Of a stretch of DNA of 64,000 bases, positions 1 to 64,000 are shown one piece after another. The notes beneath the pieces are model-generated. The model had not been told where the DNA came from, did not search any database, and saw only the letters and a program-made list of their open reading frames with translations. Each line of letters opens with the position of its first letter. Within the stretch, counting starts at the first letter, position 1. The stretch is from Deltaproteobacteria bacterium (GTDB taxonomy: Bacteria; Desulfobacterota; Desulfomonilia; Desulfomonilales; Desulfomonilaceae). The DNA lies in the NCBI GenBank assembly GCA_016875095.1, contig VGSG01000008.1, positions 1 to 64,000 on the forward strand. The letters run 5' to 3'. The translations under genes and the position numbers were made by a program.

Positions 1-105
1 TGTTATAGACATCTCATTGTATACCGGTGGAAATATACACGATATCTACGTGAAATGTCAACGCTAAATCGCTGACGAGCAAGAGCGATTTTGCCACAAC
101 TCTCT

Positions 106-2229
106 TTAGCTGCCCAATTGCTTGCGCCGGTACTCCCTGGCGAATTCGCTTTCCGGGATTCTTGACACGGCTTTCTTCACCATGTCCGTAACGGTCTGCT
201 GATCCTCATTCTGCTCGGCGAGACCGGCTGTGATGCGCAGATATGCTTCGAGCCGCCTTTTGAGCTCGCCGCTGCACGGGAACTCCTTGAGACCTTGCTC
301 CATCTTGCCGATTGCTTTGAGCCACGTCTCTCGCTCGCCCGCCCAAGCGGTCTTCTCCTCCATCTTAATGGTCTTGGATTTCTCTTCAATCGCCGCGATG
401 GTTTCTACGAGGTCTTTGAGGAATCGAGAGTCTTTTCCGGATACTTTCTCCTCAAGTTTCATGTCGCGCATTTTCGCTGCCAGTTGCGCAAAAAGGTCTT
501 TGCGTCGTTCGGCCCGGTCCTTTATGGCGCCTAGAGTCGGCGCCACATCCGCCGCGGCCGTCGCGACGTACGCAGATTCTTCAAATTCCGTGAATTCCTC
601 CACCGTGGGAGCAAGCGCCCGGGCCTTTCTTAACAGCTCCCGTCCGGTCGTATAAAGGTAATCCGCCTTCTCACGGGAAAGCTTGCGAGAGATCTCATCG
701 ATTTCTTTGTCCAGTTTGCGCTGCTTCTCTTGATGTCTCTGAACGGTTCTTAGCTCCAGGCTTGCCAGTTTATCCGGCTCCTGTTCGTATCGGGCCCTGA
801 GTTCGGCGAGCTTGGTGGCCGTATCGCGGTTATTTTCGATCTTCAGGGCCAGGAGGGTTTTCCGATATTCTTCTTCCTCTTTATACTTACTTGAAATGCC
901 TTGAAGACCGTGGGCGAGAGTATTGGTGAACTGATACGCGGTAAGTTGCTGCGGCGTGACCTCTCCCACGTTCCGGTGACTTGAGCCTCCCAGTAGGCCC
1001 CCATACGCATCCACTCGGTTGAGTACCTGAAATTGCTTCCACCAATCCACGTCGAAACCCTCTTCGCGGGTTGTTCCGAACATGGGCTCAGCGGTCAGTT
1101 CGATCTGGATCTTTCTCCTTCCCGCGTCCATGCTTGCAAACGCATGACCCGGGGTGATCATGCCGTAAACCGGCAGGCCCGCTTCCGCGCCGATAAGTGT
1201 AAACAAAATGGACCCATTCAGGCAGAGGTATTTCTTGTCCTTCAGAACATCTTGGGCCAGTATTCCTTCTCTCAGATCGTAGGTCTTCAGAACCCTTTGC
1301 TTGAGAAACATATACAGCGCCTTGGCCTTTGCCACCGGGTCTTGAATTCCGGCGATCTCTTTGAGAGCTTCTTGACGGATACTGTCGAGCTCTTTTCTCA
1401 AGACGCGATATTCCAGGGGATGCGATGTGGATGCCTTAATGAACGCCTCGTATAGGTCGCTGTATTCGGCCTTTGGCGCAGGAGAGCCGGCGCAATACTT
1501 GAATCGAGCGGGAGGCAGCTCAAACCTGCCCCGGGATTGAGCGAGAGCGGTGGCCTTATCGCGGTATTCTTCAAGCAAGAAATAGTCCGGCGCCCTGGGC
1601 ACCAACAGGTAGTACCTGATTTTGTTCTTGAGATCCACATCCACCTGGAGATGGGCGTACGGATCCAATCCGCCCTGGGCGGCGGCCAGGTATCTCTTGT
1701 CAATGAAGTACGGGTCGAATCCGTAATATTTCAATGCCTCGGAGTACTGCCCCAACGCCGCAGAATAATTGCCGCTGTCCTCGTACCGCTGTCCAAGCAC
1801 AGCAAATGCCTCATAAGACGAGGGGTCGAGATCCTGACCGATCTTCGCGTAGTGGTCTCCCTCATCGATATATCCGAGCTGATAGTAGAGCTGACCGAGC
1901 GCGAGGTTCGCTTCGGGCCGGTGTGGCTGCGATACACATGCCATGAGAAAATATTTCTGCGCCGCCAGGATTCGGGCAGCTTTGTTGGGACCCTCCAGAC
2001 TTCCCGCTTCCAGTTGTCCCAACAGCACGAGAGCGTGATAATTGCTCTTATCGGTCTTGAGGACGCTGGTAAGCCTTTCCTTGGCCAGAGTCGGTCGCCC
2101 GCTCTCCATGGCCTGGACTCCCTCGATCAGGAGGTCGGCGACAGACGGTCCCGCGAACGCATACGGGACCCCCAGCGCTGTCCACAGACATACTAAGCCC
2201 AGCAGTGAGACAGTTCGGATCACCCTCAT
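106..2229 (-). CDS. Exported TPR protein with transglutaminase-like domain
   Basis: 707 residues. An N-terminal signal peptide (residues 1-26, ending AFA) predicts export. Residues about 30-190 look like TPR helices (LGQLYYQLGY and LGQRYEDSGN are typical cores). Residues about 290-390 resemble a transglutaminase/SirB1-like fold, with Cys336 in the YLCLNGS segment and His362 in PGHAFA; an Asp partner is not certain. The remainder is charged, predicted coiled coil (about 440-690). The start is supported by a purine-rich AGAGGTAGAGGA segment just before the ATG and a consensus promoter 33 bases upstream. It is a single-gene unit pointing out of the window. Function is not known; peptidase, cross-linking or pure scaffold roles are all possible. 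Confidence 0.8.
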   Translation of the reverse strand: MRVIRTVSLLGLVCLWTALGVPYAFAGPSVADLLIEGVQAMESGRPTLAKERLTSVLKTDKSNYHALVLLGQLEAGSLEGPNKAARILAAQKYFLMACVSQPHRPEANLALGQLYYQLGYIDEGDHYAKIGQDLDPSSYEAFAVLGQRYEDSGNYSAALGQYSEALKYYGFDPYFIDKRYLAAAQGGLDPYAHLQVDVDLKNKIRYYLLVPRAPDYFLLEEYRDKATALAQSRGRFELPPARFKYCAGSPAPKAEYSDLYEAFIKASTSHPLEYRVLRKELDSIRQEALKEIAGIQDPVAKAKALYMFLKQRVLKTYDLREGILAQDVLKDKKYLCLNGSILFTLIGAEAGLPVYGMITPGHAFASMDAGRRKIQIELTAEPMFGTTREEGFDVDWWKQFQVLNRVDAYGGLLGGSSHRNVGEVTPQQLTAYQFTNTLAHGLQGISSKYKEEEEYRKTLLALKIENNRDTATKLAELRARYEQEPDKLASLELRTVQRHQEKQRKLDKEIDEISRKLSREKADYLYTTGRELLRKARALAPTVEEFTEFEESAYVATAAADVAPTLGAIKDRAERRKDLFAQLAAKMRDMKLEEKVSGKDSRFLKDLVETIAAIEEKSKTIKMEEKTAWAGERETWLKAIGKMEQGLKEFPCSGELKRRLEAYLRITAGLAEQNEDQQTVTDMVKKAVSRIPESEFAREYRRKQLGS

Positions 2230-2261
2230 TCCTCTACCTCTCGCAAGGATTAGTCGATCCT

Positions 2262-2291
2262 ATTATAGTATAAAAATGCTTTATATGTCAA
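2262..2291 (-). promoter_or_regulatory. Sigma-70 promoter for the TPR/transglutaminase gene
   Basis: Read on the minus strand: TTGACA (2291-2286), an 18-base AT-rich spacer, and TATAAT (2267-2262). Both hexamers are exact consensus matches. Transcription would start near 2255, leaving a leader of about 25 bases. This is the best housekeeping promoter seen in the window and suggests strong constitutive expression. Confidence 0.75.
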
Positions 2292-2597
2292 CGGGTTAAT
2301 GACAAGACCCTTGCCGGGTGTGCTCCGGCCGGAAAACCTTAGCTTAGAAGCCGCATTTTCACTCCAGCGCCGGCGCTCTCACCCCCGGTAAGAAATCATT
2401 GCGAAGAAACCATTTCTTGCTGCGCTATCCTTTAGGATAAGATTGTTGCACTCGCGTTCCACAGGCATGGCGCATGGGTCGCTCGTTATTGAACAGCCAT
2501 CACATTAGAATTCATGCGAATTGACCGTGTCGCCAATTCTGTTGCGGTTCAGAGGCCCAGCGCTTACAATAGCCTCAAGACGAACAGGAGAACCGTC

Positions 2598-2852
2598 GTG
2601 GACGATCAGACAATTCTTGCCGACGATCCCAACTTCGGGAACGTGACCATATGTCCTGGAGGAGTAGTTCACATAAATTTGCCCTATTGCGGTCTGAAGT
2701 TTGTCCCCGCCGACTTCGAGCGATTCGCGGAGCTGATCGGTCAGGCTCGCCTCAAGATGATTGACATCCGTGGAGCGTCGGACGGAAAGCCTCGCCTGCA
2801 ACTCGTCTCCTCCAAGACCGAAGACCATCCCCCCTCAGAGCCCGTTGAATAG
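2598..2852 (+). CDS. Small conserved-looking protein of unknown function
   Basis: 84 residues from a GTG start preceded by AGGAG seven bases upstream. An in-frame ATG at 2514 lacks a ribosome binding site, so I reject it. The core NVTICPGGVVHINLPYCGL followed by an aromatic/acidic stretch looks like a compact alpha/beta domain, with two cysteines and no signal peptide or membrane segment. The opposite strand is also open over 2505-2828 but has no comparable start signal. The gene stands alone, about 200 bases upstream of the parvulin gene. I do not recognise the family. Confidence 0.55.
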   Translation: MDDQTILADDPNFGNVTICPGGVVHINLPYCGLKFVPADFERFAELIGQARLKMIDIRGASDGKPRLQLVSSKTEDHPPSEPVE

Positions 2853-3051
2853 AGCCGATTTCAGGACTCCTGGCCGGTGAGAACGCCGGGGCCAAGATTC
2901 GTAGGCTTTCAATCCATCCGAAGCTGCGGGAACGGGCCTTCCTCCAAGCGCGTCTTGCTTTTGAGAAATCCTTATCTTATTATTCGGCGCACCAATTCGG
3001 CCGAGCCGGTCCAGCGCCGGCTCGGTCCGAGATGCAGCCGAGGTCAGGATC

Positions 3052-3894
3052 ATGAATAGCCTCTGTCGTATCCCCGCGGTCATTTTTCTTGTGGGGGCGC
3101 TCGTTTGCCATGCAGGAGCGGCCTTGGCCGCGGAGGGAAACGTTATTGCAAAGGTGGGAAATCGTGAGATTACCCGTGAAGCATTGGACCATATCATCGC
3201 GACCATTCCCGAACAGAATCGTGTTCCGTTTCTTACTCCCGACGGAAGGAAGAAGATCCTCGATGAAGTAGTCGCATTCACCCTCTTTGCAGAGGCCGCG
3301 AAGAAAGAGGGCTTGGATAAAGAACCGGCTATCAATACCCGGCTGGATTACGCGCAAACGGAGTACTTGGCCAGGGAGTATTTCCGAAGGCGTCAAGCCA
3401 AGGCGCCGCCGATTTCGGAAGAGGAGATGAAGGCGTACTTCAACTCCCACAAGGCTGAATTCAAGCCTCGCGAAGAGATCAAAGCGCGTCACATACTGGT
3501 GAATACCGAAGCGGAGGCCAAGAAAGCTCTCGAAAAGCTCAAGGCCGGCGAGGACTTTGCGGCGCTGGCCAAGAAGGTCTCCATTGATCCGGCCAAGGAT
3601 ATCGGCGGCGCCCTTCAGTTGCCCGACGGGCGAGATTGGCTGCCCAGAGGCAGCTTCGAAGCCTCCTTCGAGCACGTGATCTTCAACATCCCCAAGGGCC
3701 AGGTGGGCGGCCCGATCAAAACACAGTTCGGGTGGCATCTGGTCAAAGTGGATGAAAAGCGTCAGCCTGAAATGCCGTCGTACGTGCAGGTGCGGGCAAG
3801 CATAATGAGGCGTTTGGAGGACGAACGGAACAATGAGTTACACAAACAGCTCACCGACGAGCTGAAACGCAAGATCCCGGTGGAGATCAAGTGA
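3052..3894 (+). CDS. Periplasmic PpiC/SurA-type peptidyl-prolyl isomerase
   Basis: 280 residues. Signal peptide at 1-26 (AGAALA then AEG). The N-terminal half (about 30-125) has the SurA-like chaperone signature VAKVGNREITREALD, and residues about 140-240 form a parvulin PPIase domain (IKARHILV; FAALAKKVSIDPAKDIGG; FGWHLVKV). It should assist folding of exported or outer-membrane proteins. The stop overlaps the GTG start of the SUMF1-PDZ gene (GTGA), so the two are translationally coupled and the isomerase may help mature that large exported partner. Confidence 0.9.
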   Translation: MNSLCRIPAVIFLVGALVCHAGAALAAEGNVIAKVGNREITREALDHIIATIPEQNRVPFLTPDGRKKILDEVVAFTLFAEAAKKEGLDKEPAINTRLDYAQTEYLAREYFRRRQAKAPPISEEEMKAYFNSHKAEFKPREEIKARHILVNTEAEAKKALEKLKAGEDFAALAKKVSIDPAKDIGGALQLPDGRDWLPRGSFEASFEHVIFNIPKGQVGGPIKTQFGWHLVKVDEKRQPEMPSYVQVRASIMRRLEDERNNELHKQLTDELKRKIPVEIK

Positions 3895-6800
3895 GAGAAC
3901 CGCAACGGCAAATCATAGCGGCATCGGCGCAAAAGGCCGGTCTCGGCCTTGTTCTGATTCTAGCGCTATGCTCGTTTTTGTTTGGCGCCGACACGTGGAA
4001 GGCTCATGCGCAACAGCGTGATCAGGGCAAGGCCGAGAAAGCCGCGCCCTCTGAACAGCAACCGCCGCCGGAGAAAGGTCCCCCCAGCCCAAGCCGTCTG
4101 TATGAGAGCATTCAAGGATATCTGAGAGGGGTCCAGCAGAGCGATGCCCCTCAAAAGAGGCTCCACCCGCGCACAGACCGGTACCTGCCGGTAAGCCCGA
4201 CAATCCCGGAAGACGATGGCGCGGAGCACCGTCGGATCGTCGAGCGGGAGACAGACCTGGCGCGATCCCGAATGCAGAGAAAAGAGTGGGCTCTGGCCGC
4301 GCAGGCTCTGGAAAGGGCTCTCGCGGCCGCAACACACCTGAAGCCTGAAGCCAGACCGGCAGAGCTCCGAGCCATGCTGGCTGAAGCGCGCTCCAAGCTT
4401 TTAGCGGGGCAAGGGGCAGAACCGGTCGCAGGACGAGAAACCACCAATTCCATAGGCATGAAGCTTGTGCTGATTAAGCCGGGCATGTTCCTCATGGGGA
4501 GTTCGTCCGCCGAGGTGCGCCGCGTGGAGAGCGAGTGGAACGTCCAACGAGAGACCCTGGAATCAGAGGAGCCCGATCGTTCGGTGCGCATTTCCAACCC
4601 GTTCTACATCGGGAAGTACGAAGTGACGGTCGGGCAGTTCAAGCGGTTCGTGGAGGAGACCGGCTATCGCACTGTCGCAGAAAAACAGGGCTCGGGATGG
4701 GTCTACGATCGAGACAAAAACCATTGGGCTCAGAAACCGGGCGCATCCTGGCGCAACCCGGGCGTGGAGGTCTGGGAGGATCATCCCGTCAGCATGGTGA
4801 GCCATGAGGACGCGGAAGCTTTTTGCAAGTGGCTCAGCGCCAAGGAGAGGATTCAGTACCAATTGCCCACAGAGGCGCAATGGGAGTACGCTGCTCGCGG
4901 TGGAAAGGAAGGGGAACGTTTCACCTGGGGGAACGATTACCCGGACGGCGCGAAACTGAATTCAGCCGACCGCCGCTCTCCGGTTCCCTGGGCGGACCGG
5001 ACGATCGACGACGGCTATGCGCAGTACGCGCCGGTTGGGAGCTTCGAGCCGAACGGCTTCTGGCTGTACGACATGGCCGGCAATGTGTGGGAGCTGTGTC
5101 AGGACTTCTTTGCCGCAAAGCCGGCAGATAAGGACTCTTCCGGCGCGATCGTGGATCCATCGGGGCCGCGCAGTGGGACGATGAGAGTCGTTCGAGGAGG
5201 ATGCTGGGCCTTTGGCGCGGGCATTGCCAGGAATGCTTTCCGATTTGGCGTCCAAACGAATCTCGTGGTGGACATGTCCGGATTCAGGGTAGTGGCTTCT
5301 CCGTCGCAGGCTGATTCGGCTGCGCGTGTGGCCCTGTCTAAGCCTGCCGCCGGAGACACTTCGCGCGCTGATTCGTACGATGACCTGGTCTCTCGCGTCA
5401 AGGATCTCGTTTCCAATGGCCGTCGAGCCGAAGCGCGGCGATTGGCCGACGAATATCTGAATTCTTCCGGCGCAGGGGCCACGCCGGATCTCCAACCCCA
5501 GGCTGTCTTGAAGCGGGCGCTGGAATCATTGATCGATGTGTCGAAAGATCAACGGACGGTGTCGTTCACCAATTCGCAAGGTATGAAGATGGTGCGAATT
5601 CCCGCGGGATCGTTCGTCATGGGCAGCTCCGAAGCCGACATTGCGTGGGCCATCACCACGCTTGCTCAAGGCGCGCCGGTTTCCCTGGAGAACGAGTATC
5701 CTTTCCACAAGGTAAGGATAACCCGACCGTTCTTCCTCTCCATGCATGAGGTCACGGTGGCGCAGTTCCGGGCTTTTGTGGAAGCGACCGGGTATGTGAC
5801 CGACGCGGAAGCTGACGGAGGCGGCCAGGTCTTCAACGCGGATCGGAATCGCTTTGAGGTCAAAGAAGGTAGCTCTTGGCTCAATCCCGGTTGGAAGATC
5901 GAGGATTCCCAGTCGGTTGTCATGGTCTCTTACTATGATGCGCAGGCCTACGTGGATTGGCTGACCGCGATCGAAAAACTCCCGTACAAGCTTCCCACCG
6001 AGGCCCAGTGGGAATACGCGTGTCGAGGCGGACTCCCCATGGCCCAATTCCCGTGGGGCGATTCGCTCCCTGACGGACGCAAAGCCAACTACGCGGACAA
6101 GAACACGGACTTCCAATGGCGCGACCGGTACGCGGACGACGGGCACAAGCACGTAGCGCCGGTCGGCTCCTATGAACCCAACGGTTTCGGGCTGTGCGAC
6201 ATGGCCGGAAACGCGCTCGAATGGGTAAACGATTATTATGGGGACGATTACTATCGGTTCACCCCCGAGGTGGATCCCGAAGGACCAGGCACGGGTGAGC
6301 ACCGGGTCATGAAAGGGGGCGAATGGACCTTCGGCGCGGTGAACCTAAGGTGCGCGTTCCGCGGGTGGTCGCGGCCGGAGCTGGCGCTGTATAACACGGG
6401 CTTTCGCGTAGCCATAGACACGGGCTCGGCCCGCAGACCGTTCCATTTCGCGAGCGATTTCCTTACCAAGGAATGGGTTCCCGGGCCTGATCAAAGAGAA
6501 GTGGCCCAGGCAGTGGCGCGGGAAAAGGAAAGGCAGGGAGCGACCAGAACAACTCGTGCCACCGACACTGCGGCCCCTGGTCCTCAACTGCCTGCTGAGC
6601 CGCCTGTGCGAGGCGTCATGGTGATGGGGTTCACTCCCAAGTCCGACGCAAAGAAGGCGGGGCTGGCGGTGGGGGACGTTATCATCGAGTACGACGGGGT
6701 CCGAGACCTTACCGCCGAGAAATTCCTTGCCCTGACCGCGCGCACAAGTAAGGGCCGAAAGAAGCCCATGCTCATTCTGGTGAGGGACGGTTATGAGTAC

Positions 6801-6944
6801 TCCGCTCACGTTGAAGCGGGGTTTCTCGGTGTGACCGTGATGAGCGCCAAACTCAGAGGCCCCTTCAAGCAACCGGATCAGGACAGAGACCAGAAGAAAC
6901 GAGACCAGAAACAGGACAAAACGAAAGCCAAAGATTGGACGTGA
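3891..6944 (+). CDS. Exported tandem SUMF1 (FGE-sulfatase-fold) protein with C-terminal PDZ domain
   Basis: 1017 residues, GTG start overlapping the upstream stop. A hydrophobic segment at about 17-37 suggests export or anchoring, followed by a Pro/Gln-rich linker. Two SUMF1 domains lie at about 184-465 and 556-845; each has the GM-K-V-I/R-PG-F-MGSS entry, LPTEAQWEYA/EYAC, an NGFxLxDMAGN core and a GFRV end. A PDZ-like domain follows at about 903-985 (SDAKKAGLAVGDVIIEYDG). The Cys pair that defines catalytic formylglycine-generating enzymes near the end of the fold is missing in both copies (RGGCWAFG and KGGEWTFG with no following Cys pair), so I infer a binding or structural role rather than sulfatase activation. 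Coupled to the parvulin upstream. Confidence 0.85.
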   Translation: MREPQRQIIAASAQKAGLGLVLILALCSFLFGADTWKAHAQQRDQGKAEKAAPSEQQPPPEKGPPSPSRLYESIQGYLRGVQQSDAPQKRLHPRTDRYLPVSPTIPEDDGAEHRRIVERETDLARSRMQRKEWALAAQALERALAAATHLKPEARPAELRAMLAEARSKLLAGQGAEPVAGRETTNSIGMKLVLIKPGMFLMGSSSAEVRRVESEWNVQRETLESEEPDRSVRISNPFYIGKYEVTVGQFKRFVEETGYRTVAEKQGSGWVYDRDKNHWAQKPGASWRNPGVEVWEDHPVSMVSHEDAEAFCKWLSAKERIQYQLPTEAQWEYAARGGKEGERFTWGNDYPDGAKLNSADRRSPVPWADRTIDDGYAQYAPVGSFEPNGFWLYDMAGNVWELCQDFFAAKPADKDSSGAIVDPSGPRSGTMRVVRGGCWAFGAGIARNAFRFGVQTNLVVDMSGFRVVASPSQADSAARVALSKPAAGDTSRADSYDDLVSRVKDLVSNGRRAEARRLADEYLNSSGAGATPDLQPQAVLKRALESLIDVSKDQRTVSFTNSQGMKMVRIPAGSFVMGSSEADIAWAITTLAQGAPVSLENEYPFHKVRITRPFFLSMHEVTVAQFRAFVEATGYVTDAEADGGGQVFNADRNRFEVKEGSSWLNPGWKIEDSQSVVMVSYYDAQAYVDWLTAIEKLPYKLPTEAQWEYACRGGLPMAQFPWGDSLPDGRKANYADKNTDFQWRDRYADDGHKHVAPVGSYEPNGFGLCDMAGNALEWVNDYYGDDYYRFTPEVDPEGPGTGEHRVMKGGEWTFGAVNLRCAFRGWSRPELALYNTGFRVAIDTGSARRPFHFASDFLTKEWVPGPDQREVAQAVAREKERQGATRTTRATDTAAPGPQLPAEPPVRGVMVMGFTPKSDAKKAGLAVGDVIIEYDGVRDLTAEKFLALTARTSKGRKKPMLILVRDGYEYSAHVEAGFLGVTVMSAKLRGPFKQPDQDRDQKKRDQKQDKTKAKDWT

Positions 6945-6970
6945 TCCGGGCCTGTCTCGGGCCTGCCATA

Positions 6971-7696
6971 CTATGGAGCGCAGGAGCCCATGAACGCTTG
7001 AAATGCTTCATAGCTCTCGGGCGTTCCGATGTCGAAGAAGGCCCTGTCTTGACAGAGCGCAAACAACTCGCCCCGAGCAGCGACCTTGGGAAATACGTCT
7101 TTCTCCATAGAGAAACGCCCTATGTCGGGCAAATCCAAGATAAATCCTTTTGAAAGCATGGAAACGCCGGCATTCACCAGCCCGGGCCCCCTGGATGAGG
7201 CGTCTTTCTCGCGGAAACCCGTCACGCGCCCATTTTGATCCACTTCCACCGATCCGTACCGACCGGGGTCCTGCGCTTTGACCAGAGAAAGCGTCGCCCG
7301 AGCGCCCTTTTCCGAGTGGAAGCGACTGAGCCGGTCCAGGTCCGCATCAAAGAAGGTGTCGCCATTTACGAGAAGTGTGGAGTCTGTTGCGAAGCGCGCC
7401 GCGTGCCTGACCGCGCCGCCGGTGCCCAAAGGCTCCTCCTCCTGAGAGAACGCTATATCAAGCTTGTTCCCGTACTTGTCTTTCAAATGCTCTTCTATCA
7501 TGTGCCCCATATAGCCCGTCAGGATGGCGAACCGTCGCACTCCCTTGCTCGCAAGCGAATCTATGAGGATATCGATGAACGGGACCCCGTGGACGAGAGC
7601 CAGCGGTTTGGGTCTGTCGGACAAGACCGGCCTGAGCCTCACGCCCAGCCCTCCGGCAAGTATCATAGCCATGAATGGATAATCGGGATGCTTCAT
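6971..7696 (-). CDS. Sugar-1-phosphate nucleotidyltransferase (HddC/RfbA-like)
   Basis: 241 residues. The N-terminal nucleotide-binding signature MILAGGLGVRLRP, followed by KPLALVHGVPFI, is that of the NTP_transferase family; GTGGAVRHA and VNGDTFFDADL supply substrate- and metal-binding elements, with D in NGDTF as expected metal ligand. The length fits the short class such as D-glycero-D-manno-heptose-1-phosphate guanylyltransferase or MurNAc-1-P uridylyltransferase. It would make an NDP-sugar for surface polysaccharide. It lies 24 bases downstream of the ThiF-type gene on the same strand, probably co-transcribed, and its stop faces that of the SUMF1-PDZ gene. The sugar substrate cannot be told from sequence. 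Confidence 0.85.
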   Translation of the reverse strand: MKHPDYPFMAMILAGGLGVRLRPVLSDRPKPLALVHGVPFIDILIDSLASKGVRRFAILTGYMGHMIEEHLKDKYGNKLDIAFSQEEEPLGTGGAVRHAARFATDSTLLVNGDTFFDADLDRLSRFHSEKGARATLSLVKAQDPGRYGSVEVDQNGRVTGFREKDASSRGPGLVNAGVSMLSKGFILDLPDIGRFSMEKDVFPKVAARGELFALCQDRAFFDIGTPESYEAFQAFMGSCAP

Positions 7697-7720
7697 AGTC
7701 GGCGCGCGCCCCTGCTCACG

Positions 7721-8485
7721 TCAGCGGTTCGTGTCCGGAGGCTTGGCACGGCAGATGCACGTCGGGTTCGGAAGCACCGGAACGCGGTGGAACGTGTTGC
7801 GCCACAAGTCCATGACCAACAGACCGCCAAGGATGTCTTCATACCGGCCGACCAGGAGCTTTATGGCCTCGGTCACTTCGACGGAGGCAACCGCGGTGGC
7901 GGCTGAAGAGAGCACTCCGACCGAAGCCGCGGTCGGATGGCCTTCAACCGCTTCCGGGTTCGGCCAAAGGCATCTCAGGCACGGCGTTTTGCCGGGAATA
8001 ATGGTCATCACGTTTCCGCTCGCTTCCACTGCGCCCCCGAACACATAAGGTATTGCTCGTGCAACGGCCATGTCATTGACGAAGTACCGTGCGCGAATAT
8101 TGTCGAGCGCGTCCACCACCAGATCCACACCTTCCGTAAGCCGCTCCACATTACCAGAGCTGATAACGGCTTCCACCGCGTCTATTTGAACAGAGGAATT
8201 GGCGGCGCAAAGCTTTTGCTTGGCTGCCTGAGCCTTGGAAATCCCCGGAAGCGTATCAGCCTCATCGTACAGGATTTGTCGGTGCAGGTTGTGCAGCTCA
8301 GGCGCATCGAAATCCACAATGCGCAGAAAACCCACGCCCGCTCTGGCCAACAGTGTGGCGATGAGCGATCCCAGTGCGCCCAATCCCGCGACGAGGACGC
8401 GCGACCGCTCTATTTTGCGCTGTCCCTCCTCTCCGATGAATGAGAGCAGGACGTGTCTGCTGTAACGGGGTGTATCACTTGTCAT
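7721..8485 (-). CDS. ThiF/MoeB/HesA-family adenylyltransferase (E1-like)
   Basis: 254 residues. The start YSRHVLL is the classic MoeB/ThiF opening. A Rossmann motif VLVAGLGALGS, the acidic DFDAPELHNLHRQ segment with the ATP-binding Arg, and a PCLRC plus C-terminal CIC zinc pair are visible. Such enzymes adenylate the C-terminal Gly of ThiS/MoaD-like carriers for thiamine, molybdopterin or cysteine synthesis. A TAASVGVLS segment lies near where MoeB-type enzymes carry their catalytic Cys loop, but no Cys is present there. No sulfur-carrier gene is adjacent, so the pathway is open. Confidence 0.85.
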   Translation of the reverse strand: MTSDTPRYSRHVLLSFIGEEGQRKIERSRVLVAGLGALGSLIATLLARAGVGFLRIVDFDAPELHNLHRQILYDEADTLPGISKAQAAKQKLCAANSSVQIDAVEAVISSGNVERLTEGVDLVVDALDNIRARYFVNDMAVARAIPYVFGGAVEASGNVMTIIPGKTPCLRCLWPNPEAVEGHPTAASVGVLSSAATAVASVEVTEAIKLLVGRYEDILGGLLVMDLWRNTFHRVPVLPNPTCICRAKPPDTNR

Positions 8486-8872
8486 TGGTCTGAGGCGCGA
8501 GAGGCCCCTCTCCGCAGCCGCCAGAAAATTCTGACCGGTTTGACGAGGAAAGGAGTCGGCTGGGAGTCTCCGTCGTGAGTACGGCAGATCGGGATGGAGA
8601 GGCGCCCGATTCCTGCGGCATTCAGTATAGTTGACCCGCGAGAATTCGCAAACAACTTTGATCTGCCATCCAAATGAATGAAGCGTCCCTGTCGCCGCGC
8701 GCTGACCGATTCTCCGGATCCGGAACTCTTCCGCCGCGTGCCGCGGAGTTCGGCAACGCCGGGAGAATAGTCCTTTTCAAAAGCAAGGGAAGGGTGATAT
8801 TCTTGTCCCCTCAGTCGCTGGAACATTATTGGAGAACGGGCGCAGCCCGGATTTTTCCATCGAGGGGAAGTG
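8486..8872. other. Intergenic region, no clear gene
   Basis: About 390 bases between the divergent ThiF-type gene and the small Cys-rich gene. Both strands have open frames here (for example 8674-8961 forward and 8482-8916 reverse), but they lack ribosome binding sites and have atypical Arg/Ser-rich composition. No riboswitch-like or strong hairpin element was recognised. Confidence 0.5.
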
Positions 8873-9097
8873 ATGAAGAGCCTCTTGGTCATAAGCGTCT
8901 TTGTGGCCATATCCATGGTCGGCCATGTGCGGGAGGTGTCACCACAGGCTCAAAGGGATAAGGTGCTCTGCTGCTGGTACTGCACTGCGTGCGATGAGCA
9001 GAAGTGTGAGATGGCTGATAGAGTCCAATGTGAAAGAGACAAAGGGACCGTGGTGCTCTCCTGCGATCAGTGCAGCGCTGGTGAGAAACAGAAGTAA
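8873..9097 (+). CDS. Small exported cysteine-rich protein
   Basis: 74 residues from ATG 8873, with AGGGG five bases upstream; the in-frame GTG just before it would be too close to that site. A short hydrophobic leader (VISVFVAISMVG) predicts export. The mature part has eight cysteines: a dense CCWYCTACDEQKC cluster, one in VQC and a final CDQC. The spacing suits metal or FeS binding or disulfide cross-links, but matches no family I can name. It lies alone upstream of the decarboxylase genes and may not belong to them. Confidence 0.55.
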   Translation: MKSLLVISVFVAISMVGHVREVSPQAQRDKVLCCWYCTACDEQKCEMADRVQCERDKGTVVLSCDQCSAGEKQK

Positions 9098-9425
9098 AAT
9101 GACCCAAGTGACGCGATGATTCCGCGTTTAGCCGAGAGATGAACGCGGGAGTGGCAGATCGCCGCTCTCGACCGTGCTTTCGGGTTCGTGGGCGCGTGCA
9201 ATCACGCGGCGGAAGCCGTAAGACTAGGCCGAAGGACGAGTTCCTGTTGATTTAAGCGCACTGATTCGTTCCTCGGCAATGGGCCACTTCTCAACCCCTC
9301 GTAATCAGCTCTACATGGTAATCCCTACCGAGCTCCGGACGCGAACCCTCTGCCAGGCGGCTCGCGGAGAGGAGCGCTCAGGGAGGCACCGATCATTTCG
9401 ATAACGGAGATGAAAGGAGCAATGC
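9098..9425. other. Intergenic region with a small perfect hairpin
   Basis: The only structure I see in these 328 bases is CGCGTG-CAAT-CACGCG at 9193-9208, a perfect six-base stem with a four-base loop and no T-run after it. It may end the Cys-rich gene transcript or be an operator ahead of the decarboxylase genes. No convincing promoter hexamers or coding frame were found. Confidence 0.4.
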
Positions 9426-9587
9426 ATGGACAATCTCACTTTCGGCATAACCATGACCGTTGTAGGCACGGGAGCAACGTTTTTCATACTGGGTATTCTG
9501 ATCTTCGTGATCAGGTTACTCAAGACCGCTTTTCCGCTATCGCTTCCGACGGAAGCGGAGAAAAAGCCTCAAAGCGGAGGAGCGTAG
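9426..9587 (+). CDS. Sodium-pump decarboxylase gamma (OadG-like) subunit
   Basis: 53 residues. One transmembrane helix (residues about 8-33: ITMTVVGTGATFFILGILIF) followed by a short polar tail, the layout of OadG/MmdD-type gamma subunits, which anchor and assemble the membrane decarboxylase. AAGGAG lies six bases before the ATG. The stop is one base before the start of the beta subunit, so the two are coupled. At 53 residues it is shorter than the usual 80 or so, lacking a long C-terminal zinc-binding tail. Assignment rests on the helix, size and position. Confidence 0.75.
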   Translation: MDNLTFGITMTVVGTGATFFILGILIFVIRLLKTAFPLSLPTEAEKKPQSGGA

Positions 9588-9588
9588 C

Positions 9589-10737
9589 ATGTTAGACAGC
9601 ATCATCAACGGTCTTGTCGGCCTCACCAGCGGGTTCGAGTTCCTTTTCACCCAGGGTTTGCCGAACATTATCATGCTCTGCATTGCAGCGGTGATGTTCT
9701 ACCTGGCCATAGCCAAGGGTGTGGAGCCGTTGCTGCTCATACCGATCGGTTTCGGATGCTTCCTGGTGAATATTCCGCTGAGCGACGTGATGCACGAGGG
9801 CGGGATCCTCAAATTCCTCTATGACATGGGCATCGCCACAGAGGTCTTTCCTCTCCTCATTTTCGTTGGTATCGGCGCCATGACGGACTTCGGGCCCTTA
9901 CTGGAAAACCCGAGAATTTTGCTCTTTGGCGCAGCGGGTCAATTCGGTATCTTTCTTGCCTTGTTACTTGCGCTGGCCTTCGGCTTCTCAAAAGTCGAAG
10001 CGGTCTGCATCGGTATTATAGGGGCCTGCGACGGTCCCACTGCCATATACGTGACCGCGCAATACGCGCCGCACCTGTTAGGCGCAGTCTCCGTTGCGGC
10101 GTACTCGTACATGTCGCTGGTGCCGATTGTTCAGCCGCCTATCATGAGATTTTTGACCAGCGACAAGGAGCGCCGCGTTCGAATGACGGTCGGCAAGCCC
10201 ACTGTCTCAGCTCGCACCCGGTTGCTCTTTCCCATTGTGGTGACCCTTGCCACCGGCTTCATTGCGCCAAAGGGACTTCCGCTCATGGGTATGATCATGC
10301 TGGGCAACTTCCTCAAAGAGAGCGGTGTAGTCTCCAGGCTTACCGGCGCATCGGAAAACGAGATCGCTAACGTGGTCACCTTGTTCCTGGGGCTCGCCAT
10401 CGGGGGGACCATGGACGGGCACAAGTTCCTTACGGTCCAGACACTGGCCATATTCGGCCTGGGGTTTGTGGCGATCTGCGTGGACACCGCGGCAGGCGTG
10501 CTTTTGGGCAAGCTCATGTGTGTGCTCTCCGGCGGGAAAATCAACCCGCTCATCGGCGCGGCCGGTATATCGGCCTACCCCATGGCTGCAAGAGTGGCTC
10601 AGGTTTTGGGCCACAAGTACGACAAGCAGAACTTCCTGCTTATGCACGCAATGGGGGCCAATACCGGCGGCCAGATCGGTTCCGTGGTTGCCGCGGCGGT
10701 GATGCTCTCGGTGCTCCAGGGCATGAAGCTCATTTAG
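9589..10737 (+). CDS. Sodium ion-translocating decarboxylase beta subunit (OadB/GcdB/MmdB family)
   Basis: 382 residues, almost entirely transmembrane (about nine to eleven segments). The family-specific blocks are present: IPIGFGCFLVNIP, LIFVGIGAMTDFGP, GIIGACDGPTAIYV with the buried Asp of the Na+ channel, and NPLIGAAGISAYPMAARVAQ near the C-terminus. The beta subunit couples decarboxylation of a carboxybiotin intermediate to Na+ export. Carboxyltransferase alpha and biotin-carrier subunits are not encoded nearby, so the substrate (oxaloacetate, methylmalonyl-CoA or glutaconyl-CoA) is unknown. It follows the gamma subunit directly and ends 24 bases from the convergent RNase HI gene. Confidence 0.92.
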   Translation: MLDSIINGLVGLTSGFEFLFTQGLPNIIMLCIAAVMFYLAIAKGVEPLLLIPIGFGCFLVNIPLSDVMHEGGILKFLYDMGIATEVFPLLIFVGIGAMTDFGPLLENPRILLFGAAGQFGIFLALLLALAFGFSKVEAVCIGIIGACDGPTAIYVTAQYAPHLLGAVSVAAYSYMSLVPIVQPPIMRFLTSDKERRVRMTVGKPTVSARTRLLFPIVVTLATGFIAPKGLPLMGMIMLGNFLKESGVVSRLTGASENEIANVVTLFLGLAIGGTMDGHKFLTVQTLAIFGLGFVAICVDTAAGVLLGKLMCVLSGGKINPLIGAAGISAYPMAARVAQVLGHKYDKQNFLLMHAMGANTGGQIGSVVAAAVMLSVLQGMKLI

Positions 10738-10761
10738 TCTAGGGAGAACTCGGAAGCGCTT

Positions 10762-11199
10762 CTAAAGATACTTCTTGAGCGCACGGCGAGCTGCTTGATC
10801 GACACGTTCGTTCTCGGAATGGTCATTGTGCCCTTTCACCCAGCGCCATGTGACCGTGTGCTGCGACGTTAACTCATCCAAGCGCGTCCAGAGTTCCTTG
10901 TTTTTGACCGGTTTGTTCTCCGCGGTTTTCCAGCCGCGCTTCTTCCAGTTCTTGATCCACTGAGTGATCCCCCGCATCAAGTATTGGGAATCCGTGGTGA
11001 CGACCACGATGCTTGGCTTCTTGAGCGCTTCTAGCGCCTTGATGACCGCCAGCATCTCCATGCGGTTGTTGGTGGTGTCCCGCGTGCCGCCGCTCAGGAT
11101 CTTCTCCACTCCTTTGCACCGCAAGAGCGCAGCCCATCCCCCGGGTCCGGGATTGCCCGAGCACGCGCCATCGGTGAAGATCTCAACAACGATTACCAT
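10762..11199 (-). CDS. rnhA: Ribonuclease HI
   Basis: 145 residues. The canonical [16 protein letters not shown] opening carries the first catalytic Asp; [10 protein letters not shown] carries the Glu; TTDSQYL the second Asp; [17 protein letters not shown] the His loop and final Asp. It removes RNA from RNA-DNA hybrids in the cytoplasm. I start it at ATG 11199 because this places the catalytic Asp at the normal distance from the N-terminus and because AAGGTAA lies upstream; the frame stays open further upstream without family similarity. It lies downstream of the YjbQ gene on the same strand. Confidence 0.95.
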
Positions 11200-11264
11200 T
11201 CGAATTACCTTAATCGCCCTCTGCAAGGACAGGTTTGAAAAGGTCACAGGTCTTAAAGCCAGGC

Positions 11265-11663
11265 CTACTTGGACATCACTTCCACATGGACCCGTCTCTT
11301 GCGCGGGCCGTCGAATTCGCAAAAGAAAATACCCTGCCACGTGCCGAGCGCCAGAGATCCTCCCGACACAATAAGGTGCACGGAACTCCCGACCAGAGTG
11401 GATTTGATGTGAGCGTCCGAGTTGCCTTCCGTGTGCTTGTACGCTCCTCTGTGGGGAACCAACTCCGCAAGCTTGGCGATGATGTCCTGAACCACCGACG
11501 GGTCCGCAGCCTCGTTGATGGTAACTCCCGCGGTGGTGTGCGGGACGTATACCACGACCACGCCGTTGCGGATCCCGCTCTGAGAAACAACTTTGTTTAT
11601 CTGAGAAGTGATCTCTACGAACTCCATTCTGGATCGGGTGCTCACGTCAATGCTTTCCATCAT
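11265..11663 (-). CDS. YjbQ/UPF0047 family protein
   Basis: 132 residues from ATG 11663 (GGGG six bases upstream); 11660 and 11675 are also possible. The whole-family pattern is clear: [53 protein letters not shown] and [18 protein letters not shown]. The conserved His and Asp/Glu residues form the presumed metal site. Members are compact trimeric proteins, and some show low thiamine-phosphate synthase activity, but the physiological role is unsettled. It sits between ftsY and rnhA on the same strand, separated from ftsY by a terminator. Confidence 0.92.
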
Positions 11664-11705
11664 TCTGTTCCCCATCAAACCTGATCGGAAAAACTCGGTG
11701 TTAGG

Positions 11706-11768
11706 ACAAAAAAGAAGCAAGCCTGCGGTCGATACGTCCGCCTCCTGTGGCCACAGGATCCCGCAGGC
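11706..11768 (-). terminator. Nested rho-independent terminator after ftsY
   Basis: On the minus strand an outer stem GCCTGCGG (11768-11761) pairs with CCGCAGGC (11728-11721), enclosing the perfect 14-base palindrome CCTGTGGCCACAGG (11744-11757). The outer stem is followed by TTGCTTCTTTTTT. A second imperfect 13-base hairpin lies just upstream (about 11814-11850) without a T-run. The element separates ftsY from the YjbQ gene. Confidence 0.65.
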
Positions 11769-11884
11769 GCTGGAAGCGCTTGCAAATACCCAGGAGTTCT
11801 TGGGGAGGGGTCCGGGGAAGCCCTTCTTGCTGGAAGGGCCTCCCCGGCAACTCTTCCCAATACTCTTAGATTTTGCGGCCACTT

Positions 11885-13012
11885 CTATCGATTATGGTCC
11901 TTTTCCGCGAAGAGGGCTTCCACGAAATCACGCGCATTGAAATCCCGCAGGTCGTCCATTTTTTCACCGATACCAACGTAGCGGATCGGGATTTTCAGCT
12001 CGTTGGAGATCCCTACCAACACTCCACCCTTAGAGGCGCCGTCTAGCTTGGTGAGCGCCAGACCCGTTATAGGAAGCGCTTCGTTGAACGTTTTGGCTTG
12101 CAGAATAGCATTCTGTCCCGTGGAAGCGTCTATGACGAGCAGAGTCTCGTGAGGCGCGCCGGGAAGCTGTTTCTCCATGGTGCGTCGGATCTTCTTGAGT
12201 TGATCCATGAGCGGTGTCCGTGTGTGGAGCCTTCCGGCAGTGTCCACGAGAACCAGATGCGTTGCATCGTCCATTGCCTGCCGCAGGCCTTCAAATACCA
12301 CCGAAGAAGGGTCTGCCTTGTCCTTGCCTTTTGCTACAGGACAACCGAGCCGCTCAGCCCAGACCTCAATCTGGTCCACTGCCGCGGCCCGGAAGGTGTC
12401 TCCGGCCACCAGAAGCACCTTGTGGCCGGCCGTTTTGTGGCGAGCAGCAATCTTGGCGATCGTTGTGGTTTTGCCCGAACCGTTCACCCCAACCACCATC
12501 ACCACAAAGGGTTCTGGTCCGTCGGCGGTCTGCATGGGAGATTCCACTTGAGAGAGTATGTCGTAGATCACCGCCTTCAGGTGCCCCATGACCGCGCCCC
12601 GGTCGGCAAGCTCCTTGCGCTTGACCCGCTCGGTCACACTTTCCAGAAGCTCATACGCCGTCTTCACCCCAATATCGGCCCGCACCAGCGCTTCTTCAAG
12701 ATGGGACGCAATTGTCGCGTCCAACTCCCTCCGCCCAAGAAAAACCTTGTCCAGGCTTCGAATAAACCCCGACCGGGTTTTGCTCAGACCTGCCACCAGC
12801 CTGGTGAAGTCTTGCTCCGCCTCTTTGGCGTTTGCGTCGGAGGCGCCTTCCTGCTCAGCCAAGCCCATCTTATCATTGCCTGGTTCAGTCCCGCAGGCTT
12901 CGATCATTTCAACCACTACTCCGCCGCCGGGCGCCTCTTCGACCACAGCGGTCTTCTCTCTTCCAAAAATACGGCCGAAAAAACCTTTCTTCTCCTGGTT
13001 TTCCTGAGACAT
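11885..13012 (-). CDS. ftsY: Signal recognition particle receptor FtsY
   Basis: 375 residues. An acidic N-terminal region (about 1-75, including the membrane-targeting GFFGRIFGRE stretch) precedes the helical N domain (about 80-160) and the GTPase domain. G1 is GVNGSGKTTTIAKIA, followed by the insertion-box LLVAGDTFRAAAVDQ, G3 DTAGR and G4 TKLDGASKGG. FtsY docks ribosome-SRP complexes at the inner membrane. No binding site is obvious for its ATG, and the region upstream, shared with the divergent small gene, is AT-rich. Length is normal for a form with a short A domain. Confidence 0.97.
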   Translation of the reverse strand: MSQENQEKKGFFGRIFGREKTAVVEEAPGGGVVVEMIEACGTEPGNDKMGLAEQEGASDANAKEAEQDFTRLVAGLSKTRSGFIRSLDKVFLGRRELDATIASHLEEALVRADIGVKTAYELLESVTERVKRKELADRGAVMGHLKAVIYDILSQVESPMQTADGPEPFVVMVVGVNGSGKTTTIAKIAARHKTAGHKVLLVAGDTFRAAAVDQIEVWAERLGCPVAKGKDKADPSSVVFEGLRQAMDDATHLVLVDTAGRLHTRTPLMDQLKKIRRTMEKQLPGAPHETLLVIDASTGQNAILQAKTFNEALPITGLALTKLDGASKGGVLVGISNELKIPIRYVGIGEKMDDLRDFNARDFVEALFAEKDHNR

Positions 13013-13183
13013 ATCAAGCGCTTTCTTGTCGCGTTACAAGCTACGGAATTCCGGATCAAGGACAGTGTAGCAGGGGTGGGGATGGGGGTCAAAGGGAAAT
13101 ACTTAAACTAATTTCTCTAAAATAAATTGAATTTACTGAAATAATTGTGTTAAAGTCGTATCACTACGAGCGAGGAGGCCCCC

Positions 13184-13417
13184 GTGCTCAAAACCACCCC
13201 AAAACCGAGCTTTATTATCTCCGCAGAATTGCACGACAAAATCGCCAAGTCCGGCGCCAGGGTCGTGGACGGCCTTGGCGAAGTTGTGCGCGTCCGGACT
13301 CGCGCGGGCTGCGCGGCCATTCAGCCCCACGCTGAAACCAGATATTCTCTCCGTGAGCTTCAGCCCCGCAAAGGGCTTGGGCTCGCCGAACTCAGGAGGG
13401 CTATAGCCGTTTTTTAG
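13184..13417 (+). CDS. Small protein of unknown function
   Basis: 77 residues from GTG 13184, with AGGAGG five bases before it, one of the strongest ribosome binding sites in the window; that site is the main support. The region just upstream is AT-rich, including TTGAAT and TTAAAG spaced 17 bases, a weak promoter match. The product is basic and has no signal peptide or helix bundle I recognise. The opposite strand is open across the same stretch, so coding here is not proven. It lies 40 bases upstream of the amidase gene and may be its leader cistron. Confidence 0.45.
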   Translation: MLKTTPKPSFIISAELHDKIAKSGARVVDGLGEVVRVRTRAGCAAIQPHAETRYSLRELQPRKGLGLAELRRAIAVF

Positions 13418-13457
13418 GCGCTGTTCCCGGCGTAACAGCGTAACGCACGGGGTGATA

Positions 13458-14876
13458 ATGCTCGTTCGCACAATCCCGTTCCTCTTCGTCTGCCTGCTGA
13501 TGGCGGCTCTGCCCGGGTTGTGCGCATCGAAATCGCAAAAGGAAACCCTCTCCACATTCGAGGTGACCTACAAGCGGCTGGAGGCGCTCAGGAAGGACCC
13601 CTCCACGGACCGGGCCGAGTGGCTCCGGGTCATCCGTTCGTTCCTACAAATATACAAAGAGCGCGGGGGTGATCCCAGCGGACTGCGAAGCCTCCATTTC
13701 GCGTCACGGGCTGCTCGCGATCTGTGCGAGCGGACCAGGAAGCGAGAAGATCTGGACCGCGCCAACCGATACGCGCGGGAGTCTCGCCGATTGCGCGCAG
13801 AGGGGAGATCCATTCTCATCCCACGCGGTCGGAGCCGCGTTGTGGATGCCGGCCATCGCGGAGATCAGCAACCGGATGCAAAGCAGGTCGCCGCGCAGGT
13901 TTCTCCTGTGGCAGGCCCACGTGTGGAAGCAAGAGAGCCTGTGTCCAGGCCGGAGACGCGTGGCGCCGCGAAATTCGATCAGCCGGCCTTCGCAGCGAAT
14001 CCTGGGGTGACGCCTCCAGCCAAAGTCCAGGATGCTCCGCGCCTCGTTCCTCAGGAGGGGAATCCGTTCTGGAGCCCTTCTCAGCCGAAGCCGGCCTCCG
14101 CTCCCTCTCCGATTCCTTATCGTGCGTCCCTTCCCCCTATCACGGCGACGGACGCGGCTCCACGGACCGGTCCGGCAAGGGATGCGTCCCGGAGTTTCAC
14201 GGTCGTGATCGATCCCGGGCATGGGGGCAAGGATCCCGGAGCAGTCTCTCTTGACGGGCTCCTCCTGGAAAAGGATGTGACCCTACAGCTCGCTAAGGTC
14301 ATTAAGGCTCGGTTGGAACAAAGCAGTCCACGAATTTCCGTGGCGCTCACCAGGACCGACGATCGATACCTGACCCTTAAGGAACGGACCGCTCTGGCCA
14401 ATTCACTGAATGCCGACCTGTTTTTGTCCGTGCACTGCAATTCCGCGCATGAAGCATCCCCACGGGGGATAGAGACATACTACCTGAGCTCAGCGTCCTC
14501 CAAGAAGGCTATGGTTGTGGCGGCGAGAGAGAATGACATCCCCCTGGCGCGCATGACGGACATTCAGGCGACCCTCCTGGATCTGATTGTCACGTCAAAA
14601 CAGACAGAATCGATCAAACTGGCCGAAAGCGTGCATAAGAGCCTGATCCGGAACATGGCTGAGGATGTGGCTCCCGGAGACGATCGCGAAATCAAAAGCG
14701 GTCCGTTCTATGTGCTGGTGGGCGCGAAAATGCCTTCCATTCTCGTCGAGTGCGCGTTCCTCAGCAATGCGACAGAAAGGCGTAAACTGACAAATCAACG
14801 CTACCTGGAGGATCTGGCCCAAGGCATCGGCAAAGGCGCGTGGACTTATCTATCGGGGCAATTGCTTCACCACTGA
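13458..14876 (+). CDS. Exported N-acetylmuramoyl-L-alanine amidase (Amidase_3)
   Basis: 472 residues from ATG 13458 (GGGG upstream; GTG 13452 is an alternative). Signal peptide about 1-23. Residues about 25-110 are helical and resemble a TPR-like module; 110-245 is a Pro/Ala-rich linker. The catalytic domain (about 247-470) has the zinc ligands in VIDPGHGGKDPGA (His), LLLEKDV (Glu) and LSVHCNSAH (His), and the catalytic Glu in LVECAFLSN. It cleaves the amide bond between MurNAc and the peptide stem during cell separation or wall turnover. The helical N-terminal region replaces the AMIN targeting domain of enterobacterial AmiC. Confidence 0.93.
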   Translation: MLVRTIPFLFVCLLMAALPGLCASKSQKETLSTFEVTYKRLEALRKDPSTDRAEWLRVIRSFLQIYKERGGDPSGLRSLHFASRAARDLCERTRKREDLDRANRYARESRRLRAEGRSILIPRGRSRVVDAGHRGDQQPDAKQVAAQVSPVAGPRVEAREPVSRPETRGAAKFDQPAFAANPGVTPPAKVQDAPRLVPQEGNPFWSPSQPKPASAPSPIPYRASLPPITATDAAPRTGPARDASRSFTVVIDPGHGGKDPGAVSLDGLLLEKDVTLQLAKVIKARLEQSSPRISVALTRTDDRYLTLKERTALANSLNADLFLSVHCNSAHEASPRGIETYYLSSASSKKAMVVAARENDIPLARMTDIQATLLDLIVTSKQTESIKLAESVHKSLIRNMAEDVAPGDDREIKSGPFYVLVGAKMPSILVECAFLSNATERRKLTNQRYLEDLAQGIGKGAWTYLSGQLLHH

Positions 14877-14947
14877 ACTTGCCCGCGCTCTCAACTCGCA
14901 GCGTTGCGGATTGACGTCATAGACTTTACAATCAAGGCTCGGCGGAT

Positions 14948-14976
14948 CGGACATGCGATCCCACAACTGTTATAAT
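14948..14976 (+). promoter_or_regulatory. Sigma-70 promoter for glnD
   Basis: CGGACA (14948-14953, four of six matches to TTGACA), a 17-base spacer and an exact TATAAT (14971-14976). The predicted start near 14983 gives a leader of about 22 bases carrying the GGGACGAG binding site. No sigma-54 motif was seen here. Confidence 0.5.
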
Positions 14977-15005
14977 ATCTCCCGATTCTTCAAGGGGACG
15001 AGTAG

Positions 15006-17675
15006 ATGAGGTTCATATTCGCCGATCATGATCGGTCGGCGCAGATACAGCGCATTCGGGACGGGATCGAAAAATTTCGGGCCAAATCCGCGCCCGATCC
15101 TGAGCATTTTCTCATCCATCCTGTCTATGACGCGCTGCTGAATCAGTTAGCAGACCATTTCTTGGGCCACTGGAAGGACCTACTCGCGGTCGTCGGTTTG
15201 GGCGGGTATGGGCGTCAGGAGATGAGCCCCTATTCGGACATAGACCTGCTCTTCCTTCGAGTGGACGATGCGCCCGAAGGCGTATACCGAGGCATTCGGG
15301 AAATCCTCTACCTGCTGTGGGACGCCAAGGCAGAGATCGGGCACTCGGTTCGCACCGTGGAAGAGTGCGAGCAGGAGGCAGACAAGGATCTTGCGGTTCT
15401 CACGTCCCTGATGGACGCAAGACTTATCTGGGGCGACGAGAAGATCTTCCGGGAGTTGCTTATCCAAAGGGAAAGGCTCATTAAGGAACGGAGCCCGTTG
15501 GATCTCTATCTGAAGATCGAGAGTGAAATTCGTCGCTCCTGCGAAAAGTTCGGGGACACTGTCTATCTGCTCCAGCCCAATGTCAAGGAGGGGCCGGGGT
15601 CGCTGAGATACATCCAACTGATTGCATGGCTGGCGCGCATCGTCTTCGGCGCATCGAGCCTGGATGATCTCCCGTACATGGGCGTTTGTAGCCGAAAAGC
15701 GGTTCAGGAGGTAAAGGAGGGCCTTTCGTTCCTATCAGGTGTGCGAGCCAGGCTTCATTTCCTGGCGAGGCGCCGCGATGACTTGCTCACATTTGAGGCG
15801 CAGTTCGCCCTTGTTGAACAGATGGGGTTCAAGGATACGCCCGAACGTCGCGGGGTAGAGAATTTCATGCGCGAGTATTATCGGCATGTCTCTAACATGG
15901 ATTTCTTCGGGCGAGACGTGCGGGCTCGAGCCCGGCTCTTTCTCCGGCCCGCGGTTGTGAAGGACGCGAAACGCCTCAAGCTGGACAATTGGTACTACAT
16001 CGGCGCGGGCGGCGTGAATCGATACGAACTGGAAACCATGGACGCGGACCCCCGTGACATGCTCAACGCGTTTCGCAAGATCGCTGAAACCGGCTGTGAC
16101 CTGGACATCAGAGTTGCCGACAAGATTCGCACCCTGTTGCCTTCTTTGGACAATAGCTGGATGGCCGATCCTCAGGTCAACGGAATGTTCCTTGACATCT
16201 TGCGATCCACTGGGGCCATATCCAAGGCTCTCAACGCGATGATGAAAGTTGGTTTCCTGGAGCGATTTATCCTCGAGTTCGAACGCGTGCGCTTCCTGCG
16301 CCAGCACGACCTCTATCATCAGTACACCGTTGACCTGCACACCATTGCCGTGCTCGAGAATCTGGACTCCTTCGGCAACAGCCGAGGGGATGCGGAAGAC
16401 GCGCTGCTTCGGACCATCTACCAGAAGTTGGCAAGGAAGGAGCTGTTGTATCTCGCGGGGCTTTTCCATGACGTGGGCAAGGGTCGCGGGGCAGGCCACG
16501 AGCTGGTGGGGGAAGAGATTGCCCGACCTGTGCTGGAGCGGTTGGGTCTCTCGCAGGAAGATATGGATGAGGTCTGTTTCCTCATCCGGAATCATCTGGC
16601 CATGACGCAGATCGCCCTAGGAAAAGATCTCCATGATGAGGCCATATTGAGCCGCTTCGCGGAGACTGTAATTCAGAAACGACGGCTGGACATGCTCTTT
16701 CTCCTCACCCACGCTGACCTGCGAGCGGTGGGGCCGACGGCGTTCAATTCCTGGCGGCGTCATTTGCTCGAAGAGCTTTATTACAGGACACTGTCCATCA
16801 TCGAAGGTGAGCCGGGAGGCGAGGACTTGGGCGAATGGCTCAAGGAAGTGAAAGCGCTCATTCGGGATTTCGTTCCCGAAGACCTCAAAGGTCCTGAACT
16901 GGATCAGTACCTGGCGGGCGCGTCGTCTCGATATTTGCTCGATTTTTATCCGGGTACCATAGTGGATCACTTCGTGAATCTGAGGCGCCACCTGATCCGG
17001 CACGGAAGAGCGTCCCTTTCGCCTGAAGACTTCATTGTGGAGAAGACCGATCATCCGAAACCCGGATACAGCGCGGTGACCATCATTATCCAGGACAGGC
17101 CGGGGCTTTTCTTCAAGATCGCGGGCGCCCTGGCCGCGAACAGGATCAACATACTGAGCGCCTGGAGTCATAGCATCGAACCGGACACCGCGGTCGCCAC
17201 CTTCCACGTGAATGACATCCCTGAAGGGGCCCTGGACGATCCGGAACGATGGAACCATTTCCGCGAAGATATGGCGCGAGTGGTCCGAGGGGAACTTAAC
17301 GTGGATGAATTGGTGGCTGTCCGCCGTAGCGTGGGCAAGCTCTTCGGCACTCCGTTCAAGATACGGTTCCCCGTGAGAGTGGAGGTCGATAATGCTGCTT
17401 CGGATCGGGCCACCATTGTGGAAGTGCAAGCGGACGACCGCCCGGGCCTCTTGTACGACATATGCCGCAAGCTCTTTTCGTTGGGGCTGTACATAGTCCT
17501 GACAAAAATCACCACGGAGGCCAACCGAGCTGCGGACGTCTTCTACGTCGTGGACGAGAATCGAAAGAAGGTTGTTGACTTTGAACGCCTTGATACGATC
17601 AAGACCAGCTTACGGGAACACCTGACCGAGATCGAGAAAAGCCTCCTGGATAACGAGGCTTCGGTGGCGGTTTGA
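15006..17675 (+). CDS. glnD: [Protein-PII] uridylyltransferase / uridylyl-removing enzyme
   Basis: 889 residues, normal family length. The nucleotidyltransferase domain has the GLGGYGRQEMSPYSDIDLL signature (about 64-82) with its paired Asp residues. An HD domain (FHDVGKGRGAGHE, from about 485) removes UMP. Two C-terminal ACT domains (about 690-770 with DRPGLFFKIAGALA; about 800-880 with DDRPGLLYDICRKL) sense glutamine. GlnD reports nitrogen status by modifying PII, which then acts on glutamine synthetase and NtrB. xerD starts seven bases after its stop, likely in one transcript. No glnB or glnA is nearby. Confidence 0.96.
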   Translation: MRFIFADHDRSAQIQRIRDGIEKFRAKSAPDPEHFLIHPVYDALLNQLADHFLGHWKDLLAVVGLGGYGRQEMSPYSDIDLLFLRVDDAPEGVYRGIREILYLLWDAKAEIGHSVRTVEECEQEADKDLAVLTSLMDARLIWGDEKIFRELLIQRERLIKERSPLDLYLKIESEIRRSCEKFGDTVYLLQPNVKEGPGSLRYIQLIAWLARIVFGASSLDDLPYMGVCSRKAVQEVKEGLSFLSGVRARLHFLARRRDDLLTFEAQFALVEQMGFKDTPERRGVENFMREYYRHVSNMDFFGRDVRARARLFLRPAVVKDAKRLKLDNWYYIGAGGVNRYELETMDADPRDMLNAFRKIAETGCDLDIRVADKIRTLLPSLDNSWMADPQVNGMFLDILRSTGAISKALNAMMKVGFLERFILEFERVRFLRQHDLYHQYTVDLHTIAVLENLDSFGNSRGDAEDALLRTIYQKLARKELLYLAGLFHDVGKGRGAGHELVGEEIARPVLERLGLSQEDMDEVCFLIRNHLAMTQIALGKDLHDEAILSRFAETVIQKRRLDMLFLLTHADLRAVGPTAFNSWRRHLLEELYYRTLSIIEGEPGGEDLGEWLKEVKALIRDFVPEDLKGPELDQYLAGASSRYLLDFYPGTIVDHFVNLRRHLIRHGRASLSPEDFIVEKTDHPKPGYSAVTIIIQDRPGLFFKIAGALAANRINILSAWSHSIEPDTAVATFHVNDIPEGALDDPERWNHFREDMARVVRGELNVDELVAVRRSVGKLFGTPFKIRFPVRVEVDNAASDRATIVEVQADDRPGLLYDICRKLFSLGLYIVLTKITTEANRAADVFYVVDENRKKVVDFERLDTIKTSLREHLTEIEKSLLDNEASVAV

Positions 17676-17682
17676 AAGCCAA

Positions 17683-18594
17683 ATGGCGCATTCCGAAATC
17701 TCCTCCGTCGAGCAATCAATTCTGGGATACCTCGATCACCTGATCGTGGACAGAGGCTTGGCGGCCCTGACGGTTAACGCCTATGCCTCGGACTTGAGAG
17801 AGTTCGCTCGCTACCTGGAAGCTCACCGCATCAACAGCGTCCCGAAGGTCGGCCGCGAAGACCTGCTCCTCTTCTTGGCCTTCCTGGACCGTCGTGGCCT
17901 GAGCCCCACGAGCAGATCGAGGAAGATCTCCTGTATCCGGGGCTTTTTCCGTTACATGATTCAGAACGACCTCATTCGTGAGGACCCGTCACAACTGATC
18001 GACTCCCCCAGGCTTGCCAAGAAGATACCCCAATACCTGGAGCCGGACGAGGTGGACCGTCTCCTGGCATCGGTTCCTACCGGCAGCCTCGAGAATCGCC
18101 GAGACGCCACTATGTTGGAATTACTTTATGCCACCGGTTTGAGGGTATCGGAGCTGGTCAAGCTGGAAATAGGGCAGGTAGACCTGGAAATGGGGTGCGT
18201 CACCGTGGTCGGGAAGGGCTCGAAAGAACGGGTGGTTCCACTGGGCGTTCCGGCCTCCCGCGCCGTGATGAGCTATCTGGAGAGCGTCCGCAACGGGCTG
18301 TTGCACGGTCGCCGCTCCGAAGCGCTCTTTGTAACTCGAAGAGGGGGGCCCATGACGCGGCAGGCTTTTTGGAAGATTGTCAAGAAATATGCAAGATCGG
18401 GCGGCATTCGAAAAGAGATCTCACCACACACACTGCGGCATTCCTTCGCCACTCACCTGGTCCAAAACGATGCGGACCTGCGAGCGGTCCAGATCATGCT
18501 GGGGCACTCGGACATTTCGACGACCGAAATTTATACGCACGTGGCCCAGCATCGCCTCAAACACCTGCACCAGACCCACCATCCACGAGGATAG
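17683..18594 (+). CDS. xerD: Tyrosine recombinase XerD (XerC/D family)
   Basis: 303 residues, the usual length. The SAM-like N-terminal domain (about 10-105) leads to the catalytic domain with Arg153 (TGLRVSEL), the beta-hairpin Lys (GKGSKERVVPLG), His249-x-x-Arg252 (HTLRHSFATHL), LGHSDISTT and Tyr284 (YTHV). It resolves chromosome dimers at dif with FtsK. Chromosomal context (glnD) and the missing integron or phage neighbours favour a housekeeping Xer over a mobile integrase; XerC cannot be strictly excluded. Its 3' end overlaps the convergent GGDEF gene by 38 bases. Confidence 0.92.
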   Translation: MAHSEISSVEQSILGYLDHLIVDRGLAALTVNAYASDLREFARYLEAHRINSVPKVGREDLLLFLAFLDRRGLSPTSRSRKISCIRGFFRYMIQNDLIREDPSQLIDSPRLAKKIPQYLEPDEVDRLLASVPTGSLENRRDATMLELLYATGLRVSELVKLEIGQVDLEMGCVTVVGKGSKERVVPLGVPASRAVMSYLESVRNGLLHGRRSEALFVTRRGGPMTRQAFWKIVKKYARSGGIRKEISPHTLRHSFATHLVQNDADLRAVQIMLGHSDISTTEIYTHVAQHRLKHLHQTHHPRG

Positions 18595-20782
18595 AAGCGA
18601 CAGGTTCGAAAACTTCGACGCGATCTCTGCCGTTTTGTTTTGCTTTGTACATGGCCTGGTCCGCGTTCTTGAGAAGGGTGACAAGGTCGGTGGCCTTTGG
18701 TTCGGCAACGGCCACTCCTATGCTCAGGGTAATGCGCACGGGCCGGTTGTCGGCGGTTAGTGGGGTTTCCGCCACCTTTTGCCGGAGTCGCTCCGCCACC
18801 CGGACAGCTTGCTCCATGCCGGTTTCAGGCAGCATCGCGACAAACTCTTCTCCACCGTACCGAGCAAATATATCGACTTGGCGCATACTGATGCGAGCCA
18901 GTTCCGCGACCTTTTTGAGCGCTTCATCGCCCACATCGTGTCCGTATGTGTCATTTATGACCTTGAAATGATCTAGATCAATCATGATGAGAGCCAACTG
19001 CCCACCATATCGTTTAGACCGATCGAGCTCACGTTGAGCGAGCCGCAGAAAGTAGCGTCGGTTCCAGACTTCGGTCAGGCTGTCGGTGATCGCAAGCGTG
19101 CGGAGCTTCTCTTCAAAGATCTTACGGTCGGTAATGTCTCGGGCCACGTGAACAAACATTTCGGGTTGCTCGCCGCCATTGTTCCGCAGGGGCGTTACCG
19201 ATACGAGAAATGCGCCTCCCAGTCTGGGTTCGGAGACTTCGGCAGAATGCTCCTTGCCGTCGGCCAAGCTCATCCGGAGGGGGCAATTGTCTATGGGATG
19301 GTCGGTCCCATGGCAGACTTTGTGGCAGTTAGCGCCGATTGCATCCCGGGGATGCACTCCCATTTTGTCGGCCATGGCCTTATTCAGCCGCATTATTCTG
19401 TAATTTCGATCGATAATGGCAATAAGATCCGGAACCGTGTCAAATGTTTGCTCCCACTCGCGCTTGGCTTTCGCAATTAATCCTTCCACACGTTTTCGCT
19501 CGATAACTTCATGTTGTAGGACCTCATTGGCCGCGGTCAGCTCCGTGGAACGCTCGGCAACCTGCTCTTCGAGCATGCGCCGGAAACCTCGCTGCATTGT
19601 CGCGTACTGGTCGGCCAAAGCTAATGAGAGGAACATACCCTGCAACAGATATCCGATCTTCATCGCTTGAATCCAGAATACGTTGTATGGAAGAAATCCT
19701 TGCAGTTGACCGACAAGGATAGTGGCAAGAATCGGAAAAGAAATATGCGCGAGGAAAAGATAACGCGCGGTCGTTTCTCCTCTATACCACGTCAGTCCGA
19801 TTACGATGACGAACATCCATGCCAGTGAAATACCAAAAACATGGGCGAGGAAATTCCCAACATAGTAGTTAATGAGATACAGAACGAGGAGCGCGCCTGC
19901 AAGGATCGTGAAAATATCCAAAACGCGGTACGAAATGGGATATTTCTTTCTTGCCGCGAGAAACGAAGATACAAAGATCGTGTTAAACAAAAAGGTAAAT
20001 GCCGACATGGACACAAAAAGATGCAGCAATTTTTCAGGTCGAGAGAAAACTGTCATGCGAGGAGTCAACCCGTCATAACCCAATTGCCAGATGACCACTC
20101 CCACAAGGGTCAAGATGTAATAAACGTACGATCGCTGCTTCAGGATTGTCCATGCAAACAAGTTGCAAACGATAAGGAAGCCCATTACTCCGTAGAAAAA
20201 CCCGAGGAACAGGTAGCGCCTCAAATCATCCGCAACGTAAGCTTCTTCGGAAGAAAGGACTAATGGAACCCACAAAGGCGTCAGGGATTGGACTCGAATA
20301 AAAAGTGTTTTTTGTTCATCCGGCGCGAAATCCAGCGTAAGAACCGGCCGACTACCTTGAGAGACCCTCTCTTCCCACGGGACACGCGCGCCGCCTCGGC
20401 GCTTTTCAATGTGGGCGCCCCTGTTCGATGTTACGAAAATGTCCACAAAATCAAGGTGATGATTAACGATTAGCAAAGTGACCGTGCGTAGCCCAGGGGT
20501 GTCATTCTCAAGAACCAGCTTGATCCAATACACAGACCGGGTGAGACCAAAGCTTGGCACGGCTTTTCGCGTTAAGTGGAATATCTTTGATCGAACCGAG
20601 TCGAACGATTCCTCGCCGGTTTTATCCTCGTAGACCTCCAGGCGCCCCTCCAAATTGTGATGAGCTGTCTCTCGATGCAGTTTGATAGGCGCGGCCCCTT
20701 GGTCCGCGAAAGCCGGTGGGCAGAAATGGCTCAGGAACAAAATTGCCGCGAGCGCCAAGCAAGAGGATGCTCTCTCAAGCAT
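18557..20782 (-). CDS. Membrane diguanylate cyclase with 7TMR-DISM sensor, PAS and GGDEF domains
   Basis: 741 residues from ATG 20782, chosen because GGAG lies upstream and a signal peptide follows (ALAAILFLSHFCPPAFA). Order: extracellular 7TMR-DISM beta domain (about 30-165), seven transmembrane helices (about 185-400), short coiled coil, PAS (about 440-560), GGDEF (about 575-735). The active-site loop is ARYGGEEF, with an RQVD inhibitory site five residues before it, so a functional cyclic-di-GMP synthase with product feedback is likely. The DISM domain usually binds carbohydrate-type ligands. The gene end runs 38 bases into the end of xerD on the other strand. Confidence 0.93.
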   Translation of the reverse strand: MLERASSCLALAAILFLSHFCPPAFADQGAAPIKLHRETAHHNLEGRLEVYEDKTGEESFDSVRSKIFHLTRKAVPSFGLTRSVYWIKLVLENDTPGLRTVTLLIVNHHLDFVDIFVTSNRGAHIEKRRGGARVPWEERVSQGSRPVLTLDFAPDEQKTLFIRVQSLTPLWVPLVLSSEEAYVADDLRRYLFLGFFYGVMGFLIVCNLFAWTILKQRSYVYYILTLVGVVIWQLGYDGLTPRMTVFSRPEKLLHLFVSMSAFTFLFNTIFVSSFLAARKKYPISYRVLDIFTILAGALLVLYLINYYVGNFLAHVFGISLAWMFVIVIGLTWYRGETTARYLFLAHISFPILATILVGQLQGFLPYNVFWIQAMKIGYLLQGMFLSLALADQYATMQRGFRRMLEEQVAERSTELTAANEVLQHEVIERKRVEGLIAKAKREWEQTFDTVPDLIAIIDRNYRIMRLNKAMADKMGVHPRDAIGANCHKVCHGTDHPIDNCPLRMSLADGKEHSAEVSEPRLGGAFLVSVTPLRNNGGEQPEMFVHVARDITDRKIFEEKLRTLAITDSLTEVWNRRYFLRLAQRELDRSKRYGGQLALIMIDLDHFKVINDTYGHDVGDEALKKVAELARISMRQVDIFARYGGEEFVAMLPETGMEQAVRVAERLRQKVAETPLTADNRPVRITLSIGVAVAEPKATDLVTLLKNADQAMYKAKQNGRDRVEVFEPVASILVDGGSGAGV

Positions 20783-21206
20783 GCGGCGCGCTCCAGGTAT
20801 TTCGCAAATCGGCGGCGCAGAAGGCGGCCTCCGGCAACCAAGCCTCCGCTGGATGAAGGTCGCTCGCGTCAATAGTTCCTTGCTCTCACTTATCGTCATC
20901 TGACCAGGTCCCTAAGAAAGCCGCTTCCTCAGCCGATGCTTTCGTATAGGTGACCATAGTATACTAAGCGCTACACCGTCAATACCAGGTTTGGAAGCCC
21001 CACCGCGTAACGACCAATAGTTCCGGCCATCACTCCGGAATTCGTGGAGATCCAAAGAGCGTTGATCGAGCGCGGCCCTGGTGGCGGCAGCCGGCTTTAA
21101 CACAGCGGCAGATTATTCCAACACGTTTCCTAAAGGGTAAGACGATCGCTCCGCGAGTTCGGAATCACATCAACGGTTGGAAGCGTCGCGAAAGGCTCTC
21201 CTGTTT
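20783..21206. other. Intergenic region upstream of the GGDEF gene
   Basis: These 424 bases carry the promoter region of the GGDEF gene and the tail region of the exported unknown gene. I see a perfect 10-base palindrome TAGTATACTA at 20957-20966 in an AT-rich stretch, close to a TTGACG hexamer on the minus strand, which could be an operator or core promoter. No RNA gene or convincing ORF was found. Confidence 0.4.
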
Positions 21207-22163
21207 CTATTGGCCTGGAGTCTGCTCAGGGGTGGGCGCCGCGCCTGGGGTTTCCGCTGAGGGTGTTGCTTGACCGCGCGGCGCCGCGGGACGCGGGGCC
21301 GGCGGTCTGGTGAGCGTGCGGGTCGGCATCATACCGGCTACGGTTCTTCGCAAAGTGCGGCGCTGGATCAGTGTGCCCGGTGGAGCCGCATAGGAGGGAT
21401 GAGCGATATCCATGCCCGAGCATTTCCAGATGTATGTGAACGCGTCTACAATATCGTTGAGCATTTTTGTGTATATCGTGTTGATGTCGGTGTCATTGAA
21501 AGTCATGTGTATATCGAACTTTTCCGGCGCGCGCAGAGATGCGAACGTGTCGTGTCTCATGCGAATAGGAAAGAGCTCGCTTCGGGCGTACCTGAACTGG
21601 GGCGTAGCGCTCGGTCGAAACCGTTCCAAGAGCTCGCCCAGCGAGTGAAAATCGCCATACCCGTCGTAATAGACCCAGATGTCCATGCCGTGGGCGCCCA
21701 CGAGGGAGTCAAGGGTCCGAGAGAACCGCTCCAGGTACTCCAGGTCAGGCATGTCGGGCATGTCCACCAAGATTATGGAGTATGCGATCATCCCCAGGCG
21801 GCCGGCCAAGTTGTTGTGCGATGTGTCGAGCTTGATCTCGCCCTCTTTGAACGCTTGCACGCAGTAGGGGATGTCTCTGCTCAAGCGCCCGAACGCGTCT
21901 TTTCGGATCTCTTCCAAGTCCCTCATCTTGCCCAGGTTGATAAGAACGTCCCGGTTGATAAAAGTCATGCCGCGCATGAAATCGTACCGGTTTTGAAAAA
22001 TGTATGAGCTCATGGCTCGCGGCAGAAGCTTCACAATGTCCTTGGTGGCAACCTGCAGAAAGGTCTCATGGGAGTGATAGGCCACGTACCCTTGAGCGGG
22101 CATAACCGCAATCGCCAAGATCGCGAGAACCTGCAGGATCGGCAAGAGCCTTCGCAGCGCCAT
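21207..22163 (-). CDS. Exported protein of unknown function with Pro/Ala-rich tail
   Basis: 318 residues from ATG 22163, which has GGAGG seven bases upstream; the frame is open further upstream without a start signal. A signal peptide or anchor spans about 6-25. The mature part is mostly helical with His- and Asp-rich spots (GYVAYHSHETFLQVATKD; LDTSHNNLAGRLGMIAYS) reminiscent of metal-dependent helical hydrolases such as zinc phospholipase C, but I cannot match a full metal set. The last 55 residues are Pro/Ala/Thr-rich, typical of a surface or wall-spanning linker. Monocistronic; no functional call. Confidence 0.7.
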   Translation of the reverse strand: MALRRLLPILQVLAILAIAVMPAQGYVAYHSHETFLQVATKDIVKLLPRAMSSYIFQNRYDFMRGMTFINRDVLINLGKMRDLEEIRKDAFGRLSRDIPYCVQAFKEGEIKLDTSHNNLAGRLGMIAYSIILVDMPDMPDLEYLERFSRTLDSLVGAHGMDIWVYYDGYGDFHSLGELLERFRPSATPQFRYARSELFPIRMRHDTFASLRAPEKFDIHMTFNDTDINTIYTKMLNDIVDAFTYIWKCSGMDIAHPSYAAPPGTLIQRRTLRRTVAGMMPTRTLTRPPAPRPAAPRGQATPSAETPGAAPTPEQTPGQ

Positions 22164-22319
22164 AGGGAGTCCTCCTTGCCTGGGAGAGCCTTTCAGTGAC
22201 GAAGAGATTCTCTCACGGTGAGGAGCATACCATAGCTCTGCCAAAAAATCAATATAAATTCCGGCCAACTAAGCATGAAGTCTAATAAATTAGTTGTGGG
22301 ATATGGGGCGTCGAAGCGC

Positions 22320-24983
22320 TTAGCAGAATCTGCCTTTCCAGTCCGCGAGCCTGGTGAGCGCTTCCAATGGAGTGAGGGTATCGGGGTCGATCTTTTCCAA
22401 TTCCTTGAGTAGATCATCGCCCGGGTAACCAAAGAGTTCGGTCTGAGTCGCGCCATCCGCAGGACTCTTTCGGGATTGGGAACCTTTGGAGAGTCTCGGG
22501 TGACCGCCTGGGTCGAGTTCCTCTTTTTCCAGATTGGCCAGGATCTCTTTGGCCCGGCGTATGACCGGATCCGGTATGCCCGCAAGGCGGGCCACTTGAA
22601 TGCCGTAGGATCTGTTGGAGCCCCCGGGGACGATTTTGCGAAGGAAGACGATCCGGTCTTTCCATTCCTTCACTGAAAAGGTGTAAATTCGCACCCGATC
22701 CTTGACCAACCCAAGGTCTACCAGCTCGTGGTAATGGGTGGCGAAGAGAGTTCTCGGTCCTCCATCCTGTCGGTCGTGCAAATATTCGGTGACGGCCCAG
22801 GCTATGGAGAGCCCGTCAAAGGTGCTTGTGCCTCTGCCGACCTCGTCGAGCAGAACCAGCGACCGAGGGGACGCGTTATGGAGAATATCCGCGGTTTCGT
22901 TCATCTCCACCATGAACGTTGATTGACCGAAAGTGAGATAATCCGCAGCTCCGATCCGGGTGAAGATGCGATCCACGATTCCTATGGACGCTTCCTTGGC
23001 AGGAACGAAGCTCCCCATCTGCGCCATGAGCACAATGAGAGCCACCTGACGCATGTACGTTGATTTGCCGGCCATGTTGGGGCCTGTGATTATGAGGATC
23101 TGGTCCGATGATCTGTTGAGCAGCGCGTCGTTGGGAACGAAGGTCTCAAGGCCCTCAAAGGTCTCCACGACCGGGTGGCGTCCTTCAATGATTCGGATTT
23201 CATCGCCTTCATGAACCTCGGGCCGAATATAGCCTCGTGTGGCTGCCGTTTCCGCAAGAGACACGAGCGCGTCAAGTGTGGCGATGAGGCGCGCCGTGGT
23301 CTGGATCCGAGGTATCACCTCCTGAAGCTGGGTCCTGAGTCGATTGAAGATAGTCTCTTCAAGCTCCAGGATACGATCCTGCGCATTGAGCACCTTGAGC
23401 TCGTATTCTTTGAGATCCTCCGTGACGTATCGTTCCGCGTTCACCAGGGTTTGCTTGCGCACATACTCGGGCGGGACCTTTGCCTGGTGGCTTCTGGTCA
23501 CTTCGATGTAGTAACCGAAGACCTTATTGTATCCGACTCTTAGATTGGGTATCCCGGCGCGTTCCCGTTCCCGCGCTTCTATGCCCGCGATCCACTCTTT
23601 GCCGTGTGCGCTGATCCCTCGCAGCTCGTCCAGCTCTTCGTCGTATCCCGGCCGGATGACCCCTCCGTCCCGGATATTTACCGGAGGCGAGTCCACGAGC
23701 ACCGCGGAAATCGCGTGAGCTACGTATGAGAGATCATCCATCTCGCGTATTTGATCGAGGAGATCCGTATGGACCTCGCTGAGGAGAGCGCTGAGTTGTG
23801 GGATCTTTTCCGCGGATTCCTTGAGGTGCGCCAGGTCGCGTGGCCCGACGTTTCTGAGCGAAATCTTACCTGCGATCCGTTCCAGATCGCCGATTTCCTT
23901 GAGCGCCTCGCGAACGGGCTGTCTGACGAGGGTTTCGTCTACGAGCTTGCCCACGGTCTCACTGCGACGCTCGATCTCCTTCACATCGAGAAGTGGATAT
24001 GAAATCCAGTGACGGAGCAAACGAGCGCCCATCGGGGTGCATGTCCGGTCCAGAAGACGCGCCAACGTTCCTTTAGCCGAACCGTCTCTGATATTCCTGA
24101 AGATCTCAAGATTTCTGCGTGCGCCTAGGTCCAGGACCATGTAATTGCCGAGGTGATACACTCGGGGCGGCTTGATATGAGACGGCGTGTCCGGCCTGGT
24201 CTGTCGCACGTAATTGATCATCATTCCCGCGGCAAGCGCAGGCGCGGAGTCCGCCGGCAGGCCGAATCCGTCAAGGCTCTGGACGCCATACTGGTCCCGA
24301 AGCGTCTCCACGCAATTGCGCGGTTCAGCCATCCATTCGTCCAACAGGCGCACATAAAAGGATTCATCCAGGGCAGTGCGCAGGAAGTGATCCGATGGGA
24401 GGTTTTCGGGGATCACGATCTCTTTCGGCTCCAAACGACGAAGCTCCTGCAGTGTCAGGTCGCGATCGGAAGTCTCCGTAACCAGCAGATCACCCGTGGA
24501 AAGATCAAACGCAGCGATGCCCAGAGTTTCCCCACGGGGGACGACCGCTACGACAAAATGGTTCTCATCCGCCTTCAGCGCGCCGGGCTCTTCGGTGAGC
24601 CCCGGGGTGAGCACTCTCGTTATTTCTCGCCGAACTATTCCCTGAGCGTGTTTTGGATCTTCTACTTGATCGCAGACCGCCACCCGTTCCCCCGCAGCCA
24701 ACAACCGTGAAATATACGCGGAAGCCGAATGATGCGGGAACCCGCACATAGGGACGCTTTCTTCCTTGTTCTTGTCGCGGGTGGTGAGCGCGATCTCCAG
24801 GATCTGGGAGGCCTTCTTCGCGTCCTCGAAGAACATCTCGTAGAAGTCGCCCATCCGGAAAAGAAGTATGGCGTCGGGATGCCGCTGTTTTTGCTCCCGA
24901 TACTGACGCATCATAGGCGTGAGATGAGGCGGGCTCTTGGACATGACCGGCTGCACGGGAAGAACGCTCGGTAACTTAATCAT
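22320..24983 (-). CDS. mutS: DNA mismatch repair protein MutS
   Basis: 887 residues from ATG 24983. The frame remains open to about 25970, but similarity starts only at PHLTPMMRQYREQKQRHPD, so the upstream part is not MutS. The mismatch-wedge motif is RMGDFYEMF near residue 50. The ATPase domain has Walker A GPNMAGKSTYMRQ, Walker B LVLLDEVGRGTSTFDG and ATHYHEL. It recognises base mismatches and small loops as a clamp on DNA. Length matches MutS1, not MutS2. Ribosome binding site is weak (GAAGAAA); ATG 24944 is an alternative. It is transcribed divergently from the RraA-like gene. Confidence 0.96.
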   Translation of the reverse strand: MIKLPSVLPVQPVMSKSPPHLTPMMRQYREQKQRHPDAILLFRMGDFYEMFFEDAKKASQILEIALTTRDKNKEESVPMCGFPHHSASAYISRLLAAGERVAVCDQVEDPKHAQGIVRREITRVLTPGLTEEPGALKADENHFVVAVVPRGETLGIAAFDLSTGDLLVTETSDRDLTLQELRRLEPKEIVIPENLPSDHFLRTALDESFYVRLLDEWMAEPRNCVETLRDQYGVQSLDGFGLPADSAPALAAGMMINYVRQTRPDTPSHIKPPRVYHLGNYMVLDLGARRNLEIFRNIRDGSAKGTLARLLDRTCTPMGARLLRHWISYPLLDVKEIERRSETVGKLVDETLVRQPVREALKEIGDLERIAGKISLRNVGPRDLAHLKESAEKIPQLSALLSEVHTDLLDQIREMDDLSYVAHAISAVLVDSPPVNIRDGGVIRPGYDEELDELRGISAHGKEWIAGIEARERERAGIPNLRVGYNKVFGYYIEVTRSHQAKVPPEYVRKQTLVNAERYVTEDLKEYELKVLNAQDRILELEETIFNRLRTQLQEVIPRIQTTARLIATLDALVSLAETAATRGYIRPEVHEGDEIRIIEGRHPVVETFEGLETFVPNDALLNRSSDQILIITGPNMAGKSTYMRQVALIVLMAQMGSFVPAKEASIGIVDRIFTRIGAADYLTFGQSTFMVEMNETADILHNASPRSLVLLDEVGRGTSTFDGLSIAWAVTEYLHDRQDGGPRTLFATHYHELVDLGLVKDRVRIYTFSVKEWKDRIVFLRKIVPGGSNRSYGIQVARLAGIPDPVIRRAKEILANLEKEELDPGGHPRLSKGSQSRKSPADGATQTELFGYPGDDLLKELEKIDPDTLTPLEALTRLADWKGRFC

Positions 24984-25241
24984 CGCGCAGTTTCTTCGCT
25001 TTGCGGACAAGCATAACCGAGTCACGCGGAAGGTGTCCAGGCCGATTTGGGTTTCGGAGAACCGCGGGCTCTTTCCCATTATATTGAACTGGACAAGCGC
25101 AGTTGCTAATTTTATAAAGCACTGTGGGAGTGTCCGGCAACGACTCGCGTTGTCTTTTGCGTCTAAACGCGTGCCCATTTGGCAAGAGACGATAGAGATT
25201 TGGTGACACGATCTCCGGCGATCGCAACCGTAGGAGGATTT

Positions 25242-25949
25242 GTGACCATAAAATTCCCCGGAGAAGCATTTGCCGAGCTGTCCACGCCTCTGCTCGCGGA
25301 CGCGTGCGTGCGATTGGATGTTCCTCTTCTCGTAGCCCCACAAGGGATTCGACCCCTCAAGGCAGGAACGAGCGTCGCAGGCCGGGCGCTTCCAGTCGTA
25401 CACTACGGCAGCGTGGACATCTTCCTGGAAGCTATGCATTCCGCTGAAGAAGGGGACGTGCTCGTCATCGACAACCAAGGCAGAACCGATGAAGGCTGCG
25501 TGGGAGATTTGACTGCGCTGGAAGCGGAGGCGTCGGGTTTGGCCGGGATCGTGGTATGGGGCTGCCACAGAGATAGTGCGGAACTCGCCGCCATTGGATT
25601 TCCCATCTTCAGCTACGGTGTGTATCCAGTCGGCCCCACTCGATTGGATCCAAGGGAACCCCATGCCCTGGAGCGCGCGTGTTTTGGGAATTCCCGGGTC
25701 GGGCGGGAACACTTTGTCTTCGCTGACGACGACGGCGTCCTGTTTGTTCCTCAGGCGCGCCTCGAAGAAGTCCTCTCGACGGCTCGCTCCATCCGGGAGA
25801 CGGAGCGGCGCCAGGCCACGGCGATCAGTGAGGGCCGGACACTTCGGGAACAGCTCCGATTCGCGGAATACATGGCCAACCGAATAGCCGATCCATCCTA
25901 TACCTTTCGTGCGCATTTGAGGAAGATCGGCGGAGCAATTGAAGAATAG
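25242..25949 (+). CDS. RraA-like / HMG aldolase family protein
   Basis: 235 residues from GTG 25242 with AGGAGG four bases upstream; a TTG further upstream is in frame but has no binding site. The family core is VLVIDNQGRTDEGCVGDLTA and GLAGIVVWGCHRDSAEL, where the conserved Gly-Asp and Arg-Asp bind metal and pyruvate in 4-hydroxy-4-methyl-2-oxoglutarate aldolases; related proteins inhibit RNase E (RraA). The C-terminal extension is charged and helical, longer than E. coli RraA (161 residues), favouring aldolase or oxaloacetate decarboxylase activity. The cytochrome gene follows 19 bases later. Confidence 0.85.
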   Translation: MTIKFPGEAFAELSTPLLADACVRLDVPLLVAPQGIRPLKAGTSVAGRALPVVHYGSVDIFLEAMHSAEEGDVLVIDNQGRTDEGCVGDLTALEAEASGLAGIVVWGCHRDSAELAAIGFPIFSYGVYPVGPTRLDPREPHALERACFGNSRVGREHFVFADDDGVLFVPQARLEEVLSTARSIRETERRQATAISEGRTLREQLRFAEYMANRIADPSYTFRAHLRKIGGAIEE

Positions 25950-25968
25950 AGGATCCTCAGGAGCGTTC

Positions 25969-28356
25969 ATGAAGAAATATGTTCAAATCATGGCCATTGG
26001 AACCGGCCTGCTCGCTCTCGTGGCTTCATGGAGACTCCCGTTTGCTTCCTTCGCCACCGCAGGCAACGCTACTTCCGCTCCTTTCGCCGGTTCCGAGGGC
26101 TACACCGGGTCCGTGAGCTGTCGGAAATGCCATGAGAAGTTCTATCAGTTGTGGTCCACATCTCACCACGGGCTCGCAATGCGGCCGTACACGGCAGAAT
26201 TCGCAAAGAAGGAGTTGACACCGCAATCGGGAGAGATAACGGTCGGCGCATACCGGTATACGGCCGATATCCGAGAAGGAGCGGGCTGCGTTGTTGAGCA
26301 AGGTCCCGAGGAGGCGAAGAAATACCCCATTGAACACGCAATAGGCGGCAAGAACGTCTATTATTTCCTCACGACATTGGATCGGGGCCGACTACAGACA
26401 CTGCCGGTGGCTTATGACGTTCGCAAAAAGGAATGGTTTGACATGGCGGCCAGCGGCCTACGCCATTTTTCGGGGCAGAGCGAACAACCCGTGAATTGGC
26501 CTGAATGGCCGTATACGTTCAACACTGCTTGCTATGGCTGTCACGTGAGCCAACTCGCGACCAACTACGATCTGAAGAGCGACACATACCGCACCAGATG
26601 GCGGGAGCCGGGCATCAATTGCGAAACATGCCACGGCCCTGCGGAGGAACATATCCGCGTATGCGAAGCTGCGCCAAAAGGAACCGTTCCAAAGGACCTG
26701 AAGATCATTCGAGGAGGGCGGGATTTCACCAAGGACCAGAACAACGCGACCTGCTCGACATGCCATGCCAAAGGGTCGGCCCTGACGAACACATTCAAGC
26801 CGGGCGATCGGTTCTTCGACCACTTCGACCTAGTGACGCTCGAAAGCCCGGACTACTATCCGGACGGTCGCGATCTTGGAGAAAACTACACGTACACCTC
26901 GTGGATCATGAGTCCCTGCGTGAAGTCAGGCAAGCTCGATTGCTTGGATTGTCACACATCTAGCGGCAGGTATAGATTCAGCGCTGCGGACAAGGCTAAT
27001 GAAGCGTGTCTTCCGTGCCACCAGAACAAGGTGAGCAATGCGCCCGAACATACCCGTCACAAGGCGGACAGCCCCGGGAACAAGTGTATCTCCTGCCACA
27101 TGCCCATGACTGAATTCGCTCGCATGCGTCGTAGCGACCATTCCATGGCGCCTCCCACGCCTGCGCTCACCATCGCATTTCAATCGCCGAACGCGTGCAA
27201 TGGCTGCCATCAGGACAAAACGCCCCAGTGGGCGGATCAACAGGTCCGTGAGTGGCGGGAACGGGACTATCAGGCTGCGGCGCTTCACCGTTCAGGTCTC
27301 ATTGATGCGGCCCGCAAGCGCGATTGGAGCCGCCTGCCGGATATGCTCGCTTACGTGGAAGCCAAAGATCGCGACGAGGTGTTCGCGGCTTCTCTCATAC
27401 GGCTTCTCCGGGGGTGCGAAGACGACCGCAGGTCGCCCGTATCGCTCAATGCGCTCAACGATCCTTCGCCCCTCGTTCGGGCTGCGGCCGCTGAATCCCT
27501 CACAGGGATCGTTTCACGAGAGACCGCGACGGGGCTTCTCCGCGCCTGCGCAGACGAGAGCCGGCTCGTCCGTGTTCGCGCGGCCGCGGTCCTCGCGGGC
27601 TTTCCCAGGACGCTCCTAAGGGACCAGGATCTTGCCGGCTTGCACAGCGCCACGGAAGAGTATCTCGGATCTCTTATGGCCAGGCCGGATCAGTGGACTT
27701 CCCATTACAATCTGGGCAATTTCTTTCTGGGCCGGGACCAGCTTCCGCTTGCCCTGGCAGCCTTTGAGACCGCGTCCAAATTCGATCCCAACGGTGCGCA
27801 TCCACTTGTGAACACCTCCATCGTGTATGCGCGCATGGGCGAGCTGCAAAAAGCCGAAGCTTCATTACATAAGGCTCTGCAAATCGATCCCAAAAGCGCG
27901 CCCGCTCATTTCAACATGGGTTTGCTCAAGGCCGAGCAAGGAGATATCTCTGCAACGGAGAAGCGCCTGCGCTCAGCCTTGCGGTTCGACCCTATGCTGG
28001 CTGAAGCGGCATACAATTTGAGCGTGGTTCTCTCCAAAGACCGTCTGGAAGAAGCCATCACGTGGGCGAGGAAGGCCGCGGAGCTTCGGCCTCGTGAACC
28101 CAAGTACGCTTACACGCTCGGTTTCTTTTGCTACCGGAAAGGTGATCTACGGGAGGGAGAAGAAGTTCTGCGCCGTTTGGCTCAGCGCCATCCGGCTTAC
28201 GCGGACGCGTATCTTCTGCTCGGGGATACGTACGAAAAACAGGGCAGAGTTGGGGAGGCCACAAGCCTGTACCGCCAGGCCCTGGCGCAAGAAGGAATGT
28301 CCCCGCAAACGAGACGGCTCATGGAGACAAAGCTCAAGAGGCTTTCGACAAGATAA
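25969..28356 (+). CDS. Octaheme cytochrome c fused to HEAT-like and TPR repeats
   Basis: 795 residues from ATG 25969 (AGGAG five bases upstream). Signal or anchor segment at about 5-23. Eight CxxCH heme motifs follow in the first 425 residues: CRKCH, CYGCH, CETCH, CSTCH, CLDCH, CLPCH, CISCH and CNGCH. About 440-560 is a HEAT-like section (LNDPSPLVRAAAAESL; SRLVRVRAAAVLAGF). About 570-790 contains five to six TPRs (ALAAFETASKFDPNGAHP and similar). It is a periplasmic electron carrier or reductase with a built-in interaction platform, of the cytochrome c-554/NrfB-like superfamily often seen in sulfate and metal reducers. The donor and acceptor are not evident. Confidence 0.9.
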   Translation: MKKYVQIMAIGTGLLALVASWRLPFASFATAGNATSAPFAGSEGYTGSVSCRKCHEKFYQLWSTSHHGLAMRPYTAEFAKKELTPQSGEITVGAYRYTADIREGAGCVVEQGPEEAKKYPIEHAIGGKNVYYFLTTLDRGRLQTLPVAYDVRKKEWFDMAASGLRHFSGQSEQPVNWPEWPYTFNTACYGCHVSQLATNYDLKSDTYRTRWREPGINCETCHGPAEEHIRVCEAAPKGTVPKDLKIIRGGRDFTKDQNNATCSTCHAKGSALTNTFKPGDRFFDHFDLVTLESPDYYPDGRDLGENYTYTSWIMSPCVKSGKLDCLDCHTSSGRYRFSAADKANEACLPCHQNKVSNAPEHTRHKADSPGNKCISCHMPMTEFARMRRSDHSMAPPTPALTIAFQSPNACNGCHQDKTPQWADQQVREWRERDYQAAALHRSGLIDAARKRDWSRLPDMLAYVEAKDRDEVFAASLIRLLRGCEDDRRSPVSLNALNDPSPLVRAAAAESLTGIVSRETATGLLRACADESRLVRVRAAAVLAGFPRTLLRDQDLAGLHSATEEYLGSLMARPDQWTSHYNLGNFFLGRDQLPLALAAFETASKFDPNGAHPLVNTSIVYARMGELQKAEASLHKALQIDPKSAPAHFNMGLLKAEQGDISATEKRLRSALRFDPMLAEAAYNLSVVLSKDRLEEAITWARKAAELRPREPKYAYTLGFFCYRKGDLREGEEVLRRLAQRHPAYADAYLLLGDTYEKQGRVGEATSLYRQALAQEGMSPQTRRLMETKLKRLSTR

Positions 28357-28561
28357 GCGAGGTTCTTGAATTCTTTCAAAGAGTTTCCACCTCCCCGGAA
28401 CGCGGCGAGCTTTAGCATTGACCATGTGATGAAGATGCTGCAGAAAGGGTTGAGCAAGTAAGAGCCGGTTTGTGGCCTCAACCGAGACGTTCTTTCGCGC
28501 GTGTCCGGCGATGTCGATAGGAGGGCGCGGCTTTTTTTCCGCCGCTGTTCGGAGGAGATCT

Positions 28562-29560
28562 ATGAGGAGAATCGTCCTTCTTGCGCTCTTGAGCCTCACT
28601 TTGGTCGGAGGCTTCGTCGAATCGGCCACCGGCCAAGTTGACGCGCTCCCGTCGTGGAACGAAGGGCCATCGAAGAAAGCGATCGTGGAGTTCGTCAAGC
28701 AGGTGACAAAGGAAGGCAGCCCGAATTTTGTCGCTCCCGCGGAGCGCATAGCGGTTCTTGACAATGACGGCACGCTTTGGAGCGAGCAGCCGGCGTACTT
28801 CCAGCTCCTCTTTGCAATAGACAGAGTGAAGGCGCTCGCGGCGACTCACCCCGAGTGGAAGGACCAGGAGCCGTTTAAGTCCGTTCTCGCCGGTGATATG
28901 AAGGGCGTCCTTGCGGGTGGCAAGCCGGGTCTCGCGAAGATTATCATGATGACGCACGCGGGCATGACCAGCCAGGAGTTCGACAGGATCGTCAAGGAAT
29001 GGATCGGCTCTGCCAGACATCCTCGCTTTAAGAGGCCCTACACCGAGCTGGTCTATCAGCCGATGCTTGAGCTGCTCTCCTACCTGCGCGCTCAAGGCTT
29101 CAAGACTTATATCGTGTCCGGTAGCGGCGTGGAGTTCCTGCGCGCGTGGGCGGAGAAGATCTACGGCGTGCCGCCCGAACAGACGATCGGTTCACGCCTC
29201 AAGCTCAAGTGGGAACTACGCGATGGAAAGCCGGCGCTTCTGCGGCTTCCCGATGTGGATTTCATAGACGATAAAGAGGGCAAACCCATCGGCATTCAAC
29301 AAAACATCGGCCGACGACCGATTCTTGCTTTCGGCAATTCGGACGGAGATCATGAGATGCTGCAATGGACCGCGGCGGGAACCGGGCTTCGCTTGATGGG
29401 CATCGTGCATCACACGGACGCGGAGCGTGAGTGGGCGTACGATCGGGAATCGTCAGTTGGACGGCTCGACAAGGCCCTGGATGACGCGCGCCAAAAGGGG
29501 TGGCTCGTGGTGGACATGAAACGGGACTGGAAGGTGGTTTTTCCGTTCGAGGCGAAGTGA
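28562..29560 (+). CDS. Exported HAD-superfamily phosphatase
   Basis: 332 residues from ATG 28562, with GGAGGA just upstream. Signal peptide about 1-24. HAD motif I is AVLDNDGTLW (nucleophile and acid/base Asp), motif II YIVSGSGVEFL, motif IV FGNSDGDHEML; the Lys of motif III lies in the LKLKWELRDGKPALL region. The all-helical cap after motif I fits a phosphoserine-phosphatase-like C1 member. Export suggests a nonspecific periplasmic acid phosphatase that scavenges phosphate. It is probably transcribed on its own; the 205 bases before it hold no clear structure. Confidence 0.9.
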   Translation: MRRIVLLALLSLTLVGGFVESATGQVDALPSWNEGPSKKAIVEFVKQVTKEGSPNFVAPAERIAVLDNDGTLWSEQPAYFQLLFAIDRVKALAATHPEWKDQEPFKSVLAGDMKGVLAGGKPGLAKIIMMTHAGMTSQEFDRIVKEWIGSARHPRFKRPYTELVYQPMLELLSYLRAQGFKTYIVSGSGVEFLRAWAEKIYGVPPEQTIGSRLKLKWELRDGKPALLRLPDVDFIDDKEGKPIGIQQNIGRRPILAFGNSDGDHEMLQWTAAGTGLRLMGIVHHTDAEREWAYDRESSVGRLDKALDDARQKGWLVVDMKRDWKVVFPFEAK

Positions 29561-29994
29561 GCTATCTCGAATTGAATACTTCCTGATCGTGACCGAGATT
29601 GGTTCGAGTTCTCCGGTAAGACGCGGAGCGTGAGCTAAAATTCATACCCGATTCACTAACAAAAAACCCGCATTTGCCTGGTTTGGGAAGAATTTTGATA
29701 AGTTAAAGCATTCGCATCGAGGGCAAAGAGGAAAGTGCCACGATTTGGTTGACTTTTCTGAAAGCGAGCCCTATTTTTAAAGTGTCCTACTTTTGAACAA
29801 ATTTCGGGGAATTCTGGACAAGCTATTAGCGGAAGGCGTTTGCTACGAGTACCGCAGCTCGGAGTTCTTGATCCAAAGGGAGTCACGGAACAGTATCATT
29901 AACGGTCACCGATCCGTATACGAGGGAGGCTAAAATCAGGATCTGATTTTCGCAGCCACTCCCAATCCAGAATGGCCCCATTGGGGGGTGAACG
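29561..29994. other. Intergenic region ahead of the signalling cluster
   Basis: 434 bases, more AT-rich than the flanks. A 46-codon TTG-initiated frame (29793-29933) ends here but lacks a ribosome binding site. The notable structure is the palindrome listed at 29932-29950. TGGCAC occurs on the minus strand near 29737 but without a correctly spaced GC, so it is not a sigma-54 promoter. Confidence 0.5.
29932..29950. promoter_or_regulatory. Perfect 19-base palindrome, likely operator
   Basis: AAAATCAG-GAT-CTGATTTT: two perfect eight-base arms around three bases, ending 44 bases before the GTG of the first signalling gene. AT-rich arms and the position near a promoter fit a repressor or activator operator better than a terminator, although a transcript ending here could also fold it. 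Confidence 0.5.
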
Positions 29995-30384
29995 GTGAAG
30001 CAGCTTCGAGTGCTTGCCGTGAAAGATCGCGAGGAAGCGGAGCATCTCTTAGAAGACACGGTCACGCGGTGCGGACACCGCGTGGTGGGGGTCGTAAAGG
30101 CGGACGAAAGTCTTGTTGAACAGATTACGGAGCTACAACCGGATATCATTCTTCTCGATATCTCGACGATGAAGACCGGACCCGGAATTGACGCGGTTCG
30201 AAGCATAACATCCCGGTATCAGATCCCTCTCTTATTGGTCACTGATGCGGTTGACGCCACCGTTCCTGACTTCCTGGAATCGATCGACGCGGCGGGGTGT
30301 TTGGTTAAGCCCATCGGCGAACCGGAGCTGCGAGTCGCAATGGATGCCGCGATTCGTTATCAGGCCGCGCTGAACGACGGCTGA
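29995..30384 (+). CDS. Single-domain response regulator receiver protein
   Basis: 129 residues, GTG start just after a GGGGGGTGAAC stretch. It shows a receiver fold: beta-1 LRVLAVKD, phospho-acceptor Asp in PDIILLDIS, the Thr/Ser switch in LLVTDAV and the conserved Lys in CLVKPIGEPE. The first acidic pocket is reduced (VKDREEAE rather than VDDD). No output domain is attached, so it works by protein contact, as CheY or Spo0F do. It starts the signalling block and is followed eight bases later by the histidine kinase. Confidence 0.85.
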   Translation: MKQLRVLAVKDREEAEHLLEDTVTRCGHRVVGVVKADESLVEQITELQPDIILLDISTMKTGPGIDAVRSITSRYQIPLLLVTDAVDATVPDFLESIDAAGCLVKPIGEPELRVAMDAAIRYQAALNDG

Positions 30385-30392
30385 AACTTGCC

Positions 30393-32516
30393 TTGGAGAG
30401 CTCTCAAATTGGGGTGTGGGACCTCAATCTTCAAACATGGGAGGCGTTCTATGATGTGACATCGGGTGGGATGTTCGGCTATGCGCCGGATGACTACATT
30501 TGGACGGTGTCCGGGTGGGGTAGCCTTGTCCATCCGGACGATCTTCGTCCGATTAGAAAAGCGTTCAACGCGCACGTCAGAGGAGAGACCCCCGGTTACG
30601 AGTGCGAGCACCGGATACGCGCAAAGTCCGACGAGTGGCGTTGGAACCTTGCCAGAGGCAGGGTGGTGGAATTCGACCGGAACGGCGCTCCGCTGAGGAT
30701 GGTGGGAACCAACCAGGATATTACCGAGCGGAAACTCCTTGAAGAAGATCTCAGAGCCTTGCGGGCCGATTTCGGAGATGACTCGGAGAGTCGCGTGACC
30801 GCGCCCGAGGAAGCCGGTCTTGATTACAAAGGCCTTATGGAAAAGGTCAAAGCGCTGAGCGGCCGGCTTCGCGCCTCCTTCGCAAGATATCAATTATTAA
30901 TTGATAACCTTCGTGAAGGCATTTGTGTCGCCGAAGGCGGGTTCCTCCGGTTCGTGAATCCTTATGGCGCTCATATTATGGGGTATTCTCTTGATGAACT
31001 CATGTCACGACCTTTCATGGAATTCGTGCATCCCGAAGACCGCGACTTCGTCATAAAACGATACCTACTTCGATTGCAAGGGCAGCTCGAAGGTGGGGAC
31101 ACGAGCTTTCGGATCATACATGCTTCAGGAGAGACGAGGTGGCTCGAAGGCGCAACGGTGCGCGTGGCGTGGGAAGGTAAACCCGCAGTCTTGATGGTTG
31201 CCTCGGATGTCACGGAGCGTCGAGAAGCCGAGGAAGAGCTTCAAAGGTCGGAGCAGCTCCTGCGGCTTACGTTCGACACCATGGGCAGTGGACTGCTGAT
31301 CATAGGCCCCCATGGTGAGATCCTGATGGCGAATCTGTATGCGCGGCATTGTCTTGGACTTGATGACACCAGTATCGGCCGAACGCTCTTGGAAGTCCTT
31401 CAAGACGTGGGCCACTGGGAGGGTCTCAATCACCACGAAACCAAAGCCTCCACCACGATAACCTTGCGGAACGGAAAACGAAAGACCATCGGTTACAACT
31501 GCGCGAGTCTTGAAGCCGAGGGGTCTTATATGCTGCTGTTCAGGGACTTGTCGGCCCTCGCAGAGAGTGAGGAGCGGCGGCGAAGGGCGGAGCAATTGGC
31601 TCTCGTGGGCGAAACCGCGGCGAGATTGGCTCACGATATCAAGAATCCTCTGACAAGCGTTCTTTCCGGGCTTCATGCGCTGAGAAGTTCGAAGAATCTG
31701 ATCTCTGAGGACCGTTACATTGTCGAGTTGGTCCTCGATGAGGTGCGGTCGCTGAATGCGACCGTGAAACATCTCTTGGAGGGGACTCGCACGTCGAGTA
31801 TGACCGTAGCTCGGGTTGATGTGCGCGCTCTCTTGGCGGGGCGCCTTGAATTTCATAAGCTGATGGCGCAAAGCGCCGGAGTTCATATATCTCTCGCGGA
31901 GGGTCCGGAGGGTGTTTTCGTAACGGGAGACGACCAATCCCTCCGCCGAGTCCTCGACAATCTTGTCCAGAATGCTCTTGACGCCTGTGGGAGGGGCGAT
32001 TCCATTCGATTGGGCTGGCGGATCGTGCCGCAGCCCGAAAAGCATTTACTGGCCGGTGATTTCTCCGAAACAGTGGTTGGGATCTCTGTAGAAGATACAG
32101 GCCGGGGCCTCTCCGACTCCATTAGCAAGTCCGGCTTGTTTAGACCCTTCGTGACGACCAAGTCTTCCGGCAGCGGCCTCGGGCTTGCGGTGTCCCAGGA
32201 AATCGCCGAAATACACGGGGGATGGATACGGGTGGGTTCATCGCGGGACAAGGGGACTACCTTTGAAATGCTGTTGCCCGCAGGCGATCGACCCCGATGC
32301 TGGGAGAGCAGATGCGCGACAAAAGATTGTGGGCCTCAATCCGAGAATGGATGTTTGCGTTGCGAAGTCAAGATGTCCGGGTCTGACACCTTCTGTTGGG
32401 TTTTGAGGGGTCTTACTCACAGGGCGGAGACGGGCGTCTGGCCGGATAGATGCCTCAACTGTTTCGTATTCCGGCAATCGGTTTTCCTGGCGCCTGACAA
32501 GCCGCCAGGTGTCTGA
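30393..32516 (+). CDS. Cytoplasmic multi-PAS histidine kinase with Cys-rich tail
   Basis: 707 residues, TTG start; the gene lies between the receiver gene and the NtrC-type gene. Three PAS domains: about 5-120 (ending VGTNQDITERK), about 165-285 (ending VASDVTERREA) and about 290-395. The HisKA domain has His414 (ARLAHDIKNPLTS); the ATPase has LVQNALDAC (N box), VEDTGRGL and SGSGLGLAVSQEIAEIHGG. No transmembrane helix is seen. The last 75 residues carry nine cysteines, including CWE, CLRC, FCW and CLNC, in a pattern resembling two-CW-type cysteine-rich domains, possibly a metal or FeS site for redox sensing. The likely partner is the NtrC-type protein 15 bases downstream. Confidence 0.9.
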   Translation: MESSQIGVWDLNLQTWEAFYDVTSGGMFGYAPDDYIWTVSGWGSLVHPDDLRPIRKAFNAHVRGETPGYECEHRIRAKSDEWRWNLARGRVVEFDRNGAPLRMVGTNQDITERKLLEEDLRALRADFGDDSESRVTAPEEAGLDYKGLMEKVKALSGRLRASFARYQLLIDNLREGICVAEGGFLRFVNPYGAHIMGYSLDELMSRPFMEFVHPEDRDFVIKRYLLRLQGQLEGGDTSFRIIHASGETRWLEGATVRVAWEGKPAVLMVASDVTERREAEEELQRSEQLLRLTFDTMGSGLLIIGPHGEILMANLYARHCLGLDDTSIGRTLLEVLQDVGHWEGLNHHETKASTTITLRNGKRKTIGYNCASLEAEGSYMLLFRDLSALAESEERRRRAEQLALVGETAARLAHDIKNPLTSVLSGLHALRSSKNLISEDRYIVELVLDEVRSLNATVKHLLEGTRTSSMTVARVDVRALLAGRLEFHKLMAQSAGVHISLAEGPEGVFVTGDDQSLRRVLDNLVQNALDACGRGDSIRLGWRIVPQPEKHLLAGDFSETVVGISVEDTGRGLSDSISKSGLFRPFVTTKSSGSGLGLAVSQEIAEIHGGWIRVGSSRDKGTTFEMLLPAGDRPRCWESRCATKDCGPQSENGCLRCEVKMSGSDTFCWVLRGLTHRAETGVWPDRCLNCFVFRQSVFLAPDKPPGV

Positions 32517-32531
32517 CCGGAACGCAGGGCA

Positions 32532-33932
32532 ATGTTTGAGAGAATTCTTATCGTTGATGACGATGTCCAACTAGCGAAGAGTCTTGAGTTCTTGCTGAAA
32601 CGCGAGGGATATCATGCGTTAAGCGCTCACCACGGCGCCGAAGCGCGTAGGCTTGTCTCAAGCGCCTATCCCGACGTGATCCTCCTGGACCTGGGGCTTC
32701 CCGATGTAGACGGCATCACCCTCATGGGCGAATTGCGTCAGATCCATCAGGATGCCTGCTTTCTTATCGTCACGGCGAACACGGCCATAAAGACCGCCGT
32801 GGCGGCCATGCGCAACGGAGCGACCGATTACCTGACAAAGCCGTTCGAAGCCGAGGAACTCACCTTGGCAATAAGTCGGGCGATCCGGGACCGAATCAAG
32901 GACGAGGAAATAATCCGACTGCGAAAAGAAGCCAGGCCGTTACCTCGGCCTTTAGCGAATGCTACGGCAGCTTCCGGTCCTCCGTCACCATATCCCTCCA
33001 AGTCAATGCGCGGAGTTCTTGCTCAGGCGAAACAGGCCGCGGACCGGAACACCATCGTCCTGCTCCTGGGCGAAAGCGGGGCCGGAAAGGATTACGTGGC
33101 CAAGTTTATTCACGAATGCTCGCCCCGGGCCGGCGGACCCTTCTTTTCCATCAACTGTGCGGCCGTTTCTTCCGAACTTGCCGAATCGGAACTGTTCGGA
33201 CACGAGCCCGGCGCCTTTACCGGAGCGAGAGGGCGGAAGCGAGGCCTGCTGGAACTTGCCGATCAAGGCACGTTGCTGTTGAACGAGGTGGGAGACCTAC
33301 CGCCGCCCTTGCAAGCAAAACTGCTGACGTTCCTTGACACCAAGGAATTCACCCGCGTCGGAGGGCAGATCCAAGTCCTCTGCAAGGCGCGTATCATCGC
33401 CGCCACAAACAGAAATTTAGAGCGAGAGGTAGCCGGGGGCAGATTCAGGGCCGATCTTTACTATCGACTCAACGTGTTTTCGGTCACCGTCCCGCCACTG
33501 CGGGAAAGGGTTTTGGATATACCTCTTCTGGTTCGCGATATCGTACAGCAATTGGTGGATGAAATGGGGTTCCCCGAAGCCCCGCAAATCGACGGAGAGG
33601 CCATGGATTTACTCTGCAACTACCATTGGCCGGGGAACGTGAGGGAGCTTCGGAATGTGCTGGAACGAGCCTTGATTCTCTGCAGCGGGCAGCGAATAAC
33701 GCCCTCCTGTTTGACAATAGGAAGCGGCCCTCGGGAGGGCCCGGAATGGTCATTCACTGTAGGTTTCCCCAGCGGCCAAACGATTCACGAGGTAATTTCA
33801 GAGGCCAAAGGCTCTCTGATTGCCGAGGCCCTGCGTCGTTCGCGGAACAGCAAACAAGGAGCGGCCAAGCTCCTTGGCATTTCTCGCCACGCTCTTGCCC
33901 ATCAGATGAAGTTTCTCGCCATTAACGAGTGA
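32532..33932 (+). CDS. NtrC-family sigma-54-dependent response regulator
   Basis: 466 residues. Receiver domain with Asp53 (DVILLDLGLPD) and Lys near 103 (YLTKPFEAEE). AAA+ activator domain at about 155-385: Walker A GESGAGKDY near 180, the sigma-54 loop GAFTGA near 226, and LLLNEVGDLPP for Walker B. A Fis-type HTH ends the protein (KQGAAKLLGISRHALAHQMK). It should oligomerise on DNA and open sigma-54 promoters when phosphorylated. Directly downstream lie a perfect palindrome and a sigma-54 promoter candidate, which makes the following operon its likely target. Confidence 0.95.
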   Translation: MFERILIVDDDVQLAKSLEFLLKREGYHALSAHHGAEARRLVSSAYPDVILLDLGLPDVDGITLMGELRQIHQDACFLIVTANTAIKTAVAAMRNGATDYLTKPFEAEELTLAISRAIRDRIKDEEIIRLRKEARPLPRPLANATAASGPPSPYPSKSMRGVLAQAKQAADRNTIVLLLGESGAGKDYVAKFIHECSPRAGGPFFSINCAAVSSELAESELFGHEPGAFTGARGRKRGLLELADQGTLLLNEVGDLPPPLQAKLLTFLDTKEFTRVGGQIQVLCKARIIAATNRNLEREVAGGRFRADLYYRLNVFSVTVPPLRERVLDIPLLVRDIVQQLVDEMGFPEAPQIDGEAMDLLCNYHWPGNVRELRNVLERALILCSGQRITPSCLTIGSGPREGPEWSFTVGFPSGQTIHEVISEAKGSLIAEALRRSRNSKQGAAKLLGISRHALAHQMKFLAINE

Positions 33933-34020
33933 GGGGCACGCACCTTCCTCGTCCGCGCGAGTGATTTCCACGCATTGCGGCAATCGTAACTGCCGGTAAT
34001 TACAGGGTCACGACATTAGG

Positions 34021-34035
34021 GCGTGATAATCACGC
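34021..34035. promoter_or_regulatory. Perfect 15-base palindrome, possible upstream activator site
   Basis: GCGTGATAATCACGC, two seven-base arms around a central A. It lies 111 bases before the candidate sigma-54 promoter, a typical distance for an enhancer of an NtrC-type activator, whose gene ends 89 bases upstream. Binding is inference. Confidence 0.55.
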
Positions 34036-34146
34036 ATCTCAGCGCCAATCCTGCCACGGATAAGCCTCTTCCCTTCCCCTCGCATGACGCGCCTAATTAG
34101 CTGCTATTATTATACAATCTCGTTTCCCCTTTCATGCGTCCGCTCT

Positions 34147-34162
34147 TGGCACAGAACGTGCT
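34147..34162 (+). promoter_or_regulatory. Sigma-54 (RpoN) promoter candidate
   Basis: TGGCACAGAACGTGCT matches TGGCAC-N5-TTGCW except for one base, with the GG and GC at the required ten-base spacing. The predicted start is near 34172. It points at the receiver/roadblock/MglA operon and leaves a long leader containing the GC-rich hairpins at 34256-34309. Confidence 0.6.
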
Positions 34163-34255
34163 CCAAGGATGCAACAGTATGGCTCAACACCGCCCGTATC
34201 CCCATAGGCGTTTCAGTAAGCAGGTTGGTGATTTAGCGGGCTCCCTCTCACCCTG

Positions 34256-34309
34256 CCCTCTCCCGCCAGGGGAGAGGGTTTCCGGCCCCCCTCCCTTGAC
34301 GGGAGGGGG
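34256..34309. repeat. Two tandem GC-rich hairpins, REP-like
   Basis: First stem CCCTCTCCC (34256-34264) with GGGAGAGGG (34270-34278) around five bases. Second stem of nine pairs, C-rich 34287-34295 with G-rich 34301-34309, around TTGAC. Each is perfect. The sequence style matches widespread bacterial intergenic REP-type repeats; only this copy was seen in the window. It may slow transcription from the sigma-54 promoter or protect the mRNA. The rest of 33933-34532 has no ORF with a start site. Confidence 0.55.
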
Positions 34310-34532
34310 AAGGGGGCGGGTGATAACGAGCTGTAATCAAAGAGGCCGATTCCTTATTTGAAGCGCTATAGCCCGTATCCCGCAATGCGTGCGTTAAGCC
34401 GGCGCCCAAAACCGCGGCTTACCAACCGAGAGAAAGGCGGGACGAGTCACCATAGAACTTCAGTTCAGAGGAACATCGTCTGTTGAGAGCGCAAGAATGA
34501 GGTTATTACCGGTGCAACAGGAAGTCGGCATT

Positions 34533-34745
34533 ATGCATGACAAAATCGAGTTACTTATGCAGAGAGCGCGCAATCAAGACCGACTCCTTGAACAGCTTTC
34601 CGCCCAACTTGACGAAATCAGGACCGGCAATAGGGACCTTTCAGAGTTGGCGAGAAAAGTGGGCGAGCTAACGCTCGCCGTCGATGGACTCAAGGATTGG
34701 GTTCGCACGAGCCACGACCCATTCGCGGGATTACCGGAGCGATAA
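34533..34745 (+). CDS. Small coiled-coil protein
   Basis: 70 residues from ATG 34533 (AGGAAG eight bases upstream); ATG 34497 in the same frame has a poorer site. The sequence is almost one amphipathic helix with heptad-like Leu/Ile spacing (LLEQLSAQLDEI and LARKVGELTLAVDGL), so it should dimerise as a coiled coil. No family recognised. It is the first gene after the sigma-54 promoter candidate and lies 86 bases before the receiver/HisKA-like gene, so it may be a small adaptor of the signalling row. Confidence 0.5.
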   Translation: MHDKIELLMQRARNQDRLLEQLSAQLDEIRTGNRDLSELARKVGELTLAVDGLKDWVRTSHDPFAGLPER

Positions 34746-34831
34746 TGCGACAGGACAAATGATGGTCGGGGCCGTGCTGCTCGGGATAGGCCATTCCGTC
34801 GAGCAGATCGGAGAATCGCTGGAGCAAGAGG

Positions 34832-35476
34832 ATGGAGCGCACCGAAAAAGAGATCACAAGGATCTTGTTCGTGGAGGACCACGCGTCGCTGGCTTATATC
34901 ATGTGCTCGAACCTGGAAATGATGATCCCAGGGATACAGGTATTGAGAGCCGACTCCTGTTGGATGGCTCGTGAAATCGCGCTGGAAACCGGTCCGGAAT
35001 TGATAATCACGGACGTAAGGTTGGCTGACGGTGACGGTTTAGAACTCCTGGAAGAATTGTCGGCAATGATTCCCGGTGTGCGGGCCATCGTAACGAGCGG
35101 CGCAGCCCCCAACAAGAACAAGCGCTCAACGGATTTTGCCTTCCTTCCCAAACCCTACGAACCGCAAGATCTGGTTGACCTGGTGAAAAGCAAACTCGGC
35201 TTGCGGCGAAACGACAAAACGGATGAAGGTCCAAGCGCCTCTTCACCGCCGCACAGCGAAACGCCTTTCAGATATGACCCCCATCATCTACGAAACCGAC
35301 TCGCCGCTCTCTTGGCCGGTCTTAGGGTCTTGCAAGTGGAGCTGACGGTCCAGGCGGACGACCCGCAAGCCGTCCTACGCATTGCGAATGAGCAGGCGCC
35401 AAGACTGATTGAAATCACAGGGGAAATCTCTCGAATGCTACGCGAGTCGGAACATCGCCGTCTGAGGTCGGAATGA
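34832..35476 (+). CDS. Response regulator with C-terminal HisKA-like helical domain
   Basis: 214 residues. Residues about 10-125 are a receiver: LFVEDHASLA, acceptor Asp in LIITDVRLADGDG, Ser in IVTSGAA and Lys in FLPKPYEPQDL. After a Ser/Pro linker, about 150-205 is a helical pair that reads like a HisKA dimerisation domain (HHLRNRLAALLAGLRVLQ), with His151 or His152 where a phospho-acceptor could sit, but no ATPase domain follows. It may act as a phosphotransfer or decoy protein. Its stop overlaps the next start (ATGA). Confidence 0.8.
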   Translation: MERTEKEITRILFVEDHASLAYIMCSNLEMMIPGIQVLRADSCWMAREIALETGPELIITDVRLADGDGLELLEELSAMIPGVRAIVTSGAAPNKNKRSTDFAFLPKPYEPQDLVDLVKSKLGLRRNDKTDEGPSASSPPHSETPFRYDPHHLRNRLAALLAGLRVLQVELTVQADDPQAVLRIANEQAPRLIEITGEISRMLRESEHRRLRSE

Positions 35477-36207
35477 GCGACTGCAAGGGAACGGTGCTGC
35501 TGGTTGATGACGACCCGGAGGTGACCTGGGGAGTCGGGCGTTACCTCACTCGCGTGGGGTTTGCCGTGCACACCTGCGGGGATGGGGCCGAAGCGATTTC
35601 ATTATTGGAAGCCGGAGCATTCGATTTCGTCGTTACCGACATCAAAATGCCCCGCATGAATGGCCTGGCTCTTGTGGATTGGATGCGCGAGCACCGGCCG
35701 AGCGCAAAGGTTGCGGTAATGACCGCCTTTGGGGGACCGTCGATCCGAGCGATGAGCATAAGCAAGGGAGCGATGCTCTACTTGGAAAAACCGGTGGACC
35801 CGGAGTTCCTTGCCGATGTGTTGACTTCCACCTCGGAAGAGAAAGCCTTCTCAGGTCGAATCGACCAAATCGACATTCTTGATTACGTGCAACTCATCAT
35901 GCTCACCGGCAAGAAACTCGTTGTGGAAGTGCATTCCGGACAGGGAACTCACGGCGAGCTGTTCGTTGACAACGGCGCCATCATCCATGCGATGTGCGGC
36001 GAACTCGAAGGTGAAGAAGCAGTCTACCGGTGCCTAAGCTTCGAAGGGGGCAGCTTCCTGAACACACCGTGGAGGGAACCGCAGAAGGTTTCGGTATACA
36101 GACCGGGCGATTTTCTGCTGATAGAAGCTGCCAGAAAACGGGACGAGAGGAGATGCGGACCGTCAGGAACGATTGAAGATCGTCTCAACGTGAAGGACGA
36201 CGGGTGA
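35473..36207 (+). CDS. Response regulator with PATAN/DUF4388 output domain
   Basis: 244 residues. Receiver at about 5-122 with LLVDDDPEV, acceptor Asp in FVVTDIKMPRMNG, Thr in AVMTAFG and Lys in YLEKPVDPEF. The output part (about 130-215) is DUF4388/PATAN: LDYVQLIMLTGKKLVVEV, GELFVDNGAIIHAMCG and EEAVYRCLSFEGGSF. PATAN domains occur with roadblock/GTPase signalling proteins and are thought to mediate protein contacts. It overlaps the preceding gene by four bases and likely carries the phospho-signal to the GTPase module. Confidence 0.87.
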   Translation: MSDCKGTVLLVDDDPEVTWGVGRYLTRVGFAVHTCGDGAEAISLLEAGAFDFVVTDIKMPRMNGLALVDWMREHRPSAKVAVMTAFGGPSIRAMSISKGAMLYLEKPVDPEFLADVLTSTSEEKAFSGRIDQIDILDYVQLIMLTGKKLVVEVHSGQGTHGELFVDNGAIIHAMCGELEGEEAVYRCLSFEGGSFLNTPWREPQKVSVYRPGDFLLIEAARKRDERRCGPSGTIEDRLNVKDDG

Positions 36208-36250
36208 TGGATAACCCGATTAAATTACTTGGTATTGGAGGATCTGTGGA

Positions 36251-36727
36251 ATGAATGAAGATGCGGCCCAAAACCCCGGCCCCGTAACTCATATTCTTTC
36301 CTCGTTGATCGAAAGATCGGGAGCATTAACCGCATTGTTGGTGAGTAAGGAAGGAATGGTTATCACCGAAGCGGGAGACACGTCATACCTGAACACCACC
36401 GCCATGGCCGCGCTTGTGGCGGGCATGTTTTCCGCAACGCGTGAAGTGGCCCGCATCGTGGGTGAGAAACATTTTTCCATACTGCTTCAGCAGGGCGAGA
36501 GTCGCCATATTCACATCAGTCTCATACACGATTCAAAGATGATGGTTCTCATCTTCGAGGATCATCAGCGCATCGGTTTGGTTCGTTACGAGGCCCGACG
36601 GGCCGGAGAAGAGCTGAACAGCATACTGATGCCCACACTCAAGCCATCGGAAGCCGAACAAATCAGCACACCTCAATTCAAAGAATATGCCTTGAATTTG
36701 ATCGACCGCATTTTTCAGGCCAAGTGA
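36251..36727 (+). CDS. Roadblock/LC7 domain protein (MglB-like)
   Basis: 158 residues. A roadblock fold covers about 10-125: ALTALLVSKEGMVITEAGD, MAALVAGMFSATREVA, and the hydrophobic strand KMMVLIFEDHQRIGLVRY. MglB-type roadblock dimers are GTPase-activating partners of MglA. The gene ends three bases into the GTG-ATG region of the MglA gene, so the pair is probably made together, as in Myxococcus mglBA. A Ser/Glu-rich C-terminal extension of about 30 residues is present. Confidence 0.88.
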   Translation: MNEDAAQNPGPVTHILSSLIERSGALTALLVSKEGMVITEAGDTSYLNTTAMAALVAGMFSATREVARIVGEKHFSILLQQGESRHIHISLIHDSKMMVLIFEDHQRIGLVRYEARRAGEELNSILMPTLKPSEAEQISTPQFKEYALNLIDRIFQAK

Positions 36728-36738
36728 AGGACGGGACG

Positions 36739-37320
36739 ATGCCGCACATCAATTATGAATCCAAAGAGCTGGCTTTCAAAATGGTCTACTACGGGCCGGG
36801 CTTGAGCGGCAAGACAACCAACCTGGTCTATATCCATAAGGCTCTGGAAGCCGGACGAAGGGGCGATATCATTACTTTGGACACGGAAGAGGAGAGGACT
36901 TTGTTCTTTGATTTCTTTCCGCTCGATCTGGGTCGGATCGGCGGCTACAACATCCGGCTGCACATGTACACCGTGCCGGGCCAGGTCTACTACGAGGCGA
37001 GTCGCCGGCTCATCCTTGACGGCGCGGACGGCATTGTCTTTGTCGCGGATTCCCAACAGGACAGACTCAACGAGAATGTCAACAGCTTTCGCATGTTGCA
37101 AGAGAACCTTGGCGATTACGGGGTCAACTGGAAAGAGTTTCCGCTCGTCCTTCAGTACAACAAGCGTGATCTGGCCGACATCCTGCCTCTGGGGACTCTG
37201 GAAGGTCAGCTCGGTTTGAACGGCATTCCGGTGTTGGAGGCCGTGGCCATCGCGGGGACGGGTGTGATGGAAACGATCCGTGTCGCCAGCCGCGAGGTCA
37301 TCGAACGGTTCCAGATGTGA
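36739..37320 (+). CDS. MglA-type small Ras-like GTPase
   Basis: 193 residues from ATG 36739; a GTG at 36724 overlaps the upstream stop and would add five residues. P-loop GPGLSGKTT (about 14-22 of the domain), switch region with EERTLFFDFFPLD, MglA-specific TVPGQVYYEASR, and base-binding NKRD. This is the bacterial MglA family (polarity switch for motility in Myxococcus), not Era or Obg. The presumed GAP is the roadblock protein just upstream; effectors may be the PATAN proteins. Expected location is cytoplasmic, possibly polar. Confidence 0.92.
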   Translation: MPHINYESKELAFKMVYYGPGLSGKTTNLVYIHKALEAGRRGDIITLDTEEERTLFFDFFPLDLGRIGGYNIRLHMYTVPGQVYYEASRRLILDGADGIVFVADSQQDRLNENVNSFRMLQENLGDYGVNWKEFPLVLQYNKRDLADILPLGTLEGQLGLNGIPVLEAVAIAGTGVMETIRVASREVIERFQM

Positions 37321-37345
37321 ACAAACCCAAGGTGGAGACCGAAGA

Positions 37346-38041
37346 ATGGCGCTCAAAGGAACGTTGGCGGATCTTGGGATTGTGGATCTTATCCAGTTTC
37401 CCCACGCGGGCCGCAAGACCGGACATCTGATGATTACGGGACCGGACGGGGACGCAAGGCTGTTCTACGAGAACGGCGCCCTGGTGCACGCAAGTCTGAA
37501 TGATATTCACGGCATGGACGCCCTTGTGCGAATCGTGGACTGGGGCGAGGGCTCCTTCGAGTTCATGCCCGATCTTCAATCTCAAGAACGCACGATTGAA
37601 ATCGACCTCCATCGCGCGGTCATGCAAGCGCTCAAGCTTCACGACGAACTGAAAATGGAAGAAGAAAAGAGGAAATCCGGAAAAACGGCAGGTGAAAGCA
37701 TGCAGGACGAAAGCCTTCGCGCCAAGCTTGAGGAATTCGTTGCCGCAAACGATTTTGCGATGCACGCGGGAGTTCTTTCTCCTGAAGGAACGGTCAAAGC
37801 TTCCGCGGACGGGCCCGATGGATCTCCGGACAAGATCGATCGGCTCAGAGAAGCGCTTCATGCGTTCGTGCAGGCCTATCCGCGCGGCGGCTTGAGTCGC
37901 ATCCTCCTGCAGGACGAACTGGGTGTTGTGGCGCTCGTGATGCTGCCGGACGGCGGATCTTTGATCGTGGTTGCCGCCAAGGAAGCGTCACTGGGAACTG
38001 TTTCCGTGGGCGTAGGCAGATTAGCCCTGGGAATCGAATGA
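37346..38041 (+). CDS. PATAN/DUF4388 - roadblock fusion protein
   Basis: 231 residues from ATG 37346 (GGTGGAG eight bases upstream). About 1-100 is a DUF4388 domain: GTLADLGIVDLIQFPHAGRK, ARLFYENGALVHA and ALVRIVDWGEGSFEF. A charged helix follows (DELKMEEEKRKSG). About 125-231 resembles a roadblock domain (FAMHAGVLSPEGTVKA; GVVALVMLPDGGSLIVVAAK). It joins in one chain the two interaction modules found in the neighbouring genes and may bridge the receiver-PATAN protein and MglA. Its stop overlaps the start of the DnaA-like gene (ATGA). Confidence 0.85.
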   Translation: MALKGTLADLGIVDLIQFPHAGRKTGHLMITGPDGDARLFYENGALVHASLNDIHGMDALVRIVDWGEGSFEFMPDLQSQERTIEIDLHRAVMQALKLHDELKMEEEKRKSGKTAGESMQDESLRAKLEEFVAANDFAMHAGVLSPEGTVKASADGPDGSPDKIDRLREALHAFVQAYPRGGLSRILLQDELGVVALVMLPDGGSLIVVAAKEASLGTVSVGVGRLALGIE

Positions 38042-39207
38042 TGTGGCCGGCAATGGCAGACGAACCCAAAACAAAGGGTGGCCGCGGACTCCCGGACTTT
38101 CTGCGGGTCAGTGTGCTCAGAGGAGTTCTCGACGAGCGTACGGCAGAGCGCGTGGAGCTTTACCGCCGAACCAGAGGGCTCGGATTCTTCGAATCCCAGT
38201 CCGCGTTTCTCAACGACCCGCCCGATCCGGACCTTACGTTTGATAACTTCGTCGTGTGCAAAGGCAATTCTTTTGCACTTGAACTGGCCCATACCGTGGT
38301 TACGAAATCTTCGTCCCGATCACCCTACAACCCCCTCTACATTTACGGAGACATCGGGCTGGGGAAAACCCATTTGCTTTCCGCCATCGCAAATGCGGCG
38401 GAGGACAAGAGAGTCTTGTTGCTCAATGTTTCCGACTTTGAGACGGAAGTGGAAAGGGCCAATAGACTGTGCAAAAGGGCGGAGCTAAGGGACTGGCTTT
38501 ATTCCGCGGAAATCCTTCTCTTGGACGATATTCAACTCTGCGAAAGCCGCGAGGATGTGCAGCGAGATCTCTTCGCAGTTCTCAACTACATGATGCGCAC
38601 GCGGCGGTGGGTGGTGATCACCTCCGATGTTCCCCCCACACGCCTGGCAGGTGTGGAGTCACGGCTTCTGTCACGGCTCGGTGCCGGAGTCATCGTAAGT
38701 CTGCATATGGGAGACCGGATCGAGCGGCGCGCTTTTGTCGAGTCATTCCTCGATGAGCGTCCCATGCCCGAAGAAGTCATTGATTATCTGGCCGAGAACG
38801 TCAGCGAAAATGTGCGCCGCCTCAAAGCTGCGGTGACACAGTTGCTCATACTCAATGAGGCGAACGCGGGGCCCTTGACCCTCGACGCGGCCAGGGAATT
38901 CCTGGCGCCCCAGGACGCGCCGGGCCGTGCAGGCGGCATTCCCGTCCCAGATCCCGGGGCGCCGACGTCCGGGTATCATCAAGAGCCGAAACTTCCGCAG
39001 ACGGTAGTAAGTCGTTTCAAGGAGATGCTCGATGAAGCGGAGAGCGAAGATGAGCAGGCGCTCGCTCTACAGATCGCCTTGGGAGAAAGAATACGCCAAC
39101 TCCGAAAGGAGGAAGGAACCGAAGAGGCCGTTGAGAAACTGGAACAGGCGCTGAACCTACTCAGGCAAGGCAGACGAGAGGAGGCAATACGATGCATAAG
39201 TACCTGA
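38038..39207 (+). CDS. DnaA-like AAA+ ATPase without DnaA DNA-binding domain
   Basis: 389 residues. After about 60 divergent residues (GLPDFLRVSVLRGVLDE), TFDNFVVCKGNSFA opens a DnaA-type AAA+ core: YNPLYIYGDIGLGKTHLL (Walker A 104-111), LLLDDIQ (Walker B 160-166), TSDVPP (sensor I, 195-200), arginine-finger candidate Arg213 and ENVRRLKAAVTQLL (sensor II, 257-270). The domain IV helix-turn-helix that binds DnaA boxes is absent; instead a charged coiled coil ends the protein (about 325-385). It overlaps the PATAN-roadblock gene, so its partners are probably signalling proteins rather than oriC. A role like Hda, acting on replication, cannot be excluded. Confidence 0.88.
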   Translation: MMWPAMADEPKTKGGRGLPDFLRVSVLRGVLDERTAERVELYRRTRGLGFFESQSAFLNDPPDPDLTFDNFVVCKGNSFALELAHTVVTKSSSRSPYNPLYIYGDIGLGKTHLLSAIANAAEDKRVLLLNVSDFETEVERANRLCKRAELRDWLYSAEILLLDDIQLCESREDVQRDLFAVLNYMMRTRRWVVITSDVPPTRLAGVESRLLSRLGAGVIVSLHMGDRIERRAFVESFLDERPMPEEVIDYLAENVSENVRRLKAAVTQLLILNEANAGPLTLDAAREFLAPQDAPGRAGGIPVPDPGAPTSGYHQEPKLPQTVVSRFKEMLDEAESEDEQALALQIALGERIRQLRKEEGTEEAVEKLEQALNLLRQGRREEAIRCIST

Positions 39208-39452
39208 TCACCCATTCAGGCCCGGGACCGCCTCGGAACGCGAGTCGCAGGTGTCGGTTGACGATCGTGATTTCATCAAGCTAGGTCGGGCGAATGAACA
39301 GCAGAGACGCTGTCGCTGGCGAGATTCAAATTTCAGTCAGCAAACTTCCTGGGGATTCTGTCGCTGCGCCGATGCGGCGGGCGGGCATCCCGGCAGGACA
39401 TGATGGCGACTCTCGCAGCGCAACAAGACCGTAACAGCAAAAGGAGTGACAA

Positions 39453-39917
39453 ATGGCAACAGACAGAATCGACACAAGAGCGGTGCAGGGGGTCCTCTAC
39501 GGGATCTACAAAGCGCTCCACGGCGTTGTAGGGGAAAACTCGGCGGCGGTAATGCGCAGAGCCGCGCCGGATATCCTCGACATGCTGGGCAAGCTGGGAG
39601 TGGATTTCTCCTGTGTGGACGACGTGAACAAGCTGTCCGCGAAGCTCGGAGAAACCATGGTGCAAGCCGGCATGTGCGAGAACATGGCCTTCACGCTCAA
39701 TGGAAGCGACCTGACTGCGGACATCACCCAGTGCTCCTTCTATCCGCTCACCATGAAGCTGAAAGAGGAGGGGATACCGCCTTTCGGGTGCCCGTTCGCC
39801 GCCTTGACCATTGCAATTGCGGAGAAAAACCTGGGGAAACGGGCTCGACTGAAGTTTTTGGAGCCGGTCGGCAAGCCTGGTGACACCCGACTGATCGTTG
39901 AACTTACGGATAAATAG
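39453..39917 (+). CDS. Four-cysteine protein associated with roadblock signalling
   Basis: 154 residues from ATG 39453, with AAGGAG seven bases upstream. Mixed alpha/beta, no signal peptide. Four single cysteines are spread through the protein: DFSCVDD (54), AGMCENM (75), TQCSFYP (93) and GCPFAALT (112). The layout (N-terminal helix, then strands with a Cys-Pro motif) loosely recalls the MetOD1 or V4R-type ligand-binding domains, but this is a weak match. It stands 42 bases upstream of a roadblock gene and may be the sensor or effector of that protein. Redox or metal binding is a guess. Confidence 0.6.
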   Translation: MATDRIDTRAVQGVLYGIYKALHGVVGENSAAVMRRAAPDILDMLGKLGVDFSCVDDVNKLSAKLGETMVQAGMCENMAFTLNGSDLTADITQCSFYPLTMKLKEEGIPPFGCPFAALTIAIAEKNLGKRARLKFLEPVGKPGDTRLIVELTDK

Positions 39918-39959
39918 GCGCCGCATCGCGCCGCCTAATGAACGTCAAGGAGGCACAAT

Positions 39960-40316
39960 ATGCCGAGCGTAAAGCAGAAGCTGAGCGAGTTGCTCAAGGT
40001 AGACGGGGTCAACACTGCGGTCGTGGTGGGTCGTGACGGCTTCGTCATCGACGGCTTGACCAACGGCGCCGCAATGGATGTGGAAGCCATCGGCGCCGTA
40101 ATATCAACCGGCGTGGGCACCGCCGAGGTAATGGGTCGAGAACTCAAGGTCGGCGCCATGAGCCAGGGGATGATGGAATACAAGGACGGCATCATCCTCA
40201 TGAGCTTCCTTGGGAGAGAAGCCATACTGGCCTGCGTGGCAGAGGCCAACGCGAACCTGGGCAACGTGCGTTACCAGATAAAGAAGTTCTCCCCCGAGAT
40301 CCAAGCTACAATCTAG
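39960..40316 (+). CDS. Roadblock/LC7 domain protein (single domain)
   Basis: 118 residues, AAGGAGG seven bases before the ATG. The roadblock fold fills the whole protein: LKVDGVNTAVVVGRDGFVID, IGAVISTGVGTAEVMG, and YKDGIILMSFLGREAILACV. It is closer in size to archaeal-type and MglB core domains than the longer roadblock protein of the MglA pair. It could dimerise or pair with the PATAN-roadblock protein. Followed by a UUCG hairpin that probably ends the transcript. Confidence 0.9.
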   Translation: MPSVKQKLSELLKVDGVNTAVVVGRDGFVIDGLTNGAAMDVEAIGAVISTGVGTAEVMGRELKVGAMSQGMMEYKDGIILMSFLGREAILACVAEANANLGNVRYQIKKFSPEIQATI

Positions 40317-40376
40317 ACCGAACATTCGTAACGGTGTGGGAAGCTTGGATGTTCCGAGGCTTTCGCTGAGTGGCCG

Positions 40377-40396
40377 GGGGGAGATTCGTCTCCCCC
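40377..40396 (+). terminator. Stable TTCG-loop hairpin after the roadblock gene
   Basis: GGGGGAGA-TTCG-TCTCCCCC: a perfect eight-base stem with the very stable TTCG tetraloop, 60 bases after the roadblock stop. No T-run follows, so it may be a transcript 3'-end stabiliser rather than a full intrinsic terminator. Confidence 0.5.
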
Positions 40397-40436
40397 TCAT
40401 CTCTGGTAGTGCGCCCATCGCCCGGTGTCGGTCCCA

Positions 40437-40464
40437 CCGGTGAACACGATCTTGTTCACTCCGG
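40437..40464. promoter_or_regulatory. Inverted repeat ahead of the ankyrin gene
   Basis: GTGAACA (40440-40446), six bases, TGTTCAC (40453-40459); the outer CCGG bases on both sides extend the symmetry with one extra base. It ends 17-20 bases before the ankyrin start and looks like a dimer-bound operator, or a leader hairpin near the start site. Confidence 0.45.
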
Positions 40465-40480
40465 GAATCGTTAAGGATCA

Positions 40481-41260
40481 GTGGTGGCTCTCAAGCTGTT
40501 AGAACTGGCGGAGTCGGGTGAGGTTGATGGACTTCTCAAGCTGATCCACGGCGGCTTGAGTCCGGACCTGCGGGACGGATACGGACGAACCGCCCTCATG
40601 TTGGCGGCGAGAGAGGGACACGAGCATGTGGTGAGAGCGCTTCTTCAGGCAGGCGCTCATGTGGGCGCCGCGGACGAAGAGGGTGACACCGTCCTCATGA
40701 GGGCGGCCATGGAGGGCAGGAAAGCTGTGGTTAGGCTTCTCCTGAGGGCTCGCCCCGACACGGAGGCTCGAGATAGATACGGCTTCACCGCGTTGATTCG
40801 AGCTTCCATGAATGGACATACGGAAGTTATGGAACTGCTCCTGGCATCAGGAGCGGCAGTTGATGCGAGTGACCGCAACGGGAGAACTCCCCTGATCTGG
40901 GCCGCGCTCCGGGATCATCTGGGCGCCGTTCAACTGCTCGTCGAGAAAGGGGCTTTCGTGGACGCGAGGGGCGAAAGAAACAGCACCGCGCTCATGGAGG
41001 CGGCGTTCAGAGGACACGCGGAGGTGGTAGATCTATTGCTCGCTCGCGGGGCGGACATCGACGCGGTCGACACAGGCGGTTTCACTGCTCTTGCCTTGGC
41101 CTTGAGAAGACGCCACCCGGCTACGGCAAAACTGTTGCTTGCACATGGGGCGGAGACAAATACCGTGGATCACTTCGGTCGTACGCCTTTGATGTGGGCT
41201 CGCTCAGCCGGCATGAACGAGGTTGTTGACACGCTGCTGGCCGCGGCGCCGACACGGTAG
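40481..41260 (+). CDS. Ankyrin-repeat protein
   Basis: 259 residues; starts at GTG 40481 or at the next GTG, 40484, which is better spaced from AAGGA. About seven 33-residue ankyrin repeats fill the protein, each with the G-TAL-A-G or G-TPL-A pattern (GRTALMLAAREGHEHVVRALL; RTPLIWAALRDHLGAVQLL; STALMEAAFRGHAEVVDLL). No signal peptide, so a cytoplasmic binding scaffold is likely. It closes the signalling block, but a hairpin and operator-like repeat separate it from the roadblock gene, so it may be regulated separately. Confidence 0.9.
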   Translation: MVALKLLELAESGEVDGLLKLIHGGLSPDLRDGYGRTALMLAAREGHEHVVRALLQAGAHVGAADEEGDTVLMRAAMEGRKAVVRLLLRARPDTEARDRYGFTALIRASMNGHTEVMELLLASGAAVDASDRNGRTPLIWAALRDHLGAVQLLVEKGAFVDARGERNSTALMEAAFRGHAEVVDLLLARGADIDAVDTGGFTALALALRRRHPATAKLLLAHGAETNTVDHFGRTPLMWARSAGMNEVVDTLLAAAPTR

Positions 41261-41609
41261 TCTTGAAAATTCACCACGAATCCAGACCGTTCTAGGAGTA
41301 AGGCCGCTAAGAATCCAAGTTAAGCAAGCCAGCGCGCCTCAAAGAACGTCGGCGCCCAGATGGGCCTCGCAAACGGAGGTTCAAGAAGGCTGTTTTGGCG
41401 TCCCTCAGGAAGCCGCATGAGCAGTTGCCGTATTCAGGTCAGGCGCGCGCGACGCGCTGAGTCACGGTGCGCAGCCCTAATGTAACCATTCACCATTTTT
41501 CCTCAGCCTATCTCAAACCCCCAGTTGCATGGGGCCGGTTGACCGCCGCTAAGTAAGAATCGTCCCAAAAGGCGCAGAATCGAGGTGTAGGTGGACCCTC
41601 ACCACTGCT
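41261..41609. other. Intergenic region between convergent genes
   Basis: 349 bases between the ankyrin gene and the thioredoxin-like gene, which point toward each other. I see only short GC-rich runs (for example near 41440) and no T-run terminator or ORF with a start site. Confidence 0.4.
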
Positions 41610-42248
41610 TTACTGAGACCGAAGCTCCTCAGTCCAATTCGCGACATAAGTCCTGGTTCCGAGTGGAAGCGACCTGTCCGGAAAAGCCTGCGCCAAAGCT
41701 TCTTTGAGAAGATCGCCGACACTCTTGAGTGGACCGGTATGCGTCCGCACCACTTCCAGGGGCGCGCCGTCGGTATTCTTAACGGCCACGAACATGGGGG
41801 CGCGCAAATTTTCGGTTATAGCCTTATCAAGCTTGAAATCGGGATCGGCAAACAGTGGATATGGAACTCTATGGGTCTGTTGGAACTGCTCCACTTCAAG
41901 CTCGGTATTTCCGGCGCCGATGCCGATCATTTTGACCTTGCCCTTAAGCAGAGGATCCTCTGCTACCATCTCGTAGATGGAATTCAAGATCGGAGCGTCA
42001 GTCTGACATATGGTGCAAAAAGAGTTGAAGATCGCAATGATCAGATGGTCCGCTCGAATCTGAGACACAATGACACGAGCCTCCGACACCACGCCAAGGT
42101 AGGCTCGGTGCTGCTGATTGCCGTTGAGGGGCAACTGCATGTTTCCCAAGGCAATGCTGTCCACAACCGGACTGTGGGCCGTGACGGGCGTCCCACACAA
42201 AGCCACAAAACATATCGCTGAAAGTATAAATCTCCCAAAGCGCCCCAC
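41610..42248 (-). CDS. Exported thioredoxin-fold protein (TlpA/AhpC-TSA-like)
   Basis: 212 residues, GTG start with GGAGG upstream. Signal peptide about 1-24. The FNSFCTICQTDAP segment holds a CxxC active site in the usual place after the first beta strand, followed by KVKMIGIGAGNTELEVEQF and YPLFADPDFKLDKAI with a thioredoxin fold. A cis-Pro-like position is AP in LRAPMFVAVK. It would reduce or oxidise disulfides in the periplasm, perhaps for cytochrome c maturation, given the multiheme cytochromes. Coupled closely to the small membrane-protein gene upstream. Confidence 0.85.
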   Translation of the reverse strand: MGRFGRFILSAICFVALCGTPVTAHSPVVDSIALGNMQLPLNGNQQHRAYLGVVSEARVIVSQIRADHLIIAIFNSFCTICQTDAPILNSIYEMVAEDPLLKGKVKMIGIGAGNTELEVEQFQQTHRVPYPLFADPDFKLDKAITENLRAPMFVAVKNTDGAPLEVVRTHTGPLKSVGDLLKEALAQAFPDRSLPLGTRTYVANWTEELRSQ

Positions 42249-42313
42249 AAATCACCTCCTCGCGCCTATCGTTCACAAGCCATCGCGGTATTGAAACCCG
42301 GCTACCGGAAAGG

Positions 42314-42604
42314 CTATGCCGGCGTCTGAGCTACGATCCTCCGCCCGACCTGCCCTGTCGCCTCCTCCCCTCTCCTGCGAAAGGCGATGAAAGCCAGAGG
42401 GGCCCACGCTATGGTCAGCGCTACGGGGGAGAAAAGAACGCCGGCGCAAATGATGCCCAAAGGCACGCTTTTTACGAGCATCGCGTAATAGAGACTCGCA
42501 AGGCATAAAGCCCCCAAGGGGCCGATCGTCAGCGCCCAGGCGACAATAGCCGCCGCGCCTATTCGGGACGCTAGCCTGTGAACGGATCCTCCACTTGATC
42601 TCAT
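42314..42604 (-). CDS. Small two-helix membrane protein
   Basis: 96 residues from ATG 42604, with AGGAGG seven bases upstream; upstream in-frame ATGs lack a site. Two hydrophobic segments, about 10-42 (IGAAAIVAWALTIGPLGALC) and 48-77 (VPLGIICAGVLFSPVALTIA), then an Arg-rich tail. No recognised family. It precedes the thioredoxin-like gene by 65 bases and could act with it in the membrane, but this is only positional. Confidence 0.6.
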   Translation of the reverse strand: MRSSGGSVHRLASRIGAAAIVAWALTIGPLGALCLASLYYAMLVKSVPLGIICAGVLFSPVALTIAWAPLAFIAFRRRGEEATGQVGRRIVAQTPA

Positions 42605-42728
42605 CACTACGCCTCCTTTGCCGAAATAAGTCGCTTTCATACGCCTCGGCGCTTTATCCTCAGCGTTCCGAAGGACACTCACTAGCCCGAATCCCGCGGT
42701 GTCGATCACACCGCTCAAAGGGCAGTGC

Positions 42729-42845
42729 TCGTATCTGGAACACTCGAGGTCTCAAGACCGATGACTCCTGGCGGAGTCTTTGGGGTGCTATCCTTGAAGA
42801 TTGCTAAGGGGAACCGATCCTGGGCCTCAAAGTGTCCAGATACGA
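42729..42845. repeat. 117-base element with 15-base inverted ends and inner hairpins
   Basis: Ends TCGTATCTGGAACACT (42729-42744) and AGTGTCCAGATACGA (42831-42845) are inverted copies with one unpaired A. Inside are GGTCT-CA-AGACC (42748-42759), the perfect GACTCC-TGGC-GGAGTC (42763-42778) and weaker pairing. No ORF uses it. It could be a small MITE-like element or a structured RNA; the rest of the 511-base gap 42605-43115 shows nothing else. Confidence 0.5.
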
Positions 42846-43115
42846 ACCAAGCCGTGTTCAGAAATTATTGCAATTCAGATGCCAAGAGGCGGATGAAACT
42901 GCCCGGGGGAGAGAATATGAAGTGATGTTGGCGGGTTATGTAGAGGAAATCGGACCGGAGACAAACGCCCGGTACAGAGACACGAGATGAAAATGCCCGA
43001 TTCCGGACTCGGGACCGGAGCAGTAGTAGTGATTTCAACAGGTTGACTAGCGTCGGGGTGTCTCACAATTGGTCGCCCAATACTGGACGCTAGCGGGATT
43101 GGGGTTCGTCCTAAG

Positions 43116-46100
43116 CTAAGCCAGTGTTCCAACTTCGGGCAACGTATCCTGTTCCTTGATGTAACGGTACAGGGATTGGCGTGATATTCCAAGCAGTTCA
43201 GCCGCTACCGTCCTGTTGCCCGCGGACCGGCGTAGGGCCTCGACACACAGACTGCGCGTCACTTGGTCAATGATATCCGGCATGTTGTTCGCCTCGGGAA
43301 ATAAGACTTCGTGTGACCACTCGCGCGGCCCGGTGGCTAGCGACGGGATTTCTATTTCCAGTTTGGCTCCTCTCGAGAGCATCACCGCTCGCTCGAGAAC
43401 GTTGCGCAATTCTCGGACATTTCCCGGCCAACCGTACGAAGCAAGCTTCTCCATGTCTTGCGACCCTATAGCGGGCACCTGAGTCAGGCGCATATCGGTT
43501 GCAAGGTCGAGGAGGATCTCCTCCACAATGACGGGGAGGTCTTCGAGCCGCTCTCGGAGCGCAGGAACTCGCACAGTGTAAACATTGAGTCTGTAATAGA
43601 GCGCCTCGAGAAATCGGCCCTGCTCCACTTCGGCGCGCAGGTCCCTATGTGTTGCGGCAATGAGGCGCGCATGTACTCGGATATCCTTTTCACCCCCCAC
43701 CCTGGTAAAGGAGCGCGTGTCCAAGAAGGTGAGAAGCTTGGACTGAAGGTTGAGAGGAAGCTCGCCGACCTCGTTGAGCAACAGAGTGCCTCCCTCGGCC
43801 AGCTCCAAGAGACCTCGTTTCTTGGCGATGGCGCCGGTGAACGCCCCTCGTTCGTGGCCGAACAACTCAGATTCGGCCAGCTCCCGAGGAATGGCCGCGC
43901 AGTTTACGGAGAAAAACGGGCCGTCCGCACGCTTGGATTTGCTGTGAATCCACCTTGCCATATAGTCTTTACCGGTTCCGCTTTCACCGAGGAGCAGAAC
44001 GATGCCGTCCGTTTCCGCCGCCTGCCGTCCCCGCTCCAGGGTCGCTATCATGCTCGGGGACAAATATTCCCGCTGTGTAAATGTCCGCACCGGCTGGACG
44101 CCCTTGCGACCGGTAATGTTTCGAGAGAACTTGCACACGCCGACTACCGCTCCCGCGCTGTCTCTCAGCGGAGTCCGAATATCGTGAAAAGTCAGGTTCA
44201 TGCCACGCACCGGCCTGGTGTGTTCATCTTCGACGGTTTCGCCTGCCAAAACTCTCAGGTCTCCTTCGAGTATGTGGCTTGCCGCTTCCGGGCCGAAAAA
44301 ATCCTCCGACCGTTTTCCGATAATCTCGGGCGCGGGCAGTCCGAACAACGTTTCTACCGCAGGGTTTACGTGGGTGTATCGCAAATCGAGATCTTTGAGG
44401 AAGATACAGTCTCGCGCAACCTCGAAGATCGTGCGGAAGCGTTCTTCACTTGTTCGCAAAGCCTCTTCGGCCTCCCTCCGTTCGGTGATGTCGCGGCCCA
44501 GAGAGAGCACGGCTCGCTCGCCCTTGAATGTTGTCGGGAGCGCGACGGATTCCAGGTAGCCTACCGAGCCGTCCGCGCGTAATAACTGCACTTCCGTAAA
44601 ATCCGATACGACTCCGCTGCGCTCCGCTTCCTGGATTCTCTTTGAAACAACTTCACGAAATTCAGGATGGATGAAGTCCAGAAGAGGCAGGCCCATCAGT
44701 TTGTCGGTATTCTCAACCCGAAAAAATCTTGCCGCTGCCGCGTTACCGAAAAGGATGCCGCCGCGGTGCACAATCATTGGGTCGGGTGAGATATCAAACA
44801 GCTCACGATAACGGCGCTCACTCTCGAGCAGGGCTTCCTGGGCCCGTTTCCTCTCTGTCACGTCCTGAACAATGCCCTCGGTTGAGACCAGGTCCCCATG
44901 TTCGTTCAGGATGGGACGCGCGTGGAGAGAAGCCCATATGGGTCTGCCGTCCTTACGTCGTAATTCCACTTCAAAGCCATGAAGCACCTGGCCTTTACGG
45001 ATGAGACGAATGAATTCCTCGCGCTGACCTGAGTGCAGGTAGATGCCGTCACCCATCTCCTTCCCGGCTCGAAGAAGTTCCTCCGGCGAGTCAAAACCAA
45101 GAATGTGGGCTGAGGCCGGATTGGCATGCACCAGGTGGCCGCGCGCATCGGTTTGAAAAATGCCGTCGACGGCATGCTCAAATATGCCTCTATACTTCTC
45201 TTCGCTCAGCCTGAGCGTTTCTTCCGCGCGCTTGCGAACGGTTATATCCCGGACGATCCCGATTGTGTACCAGATCCCTTTCATGTTGACGACGGACGCG
45301 GACAATTCTATGGGGAAGCGACTCCCGTCGCTTCTGGAAGCTATGAACTCGGCCGTGTTTCCGTCACGTTCCTCTTCGACGCCGCGCATGTAAGAAGAGT
45401 TGCGCTGAGGTTGTTCAGCTTGAGCCGTTTCGTAGGAATTGGAGAGCTCAAGCCCTTTCAACTGGAGGAAATCGGCTGGTTGCTGGCCGAGCAGGACACG
45501 GACATTGTGTCCAACCGGATCGTAATCCAGCTCCAGGATCTTCACTAAAGCCGTATTGGATCTGCGCGTAATGCCATATGAATCGATTACCAACAAACCA
45601 TCCGCAAGGTTATCGCTGATTGCGGAAACATAGGTCAACGTTTCCTGGAGTTCCTGGGTAGCTTCAGAAACCTCTCGCTCCAGCGTTTCCATACGGCTCT
45701 CAATTTCGGACGCCATGTTGGTCATGGTCCTCGCCAGGACGCCAACCTCATCCCGTGACCGTATGTCCACCACCGCGCTAAATTCTCTGTTGGCAACCTT
45801 GTTCGCGTAATGGGTGAGCTCTATGAGGGGGCGGGACATCTTGTTCGTGAGCACATAAGCGATGCCTACGCTTAGCAGGAAGATCATGAACGTGACCGCG
45901 TGAAGCTTTACGATCGTCCACCACATGTAAGACATCACGCCGTCCAGATCCATGCCCACGTGAACATGCCCGGCCACCCCCGAGAGTATGGGCGATGAAA
46001 TGTCGAGATAGTTTCCTTCGCCTTTGAGGCGAACATTAGTGACGATAACCTCGTCCGTGTTTTCCCTGGGCTGCTCAACCACCTTGCGCAATTCGTACGG

Positions 46101-46406
46101 CACGCTGGGCGCAAACGTGTGGGAGAGAAATTCGCCGTCTTTGTTGACCACCAGGACATAGGAAAGCCCCTTAGTCTCCCTTAGTTGATCGACGATGGAC
46201 TGAATTGTGGACGCATCCCTGTTGAGGATTATTTCCATGCTGGAGTGGGCGATGTTATTGGCTATGGCGATCGCTTTACTCTTGTACTCGTCTATGATTC
46301 TGTCATAGAGTATCCAGCCAGCGACTGCGGATATGATTGTTGCAACCACCCCGAACAAGAGGGTCATCATGATCAAAGTTTTCTTAAATAATTTTGACAT
46401 CGTCAC
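43116..46406 (-). CDS. Membrane-anchored multi-PAS sigma-54 activator
   Basis: 1096 residues. Transmembrane helices at about 10-33 and 168-190 bracket a periplasmic sensor of about 130 residues; a HAMP domain follows ([19 protein letters not shown]). Four PAS domains fill about 265-770 (ends [46 protein letters not shown]). The AAA+ activator has Walker [10 protein letters not shown] near 805 and GAFTGA near 854, then a Fis-type HTH ([20 protein letters not shown]) at the end. No kinase or receiver domain: signal and transcription output are in one chain. Coupled (ATGA overlap) to the binding-protein gene upstream. Confidence 0.93.
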
Positions 46407-47662
46407 TTCTCCAGAGGCTTCGGATGCGGGATCGGCACGAAGCGACCCTGATCTACGGTGGTGAGAAAGACCGCGTCCAATCCTTGATGCCTGTCCGCGT
46501 CGAAGTTGACGGGCACGTTTATGCCAAGATCGAAACCCTTTATTGCCTCTACGGTCGCCTTGATGTTACGAGGGCGCAGATCCGGCCCCAGTCTCTCCAG
46601 AATCGCTACGAGCAACTTCGCGTTGAGAAAACCTTCCAGACTCACAGGGCTGTGTTTGTGCGGCTCGTAATCTTGCTGTATCAAACTCTTGGGGGGCATC
46701 ACATCGTATTTTGCCATCAATTCCCGGTACTGAGCCACCGCGGGCAGTTCGGTTGTCTCGCAACTCGGCACCACCTGTGAATTGATGAGGTTGGACGTGT
46801 AATCCTTACCCGTGCGCTCGCCGGTATTGATGAGGAGTTTGAGCATGTTTTCGCTGTCCACAAATGACACATTGGCTATCGGCACATTGAGACCGGCGTC
46901 GCGAGAGTCACGTATGAACGCGGCGCAAGCTTCATAAGCTCCTATAGATATTATCGAATCTGGGCTTGACTGCCTGATTACTTTCACCTGTGATTTCATG
47001 CTGGTCTCGTATGTGGTCCCCCGGTAGTACGTGGCCTCTCCCACCATGCGTGCGCCGTGCTTGGCAACGCTCTTTTGGACCGCTTCCCAACCGCTTCGAC
47101 CGTAAGCGTCGATCTGGTAAAAAACCCCGATGCGGTTGCGTCCTATGGAGGCCAGATAGGCGACTAATGCGTCTATTTCCTGGTGATAGGAAGCTCTCAA
47201 GTTAAAAACGTACTCACCATACGGCCGCTCTCTCTGCGGTTGGGCCCCGGTAAACGGAAAGAAAAGCAAGACCTCTCGCCAGCCACTATAAATTTTCAAC
47301 AGAGGGAGCATTCGCGTGACCGTGGGGGTGCCAACGTAGTCAAAGAGGAGAAATATGTCATCCTCTTCCACCAACCGAATGGTGTTTCGGATGGTAGGAA
47401 CGGGGTTGTATCCATCATCGTAGGCGATGAGGCTAATTTTGTGGCCGAAAACCCCCCCTTGCTCGTTGATGTGGGAAAAATAGGCCATACTTCCACGATA
47501 AAGTTCTATTCCCAGGCCCCGGGTAGGCCCTGTAAACGCCGCGGACATTCCGATCCTGATCTCTCTAGCCCAACCCGAACCTGAACAGATTCCGAGGCTT
47601 GCAAGACAGATCGATACCACGAAGAGGCAAAAGGTCACCGAGTTACGTCGGGTCTTTACCAT
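46403..47662 (-). CDS. ABC-type periplasmic ligand-binding protein (LivK/Peripla_BP_6 family)
   Basis: 419 residues from ATG 47662 (GGAGG seven bases upstream). Signal peptide ends about residue 33 (SGWA). The mature chain is the two-lobe LivJ/LivK fold: [55 protein letters not shown]-type hinge segments and a C-terminal lobe. No permease or ATPase genes are present. Its stop overlaps the start of the membrane sigma-54 activator, so it likely delivers a ligand signal to that protein instead of feeding a transporter. The ligand is unknown; amino acids, amides and aromatic acids are common. Confidence 0.9.
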
Positions 47663-48234
47663 CACATTGCCTCCATCGACCAAGATGGCCAAGGTGTCAA
47701 TTTTCGGGGCAGCGGCTGCGCGCAACGGTTGACGGAACGTCGATAGGAGCGATGCTGAGCCCGCTTCGCTGGTCACTACAGAAACATGATTTTTCGCGCA
47801 GCTCTCGATTTGTACGTCTTTCGTATCAGTTGTGGAAGAGACGAGCAGACGTGTAACATAGGCGGACAGAGAAATCAAGGAGAGTTTGTGTTGCAGACGA
47901 GCTTCTCATCTTCACGCGCCTTCACCACCGTTCCCAGGTTCCTTCTTAGTTCCGGGGAGGCATTCAACGCTGTCCTGCGAAGGTTTCTCCACCAATCCCA
48001 ATGCTCAACGCGCCGTCGAAGAAGGTTGGAGCAAGCCTCCGCGCCGGCATCTGGAGGACCAAAACTGTCCGAACTTGAGACACTGCGCAAAGGTTGCAGC
48101 GGACAGCTCAACATCCGCGTGGACGGAATCCGGCGAAAATAGCTAAGGTTGTCGGGTCGCCAACTGATGATATACGCAGGCTTGCATATGGCCGGCGGGC
48201 AAATTGGTAAGGAGCCATCATCCGCAATGAGGAC
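47663..48234. other. Upstream region of the binding-protein operon
   Basis: 572 bases with open frames on both strands (47786-48142 forward; 47875-48114 reverse) that lack start signals and look non-coding. No sigma-54 motif with correct spacing was found for the minus-strand operon, and no hairpin of note. The promoter of the sensory pair should lie in the 150 bases above 47662. Confidence 0.45.
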
Positions 48235-48840
48235 TCACTTGGTCCCTGAGCCTCCAGAGCTGAGCTGCTTGCGGAGTTGTTCCACCCAGGGGCGAACCAT
48301 GACCGCGTGAGGCGCATTTCCTGCTTTCTCCAAAAATGTTTCCCAGACTGCGAGCGCATCGGCCGGTCTTTTCAGATCGTCCCGGTAGACGATTCCCATA
48401 TTGAAAAGGGCCATCATGTGCCCAGCGTCGATTTCAAGGGCCCTCCTGAACGCCTTGACCGCTTCTTCCGGCTGACCGAGCTTCCGATAGCTTACTCCCA
48501 TGTCGGAGATAACGTCGGGGTTGCGCGGATTGCCCTGTAGAGATTTCTGGTACGCTTCGACAGCCTTTGCGTGCTGGCCGACGTCAAAGTACGCGTTCCC
48601 CAGTTCTACCCATGCTTCGGTCTGGTCGGGTTTTACGGCCAACATCTTTTCAAGGCCGGCGATACGCTTACGGAGCTCGACCCCCTCATCTTCTCGTGAC
48701 GCGGACACAGGCTGCTTCGGTCCTTCGCCCACAGTGTCCATTTTCCAAGCCGAGAAGATCACCCCGACGATAAAGCCGGAGGCAAAAACCAACACCCAGT
48801 AAGCCGCGGTTCGTACGCTCTTCACGGAACAGACCCCCAT
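48235..48840 (-). CDS. Membrane-anchored TPR protein
   Basis: 201 residues; an anchor helix at about 12-32 (AAYWVLVFASGFIVGVIF), then three to four TPRs from about 55 (EAWVELGNAYFDVGQHAKAVEAY; DVISDMGVSYRKLGQPEEAV; MALFNMGIVYRDDLKRPADA). The shape is that of a CcmI/NrfG-type assembly factor, but no heme-lyase genes lie next to it. The ATG has no binding site; GTG 48825, with GGGGG upstream, may be the real start. It sits alone between the sensory operon and the AICAR transformylase gene. Confidence 0.85.
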   Translation of the reverse strand: MGVCSVKSVRTAAYWVLVFASGFIVGVIFSAWKMDTVGEGPKQPVSASREDEGVELRKRIAGLEKMLAVKPDQTEAWVELGNAYFDVGQHAKAVEAYQKSLQGNPRNPDVISDMGVSYRKLGQPEEAVKAFRRALEIDAGHMMALFNMGIVYRDDLKRPADALAVWETFLEKAGNAPHAVMVRPWVEQLRKQLSSGGSGTK

Positions 48841-49025
48841 TGATTTTGGTCACGTTATCATAATGAGCCCTTTTGTTGGAAGCCGCGACGGCTCCCCGGG
48901 CGAGAAGGCGATTGCCATGTCATGGCTCCGCGTGGCAAGGTGAGAGCACATGCGGGAAGCACGAGCTTCTGATCGCCTGAGCGTAGGGCCTGAACCGTTC
49001 AAGTATCCGGTTAGGGGAGGGGTGA

Positions 49026-50294
49026 ATGATGGAGGATATCAAGAAGAAGTACCGCACTGTTATGGATGATCATTTCCCTGATGAAATGAAGATCACGTTC
49101 GGGGATCAGACGCTCACATACCGTAAGAGGGCCTGGAAGATAGAAGATCCTCCGGGCACGGTGGTTGAAAAAGGGCTGCGGTATGGGGAAAACCCCGGCC
49201 AGGAATCAGCCCTGTATGAACTCGTGCACGGCAATCTCACTCTGGGAGAAACGACCTTCATTTCCCCAGGCTTGGGCCTGGTGAGCGCTCTGACCGAATC
49301 CGAGATGATCCAGCCCGGCAAGCATCCGGGGAAGACCAACCTTACGGACGTAGACAACGCGTTGAATATTCTCAAATATTTGATGGATCGGCCTGCCTGC
49401 GCCATCATGAAACACAACAATCCATCAGGCGCTGCGGTTGATGACAGCCTCAGCAGCGCGTACGAACGCGCGGACCAGGCCGATCGCATCGCCGCGTTCG
49501 GAGGAGCTGCGGTCTTCAACCGGCCCATGGACAAGGTGACCGCGGAGCTGGTTTCGCGGAATTACCTGGAAGTCGTTGCCGCGCCCGACTACGAGCCCGG
49601 ATCCGTGGAGGTCCTGAAAAAGCGCAGGAATCTTCGCATACTGGCAGTTCCGCGCATCGATCGTTTGGAAGACTACCGGACTCTTCGATTCGTCGATTTC
49701 AAATCGCTCATCGACGGCGGAATCATCGTTCAGCAGTCACCGGTGAACGCGATCCGATCCTCCAAGGACCTGGCGCCCGCGCGTGCGATTTATCAGGGAA
49801 AGGAATACGTGATCGAACGAGCGCCCACCGAACGAGAGCTTGCGGACATGGTCTTCGGGTGGGCTGTGGAACAAGGTGTGAGTTCGAATTCGGTCCTATA
49901 CGTGAAGGACGGATGTACTGTAGGCATCGGAACGGGTGAACAGGACCGGGTCGGTGTTGCGGAAATCGCTGTCTTCAAAGCGTACACGAAGTATAAGGAC
50001 CGGCTCTGTTTTCAGCGTCACCGCGTGCCGTACAGTGAAATGAAAGACCCTGGAATCAGAGCCCAAATCCAAGCCGAGACCAACGCGTGCAACGCGGGTC
50101 TCATCGGATCTGTCATGATTTCGGACGCGTTCTTTCCATTTCGTGACGGAGTGGACGTGGGAATTGCTCAAGGTGTATCGGCCATTGTGCATCCCGGGGG
50201 CTCCGATCGGGATTTCGAGTCCATACAGGCATGTAACGAAGCTCAGCCACAGGTGACGATGATGTTCACCAATCAACGAGCTTTTAAGCACTAG
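49026..50294 (+). CDS. Stand-alone AICAR transformylase-type protein (PurH C-terminal domain)
   Basis: 422 residues, AGGGGAGG five bases before the ATG. It matches the AICARFT half of PurH: RYGENPGQ, KHNNPSG (KHxNPCG in most PurH, so Cys is replaced by Ser), AFGGAAVFNRP, and ISDAFFPFRDGVDVG with VHPGGSDRD. The N-terminal IMP cyclohydrolase (MGS) domain is absent. It would transfer a formyl group from 10-formyl-THF to AICAR in purine synthesis; the cyclohydrolase step must come from another protein. Stand-alone forms occur in some anaerobes. Confidence 0.9.
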   Translation: MMEDIKKKYRTVMDDHFPDEMKITFGDQTLTYRKRAWKIEDPPGTVVEKGLRYGENPGQESALYELVHGNLTLGETTFISPGLGLVSALTESEMIQPGKHPGKTNLTDVDNALNILKYLMDRPACAIMKHNNPSGAAVDDSLSSAYERADQADRIAAFGGAAVFNRPMDKVTAELVSRNYLEVVAAPDYEPGSVEVLKKRRNLRILAVPRIDRLEDYRTLRFVDFKSLIDGGIIVQQSPVNAIRSSKDLAPARAIYQGKEYVIERAPTERELADMVFGWAVEQGVSSNSVLYVKDGCTVGIGTGEQDRVGVAEIAVFKAYTKYKDRLCFQRHRVPYSEMKDPGIRAQIQAETNACNAGLIGSVMISDAFFPFRDGVDVGIAQGVSAIVHPGGSDRDFESIQACNEAQPQVTMMFTNQRAFKH

Positions 50295-50313
50295 AACCGG
50301 CTGGAGAAACCCC

Positions 50314-51009
50314 ATGAAGAAGATCCCTTTCTTCGGAGGCCTGCTGATTGCACTGCCACTCATGTCATATGGCGCTGCGGGCGCCGCTACGTTTGAGGAA
50401 TTAGACAAAGAGGTCGCCGCGTCCACGGTAGTCTTGAGAAATATGGTGGCTATGCCCGATCAAAAGATTCCCCGCGACTTGCTCCAACGGTGTCAAGGTC
50501 TGGCGATCTTTCCCGGGGTTATCAGAGCCGGTGTCGTAGTGGGGGTGAGTTTTGGCAACGGGGTCGTGATGCGGCGGGACGAGAAAACGAAGACCTGGAG
50601 CAAACCAGCGTTTTTCAAAATCCGTGAGGGGAGCGTCGGAGCCCAGGTCGGCGCCCAGTCCATCGACCTGGTTCTCCTGATCATGAGCGAGCAAGGCCTG
50701 CAAGGACTCCTTGAAGATCGATACACTTTGGGCGCGGACGTTGCCGTAACCGCGGGACCGGTGGGTCGCGAAGCCTCTGCCGAAACGAGTATTCGGTTCG
50801 ATGCCGGTATATTTTCCTATTCTAGGACAAGAGGCCTCTTTGCAGGGCTCTCTCTCAAAGGAGCGGTCCTGGAGCCTGACCGGGAAGCTAACGAAGCGTA
50901 CCACGGCAAGGGAGTAACGGTTCAAGATATTTTTTATGAAGATGCGGGGGTTCTGTCTGACGCGGGCCGTGATCTCACGAAACTGATTGGAGAAGTATCA
51001 GGCCCGTAA
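50314..51009 (+). CDS. Exported SYLF-domain lipid-binding protein
   Basis: 231 residues; GGAG upstream, 20 bases after the AICARFT stop. Signal peptide about 1-24 (AAGAA). The SYLF (YSC84) domain fills the rest: LLQRCQGLAIFPGVIRAGVVVGVSFGNG, QSIDLVLLIMSEQGLQ, LGADVAVTAGPVGREA and FSYSRTRGLFAGLSLKGAVL. SYLF domains bind phosphoinositides in eukaryotes and probably lipids in the bacterial envelope. Likely transcribed with the gene before it by proximity only. Confidence 0.9.
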   Translation: MKKIPFFGGLLIALPLMSYGAAGAATFEELDKEVAASTVVLRNMVAMPDQKIPRDLLQRCQGLAIFPGVIRAGVVVGVSFGNGVVMRRDEKTKTWSKPAFFKIREGSVGAQVGAQSIDLVLLIMSEQGLQGLLEDRYTLGADVAVTAGPVGREASAETSIRFDAGIFSYSRTRGLFAGLSLKGAVLEPDREANEAYHGKGVTVQDIFYEDAGVLSDAGRDLTKLIGEVSGP

Positions 51010-51162
51010 AATGGGCATTATTTCGGTATGCTGAATTGGGGGCCGGATATTTCTCTTGAATTTAAATAGGGATTTCGATATGTTGATAAAATGCCCATTG
51101 TTCATGGCGCGCCTGGAGAATTTGAGCCTCAACCGTGTCCTTTCGTGAGCACTGTTACAGCC

Positions 51163-51756
51163 ATGCGACAGCTCCTTGCTCTCCTCGTCATACTCGCGAT
51201 TTCGATGGCCGGTGTAGAGTCCGCGCGGCCGGATGGGAGTCCCCAGCGGACGAACCACACCCGCATCGTCGTGCATAAGGCCGGCCAGATCCTCGAGTTT
51301 CATGAAAAAGGCAGAAGCCCCATGATCTTCCGTGTCTGCCTGGGCATGAACCCGGAAGGGCCCAAGAAGATAACCGGGGACCAGAGAACGCCCGAAGGCG
51401 AGTACTTCATCTGTCTAAAGAGCGCAGCCAGCAGTTTCCACCGCTTTCTTGGCATCAGTTATCCGGGTGAACGGGACGCACAGGCCGCCTTTGAGCAGGG
51501 CGTGATTTCACTCGACACGAGGGATTCCATTATTCAGTCGCTCAGAGAAGGCAGGCAGCCGCCATGGAACACCAAGCTTGGCGGCTGGGTAGGCATACAC
51601 GGATATCCCACCGACAACTACCGCAAGCTATGGATTACGCTCCTCTTTCCTAAGCCGCACAACTGGACTGACGGATGTATTGCTCTGTGGGATTTCGAGA
51701 TCGACCAGATTTTCCCCAAGGTCTCCCTTGGCGCCCCTGTGACTATTTTCCCCTGA
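51163..51756 (+). CDS. Exported L,D-transpeptidase (YkuD family)
   Basis: 197 residues from ATG 51163, which starts directly at a signal peptide (MRQLLALLVILAISMAGVES); no good binding site, and GTG 51145 and ATG 51091 are in frame. The YkuD domain shows IVVHKAGQILEFHEKGR, RTPEGEYFICLK, VGIHGYP and the catalytic Cys in TDGCIALWDFE. It would cross-link or modify peptidoglycan by L,D-transpeptidation, or attach proteins to it. It lies 153 bases after the SYLF gene. Confidence 0.88.
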   Translation: MRQLLALLVILAISMAGVESARPDGSPQRTNHTRIVVHKAGQILEFHEKGRSPMIFRVCLGMNPEGPKKITGDQRTPEGEYFICLKSAASSFHRFLGISYPGERDAQAAFEQGVISLDTRDSIIQSLREGRQPPWNTKLGGWVGIHGYPTDNYRKLWITLLFPKPHNWTDGCIALWDFEIDQIFPKVSLGAPVTIFP

Positions 51757-51915
51757 CGAGGACTCGATCTCATTCCAATGCGCGATCGAACAGGTTACTG
51801 GTGAGCGGCGGGCCGGGGACCTCCTCGTCTTCGGACGACGCAAGGCCGTCGGACTTTCGTCCAGGAGATTCCCGTTAACAGCGCATGGGCATCATACCGG
51901 ATCACTGAAGTCGGG

Positions 51916-52572
51916 CTACTTTGGCTTGTTTGTTCGTGGGACGCCTGCGCCGGCCAGGTCTCTTTCGTTCTGTTCGATATACTTTTCCGCCTGCTCGACT
52001 AGCTTCTTGAGATCCGGAACCGACATGGTGTGCAGGTAGTCGATCTCGCCCTGGATGTCTTTGAGGATATTGACAAGCTTGGCTTGTCGTTCCTCTACCA
52101 GCACCAGGGTGGCCGCGACTTCGGAAGAGAGCCCGGAAAGGCCGATGAGGCGCCACTTACTGAGGAGCCACAAGGAGAGCGGGAACGAGAGAGCTATGAA
52201 AACGAGCACCACAATGGCGACCCAAAGGAGACTGATTAATTCCATGCTCATCATTTTGGTTTCAAGTGACCTGCTCTCTGCTTTCTTGACTAATTCGAGC
52301 GTCTGCTCAAATAACTGGCGATATGCGGGTGACATTCCCCCTTGGGCCGCCAGTTGAGCGATCGCCTTTTCCAGCTCTTCGCTGCTTTTTGGCTGGGATT
52401 CCGCGGCCGTCCCGGCCGGAGCGCCTTCGGCGGCGGAAACCGCCACATCCAGAAGTCTCAGGTGATCCGCGGTTCCAAAGAACGCGGCGTACCCGATGCA
52501 GCACACGCCCAGGAAGGCCAGCGCGGCCGTCAGGCCCTTCAGGCGTCGGGACATCGTATTCCTTGCAGCCAT
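51916..52572 (-). CDS. Membrane protein with coiled-coil ends
   Basis: 218 residues; GAGGAG nine bases before the ATG. Two hydrophobic segments: about 13-31 (LTAALAFLGVCCIGYAAFF) and 113-138 (ISLLWVAIVVLVFIALSFPL). Between them an Ala-rich extracytoplasmic loop with helical EELEKAIAQLAAQGG; after the second helix comes a long coiled coil (LVEERQAKLVNILKDIQGE). No enzyme motif. It precedes the alpha-oxoamine synthase in the opposite order on the same strand, 13 bases apart, so they share a transcript; a link in lipid or envelope synthesis is possible. Confidence 0.7.
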   Translation of the reverse strand: MAARNTMSRRLKGLTAALAFLGVCCIGYAAFFGTADHLRLLDVAVSAAEGAPAGTAAESQPKSSEELEKAIAQLAAQGGMSPAYRQLFEQTLELVKKAESRSLETKMMSMELISLLWVAIVVLVFIALSFPLSLWLLSKWRLIGLSGLSSEVAATLVLVEERQAKLVNILKDIQGEIDYLHTMSVPDLKKLVEQAEKYIEQNERDLAGAGVPRTNKPK

Positions 52573-52585
52573 GGCTTGAGGCTCC

Positions 52586-53773
52586 TCACGGTATTAATCT
52601 AAGTTCCCTGCCGATTTTGGCGCAAATTCCAATCACTCTTTCCAGGTCCTCTATGCTGTGGGTGGCCATAAGAGTCGTCCTGATCCGCTGCGTTCCTTCG
52701 GGCACTCCCGGCGCCAGAACGCAGTTGGTGAAAACACCTGCTTCAAAGAGACGCTTCCAGAAAACCATCGCGCGCACGTCATCTCCCACAATAAGAGGCA
52801 CAACCGGCGTCTCGGTCGGCCCGGTGTCAAATCCGAGAGATCTCACGCCATTCAAAAGGAAATGAGTGTTATCCCAGAGCCGCTGTCGTATCTCGGGCTC
52901 TGTTTGAATCACTTCCAGAGCAGCCTGCACCGCGGCGATATTCGACGGAGGCATGGCCGCTGAGAAAATCAAGGCTCTGGAATGGTGCTTGATGTACGAG
53001 ACGACCCGCTCGTCCCCGGCAACGAACCCCCCCAAAGATGCAAACGACTTACTGAACGTGCCCATAACCAGGTCGACCTGGTCGGTAACCGCAAAGTGCT
53101 CCAGCGTTCCCTTTCCCTGCGCGCCGAGAACGCCGATCCCGTGGGCGTCATCCACCATGACCTTCGCGCCGTATTCCGCGGCGACCGCGACGATCTCCGG
53201 CAGACAGGCGATGTCTCCCTCCATGCTGTAGACGCCATCCACGATGACCAGGAGACCCTCCGAATCCAGACTGGCCTCAATGTTCTTCCGTAGGGACTCA
53301 GCGTCGTTGTGCCTGAAGCGTCGGACCTTACCAAAGGAAAGACGTACTCCGTCGATCACGCTGGCATGGACCAGTCGATCTGTGATGACAGTGTCGCTGC
53401 GACCGATCAGGGGAGCGATGACACCCTGATTGGTCTGGAAACCTGTGGAGAAGACCTGCGCCGCCTCTTTGCCCATGAATTCGGCCAAAGAGGCTTCCAG
53501 TCGCTCGTGGAGGTCCAGCGTGCCGTTCAGAAAGCGAGACCCGGAGCAACTGGTCCCGTACTTCTCCAAGGCATTGAGAGCAGCTTCTCTCACCTTTGGA
53601 TGAGTGGTGAGCCCCAGGTAGTTGTTGGAGCCCATCATGATCATCTCGCGGCCGTCGATGGTCACATGGGGCCCGTCGAGGCTGGAGATGGCCTTGAAGT
53701 ACGGGTAGTAGCCCGCCGCGATGTATTCTCTGTCGCGTTTGAAGGCGTAGCACTTTTCGAAGAGATCGCCCAT
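52586..53773 (-). CDS. Alpha-oxoamine synthase family PLP enzyme (SPT/KBL/BioF-like)
   Basis: 395 residues, the family's normal length. PLP-binding residues: the catalytic Lys in GTFSKSFASLGG, Asp and His in VDDAHGIGVLG, and the entry SNNYLGLTTHPKV with CSGSRFLNGTLDLHERLE. These enzymes condense an amino acid with an acyl-CoA. The GTFSKS loop is closer to serine palmitoyltransferase-like members than to KBL (which have TLGKA), so sphingolipid-type or other long-chain base synthesis is the better guess over threonine degradation. Downstream comes the coiled-coil membrane protein. Confidence 0.9.
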   Translation of the reverse strand: MGDLFEKCYAFKRDREYIAAGYYPYFKAISSLDGPHVTIDGREMIMMGSNNYLGLTTHPKVREAALNALEKYGTSCSGSRFLNGTLDLHERLEASLAEFMGKEAAQVFSTGFQTNQGVIAPLIGRSDTVITDRLVHASVIDGVRLSFGKVRRFRHNDAESLRKNIEASLDSEGLLVIVDGVYSMEGDIACLPEIVAVAAEYGAKVMVDDAHGIGVLGAQGKGTLEHFAVTDQVDLVMGTFSKSFASLGGFVAGDERVVSYIKHHSRALIFSAAMPPSNIAAVQAALEVIQTEPEIRQRLWDNTHFLLNGVRSLGFDTGPTETPVVPLIVGDDVRAMVFWKRLFEAGVFTNCVLAPGVPEGTQRIRTTLMATHSIEDLERVIGICAKIGRELRLIP

Positions 53774-53973
53774 TTACACCATCAGTTCACTACCCACGCC
53801 GCGTAACCCTTGCGTGGAGAACCAGGACCATACCCGCCGGAATTCGAGTCCGCTCCTGTCGTCTCACAAAGAGTCCTGATCTGATCGTTCAAGATCGAGC
53901 GGCATTATGCCTGATTCGCGCGCCGACCGTCAAGGGACCCCGCTAGCCTTTGAAAGCGATTTGCGTGAAGCCC

Positions 53974-55815
53974 TCATGTGGCAAGCCCGATTTTTCCGCC
54001 GGATTTTGCCTGGAAATGGGCCCGAAGCCTCTCCAAGTCCCTCTTGTTGATCCCCTCCACTGCCTGGATCTCTTCGTCCGACGCGGCAAGCAGCTCGTCG
54101 ATGCTCTGAAATGCCTGCAGTAAAGCCGCCCTCTTTCTTGGGCCTATGCCGGGCACGTCGTCCAGCGCGGACCGAATCACTGCCTTTGACCTGCTCTTAC
54201 TGTGGAATCCGTGCACAAACCGATGCGATTCGTCGCGGATTCGCATCAGGAGCATGAGCGCAGGATCTCCTCTGGCGAAGTTCACCGGGTTCTTTCGGTT
54301 CGGAAGATAGATCTTGTCCGACTCGCCTTCTTCTCTCCCCTTTGCAATGGCTGCGACAGCGGGAATGTCCGGCCCCAGCCGGTCCTTCAAGGCCGCGACG
54401 ACCGCGTTGAGCTGAGATTTCCCGCCATCTATGAGAAACAGATCGGGCAAGGCGTCCGAGTCCGCATGGCCTAGGCGCCTGGAAACGGTCTGGTAGATCA
54501 TGCCCGGATCATCCTGGTCGGTGAACCCAGTCATCTTGAAGGTCCGATAGAGCGACTTGTCGGGTTTTCCGTCCCTGAACGCGACTTTAGCGCCCACGGG
54601 GTGGGCGCCTGCAATATTGGATATGTCGTACCCTTCAATGAGCGACGGCGCTTGGGTCATACGCAGTTTCGCAGCGAGTCTCGCCAGCGGCTTTTGCAGT
54701 GACTCGACCGCGGTCTCTTTCACCAACGCGTTTTGCGCGTTTTTCAGCGCCAATCGAACGAGGCGCAATCCGGGGCCACGAGAAGGCGCTCGGATAGTAA
54801 CGCGGTTCCCGCGGAGTTCCGACAGCCATGTTTCGATGAGTTCCGAGTTCTCTATGGGATGAGAGATAAGAACTTCTTTGGGGATAAACCCAGCGGAACC
54901 GTAATATTGCTTCAGCGCGGAGGCCATGACCTCCGGCGGCTCCAACGTTTCGTTGCGGAATCGGAAAGAATCCTCGGATAGGAGATTCCCGCGGCGGAAC
55001 GAGAGGACCTGCGCCACATAGAGACCGCTATCCCCCGTAACCAGCGCGATTGCATCCTGATCCTTGAGATGGAAGAAAGAGACGTTCTGCACTTCCAGCG
55101 TACGTGTGATGGACGCGATTCTGTCCCTGATCCGCGCAGCTTCTTCAAACCGGAGATTATGCGCGGCTTGTTCCATCTCATCCTGGAGGCTGCGCACCAA
55201 GTCCTCGCTCCGGCCTTGAAGGAGAAGGGATACACCTTCCACCATGCGAGCGTATTCCGCGGGGTCCACCTTGCCTGCGCAAGGGCAGAGGCATCGCTTC
55301 ATCTGGCAGTTGAGGCAGGGTCTCTTGCAGGTCGCAAATTGCCGTTCCGTGCACTGCCGCAAAGGGAAAAGCCTCAATATGAACCTGAGCGTGATTTTCG
55401 CGTCACGCGCCGAGGAGTACGGACCGAAGTACCGTTCGCCGTCCGGTCGAATCTTTTGAGTCCTGACAAGACTCAAGCGAGGAAAAGAATGGGACATATT
55501 GAGTCTCAACGAAAAGAAGGACTTGTCGTCCCTCAGGTACACATTGTAAGGCGGCCTATACTGCTTGATCAGGTTGTTTTCAAGGATGAGCGCTTCTTTT
55601 TCGGTCTCGGTAAGTATGGTCCTGATCGAATCAACCTTTTGAAGTAGAAACTGGATCCTGGGTCTCTCGTCTCCCCCCTTGACGAAATAGCTCCGCACGC
55701 GGTCTCTGAGATTGCCCGCTTTCCCCACATATAGGACCTTATCCTTTGAGTCGAGCATCAGGTATACACCCGGGCTCGTTGGGAGCGCGCTGGCTATGTC
55801 TTTTCGGATCACCAT
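53974..55815 (-). CDS. uvrC: UvrABC system protein C
   Basis: 613 residues from ATG 55815; an upstream in-frame ATG would add 25 residues without similarity. GIY-YIG nuclease domain (PTSPGVYLMLDSKDKVLYVG with RDRVRSYF), a Cys-rich patch (CKRPCLNCQMKRCLCPCAG), the UvrB-contact UVR helices near 205-240, the RNase H-like second nuclease (EGYDISNIAG; DGGKSQL), and two C-terminal helix-hairpin-helix motifs (DVPGIGPRKRAALLQ). It makes both incisions in nucleotide excision repair. Transcribed divergently from the HTH gene. Confidence 0.97.
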   Translation of the reverse strand: MVIRKDIASALPTSPGVYLMLDSKDKVLYVGKAGNLRDRVRSYFVKGGDERPRIQFLLQKVDSIRTILTETEKEALILENNLIKQYRPPYNVYLRDDKSFFSLRLNMSHSFPRLSLVRTQKIRPDGERYFGPYSSARDAKITLRFILRLFPLRQCTERQFATCKRPCLNCQMKRCLCPCAGKVDPAEYARMVEGVSLLLQGRSEDLVRSLQDEMEQAAHNLRFEEAARIRDRIASITRTLEVQNVSFFHLKDQDAIALVTGDSGLYVAQVLSFRRGNLLSEDSFRFRNETLEPPEVMASALKQYYGSAGFIPKEVLISHPIENSELIETWLSELRGNRVTIRAPSRGPGLRLVRLALKNAQNALVKETAVESLQKPLARLAAKLRMTQAPSLIEGYDISNIAGAHPVGAKVAFRDGKPDKSLYRTFKMTGFTDQDDPGMIYQTVSRRLGHADSDALPDLFLIDGGKSQLNAVVAALKDRLGPDIPAVAAIAKGREEGESDKIYLPNRKNPVNFARGDPALMLLMRIRDESHRFVHGFHSKSRSKAVIRSALDDVPGIGPRKRAALLQAFQSIDELLAASDEEIQAVEGINKRDLERLRAHFQAKSGGKIGLAT

Positions 55816-56019
55816 TTGTGACGCTCTTTCAAACCGGTTCCGCGACGTAATTTCGAAGGCGGAGAAACGGGAACAGGATGTCCCGCGCAATGTAATATAA
55901 TGCGAAGCGACTCGACCGAAAACCCCCCTTGTTGCTGATCTCCTGCTGTGTTATAAAAAAGTTTTGCACTTTCCTCTTCCCCAAAGGGATACTGCGCTCG
56001 GGGGATGGGAGGCCCTTCC

Positions 56020-56412
56020 ATGAAGAAGAACCAGGATCGCAAGACGGCTGAGCGGCGCTTCCTCGACGAGCGAGGACGGATCACCAACAAAGAATTGGCG
56101 CAGCAGCTCGCACTCCATCCCGCTACGATAGCCCGCTGGAAGAAGCTGGACGAATGGGAACTCAAACTCATGGGACAGTTAACGTCCGGTCAGACCCCTG
56201 AACCGGAGGACGAGGATTTCTATCAGGTGGATATGCGCCACCTCAGGGCCCTCAACGACAGGATCGAGTCGTACTTGCAGCGCAAGGAGCTTCTTCCGGT
56301 GGAAATACTTGAACTCGCCGAGGCGAAATACCACTTGATGCACTGCATGGAAATCATCAATGACCGACTGCGCTACCCGGTTGTTGACGACTATACTCGT
56401 GAAGAGGATTAG
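56020..56412 (+). CDS. HTH protein resembling phage terminase small subunits
   Basis: 130 residues from ATG 56020 with GGGAGG seven bases upstream. An HTH of the terminase small-subunit/IS-type class sits at the start: RGRITNKELAQQLALHPATIARWKK. The rest is helical with an acidic middle (PEPEDEDF) and a possible dimer helix (RHLRALNDRIESYL). No portal, capsid or integrase genes are near, so phage origin is unproven; its promoter and terminator spacing ties it to the oxidoreductase operon, 29 bases away, and it may be that operon's regulator. Confidence 0.7.
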   Translation: MKKNQDRKTAERRFLDERGRITNKELAQQLALHPATIARWKKLDEWELKLMGQLTSGQTPEPEDEDFYQVDMRHLRALNDRIESYLQRKELLPVEILELAEAKYHLMHCMEIINDRLRYPVVDDYTREED

Positions 56413-56441
56413 TGGAACCGACGGTTATCCGAGGAGCAGCC

Positions 56442-56990
56442 ATGATCGAGATGAGATTTCATGGCAGAGGCGGCCAGGGCGCCGTGACCTCTGCCGAACT
56501 CGTTGCCCAGGCGGCAATCGACACGGGAAAGTATGCGACGGCTTTCCCCAGTTTCGGTCCTGAACGAAGGGGCGCGCCGGTGGTCGCGTTTGCACGGGTC
56601 GCGGACGAGCCCATCCGAGTGCGGGCTAAGGTCTACAGTCCTGACGTGGTGATCGTGCTGGATCCGACTCTGGTGCAGATCGCCAATCCGGCCCAGGGGC
56701 TAAAATCGGACGGGGTGTTGGTCATCAATTCCTCGCACGACGCGGATACGCTCCGACGCGATTTGGGCTACCAGGGAAAGATCGCCCTGGTGGACGCATC
56801 TCGCATCGCCCGAGAGGTGATCGGCTTGCCCATAACCAACACGACCATGGTGGGCGCCTTGGTTAAGGCCACGAACATGCTCTCTTTGGAATCACTGGAG
56901 GGGCCGTTTAACAGGCGATTCGGGAAGATCGCTCCCCGGAACCTCGCGGCCATGAAACGAGCCTGGGAAGAGGCCACTGTTATCGGATGA
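56442..56990 (+). CDS. porC: 2-oxoacid:ferredoxin oxidoreductase gamma subunit
   Basis: 182 residues from ATG 56442 (AGGAG five bases upstream). The gamma-domain hallmarks are visible: EMRFHGRGGQGAVTSAELVAQAA, FPSFGPERRGAPVVAFARV, and PDVVIVLDPTL with NTTMVGALVKAT near the end. In PFOR-type enzymes this subunit contacts the TPP-bearing beta and alpha chains in the cytoplasm. It is the first of four genes in the order gamma, delta, alpha, beta, as in many archaeal-type pyruvate or isovalerate enzymes. The exact 2-oxoacid is undetermined. Confidence 0.93.
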   Translation: MIEMRFHGRGGQGAVTSAELVAQAAIDTGKYATAFPSFGPERRGAPVVAFARVADEPIRVRAKVYSPDVVIVLDPTLVQIANPAQGLKSDGVLVINSSHDADTLRRDLGYQGKIALVDASRIAREVIGLPITNTTMVGALVKATNMLSLESLEGPFNRRFGKIAPRNLAAMKRAWEEATVIG

Positions 56991-57051
56991 CGAACCGATC
57001 AACGTTGTCGCTTCGTCCTCGCTAGCCGTACGGACGTTCCCGGAGCGACAG

Positions 57052-57360
57052 ATGGAGGAAATCGTGAGTAAACCCATAGACGAGATCACCTGGCGAGAAA
57101 TTGAGCCGGGAGGAGTTATCACGGAGGCCGGAAACGCTCGAAGCTACCACACCGGATCATGGCGATCCCTGCGCCCCCACTATCTGGAGGAGAAGTGCAT
57201 CAGGTGCTGGCGATGCTACATCATGTGCCCTGACGCAGCCATATCCCCGGACTTCACGAATAACCGCATGGTCTGGAACTACGATTATTGCAAAGGCTGC
57301 GGCATCTGCGCGTATGAATGCCCGGTGGACGCCATTGAGGTGCGCGAGGAGGGGGAATAA
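57052..57360 (+). CDS. porD: 2-oxoacid:ferredoxin oxidoreductase delta (ferredoxin) subunit
   Basis: 102 residues. Two complete 4Fe-4S motifs: CIRCWRCYIMCP and CKGCGICAYECP. It passes electrons from the beta subunit's cluster to a soluble ferredoxin. The N-terminal 45 residues (EITWREIEPGGVITEAGN) are typical of the delta family. ATG and stop overlap the next gene (TAATG), so it is translationally coupled to the alpha subunit. Confidence 0.95.
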   Translation: MEEIVSKPIDEITWREIEPGGVITEAGNARSYHTGSWRSLRPHYLEEKCIRCWRCYIMCPDAAISPDFTNNRMVWNYDYCKGCGICAYECPVDAIEVREEGE

Positions 57361-58523
57361 TGGGCAAGAAGGTCGGCATTGAAGTCTCCATAGCCGCGGC
57401 CGAAGCAGTCGGCCTGTGCGACGTGGACGTGGTGGCCGCGTACCCGATTACGCCGCAGACCCATATCGTGGAACATCTGTCAGAGCTCGTGGCAAACGGG
57501 CGCCTGGACGCGGAATTCGTGCCTGTGGAATCGGAACATTCGGCTATGAGCGTATGTTGCGGCTCCGCAGCCGCAGGCGCCCGAACGTTCACATCCACCG
57601 CGGCCCAGGGATTGGCCCTCATGGCGGAAATCGTTTACATCGCGGCCTCCATGAGGTTGCCCATTCTCATGCTCGTCGCGAATCGGGCTCTCAGCGCTCC
57701 TCTCTCCATCTGGAACGACCACTCCGACGCAATGATGGTCCGTGACTCAGGCTGGATACAAATTTTTTGTGAAAACGGCCAGGACGTGTACGACCACATC
57801 TTCCACGCGTACCGGGTCGGTGAAGATCCACGGGTATCGCTCCCTGTGATGGTGAATATGGATGGGTTCATCCTGACTCACGTAATCGAGCCTGTGGAAT
57901 TCTGGACCAAGGAGATGGTCGGCTCGTATTTGCCGCGTTTTCGTCCCCTCAATACCCTCCACCCGGACAAGGTGGTCACCATGGGCGCGTTCGGGATGCC
58001 GGAGATCTATGCGGAACAGAAAATGGCTCACGACCAAGCGCTCAAGAACTCTATGCCGGTCCTTCTGGAAGGCTGGGATGAACTCGCGAAGCTCACCGGG
58101 CGCAAGTACGAACCTGTTGAGCTTTACCGGACAGAAGGAGCTGAAACCCTTCTTCTGGCAATGGGATCCCTATGCGAGACAGCGTCATTGGCTGTTGATC
58201 AGATGCGAGAAGCCGGCCGGAAGGTGGGACTGGTAAAGCTCCGCTTGTGGCGGCCATTCCCTTTGGCTGAGGTGAGAAAGGCGCTGTCCGGCGCCAAAGA
58301 CCTGGTAGTGCTAGATCGTTCCATCTCGGTTGGCGCCGCTAACGCCCCTGTAACCTCGGAGATCAGCGCGGCCATGTACCACGAGCCTCAGCGGCCGAGA
58401 ATCCATTGCATGATAGCAGGAATCGGCGGCAGAGACGTCACCCCCGAAGATATCACCAACATGGTGGACCTGAGCCTGAAAGGCACGGAGCAAGAGTGCC
58501 ACATCTACGGTGTGCGTGGATAG
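57360..58523 (+). CDS. porA: 2-oxoacid:ferredoxin oxidoreductase alpha subunit
   Basis: 387 residues, normal for separate alpha subunits. Signature blocks: AAYPITPQTHIVEHLSEL, EFVPVESEHSAMSVCCGSAAAG, TSTAAQGLALMAEIVYIAASM and the LPILMLVANRALSAPLSIW loop; the C-terminal part is a transketolase-like domain (VGLVKLRLWRPFPLAEV). It binds the substrate and TPP together with the beta chain. Starts on the last base of the delta stop codon. Confidence 0.95.
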   Translation: MGKKVGIEVSIAAAEAVGLCDVDVVAAYPITPQTHIVEHLSELVANGRLDAEFVPVESEHSAMSVCCGSAAAGARTFTSTAAQGLALMAEIVYIAASMRLPILMLVANRALSAPLSIWNDHSDAMMVRDSGWIQIFCENGQDVYDHIFHAYRVGEDPRVSLPVMVNMDGFILTHVIEPVEFWTKEMVGSYLPRFRPLNTLHPDKVVTMGAFGMPEIYAEQKMAHDQALKNSMPVLLEGWDELAKLTGRKYEPVELYRTEGAETLLLAMGSLCETASLAVDQMREAGRKVGLVKLRLWRPFPLAEVRKALSGAKDLVVLDRSISVGAANAPVTSEISAAMYHEPQRPRIHCMIAGIGGRDVTPEDITNMVDLSLKGTEQECHIYGVRG

Positions 58524-58547
58524 ACCGCCGCCGAACGGGAGTTCCCT

Positions 58548-59525
58548 ATGCCCGAAGAAAGCAAGAAGAAGATTTTGAAACCCCTCAAGAACTTCCCGCT
58601 GGAGGAACACATAGCCTCCGGCCACCGCGCATGCCAGGGCTGCGCGGAAGTGTTGGCGGTCCGTCACGTGCTCAAGGCCATCGGCCCTGAAATGGTCTTA
58701 GCAATGGCGACAGGATGCATGGAAATCATTTCTTCGCCCTATCCGCTCACGTCCTGGAACGTGCCCTGGATCCATGTCGCCTTCGAGAACGCGGCCGCGG
58801 TGGGTTCGGGGGTGGAGGCAGGCCTAAAAGCGCTTCGGCGTAAAGGTCGCGTCCCGGACAAGGAGGTCACCGTCGTGGCTATGGGAGGCGATGGAGGCAC
58901 GAGCGATATCGGCTTCCAGGCCCTCTCCGGCATGTTTGAACGAGGGCATAAGATGATCTACGTGTGCGTGGACAACGAAGCGTACATGAACACCGGCATC
59001 CAGCGATCCTCGTCCACGCCGTTCGGAGCATCCACCACCACATCCCCGGCAGGCAAGATGAGCCCTTCAGGCCAGAATACATCCAAGAAGGATATGCCGG
59101 GCATTGCCGCGGCTCACAACATTCCCTATGTGGCTACCGCATGTCCCAGCTACTACTCCGACCTGATGAAAAAGGTGGCCAAGGCCAAGGAAGCGGACGG
59201 TCCCGCATACCTCCATATCCTCTCCGTGTGTCCCACCGGCTGGAGGATACCTCCGGAAAAAGCCATTGAGTACGGTCAACTGGCCGTGGACACAGGGATC
59301 TTCCCGCTGTACGAGGTAGATCACGGCGTATGGAAAATGAGCCGCAAACCAAAGCAGCTCAAGCCTGTCGCCGACTATTTGAAGGGCCAGGGTCGCTATC
59401 GTCACCTGGACGAAACGCTGATTGCAGTGATCCAAAAGGGTGTGGACGAGAAGTGGGAACGGTTGCTCAAGATGACCGAAATGACCGGACCCGCGACCTC
59501 TGAGCAGCCTGCACAGGAAGAGTAA
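58548..59525 (+). CDS. porB: 2-oxoacid:ferredoxin oxidoreductase beta subunit
   Basis: 325 residues. CQGCAE and TGCMEI supply cysteines for the 4Fe-4S cluster, with a fourth (VCPTGW) later; AMGGDGGTSDIGFQAL and DNEAYMNTGIQ form the TPP/Mg pocket. This is the catalytic TPP subunit of the four-gene operon and completes the enzyme that splits a 2-oxoacid into acyl-CoA, CO2 and reduced ferredoxin. A terminator lies about 180 bases after the stop. Confidence 0.95.
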   Translation: MPEESKKKILKPLKNFPLEEHIASGHRACQGCAEVLAVRHVLKAIGPEMVLAMATGCMEIISSPYPLTSWNVPWIHVAFENAAAVGSGVEAGLKALRRKGRVPDKEVTVVAMGGDGGTSDIGFQALSGMFERGHKMIYVCVDNEAYMNTGIQRSSSTPFGASTTTSPAGKMSPSGQNTSKKDMPGIAAAHNIPYVATACPSYYSDLMKKVAKAKEADGPAYLHILSVCPTGWRIPPEKAIEYGQLAVDTGIFPLYEVDHGVWKMSRKPKQLKPVADYLKGQGRYRHLDETLIAVIQKGVDEKWERLLKMTEMTGPATSEQPAQEE

Positions 59526-59660
59526 GAACGGGATTCAAACCCGACCCCGCGGTCAGTTATAGGGCTTGACGGAAAATCGTGAGCGAAATAGGTCGCTTGG
59601 GGCAGTAGGGCCGGAGCCGGCTGTCCGCACTGTTCTGAGCTTGGCACGCTGTGCAGATAA

Positions 59661-59688
59661 AGAAAGGCCCGGCAGGGACGCCGGGCCT
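59661..59688 (-). terminator. Terminator for the HdrD-like/cytochrome b pair
   Basis: Perfect nine-base stem AGGCCCGGC/GCCGGGCCT (59665-59673 and 59680-59688) around six bases. On the minus strand it is followed by TTTCTTTATC, so it ends transcription coming from the HdrD-like gene. Confidence 0.7.
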
Positions 59689-59704
59689 ACCAATCTTATA
59701 AGAG

Positions 59705-59737
59705 GCGGTCGGAGAAGTCTCCGGTCGCTTTTGTTTC
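59705..59737 (+). terminator. Terminator for the oxidoreductase operon
   Basis: GCGGTCGGAGA pairs with TCTCCGGTCGC (59705-59715 and 59718-59728), two G-T pairs, with the innermost pair opening to a four-base loop, followed by TTTTGTTTC. It faces the minus-strand terminator just upstream, so the two operons are insulated. Confidence 0.65.
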
Positions 59738-59738
59738 G

Positions 59739-61349
59739 TCACATGTCCTCGTCCTCGTCCGGCCAGGTAATGAAAGGCTTTTCCTGATCGACCATGGCGT
59801 TGACCATGAGTTCCACCAGCCCCGTGTACCAGATCCCGGTCTTCTCGAAGATCTCGTAGTGTTCCATCAAGTCTCTGGTCATTCCTTTGCAGTTTGAGCA
59901 GGGCGCGCAAATCATCTTCTTGATGGACGGATCCATTTCCCCCTGGAACGCATTGAGGTACTGAGTGAGCTTCTTGCGGCCCGAGAGCTTCACCCTCCAT
60001 TCAGGGAAATTGCCGGAACCCATGATCGCGAAGCCGGAACCGCCGCCGCAGCAGTAGTTGTTTACTCCGTGCGGAGTCATCTCGCGGAACCGACCCGGAG
60101 GAGTTATGGCCTTGAGAATTTCCCGCTGGGGCTTGACCACGCCCATGAGGCGCACCACGTTGCAGGGGTCATGCAATGTTACCGGAAAGTCGTTCTTGTT
60201 CGGATCAAACTTGATCTTTCCGCTTTTCACAATATCCCAGAGGAGCGCATAGGAACTCTCCCTCGGTATCATCTGTTCGCTCGGCAAGAGCCTGTCGGCG
60301 ATCACGGAAAGCGCCTTGTGCGCGTGACCGCACTCGCCGATCACGATCTTCTTCACACCCAAGTCTCGCGCGACTTCCAGGTGCTTGATGGCCACACGGG
60401 CAAACTGGACGTCGTCGTACCAAAGCCCGTAATTGACGGCGTCGTAGCCGACGAACTCCGTTGACAACGTATAGCTGATTCCCGCCGCATCAAAAAGGAC
60501 GGCGAAAGCCATGGGATTCTCAGGCCAAGCCATGAATTCACCCGCGTTGTGGACGAGCAGAATCTCCGCGCCTTTCTTGTTAACAGGGATCTTTATGCGT
60601 TTTCCGGTCTTCTCTTCGATGTCATCTTCAAGATATTCAATGATATCCTCAATGGCCGCCTTGATCATCCCGGTGCTTGAACCGAACTGGAGGTGTTTGA
60701 CCGAGCCCTTCTCGTGCACCTCCATAGGAGCAATGCCCATCTCCATGCTGAAAATCTTGCGCAACTCATGGGTGATCAGGCCGTTGTCCACACCGATGGG
60801 GCAAACCTGGGTGCAGCGCCTGCACAGGGTGCATCGATACGCCAACTCAGCGAGCCGAGCTATGGTCTCCCACTTCAGGTCGATGTCATGTCCGCGGAAT
60901 CCGGCAAGTATCTTCCCGCCGGGGCTCAGATACTTCTTGCCGATCTTCCGAAGCACATCCGATCGGAACGTGGGACGATAGATGTCCTTGTGGCCGCTCA
61001 TTTCGTACACCGGACACGCATCCGCACAGGTCTGACATCTGGCGCAATACTCCAGCGAGAGGGAGAGGGGCTGCAAGAATGCCCAGTTATTCTCTTTGCT
61101 TACCAACTTCTCGTAGCCGCGAAGAAAAGCCAGCACGAGCTTGTCTTCTTCCTCTTTGGTTTCGGGTCTGGGTAGATTAAGGGCGCTCACTCCGTCCAGA
61201 GAATGCTCCCATTTTTTCTTCTGCTCTTCCGTAAGTTCCGTGATCGGCTCTTCCTCCAAATCGTCATACGGTGGGGGCAGAGGAGCGAGCTTCTTTGGAT
61301 CTAAATACTCGAGCCGTTCACCCGGCTTTGATATCTCTTCAGGTCTCAT
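59739..61349 (-). CDS. HdrD/DsrK-like iron-sulfur protein
   Basis: 536 residues; GGAGGAG before the ATG. Two ferredoxin-type clusters (CARCQTCADACP and CTLCRRCTQVCP) lie in the first third. The C-terminal half has a CCG domain: DPCNVVR, NYCCGGGSGFA and APCSNCKGM, as in heterodisulfide reductase subunit D, DsrK and TmcB; an earlier GECGHAH sits where the first CCG repeat should be, with an incomplete set. It probably takes electrons from the adjoining cytochrome b and passes them to a disulfide or thiol-type acceptor. Confidence 0.9.
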   Translation of the reverse strand: MRPEEISKPGERLEYLDPKKLAPLPPPYDDLEEEPITELTEEQKKKWEHSLDGVSALNLPRPETKEEEDKLVLAFLRGYEKLVSKENNWAFLQPLSLSLEYCARCQTCADACPVYEMSGHKDIYRPTFRSDVLRKIGKKYLSPGGKILAGFRGHDIDLKWETIARLAELAYRCTLCRRCTQVCPIGVDNGLITHELRKIFSMEMGIAPMEVHEKGSVKHLQFGSSTGMIKAAIEDIIEYLEDDIEEKTGKRIKIPVNKKGAEILLVHNAGEFMAWPENPMAFAVLFDAAGISYTLSTEFVGYDAVNYGLWYDDVQFARVAIKHLEVARDLGVKKIVIGECGHAHKALSVIADRLLPSEQMIPRESSYALLWDIVKSGKIKFDPNKNDFPVTLHDPCNVVRLMGVVKPQREILKAITPPGRFREMTPHGVNNYCCGGGSGFAIMGSGNFPEWRVKLSGRKKLTQYLNAFQGEMDPSIKKMICAPCSNCKGMTRDLMEHYEIFEKTGIWYTGLVELMVNAMVDQEKPFITWPDEDEDM

Positions 61350-61364
61350 GGCTGACTCCTCCGA

Positions 61365-62297
61365 TTACTTCTCTTCTTTCTGTGGCTGGGCCCAGGGATT
61401 GGTTGTAGCGACTTCGGCCCAGCTCTTCTTGCCCCCTTCTGCGCCAATGTGGGCGCCGGACCAACTCACCGGATAGGACAGATAAGCCTTGATCTTGGAG
61501 TCCATCCCGGCGTCGCCCCGGTTGGGCATGTCATCCCACTTGACTTTGTCCCACATGAAATACTTGGAGATCATGTGGGTCATGTGTGTGAAGGGGAAAT
61601 ATGCCCAGAAACCAATGAAGAGGAGAAGATTGATAATCTGCATACCGCCGAGGCTCGGGCCCGGGCTGAATGTGAGCAGGCTCGCAAGATAACCTCGAGA
61701 AACGGCGAATCCCGGGTCCGAAAGCCATACCAGGAAGCCGGTAACGAATATCGCGCCGAGCCAGAAAAGGTTCAGCAGGTCGAGACCCGAAGTGTAGTCT
61801 TTCAGCATCGGATCGGTGAGCCTTTTTACAATGAGACCGACCGCGCCGATGGTCCCGAGGGCGAATCCTATCACGCCGAAAATAATCGTCAGAGACTGCG
61901 CTAAAGCAGCCAGACCCGATGCGTCCGGGGCCCTGCCCGCGATCTGCAACAGAGCGCCGATCGCCAGGAAGACCAGACCGCCGATCGAAAGATACAGGCC
62001 CAAATGGAACGGAAACGTCCAGCGCCACAAAGGCCTGTTATCTTCGTAGAGGGCCCGAATGAAGAGTATCTCAGGCACCATGAACCGATACTGGGCCACA
62101 TGATCCACGTGACGAGTCTTCTTCCAGTGGTCCACATCCTCGTAGAAAGAGCCGCCCCACTCCTTCCCTTCGTGCGGCACCGGATAAAGCTCCCACCGGA
62201 CGTGCATGGGCATTGTCCAGTACTTGAGCAGCTTGCGAGCGAAGAAGACGACGAATATCACTCCGCTCGCGTACGTGAGCAGTTGAAGAATGTCCAT
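61365..62297 (-). CDS. Membrane cytochrome b (NarI/DsrM/TmcC-like)
   Basis: 310 residues; AAGGAG eight bases before the ATG. Five to six transmembrane helices (about 2-20, 95-120, 130-155, 178-200, 210-235). Histidines placed to ligate b hemes include FPFHLGLYL and FPFTHMTHMIS. The family (NarI-type gamma subunits, DsrM, TmcC) oxidises menaquinol or passes electrons from periplasmic cytochromes. Coupled with the HdrD-like protein, 15 bases apart, it forms a two-part membrane redox complex typical of sulfate reducers. Function in the Tmc or Dsr sense is by analogy. Confidence 0.9.
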   Translation of the reverse strand: MDILQLLTYASGVIFVVFFARKLLKYWTMPMHVRWELYPVPHEGKEWGGSFYEDVDHWKKTRHVDHVAQYRFMVPEILFIRALYEDNRPLWRWTFPFHLGLYLSIGGLVFLAIGALLQIAGRAPDASGLAALAQSLTIIFGVIGFALGTIGAVGLIVKRLTDPMLKDYTSGLDLLNLFWLGAIFVTGFLVWLSDPGFAVSRGYLASLLTFSPGPSLGGMQIINLLLFIGFWAYFPFTHMTHMISKYFMWDKVKWDDMPNRGDAGMDSKIKAYLSYPVSWSGAHIGAEGGKKSWAEVATTNPWAQPQKEEK

Positions 62298-62950
62298 AAC
62301 TCTTCTCCTTCCCGGATTGTATTGTTTGGCGCGGGTGGCTTATCCATGCAATGGGAGAACGACGACTTTTTTTTATCACGTTTGTACGGGTTTATCCAGC
62401 TTTTTCATGCGGAAATCTCGTGGGTTCTTCCTCTTCGGGGAACCGAGGAGATCCCGAGGTCCAACGCGATCCTCGTCGCGCTAATGTTATCAGAACTCCT
62501 AACTAATCGCGCATTCCGTCAGGAAACTTCACTCGGCTGGGGTCCTAATCCCTTGGGGCATCTGCAACGTAAAGCGGATACACTGAATGTTAGCGAGGAG
62601 AAACCAAACGTTGGCCCTAAATTGAGCGCGGTGGGCCGAAGAGAACATTTTTGACGGAATTGGTAAGTTTCAAGCCGGCCCGCATTCCCAGTTTACTTAT
62701 CGGGAAGCCGCGCCCTGTTGAGCGCGCCGAAATCATAAACAAAACCGCTTGACATCGCAATACAACGCGGTTCGCAAGAGACATTGCCCAGATCATGAAA
62801 AGTTCTATTTTACTTGACGAAACGGATCAAGAATGTGATCGGCTTCCCGCCAAGCCGATACACGGAAAAAAGGGGCGCTCATAGTCTGAAGTTGCTATCG
62901 ATGCGTGCGCTTTACTTCTCGAGCGGGAACGTAACGGAAGGGAGTGGGAA
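62298..62950. other. Intergenic region with a strong hairpin
   Basis: 653 bases between the cytochrome b gene and the AAA gene, both on the minus strand. ATCGGCTT-CCCGCC-AAGCCGAT (62838-62859) is a perfect eight-base stem; it lies 92 bases after the AAA stop and may terminate that transcript, though there is no T-run. The promoter of the cytochrome b operon should lie near 62310-62400, which is AT-rich around TTTTTTTATCACG. No ORF with a start site. Confidence 0.5.
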
Positions 62951-64000
62951 TCAGGCGCCGGCCCTTCGTTCGTTTGGCTCTTCATCCCAGGGCTCAAATG
63001 GATCGTCGTCCAGCACGGGGTCCGCTTGAGGCTCCGAAACCGGCTCGTCGGCATAATCAGCCTCAAAGAACTTGGAAACCCACTCTTTTCCCCAGGGATC
63101 TTCTTCCAGGAAGTAGCGCAGGTCTTTCATTCCTTTGAGGTTCCTGAATTCCACCCACCCGTCTCGCGCGGTCATGAGCGTCAGCTCTTCCGGGCGTTCG
63201 TCGGACCAGTCGATAAAGTATGGTGAATGGGAGCTTAGCAACACTTGTTTGGCGGGATTGCTCTTGCAGAAACGGTGCATGAGTCCGTAGAGGACTCTGA
63301 GTCTGTTAGGATTGAGGTACGTCTCCGGTTCTTCAATGAAAAATATTTTCGGCTGGTCCGGCAGATTGAAAAGCGTGCAGAGCGCAAGGAAGACGAGGAA
63401 TCCATCGGAGAGTTGTGGCCCGACAAAGTACCCGGTTTTGGATTCTTCTTCTACGCCGATGCCCACCTGGTGGGACTCCCCCAGGCTCGGGGTGAAGACT
63501 CGCCTGACCCCGGGAACGCTTCGCCTAACTTCTTCAACGATCCGGTGGAAGTTCTCCGGGTGATTTCGCTCCAGGTGGTGAATGACCGCCGCGAGGTTTT
63601 CGCCGGTGTGGTCGAGGAGATACGAGTCTTGCACAGCCGCCGGCTTCTTTATGTAGTCGGGGATGAAGCGGTATCGTTTGATTTTCGATAAGTGTTGGGC
63701 GACTGCGCGGATTCTCCGTTCGGAGTCGTTCCAGGCGTGGCCGCGCCTCATTTGGGCCATCTTTGATTCGCGGGCTTTCACTTCAGTAATGGTGAAAAGT
63801 ATTTCGCCTTGCACTTCCTGGAGCGTTTCTTCCTTAATGAGATAGTCGTTTCTTCGCAGCTCGGTGAAAACCAGTGTGTAGCAGTAGTTCACCCCTTCAA
63901 CTTCCAGGGTAACCTCGAAATAAAGGTCCATGTCCTGGGGATTCGGGTCGCCTTTCCCCTTTCTGCTGAGGGTTTGTCTGAAAGTAAAGGGGCCGGGTCC
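62951..64000 (-). CDS. AAA_21-type ATPase, 5' end outside the window
   Basis: 350 codons are visible, reading in from the window edge without a stop; the first Met, at 63931, is probably internal because the frame continues upstream (GPGPFTFRQTLSRKGKGD). The visible part carries the ABC-like signature LSDGFLVFLAL, Walker B with catalytic Glu in KIFFIEEPETYLNP, and the switch His in LLSSHSPYFIDW. The Walker A P-loop must lie upstream. This is the RecF/OLD-like predicted ATPase family, common in defence and DNA repair contexts. The C-terminus is very acidic (DPVLDDDPFEPWDEE). Any partner gene lies outside the window. Confidence 0.88.
   Translation of the reverse strand, partial: GPGPFTFRQTLSRKGKGDPNPQDMDLYFEVTLEVEGVNYCYTLVFTELRRNDYLIKEETLQEVQGEILFTITEVKARESKMAQMRRGHAWNDSERRIRAVAQHLSKIKRYRFIPDYIKKPAAVQDSYLLDHTGENLAAVIHHLERNHPENFHRIVEEVRRSVPGVRRVFTPSLGESHQVGIGVEEESKTGYFVGPQLSDGFLVFLALCTLFNLPDQPKIFFIEEPETYLNPNRLRVLYGLMHRFCKSNPAKQVLLSSHSPYFIDWSDERPEELTLMTARDGWVEFRNLKGMKDLRYFLEEDPWGKEWVSKFFEADYADEPVSEPQADPVLDDDPFEPWDEEPNERRAGA

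Follow-up and report, generated by a model that had tools for sequence, protein, structure and literature searches.

Genes for EBPs of the Desulfovibrionales are in many cases co-localised with the sigma-54 target (PMC4641369), and in D. vulgaris 7 of the 21 response regulators with found targets had them in adjacent operons (PMC3333781). NtrC-like regulators typically have several sites per promoter (PMC11841059). Since EBP-target co-localisation, adjacent-operon targets and multiple sites are already described in these accounts, the locus reported here is, as far as its sequence can tell, a well-preserved instance of a type of genetic switch that is already known. It lies in a genome of the Desulfomonilaceae, and the window, i.e., the whole stretch of 64,000 nucleotides that was analyzed, carries the following elements of the putative switch:

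30393..32516, plus strand: PAS-PAS histidine kinase (Pfam PAS_3, PAS_4, HisKA, HATPase_c), directly 5' of the regulator
32532..33932, plus strand: NtrC-type response regulator (Pfam Response_reg, Sigma54_activat, AAA_lid_14, HTH_8)
33926..33942, plus strand: dyad 1, CGAGTGAGGGGCACGCA, overlapping the regulator stop codon (leave-one-out matrix score 10.5)
33958..33974, plus strand: dyad 2, CGAGTGATTTCCACGCA (motif score 18.7, second-best in the 64-kb window)
34020..34036, plus strand: dyad 3, GGCGTGATAATCACGCA (motif score 22.3, the window's best), containing the palindrome 34021-34035
34147..34162, plus strand: candidate sigma-54 promoter TGGCAC-N5-GTGCT (-24 GG 34148-34149, -12 GC 34160-34161; predicted start near 34173)

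The regulator has a receiver - AAA+ - Fis-type HTH architecture (Response_reg 92.9, Sigma54_activat 208.3 and HTH_8 26.8 bits), with the GAFTGA loop present in its sequence and SRHALAHQMK as recognition helix. Among the named equivalogs AtoC scored best (377.5 bits vs. a cut-off of 714), while NtrC reached 343.9 vs. 558.6; since the protein stays under the cut-off of every NtrC-type equivalog listed (NtrC, AtoC, ZraR and others), it appears to be a separate, unnamed NtrC-type member. The genome also encodes sigma-54 (Sigma54_DBD 209.1 bits, G000:C62). Upstream of the kinase operon neither a dyad site nor a sigma-54 element was found, and autoregulation via the dyad motif is therefore unsupported. 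The 3' part of the kinase gene (32300-32516) encodes a cysteine-rich tail without Pfam match, and a similar tail ends the kinase of locus L050. On the minus strand, at 43116-46406, the window also carries a second sigma-54 activator (Cache-HAMP-PAS-AAA+-HTH) beside a periplasmic-binding-protein gene.

The first-pass annotation had placed a palindrome and a TGGCAC-N5-GTGCT match behind the NtrC-type gene, and its coordinates proved right to the base: GCGTGATAATCACGC, with perfect 7-bp arms flanking one base, occupies 34021-34035, and TGGCACAGAACGTGCT follows at 34147-34162, 111 bases beyond it, both between the stop codon of the NtrC-type gene (33932) and the next genes. TGGCACAGAACGTGCT shows one mismatch to the sigma-54 consensus TGGCAC-N5-TTGCW, with GG and GC ten bases apart. 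Neither the palindrome alone nor the promoter match alone is above chance in 64 kb. Allowing at most two mismatches, the palindrome was matched once vs. 0.38 times expected (at least once in 30 of 100 shuffles), and TGGCAC-N5-TTGCW 32 times in the window vs. 27.7 expected. A search restricted to GG-N10-GC and to agreement in no fewer than 10 of 11 consensus letters gave 34147 as the sole site in 64 kb, both strands included; the exact palindrome 15-mer occurs once in the 4.7-Mb genome. The window-only chance statistics being undecided, comparative tests were used, and it is their conservation at the same place in relatives that sets palindrome and promoter above chance.

The single palindrome annotated at first does coincide with a dyad, but there are three of these, the first overlapping the regulator stop codon. 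Their centres (33934, 33966 and 34028) are found at +2, +34 and +96 from the stop-codon end, dyad 2 lying 32 bp (~3 helical turns) from dyad 1 and 62 bp from dyad 3, and 120 bp separate the closest of them from the -24 GG. The right half of dyad 1 alone is matched by 0.05% of background positions, and the leave-one-out score of dyad 3 is attained by 0 of 1000 background segments. Several predicted dyads are thus present upstream of the promoter, as is typical of NtrC-type enhancers, and from their spacing we infer that they share a single helical face. The consensus of IHF is WATCAA-N4-TTR, and no such site was found at up to one mismatch in 34037-34146.

Downstream of the promoter, the following features point in the same direction:

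34242..34326, plus strand: REP-like double-hairpin repeat in the presumed leader
34497..34745, plus strand: small 82-codon ORF without family match, which may be the first gene on the transcript
34832..35476, plus strand: RR2 (Pfam Response_reg and a helical-hairpin C-terminal domain), the regulator's commonest neighbour
35473..36207, plus strand: receiver-DUF4388 protein (Pfam Response_reg, DUF4388)
36251..36727, plus strand: Roadblock/LC7 protein 1 (Pfam Robl_LC7)
36724..37320, plus strand: MglA-like small GTPase (Pfam Arf below cut-off, 20.9 vs. 22.3 bits; the name MglA is taken from the first-pass annotation)
37346..38041, plus strand: DUF4388 protein (Pfam DUF4388)
38053..39207, plus strand: DnaA-type ATPase-domain protein (Pfam Bac_DnaA)
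39453..40316, plus strand: conserved 154-aa protein and Roadblock protein 2 (the latter Robl_LC7)
40481..41260, plus strand: ankyrin-repeat protein (Pfam Ank_2), the last co-directional gene

From RR2 through the DnaA-like gene, neighbouring genes either overlap or are no more than about 45 bp apart, and the gaps before the last three genes are about 246, 43 and 165 bp. The row contains no sigma-54 element of at least 10/11 and three of 9/11; sigma-70-like matches number 4 vs. 3.2 expected, with none on the plus strand within the row. The leader between promoter and RR2 is 660 nt long. Its segment 34230-34330 has 52 matches in this genome, itself included, and locus L054 has a different hairpin repeat in the equivalent position, likewise between promoter and RR2. 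Weak relatives of the 82-codon ORF occur elsewhere in 2 of the 20 other genomes searched. The fold of RR2 was predicted with a mean pLDDT of 78.9 from 7 sequences vs. 51.3 (poor) from the single sequence, and the PDB matches listed for the model align mainly to the receiver domain. The RR2 receiver carries D61 and K107, and the predicted two-helix hairpin opens with H-x-x-(R/Q)-N, which is kept in 6 of the 7 aligned sequences. This hairpin is reminiscent of a histidine phosphotransfer (DHp) domain, and RR2 may act as a phosphorelay protein.

The NtrC-type protein was used to collect relatives (E <= 1e-115, aligned from residue 4) among 42 genomes of the class. Full-length close relatives were found in 8 of them, giving 10 loci including the window, three of which belong to genome G012; the loci are from the Desulfomonilaceae except for a single one from a different family of the class. 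Three further members come from Deltaproteobacterial MAGs (L089, L091) and a Myxococcales MAG (L092). Loci L085, L086, L087, L088 and L090 are the same as L050, L047, L053, L048 and L051, each place being counted once, and L048, which has neither a gap nor a promoter after its NtrC gene, was excluded from the spacing and leave-one-out tests and included in the 13-locus counts. Two Gammaproteobacterial helix matches (L093, L094) were rejected, as they showed another helix context, no site of at least 10/14 and no sigma-54 element of at least 9/11; they were excluded from later counts.

Of the 9 other class loci, 8 have a kinase homologue upstream of the NtrC gene (exception L049) and 7 have RR2 after it (exceptions L049 and L055); RR2 also follows the NtrC gene in the Myxococcales locus. 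The MglA row, in contrast to this common neighbour, was found behind the NtrC gene in just three loci of two genomes, the window and two copies in G012. A fourth MglA row, in genome G001, is situated behind other genes on a 5.4-kb contig that contains no NtrC, no RR2 and no sigma-54 element of at least 9/11. Other payloads comprise PBP-like proteins (L049), a CoA-ligase-type gene (L055), a second sigma-54 activator (L089) and a dehydroquinase after RR2 (L085). The first-pass annotation had aimed the promoter at the MglA row as a regulatory path from kinase to GTPase module. For the window this reading is supported, and the arrangement recurs in the two G012 copies; across the clade, however, the element tracks the NtrC gene and is followed most often by RR2, and the G001 row has neither NtrC gene nor promoter on its 5.4-kb contig. 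Within the row, the MglA-like GTPase has 73-74% identical relatives in G012 and G001, and the 154-aa protein and Roadblock protein 2 are 80-81% and 53-73% identical, respectively, to both G012 copies. The 154-aa protein (39453-39917), without Pfam or NCBIfam match, is the most conserved gene product of the row, and the DnaA-type ATPase-domain protein belongs to the row in all three NtrC-linked copies.

The motif derived from the clade loci is TGCGTGA-N3-TCACGCA, located between the NtrC-type gene and the sigma-54 element. In 9 of 13 clade loci a dyad with at least 11 of the 14 letters lies no further than 500 bp past the stop, vs. 0 of 9 for other NtrC-type genes (Fisher P 0.0017). With a leave-one-out matrix, which is a partial cure for the motif having been drawn from the regions tested, and in loci that share descent, 9 of 12 loci have a top site whose score none of the 1000 background segments attains; in the exceptions, L047, L051 and L052, it is attained by 5, 38 and 80 of the 1000 segments. 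Throughout the 42 class genomes, 31 places match the motif with at most one mismatch vs. 3 for the backward control; five of the 31 lie directly behind a clade NtrC gene, and nine others are one recurrent sequence of family f2. In G024, which belongs to another family, the window's 15-mer is found unchanged downstream of the NtrC relative. Other candidate targets were dismissed. The only other site of this genome with at most one mismatch to TGCGTGANNNTCACGCA, present on two contig ends (C23/C81), has no sigma-54 element of at least 9/11 in the surrounding 1.5-2 kb, and none is near the one-mismatch palindromes L002-L004 or G012:C619.

Regarding their placement, the dyad centres were located relative to the stop at +2 and +34 in L047, at -1 (weak), +31 and +96 in L050, at +2 and +33 in L092, at +2, +34 and +97 in L052, at +2, +34 and +99 (weak) in L053, at +2, +32 and +95 in L054, and at +2 (weak), +21 and +98 in L055. 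The pair-spacing sum over 12 loci was 54.6 at lag 32, vs. a best value of 11.7 at any lag in 100 shuffles. In a motif-free test, based on repeated palindromic 15-mers, 6 of 8 Desulfomonilaceae loci had 62-65 as their best lag, which ranked second in L053 and 26th in L047; its sum was 114 vs. a maximum of 104 in 60 shuffles; L055, L089 and L091 present a spacing of 74-77 in place of 62-65. As the left half of dyad 1 is partly coding and includes the stop codon, the non-coding right half was scored alone, resulting in a combined P of 7e-9 at the stop codon for all 13 loci. In L049 (genome G003, 5611-5627) the first strong dyad was found entirely within the 3' end of the NtrC frame, the C-terminus of the protein being extended. 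The strongest dyads of L047 lie 362-394 bp from its weak GG element.

Of the 13 clade loci, 12 have a GG-N10-GC element downstream of their NtrC-type gene. The distance between the NtrC stop and the GG is 188-235 bp in 8 of the 12, and 396, 511, 458 and 72 bp in L047, L089, L091 and L092, respectively. In an alignment of five loci (the window, G003, two of G012 and G024) TGGCAC and TGCT are invariant, while most other columns vary. The GGCAT-form elements of L089, L091 and L092 were chosen by eye, and L047 and L054 have weak ones (attained in 138 and 82 of 1000 shuffles), so that these five constitute the softer part of the promoter evidence. An NtrC-type gene followed by three predicted dyads and a putative GG-N10-GC element is an arrangement conserved beside the relatives. 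Both the recurrent element and the recurrent motif support the enhancer plus RpoN promoter proposed at first. Conservation in relatives had been suggested as a check on that proposal: dyads and -24/-12 elements do recur, but the palindrome has drifted in the two G012 MglA-row copies. The latter carry the helices SRNALFHHMK and SRFALAHQIK vs. the usual SRHA(L/F)AHQMK, and altered dyads, GCTTGTTTTACGTAC / GCTTGATTTCCGTAC and GTGCGAACATCACAC / GTGCGATGTACACAC, and in the background 38 and 80 segments out of 1000 attain the score of their best leave-one-out sites; promoter, promoter distance and the spacing within the pair (65 and 63) are retained. It may be that recognition helix and dyad drift together, for which these two cases are suggestive and not proof.

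Most likely, the NtrC-type protein binds the three-dyad array and activates the promoter at 34147-34162. We are rather confident that the whole chain, from the kinase through the NtrC-type protein, the three-dyad enhancer and the sigma-54 promoter to RR2 and the MglA row, operates as one switch. The kinase (30393-32516) would phosphorylate the NtrC-type protein, whose dimers would fill the three dyads; with spacings of 32 and 62 bp, they would sit on roughly one side of the helix. The dimers would form an active AAA+ oligomer and loop to the sigma-54 RNA polymerase at 34147-34162, and ATP use via the GAFTGA loop would open the polymerase-promoter complex. The resulting transcript, from near 34173, is expected to cover the 82-codon frame, RR2 and the row of receiver-DUF4388, Roadblock, MglA, DnaA-like, Roadblock and ankyrin proteins, in which RR2 would be the core target and the MglA row a payload attached in this lineage.

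The extent of the transcript is the point at which a different reading comes closest. Promoter and dyads could be real and NtrC-dependent, with a unit limited to RR2 (perhaps including the 82-codon frame) and an MglA row served mainly by other promoters. The prominence of RR2 among the neighbours, the restriction of the MglA row to three loci in two genomes and the G001 row, which exists without an NtrC-linked promoter, all speak for such a division; we nevertheless regard it as unlikely, as RR2 and the genes that follow it, up to the DnaA-like one, are closely spaced and the row offers no sigma-54 element of at least 10/11, its sigma-70-like matches being at chance level and absent from the plus strand inside it. 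It is less probable still that a different regulator binds the palindromes and that their place behind this NtrC-type gene is a coincidence. At E <= 1e-70 the NtrC-type protein has 14 matches in this genome, and several of these may bind related dyads. However, the dyads track this regulator clade across payloads and taxa and were not found behind the nine other NtrC-type genes, and it is in the two loci with altered helices (SRNALFHHMK, SRFALAHQIK) that the dyads have changed while keeping their spacing.

A role of the palindrome in RNA, for example as hairpin of a terminator of the NtrC-type gene, was also considered, given that it starts 89 bases past the stop codon and that L055 has a version with 14-bp arms. 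The hairpin would consist of six base pairs over three bases with no T run behind, it was not called as a terminator, and elsewhere the palindrome occurs as two or three phased imperfect copies; this explanation was rejected as very improbable. Searches for Rfam families and tRNAs gave no match. Mere chance, i.e., a random 7+7 palindrome joined by a random TGGCAC match, would agree with the counts for each of the two in 64 kb, but it is contradicted by their conservation at the same place in relatives and seems the least credible of all. The reading we prefer remains that of an NtrC-type protein acting through the three dyads on the sigma-54 promoter.

A broader view, which we offer tentatively and hold to be somewhat less probable than its opposite, is that kinase, NtrC-type gene, enhancer and promoter may form a portable cassette that moved between lineages and was joined to varied payloads, helix and dyad drifting together in duplicated copies at fixed spacing. 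The payloads would be RR2 alone, RR2 with the MglA row, a PBP-like gene, a CoA-ligase operon and a second sigma-54 activator. For the Desulfomonilaceae, the locus offers a concrete path, open to testing, by which a histidine kinase may reach a GTPase/Roadblock module. Furthermore, duplicated NtrC copies with changed helices and dyads at constant spacing are useful for studying how the Fis-type helices of NtrC-like regulators read DNA.

Compared with known systems, the locus resembles the EBP pairs of the Desulfovibrionales in that the regulator adjoins its predicted sigma-54 target, the upstream site is palindromic and the regulon appears small and local (PMC4641369). In the latter group, the largest fraction of promoters lies less than 100 nt from the nearest site, whereas here 120 bp separate dyad centre and -24 GG, and the dyad motif of this locus does not figure in the portions of the Desulfovibrionales account considered (PMC4641369). 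Likewise, in the open-licence literature searched, as far as its texts were accessible, neither the dyad motif nor the anchoring at the stop codon nor the fixed 32/63 spacing was seen. The glnA enhancer of NtrC in Escherichia coli consists of two strong dyads with centres 32 bp apart. Dyads 1 and 2 share this spacing, while glnA differs in its motif, in its promoter distance and in having no known tie to the regulator stop codon. NmpR of Myxococcus xanthus is also an NtrC-like response regulator with several dyads per sigma-54 promoter; it differs in its dyad, GCGCA-N5-TGCGC, in the 14 bp between the sites at mxan_4236 and in a regulon of several operons (PMC11841059). Finally, the row shares with the MglA-MglB polarity modules of Myxococcus and relatives the combination of a Ras-like GTPase and Roadblock proteins. 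Unlike those modules, as they are described in the sources consulted, it is placed behind a putative NtrC-type switch and is accompanied by receiver-DUF4388 and DnaA-like proteins.

Follow-up and report, generated by a model that had tools for sequence, protein, structure and literature searches.

A rare, conserved MglA/roadblock operon encoding a DnaA-like AAA+ ATPase in Desulfobacterota and Myxococcota

Actinobacterial conservons (CvnA-D) place a histidine kinase, a roadblock protein and an MglA-family GTPase in one operon. Neighbourhoods of Group 1 and Group 5 MglA genes with PATAN proteins were reportedly also covered by Makarova in 2006. In the accessible part of a later survey, these neighbourhoods are varied and PATAN is an occasional partner, the MglA genes standing beside PATAN and MglB-type genes (Wuichet and Sogaard-Andersen 2014, PMC4316618). 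The MglA/MglB/RomR/RomX/RomY/MglC module of Myxococcus xanthus includes an MglA with catalytically intact motifs, MglB-like and further roadblock proteins, and receiver regulators. In Asgard archaea, a small GTPase, a roadblock protein and a TRAPPC3/V4R-like fold occur in one organism; in MK-D1 the small GTPase genes generally lie outside operons of RB, longin or TRAPPC3 genes (PMC10933270). The operon described here has features in common with each of these sets, its MglB-type and TRAPPC3/V4R-like members being putative.

The operon occupies positions 34832-41260 of the window, the whole 64,000-nt stretch of a Deltaproteobacteria bacterium contig (VGSG01000008.1) that was analysed. It comprises nine genes on the forward strand; the genes of a sensor kinase and of an NtrC-type activator lie just upstream on that strand. 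Every gene of the row proposed in the first-pass annotation was confirmed at its stated place, as were the two ATGA overlaps, at 35473 and 38038. An 82-aa ORF at 34497 was rejected as an operon member, having no counterpart in the loci of relatives.

The same arrangement was found at 14 loci in 13 genomes: the present genome, one Desulfomonile MAG carrying two copies, and 11 Myxococcota genomes. In loci of two distant groups, Desulfobacterota and Myxococcota, the core order is receiver-phosphotransfer, receiver-PATAN, roadblock 1, MglA, PATAN-roadblock and DnaA-like. The DnaA-like gene directly follows the PATAN-roadblock gene at all 14 loci, and at several of them the two overlap by ATGA; the roadblock 1 gene adjoins the MglA gene in 13/13. 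Because this order is kept in 14 loci of 13 genomes, the genes form one system, as first proposed, and neither a chance row nor an arrangement peculiar to this genome. Among Myxococcota, 4 of 379 carry the module. A literature search for an MglA/MglB module joined to a DnaA-type AAA+ protein found no description among the papers searched; the initial remark had been that the combination could not be named. Judged by gene content and order, the operon is a rare, conserved and previously undescribed variant of MglA systems.

Pairwise distances correlated with those of the DnaA-like protein for PATAN-roadblock (r = 0.90), receiver-PATAN (0.88), roadblock 1 (0.83) and MglA (0.77), a pattern that co-evolution and shared descent would both give. 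No neighbouring gene constant to the module, and hinting at its output, was found across the loci. An anti-phage defence role was rejected, the PADLOC matches being to the ankyrin protein only. A plasmid-borne family was likewise rejected: the listed plasmid matches were dnaA, aligned over ~60% of the query, and 0/55 reached 80% coverage.

MglA is encoded at 36739..37320, most likely starting at ATG 36739 rather than GTG 36724. It scored under the Pfam cut-offs despite matching the solved MglA chains of T. thermophilus (3e-65) and M. xanthus (4e-58). It carries the Group 1-like motifs, the catalytic ones being intact: the P-loop GPGLSGKTT, the intrinsic-Arg motif ERTLFFD with the Arg beside the G2 Thr, TVPGQ (G3) and NKRD (G4); in 5/13 relatives no match to.VPGQ was seen. 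Roadblock 1 (36251..36727, Robl_LC7) is MglB-like and a putative MglA GAP, matching the MglB model NF052242 at 1.4e-16, under that model's cut-off. Roadblock 2 (39960..40316, Robl_LC7, 1.8e-11) is in most loci encoded close to the DnaA-like gene.

The proposed PATAN-roadblock fusion (37346..38041) was borne out, with a PATAN domain (DUF4388, Pfam), a long helix and a roadblock-fold C-terminal half. No Pfam match was obtained for this half, and profile comparison alone was weak (E = 0.0015, probability 17%); its AlphaFold2 model matched roadblock/MglB structures in Foldseek (E = 1.9e-7), all 50 of the 50 matches listed being roadblock-family.

The gene at 39453..39917 had been described as encoding a four-Cys protein. 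Three of the cysteines (75, 94 and 113) are broadly kept, and the fourth, Cys 54, is missing in 3/9 relatives. The protein had no Pfam match. Foldseek matches of its AlphaFold2 model (pLDDT 68; best E = 9e-4) included YslB, Bet3 (TM ~0.55), Asgard TRAPPC3, the V4R domains of MopR/PoxR, and H-NOX; in this model the order of elements is the two-helix, two-strand, two-helix, two-strand order of V4R/Bet3. A V4R/Bet3(TRAPPC3)-like fold is probable, as judged from this low-confidence model. The last gene encodes an ankyrin-repeat protein (40481..41260, Pfam), also found at the DesA, G723 and G826 loci and, at a contig edge, at the G830 locus.

The DnaA-like protein (38038..39207, starting at 38038 or 38053) is an AAA+ ATPase that lacks DnaA domains I and IV and ends in a helical tail specific to its family and conserved as FKEML..AE..EEQ.LALQIA. 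It matched Bac_DnaA at 1.9e-36 (126 bits), and the family profile matched T. maritima DnaA 2z4r at 2.4e-47. Its TIGR00362 score was 193 bits against a cut-off of 344, and its score with the Hda model TIGR03420 was 89.8 bits against a cut-off of 194.8, so it does not qualify as Hda. Seven weak Desulfobacterota matches (E ~1e-46) aligned over the AAA+ region alone and were taken as ordinary DnaA. Walker A and Walker B are kept in 14/14 family members. Since box VII Arg208 is present in 10/14 and the sensor I Asp in 9/14, some members may assemble otherwise than DnaA.

No Pfam match corresponding to domain IV was found outside the AAA+ domain, and a decayed domain IV was ruled out as the origin of the tail (hhalign against true DnaA C-termini, probability 0.4%). 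The Lys and Thr of the initiator-specific motif, which from A. aeolicus/E. coli work we take to be ssDNA-contact positions, are present in 93% and 100% of 29 true DnaA proteins versus 1/14 and 0/14 in the DnaA-like family. Without domain IV and these residues, helicase loading at DNA by the DnaA-like protein appears unlikely from its sequence.

A role in replication could still be exerted through protein contact, with the DnaA-like protein binding DnaA via its AAA+ domain, in an Hda-like manner, and the GTPase/two-component module tuning chromosome initiation or coupling polarity to the cell cycle. The scores given above place the AAA+ core closest to DnaA, DnaA interface residues are retained in the seven members first aligned, and a ParA-like gene adjoins the module in three Myxococcota loci. 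However, no QLxLF-like clamp motif was seen by eye at the N-terminus, a separate DnaA and an Hda-like protein are encoded elsewhere in the same genome, and the box VII Arg is missing in 4/14 members. We consider this explanation unlikely.

It is similarly improbable that the locus is an ordinary MglA motility/polarity module in which the AAA+ protein serves type IV pili or gliding as a localisation factor, in the way that SgmX or SofG act on PilB. Although Myxococcota make up the majority of the carriers found, motility systems are common in this phylum and the module is rare even there, by the count given above; no pilus or gliding gene was noticed in the loci inspected. Described associations are in keeping with such a role: PATAN genes are known near Group 1 and Group 5 MglA genes in the accessible part of the survey (PMC4316618), and candidates of the M. 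xanthus pilus network included two PATAN proteins (PMC11580455).

The upstream sensor histidine kinase (30393..32516) is AtoS-like, with PAS domains, HisKA and HATPase_c (Pfam) and a Cys-rich CW...C..C tail, the same tail being present in relatives at both Desulfomonile loci. The NtrC-type response regulator (32532..33932) has all the expected features, namely a receiver, a sigma-54 AAA+ domain with GAFTGA and a Fis-type HTH_8 (Pfam); an orthologue is present in 8/13 informative loci. A sigma-54 -24/-12 promoter-like site, TGGCACAGAACGTGCT, was matched on the forward strand at 34147..34162, ~213-215 nt 3' of the NtrC stop, an offset common to both Desulfomonile loci. With a weight matrix set from background knowledge of sigma-54 sites, such a site was found to precede the operon at all eight loci with a nearby NtrC gene versus 1/5 without. 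Given this co-occurrence, the most likely role of the kinase/NtrC pair is to control transcription of the operon. Between this site and the operon lies a dispersed palindromic repeat (34256..34278), with 58 copies in the genome; it was not seen in the two corresponding Desulfomonile intergenic regions.

The first operon gene (34832..35476) encodes a receiver (Response_reg, Pfam) with a DHp-like phosphotransfer tail and no kinase ATPase domain. The HisKA-like tail noted initially proved conserved, its H-x3-N box being kept in 11/12 relatives, as is the receiver Asp (11/12). It is followed, with an ATGA overlap at its stop, by a conserved receiver-PATAN protein (35473..36207; Response_reg and DUF4388, Pfam). 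Other loci encode, in addition, a hybrid kinase and another receiver-PATAN protein. Any phosphorelay into the GTPase would pass via the receiver-phosphotransfer and receiver-PATAN proteins. That the kinase and NtrC themselves pass phosphate into the GTPase module, with transcription control secondary, is very doubtful: the conserved Asp and His of the core receiver-phosphotransfer protein and the additional hybrid kinase and receiver-PATAN protein favour it, but NtrC carries sigma-54 activator and HTH domains and the matching promoter-like site co-occurs. Of the first-pass annotation, the reading of the genes as one conserved system stood, whereas phosphorelay input by the kinase/NtrC pair gave way to a transcriptional switch, which fits better; that the GTPase switch loads or remodels an AAA+ machine is a possibility.

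We therefore favour, with reasonable but not high confidence, a sigma-54/NtrC-controlled MglA/roadblock switch operon with a DnaA-derived AAA+ ATPase as effector or remodeller. The sensor kinase and its NtrC-type partner would turn the operon on via the sigma-54 promoter. MglA and the roadblock proteins would form a GTPase switch, with roadblock 1 as the MglB-type GAP, although two roadblocks and a fusion allow more than one assignment of GAP, GEF and scaffold roles. The receiver-phosphotransfer and receiver-PATAN proteins may control which nucleotide MglA binds or where it is located, by analogy with RomR in Myxococcus. The PATAN-roadblock protein would link this switch to the DnaA-derived ATPase lacking DNA-binding parts, which may assemble ATP-dependently on the roadblock/MglA platform and, once assembled, act on protein partners. 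The V4R/Bet3-like Cys protein could be a ligand- or metal-sensing partner. The analysis establishes gene content and order, family relations, residue conservation and the co-occurrence of a promoter-like site with NtrC; within the model, every contact between proteins, the way the signal runs and the output in the cell are inferred. A more specific version, in which the Ras-like GTPase directly gates a DnaA-derived AAA+ filament or ring acting outside replication on protein partners, with a TRAPPC3/V4R-like subunit in the operon, is offered tentatively; if true, it would represent a bacterial GTPase-controlled AAA+ machine of an undescribed kind.

Compared with the M. xanthus module, the operon adds PATAN, V4R/Bet3-like and DnaA-derived AAA+ proteins and sigma-54/NtrC control together. 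The Group 1/5 MglA neighbourhoods, as far as the accessible part of their survey describes them, are varied, whereas the gene order here is constant and includes a DnaA-like ATPase. Unlike conservons, it encodes an MglA with NKxD rather than the Group 2 NxFD, its gene order differs, and DnaA-like and PATAN proteins are extra; no DUF742/CvnC match was found among the operon proteins (Pfam), and the CvnA-B-C-D set is absent from the operon. The constant PATAN-roadblock pairing provides a directly testable partner for the DnaA-like protein and may help explain the role of the PATAN domain. With DnaA and Hda the DnaA-like protein has the AAA+ core in common; it differs in lacking domains I and IV and the ssDNA-contact positions, and in its own helical tail and other neighbours. 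This suggests a replication protein re-used in cell signalling, shorn of DNA binding; if so, a replication initiator fold would have been re-used inside a GTPase signalling machine. Finally, in contrast to Asgard MK-D1, the GTPase, roadblock and probable TRAPPC3/V4R-like genes here share an operon; that these components, with several roadblocks among them, come together in bacteria bears on the origin of such sets outside eukaryotes.

The nine same-strand genes named in the first-pass annotation were confirmed; they span positions 34832 to 41260 (+) of the window (contig C8 of a 4.7 Mb assembly in 202 contigs). The start-stop overlaps (ATGA) at 35473 and 38038 were also found in the sequence. 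The genes encode a receiver-phosphotransfer protein, a receiver-PATAN protein, roadblock 1, MglA, a PATAN-roadblock fusion and a DnaA-like AAA+ protein, followed by a Cys protein, roadblock 2 and an ankyrin protein. The window MglA matched solved MglA structures from T. thermophilus (3e-65) and M. xanthus (4e-58) along almost its entire length; its P-loop, ERTLFFD arginine motif, TVPGQ and NKRD are all present. By predicted structure, the part of the PATAN fusion that Pfam leaves unnamed is a roadblock domain. Two more MglA genes, each adjoining a roadblock gene, lie on contigs C45 (about 7767-8762) and C53 (about 25064-25986) of the same genome.

The Desulfomonile MAG G012 carries a matching set of genes in matching order, kinase and NtrC included, in two copies, one of which stops at a contig edge before an ankyrin gene. 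Most of the operon's genes occur in the same order in a Myxococcales bacterium MAG (JAJZQG010000022.1, locus L065). Profile searches in the phylum of this MAG identified G482, G542 and G723, making 4 of 379 genomes with G420; further carriers were G816, G824, G826, G827, G830 and G831 (class of G723) and G904 (order of G420). The neighbourhood that had been read as one signalling row is thus conserved beyond the window's genome, in G012 and Myxococcota, with a total of 14 loci in 13 genomes. The PATAN-roadblock gene lies immediately 5' of the DnaA-like gene in 14/14 loci, and MglA immediately 5' of PATAN-roadblock in 12 of the 13 informative ones, the exception being the rearranged G482; roadblock 1 and MglA adjoin in all 13. 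Many loci, though not every one, continue downstream with genes for the Cys protein, roadblock 2 and ankyrin. A search of 345 Desulfobacterota genomes revealed no carrier besides the window's own genome; G012, found by a relatives search, falls outside this count. The operon is rare and patchy, yet its genes stay together across wide distances. Three Myxococcota loci contain a ParA-like gene near the cassette (L076:340-2329, L074:752-2519, L108:11489-12328), adjoined in two of them by a further PATAN protein.

The AAA+ core of the DnaA-like protein is closer to DnaA (TIGR00362, 193 bits, cut-off 344) than to Hda (90 bits, cut-off 195). A putative DnaA (C20) and an Hda-like protein (C79), assigned by size and match, are encoded elsewhere in the genome. 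In G420, the cassette protein scored 606 bits versus 124 bits for the ordinary DnaA. Residues of 14 family members were compared with those of 29 true DnaA sequences. Walker A Gly/Lys and Walker B Asp-Asp were present in 14/14 members, box VII Arg208 in 10/14, sensor II Arg in 12/14 and sensor I Asp in 9/14; the first seven members aligned, the window's included, all had both arginines. At two positions, which we take to correspond to ssDNA contacts of published DnaA structures, Lys occurred in 93% of true DnaA sequences versus 1/14 family members, and Thr in 100% versus 0/14. Domain IV was absent from the DnaA-like protein (Pfam; hhalign probability 0.4%), its place being taken in all 14 members by a C-terminal block resembling FKEML..AE..EEQ.LALQIA....R...LR.

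The first gene product combines a receiver with a tail bearing an H-x3-N box that resembles the phosphorylated helix of histidine kinases; it lacks the kinase ATPase domain. Among 12 receiver-phosphotransfer proteins, the box and the receiver Asp were each retained in 11. Because the doubled gene of G420 splits them, with Asp and no H-box in one copy and H-box and no Asp in the other, the residue pattern suggests that both parts are functional. At G816, G824 and G831, the DnaA-like gene is followed by genes for a hybrid kinase and for a further receiver-PATAN protein, and no NtrC gene was found at these loci.

Directly upstream of the operon lie a PAS-rich histidine kinase (30393-32516, +) and an NtrC-type sigma-54 activator (32532-33932, +). 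At its C-terminus the kinase carries a Cys-rich CW...C..C tail, common to both Desulfomonile kinases and possibly a metal or redox sensor. Scored with an author-written matrix, TGGCACAGAACGTGCT at 34147 was the second-best sigma-54 promoter-like site of the whole window. Both Desulfomonile loci (DesA and DesB) have a still better-scoring site at an equal distance (about 213-215 nt) past the NtrC stop, in DNA that otherwise aligns poorly. All eight NtrC-bearing loci (window, DesA, DesB, G420, G482, G723, G830 and G826) had a site in the top 2% of their own DNA, the weakest in G420, versus one of five loci without a nearby NtrC gene (G827); over these 13 loci, author-selected like the scanned stretches, the hypergeometric p was about 0.007 (5/715). 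This co-occurrence is good evidence that the kinase and NtrC act on operon transcription.

The three Desulfobacterota loci have a short box in common (TCACGACATTA / TCACGATATTG / TAACGACATTA; 34005-34030 in the window), roughly 130 nt 5' of the -24/-12 site, which may be where NtrC binds. The stretch separating the promoter-like site from the operon contains one copy of the palindrome CCCTCTCCC-GCCA-GGGGAGAGGG (34256-34278), which looks like a REP/MITE-type element; the genome holds 58 copies, some about 117 nt apart, versus 0 for a reversed control pattern. Elsewhere in the window, a large Cache-HAMP-PAS sigma-54 activator (43116-46406, -) neighbours a periplasmic binding protein gene (46403-47878, -), and HEAT/TPR repeats are fused to a multihaem cytochrome at 25939-28356.

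The Cys protein had no family-model match. In its AlphaFold2 model (four sequences, pLDDT 68) the elements follow the order seen in the V4R/Bet3 fold, with Foldseek matches to YslB, mouse Bet3, Asgard TRAPPC3, H-NOX and the MopR/PoxR V4R sensor domains. Among nine relatives, Cys94 and Cys113 were present in 9/9, Cys75 in 8/9 and Cys54 in 6/9. Distant relatives in genomes G229 and G292 also adjoin roadblock genes; therefore, the Cys protein is part of a wider MglA/roadblock setting. The G229 relative neighbours MglA, two roadblocks and a PATAN protein, and no DnaA-like gene was seen in that neighbourhood. A free-standing two-CW protein (NF045718) adjoins this V4R/roadblock cluster. By eye, the V4R-like gene in G229 and G292 is followed by amidoligase-like and class-II glutamine amidotransferase-like genes (L066:9790-12689, L067:7350-10397).

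Gene content, order, relations, residue patterns and promoter co-occurrence were observed directly for the operon. In the mechanism we propose, NtrC would switch the operon on, the receiver proteins would set the state of MglA and roadblock 1 would serve as its GAP. PATAN-roadblock would connect this GTPase switch to the AAA+ protein, which may undergo ATP-dependent assembly and target proteins rather than DNA. The parts show correlated pairwise distances (DnaA-like versus PATAN-roadblock, r = 0.90), for which shared descent alone could suffice.

The first-pass annotation could name no precedent for joining MglA-MglB modules to a DnaA-type AAA+ protein and a kinase/NtrC input. The literature searched contained no description of an MglA/roadblock module joined to a DnaA-like AAA+ protein, although silence in this partial coverage is not proof. 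PATAN genes near MglA are already known (PMC4316618). We file the operon as a previously undescribed form of MglA/roadblock systems.

Follow-up and report, generated by a model that had tools for sequence, protein, structure and literature searches.

The stretch of DNA analysed here (the window; 64,000 nucleotides of contig VGSG01000008.1 from a Deltaproteobacteria bacterium) encodes, at positions 38038 to 39207 of the forward strand, a 389-residue protein, P0001. This AAA+ protein is real and conserved, descends from DnaA and has been taken into an operon with an MglA-type GTPase. It is matched by the Pfam Bac_DnaA and NCBIfam TIGR00362 models, has copies at two further loci, and probably serves cell signalling as a reused piece of the replication machinery, not as a replication factor.

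The gene and its operon

The reading frame of P0001 is open throughout from an ATG start, and this start overlaps the stop of the upstream PATAN gene, which ends at 38041, as ATGA, an arrangement that suggests translational coupling of the two genes. The operon lies on the forward strand and runs from a PAS histidine kinase (30393 to 32516) through an NtrC-type sigma-54 response regulator (32532 to 33932), a response regulator (34832 to 35476) and a response regulator with a PATAN (DUF4388) domain (35473 to 36207) to an MglB-like roadblock protein (36251 to 36727; Robl_LC7 E-value 1.8e-8, MglB model 61 bits against a cut-off of 200). Directly adjoining the latter is a small GTPase with the MglA-like motifs GPGLSGKT, TVPGQ and NKRD (36742 to 37320), followed by a PATAN (DUF4388) protein (37346 to 38041), P0001 itself, a conserved 154-residue protein (39453 to 39917), a second roadblock protein (39960 to 40316) and an ankyrin-repeat protein (40481 to 41260), whose counterpart also adjoins one of the further copies (G012, C428). 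The sequence-only reading had placed the gene in a GTPase operon with roadblock signalling, and this context holds: the run of roadblock, GTPase and PATAN genes is present in the window, and the gene order is kept at the two further loci.

MglA genes near PATAN genes have already been described (PMC4316618), and such MglA/MglB and PATAN-linked modules share with our operon an MglA-like GTPase, roadblock and PATAN proteins and response regulators. The modules of that report differ from ours, however, in having no DnaA-type AAA+ protein, and DnaA is not mentioned in its text; nor did we find, in the open-access literature, a DnaA-like protein named in such an operon.

Several neighbours deserve comment in their own right. 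The 154-residue protein, with 80-81% identity over the three loci, is the most conserved operon product compared; it has four invariant cysteines (Cys54, 75, 94 and 113) and no Pfam or NCBIfam match, and its assignment as a V4R protein was not supported. In the PATAN protein at 37346-38041, the C-terminal half (about 110 residues) is conserved and looks roadblock-like by eye; its identification as a roadblock domain was not supported at the profile depth used, where the probability reached 4%. One PATAN protein in another family carries a sub-threshold roadblock match. A pattern search for sigma-54 promoter sites that could serve the NtrC-type regulator gave a count equal to chance, with none near the operon, and defence-system models gave no match. 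Further along the window, on the reverse strand (43116-46406), an ORF of 1096 residues appears, by eye from its translation, to encode a multi-PAS sensor with a sigma-54 activator domain.

Distribution of the gene and its neighbours

A single other genome of the same GTDB family contains two further copies of P0001, with 62% and 52% identity, each on its own contig (L068:4653-5882 and L069:1942-3099). Both keep the gene order from the kinase through the 154-residue protein; the second roadblock and ankyrin genes are kept at one of the loci, while the ORFs listed for L069 include an antisense ORF in their place. Identities at the two loci are 62/52% for P0001, 63/53% for the PATAN protein and 64/55% for the response regulator, a similar pace of divergence. 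We found no other copy among 42 genomes of the class, nor, at E <= 1e-55, among 395 genomes of the phylum, and a scan of genome contigs with the P0001 sequence as sole query returned DnaA genes only. Of the short phylum matches of non-DnaA length, those inspected proved to be normal dnaA genes wherever dnaN or gyrB adjoined. Among plasmids, the matches were partial and dnaA-like only, and those listed stayed below 34% identity. With only three copies in two genomes known, lineage-specific drift is possible. Separately, a contig of a viral collection (L213:4992-5429) encodes a distant, truncated DnaA-like protein of 145 residues without domain IV.

In genome G001 (L221:1-1599) an operon-type GTPase (73% identity), a roadblock and a PATAN gene lie at a contig end; this stretch lacks the upstream two-component genes, which suggests a shorter form of the operon. 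Two genomes of another family encode distant relatives of the 154-residue protein, which adjoin roadblock and PATAN genes (L211:7808-8281 and L212:7933-8421), and one contig of that family has its relative within a GTPase-roadblock-roadblock-PATAN cassette. No DnaA-like gene is present in the stretches inspected around these relatives, so the AAA+ protein seems to have been added to a module that already existed. Within the family of our genome, two contigs (L222 and L223) carry further MglA-like operons with PATAN, roadblock, GTPase and a Ser/Thr-kinase-like gene, and two others (L224 and L225) carry MglA-like GTPase genes in the vicinity of a gene whose start looks FHA-like. The remaining MglA-like GTPases with inspected surroundings lie in other contexts.

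The ATPase core compared with DnaA and Hda

The DnaA-type AAA+ core spans residues 63-290 (38224 to 38907) and is supported by Pfam, NCBIfam, an AF2 model and Foldseek, and the DnaA sequence blocks by which the protein had been recognised from sequence are all present in its translation. Residues were compared in an alignment of the three copies with 42 DnaA sequences, using E. coli DnaA numbering. By this alignment the ATP-binding, hydrolysis and arginine-finger residues are intact in all three copies: the Walker A motif GDIGLGKT (38347 to 38370) with K110 (E. coli K178), the LLLDD-type Walker B motif at L160-D164 (38515 to 38529) with D163 and D164 (D235 and D236), sensor 1 D197 (D269), box VII R209 (R281), the arginine finger R213 (R285; 38674 to 38676) and the sensor 2 arginine R260 (R334; 38815 to 38817). 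A DnaA-type lid bearing this last arginine and an initiator-specific region of DnaA length are also present.

Other positions have changed in every copy. In DnaA, V211 and R245 serve single-stranded DNA binding, and R227 (AID-1) and L290 (AID-2) form part of the DnaA-DnaA interface (PMC5742627). The H-motif V211 position is occupied by E, E and D in the three copies (E139 in P0001; 38452 to 38454) and by I or V in 38 of the 42 DnaA, and the B-motif R245 position by D, D and E (D173; 38554 to 38556) as against R or K in 37 of 42, so that acids stand at both single-strand contacts. At the R227 position we find Y, L and I, and at the L290 position V in all three; because of these two changes P0001 may assemble differently from DnaA or less strongly.

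The genome encodes a true DnaA elsewhere (C20), adjoining dnaN, gyrB and parAB-type genes, and has separate genes for Hda (C79; 242 residues, with an N-terminal clamp-type motif QLVLPL) and for IstB (C29). P0001 is therefore an extra DnaA-like protein and not a misread dnaA, and unlike dnaA its gene is not beside dnaN.

Among DnaA paralogues that lack domain IV, Hda is the best known, and it still serves replication, stimulating the hydrolysis of DnaA-bound ATP together with the clamp. P0001 resembles it as a DnaA-like AAA+ protein lacking domain IV, and differs in being longer, with an N-terminus of 62 residues and a tail bundle of 68. On this precedent, P0001 could be a replication regulator under the control of the GTPase module, capping or hydrolysing ATP-DnaA as Hda does or poisoning DnaA filaments; its derivation from DnaA and the kept arginine finger, box VII and sensor 2 residues would suit such a function. 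We nevertheless regard it as unlikely. On inspection of the translation, the N-terminus of P0001 lacks the Hda clamp-binding motif QL[SP]LPL, the counterpart of which is present in the genome's own Hda, and the AID-1 and AID-2 contacts are altered. The operon carries no replication gene, in the window or at the two further loci, and most close relatives lack a P0001 gene yet retain DnaA and, as a rule, a separate Hda-like gene. The earlier suggestions that the protein competes with DnaA, or links polarity to replication, are both unsupported, given the changed V211, R245, R227 and L290 positions, the undetected domain I and the separate DnaA and Hda.

The two ends of the protein

In DnaA, domain I makes the contacts with DnaB and DiaA, and domain IV is a helix-turn-helix with the DnaA-box signature GGxDHxT. 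P0001 differs from DnaA in having neither domain. Its N-terminal extension (residues 1-62; 38038 to 38223) carries the pattern LPDFL...GxLDExxAxRxELYRRxR in all three copies, and AF2 predicts two short helices there with low confidence. Domain I was not detected, the TIGR00362 match beginning only at profile position 101, and residues 6-66 have no Pfam family at E-values up to 10. The full N-terminal extension that had been read from the sequence as a distinction from Hda is thus present, but it is only 62 residues long and does not match domain I. Comparison of the extension with the MshEN/PilB N-domain gave a probability of only 10%, although its score of 19.0 exceeded the highest value from shuffling, 15.5; this is a faint lead at most, too slight to weigh as evidence for a pilus role.

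In the place of domain IV, residues 322-389 (39001 to 39204) are predicted by AF2 to form a helical bundle. Modelled alone, in single-sequence mode, the last 68 or so residues came out as four helices of 11, 21, 15 and 9 residues packed into a compact bundle (mean pLDDT 86), with no helix-turn-helix and no PDB structure match with E < 1. The charged coiled coil proposed from sequence does not fit this prediction, which is compact rather than extended, and charge is not a conserved trait of the tail, since its net value varies among the copies (-5.4, +1.7 and -1.6). The proposed loss of the DNA-binding domain, on the other hand, agrees with our results: the tail profile matched DnaA domain IV with a probability of 3.9%, as against 99.9% for E. 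coli domain IV used as a control, and the GGxDHxT signature is absent from P0001. The tail as a degenerate domain IV was also considered; its raw score of 17.6 exceeds the maximum of 16.0 from 60 column shuffles, but comes from a meaningless 13-column alignment. By alignment and profile comparison, all known DNA contacts of DnaA have been lost from P0001.

These results bear on a second alternative, namely that P0001 still works on nucleic acid, but in a new way, for instance as a transcription regulator binding DNA through its tail or N-terminus. The NtrC-type regulator at the start of the operon, the slightly basic tail of one copy and the conservation of GERIRQ in the tails lend themselves to such an action, which we consider improbable: the tails of the other two copies are acidic, the bundle resembles no known structure at the threshold above, and no DNA-binding family was found in either end of the protein.

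Placement among initiators and helicase loaders

P0001 falls on the DnaA/Hda side of these AAA+ proteins and by score is closest to DnaA, as judged from profiles and the tree of core sequences. Pfam Bac_DnaA (PF00308) matches residues 65-220 with an E-value of 1.9e-36, and NCBIfam TIGR00362 (DnaA) matches residues 59-290 with 193.3 bits, short of the 343.9 bits required of a DnaA equivalog. The corresponding Hda model, TIGR03420, reaches 89.8 bits (equivalog cut-off 194.8), and the IstB and DnaI models 45 and 44 bits, both under their equivalog cut-offs. Against core profiles of equal depth, P0001 scored about 165-175 bits with DnaA, 61-84 with Hda and 37 with IstB/DnaC. A sequence search of solved structures placed DnaA first and the loaders far behind. 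The AF2 model of the core (pLDDT about 72-90) found DnaA domain III (8bv3_A) as its top Foldseek match, with a TM-score of 0.87 by target length, and Hda next; this fold match gives only mild independent support, since the input alignment of the model consisted of DnaA rows.

A phylogeny of 68 AAA+ cores from DnaA, Hda, DnaC, IstB and P0001-type proteins, as had been suggested for checking the assignment, grouped the three P0001-type copies together (100/100), at the end of a long stem with 1.22 changes per column, and a branch with 98/98 support separated IstB/DnaC from P0001. The tree did not fix the place of P0001 inside the DnaA/Hda side, and AU tests rejected none of four alternative groupings, so that "nearest to DnaA" is a statement based on scores and anatomy.

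A further alternative is that P0001 loads a helicase or assists transposition, as DnaC, DnaI and IstB proteins do, acting on DNA or DnaB. It shares with them the common initiator/loader AAA+ clade, has weak IstB_IS21 and DnaI matches, and is not excluded by the AU test from a grouping with IstB/DnaC (p 0.45). Such a function is very improbable in our view, since the loaders lack the DnaA-type lid with its sensor 2 arginine that is present here, score much more weakly (profiles favour DnaA by about 130 bits), fall in a supported group of their own that excludes P0001, and come behind DnaA and Hda among structural matches. We accordingly discarded P0001 as an IstB/DnaC member, although a deep sister relation to that group is compatible with the AU test, and its earlier description as a DnaA paralogue is upheld by profiles, predicted fold and anatomy. 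Of the two results that had been named beforehand as contradicting this description, a position inside the loaders and a DNA-binding domain in the tail, neither was obtained.

Selective constraint

Compared with the 62% copy, P0001 differs at 28.5/19.8/61.4% of codon positions 1/2/3, and a second comparison of copies gave 37.6/27.6/65.0%. By this codon-position pattern the gene is under clear purifying selection, and the ORF at 38038-39207 is real. A lineage-specific duplicate of little function carried along in the operon, to which its presence in two genomes only might point, has a very slim chance in the face of this constraint, the retention of every ATPase residue in all three copies and the long stem branch of the group.

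A possible role in GTPase signalling

The sequence-only reading had offered complete repurposing as one of several fates, and this one fits best: the DNA contacts are lost, the GTPase operon is conserved, and a true DnaA and Hda are encoded elsewhere. We think it rather likely that a duplicated DnaA AAA+ domain is reused here as an ATP-dependent assembly switch in an MglA-type GTPase signalling module. Since the machinery for binding ATP, sensing a neighbour's ATP and hydrolysing it is kept and the parts that hold DNA are lost, ATP-dependent assembly off DNA is to be expected. P0001 would bind ATP and assemble head to tail like DnaA domain III, on a protein partner rather than on DNA, and its own N- and C-terminal modules may supply the contacts. 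The PATAN, roadblock or GTPase protein is the likely partner, because these are its fixed neighbours. Control over the time and place of assembly would lie with the two-component proteins and with the MglA-like protein through its GTP state, and ATP turnover would reset it.

A more specific version is tentative: the initiator AAA+ protein would be a DNA-free effector or scaffold of the Ras-like GTPase, and the module would control DnaA-type filaments on a protein partner, for example at a cell pole. For the signalling module as such, type IV pili are a plausible target, through control of their polar organisation. In cyanobacteria, the function of these pili is influenced by PATAN regulators (PMC7690835), and polar pilus formation in Myxococcus is controlled by MglA (PMC11580455); the present genome also encodes two MshEN-bearing ATPases of PilB/GspE type. 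Because such PATAN and MglA proteins act on pilus control elsewhere, an output of the operon in type IV pili or polarity is plausible by analogy.

P0001 has lost both known DNA-binding surfaces of DnaA, has kept the machinery of ATP-driven assembly, and is fixed beside a Ras-like GTPase. If the proposed role is confirmed, the protein would show a route by which an initiator ATPase can become a signalling part, and would serve as a natural separation-of-function variant for examining the requirements of DnaA-type assembly other than DNA.
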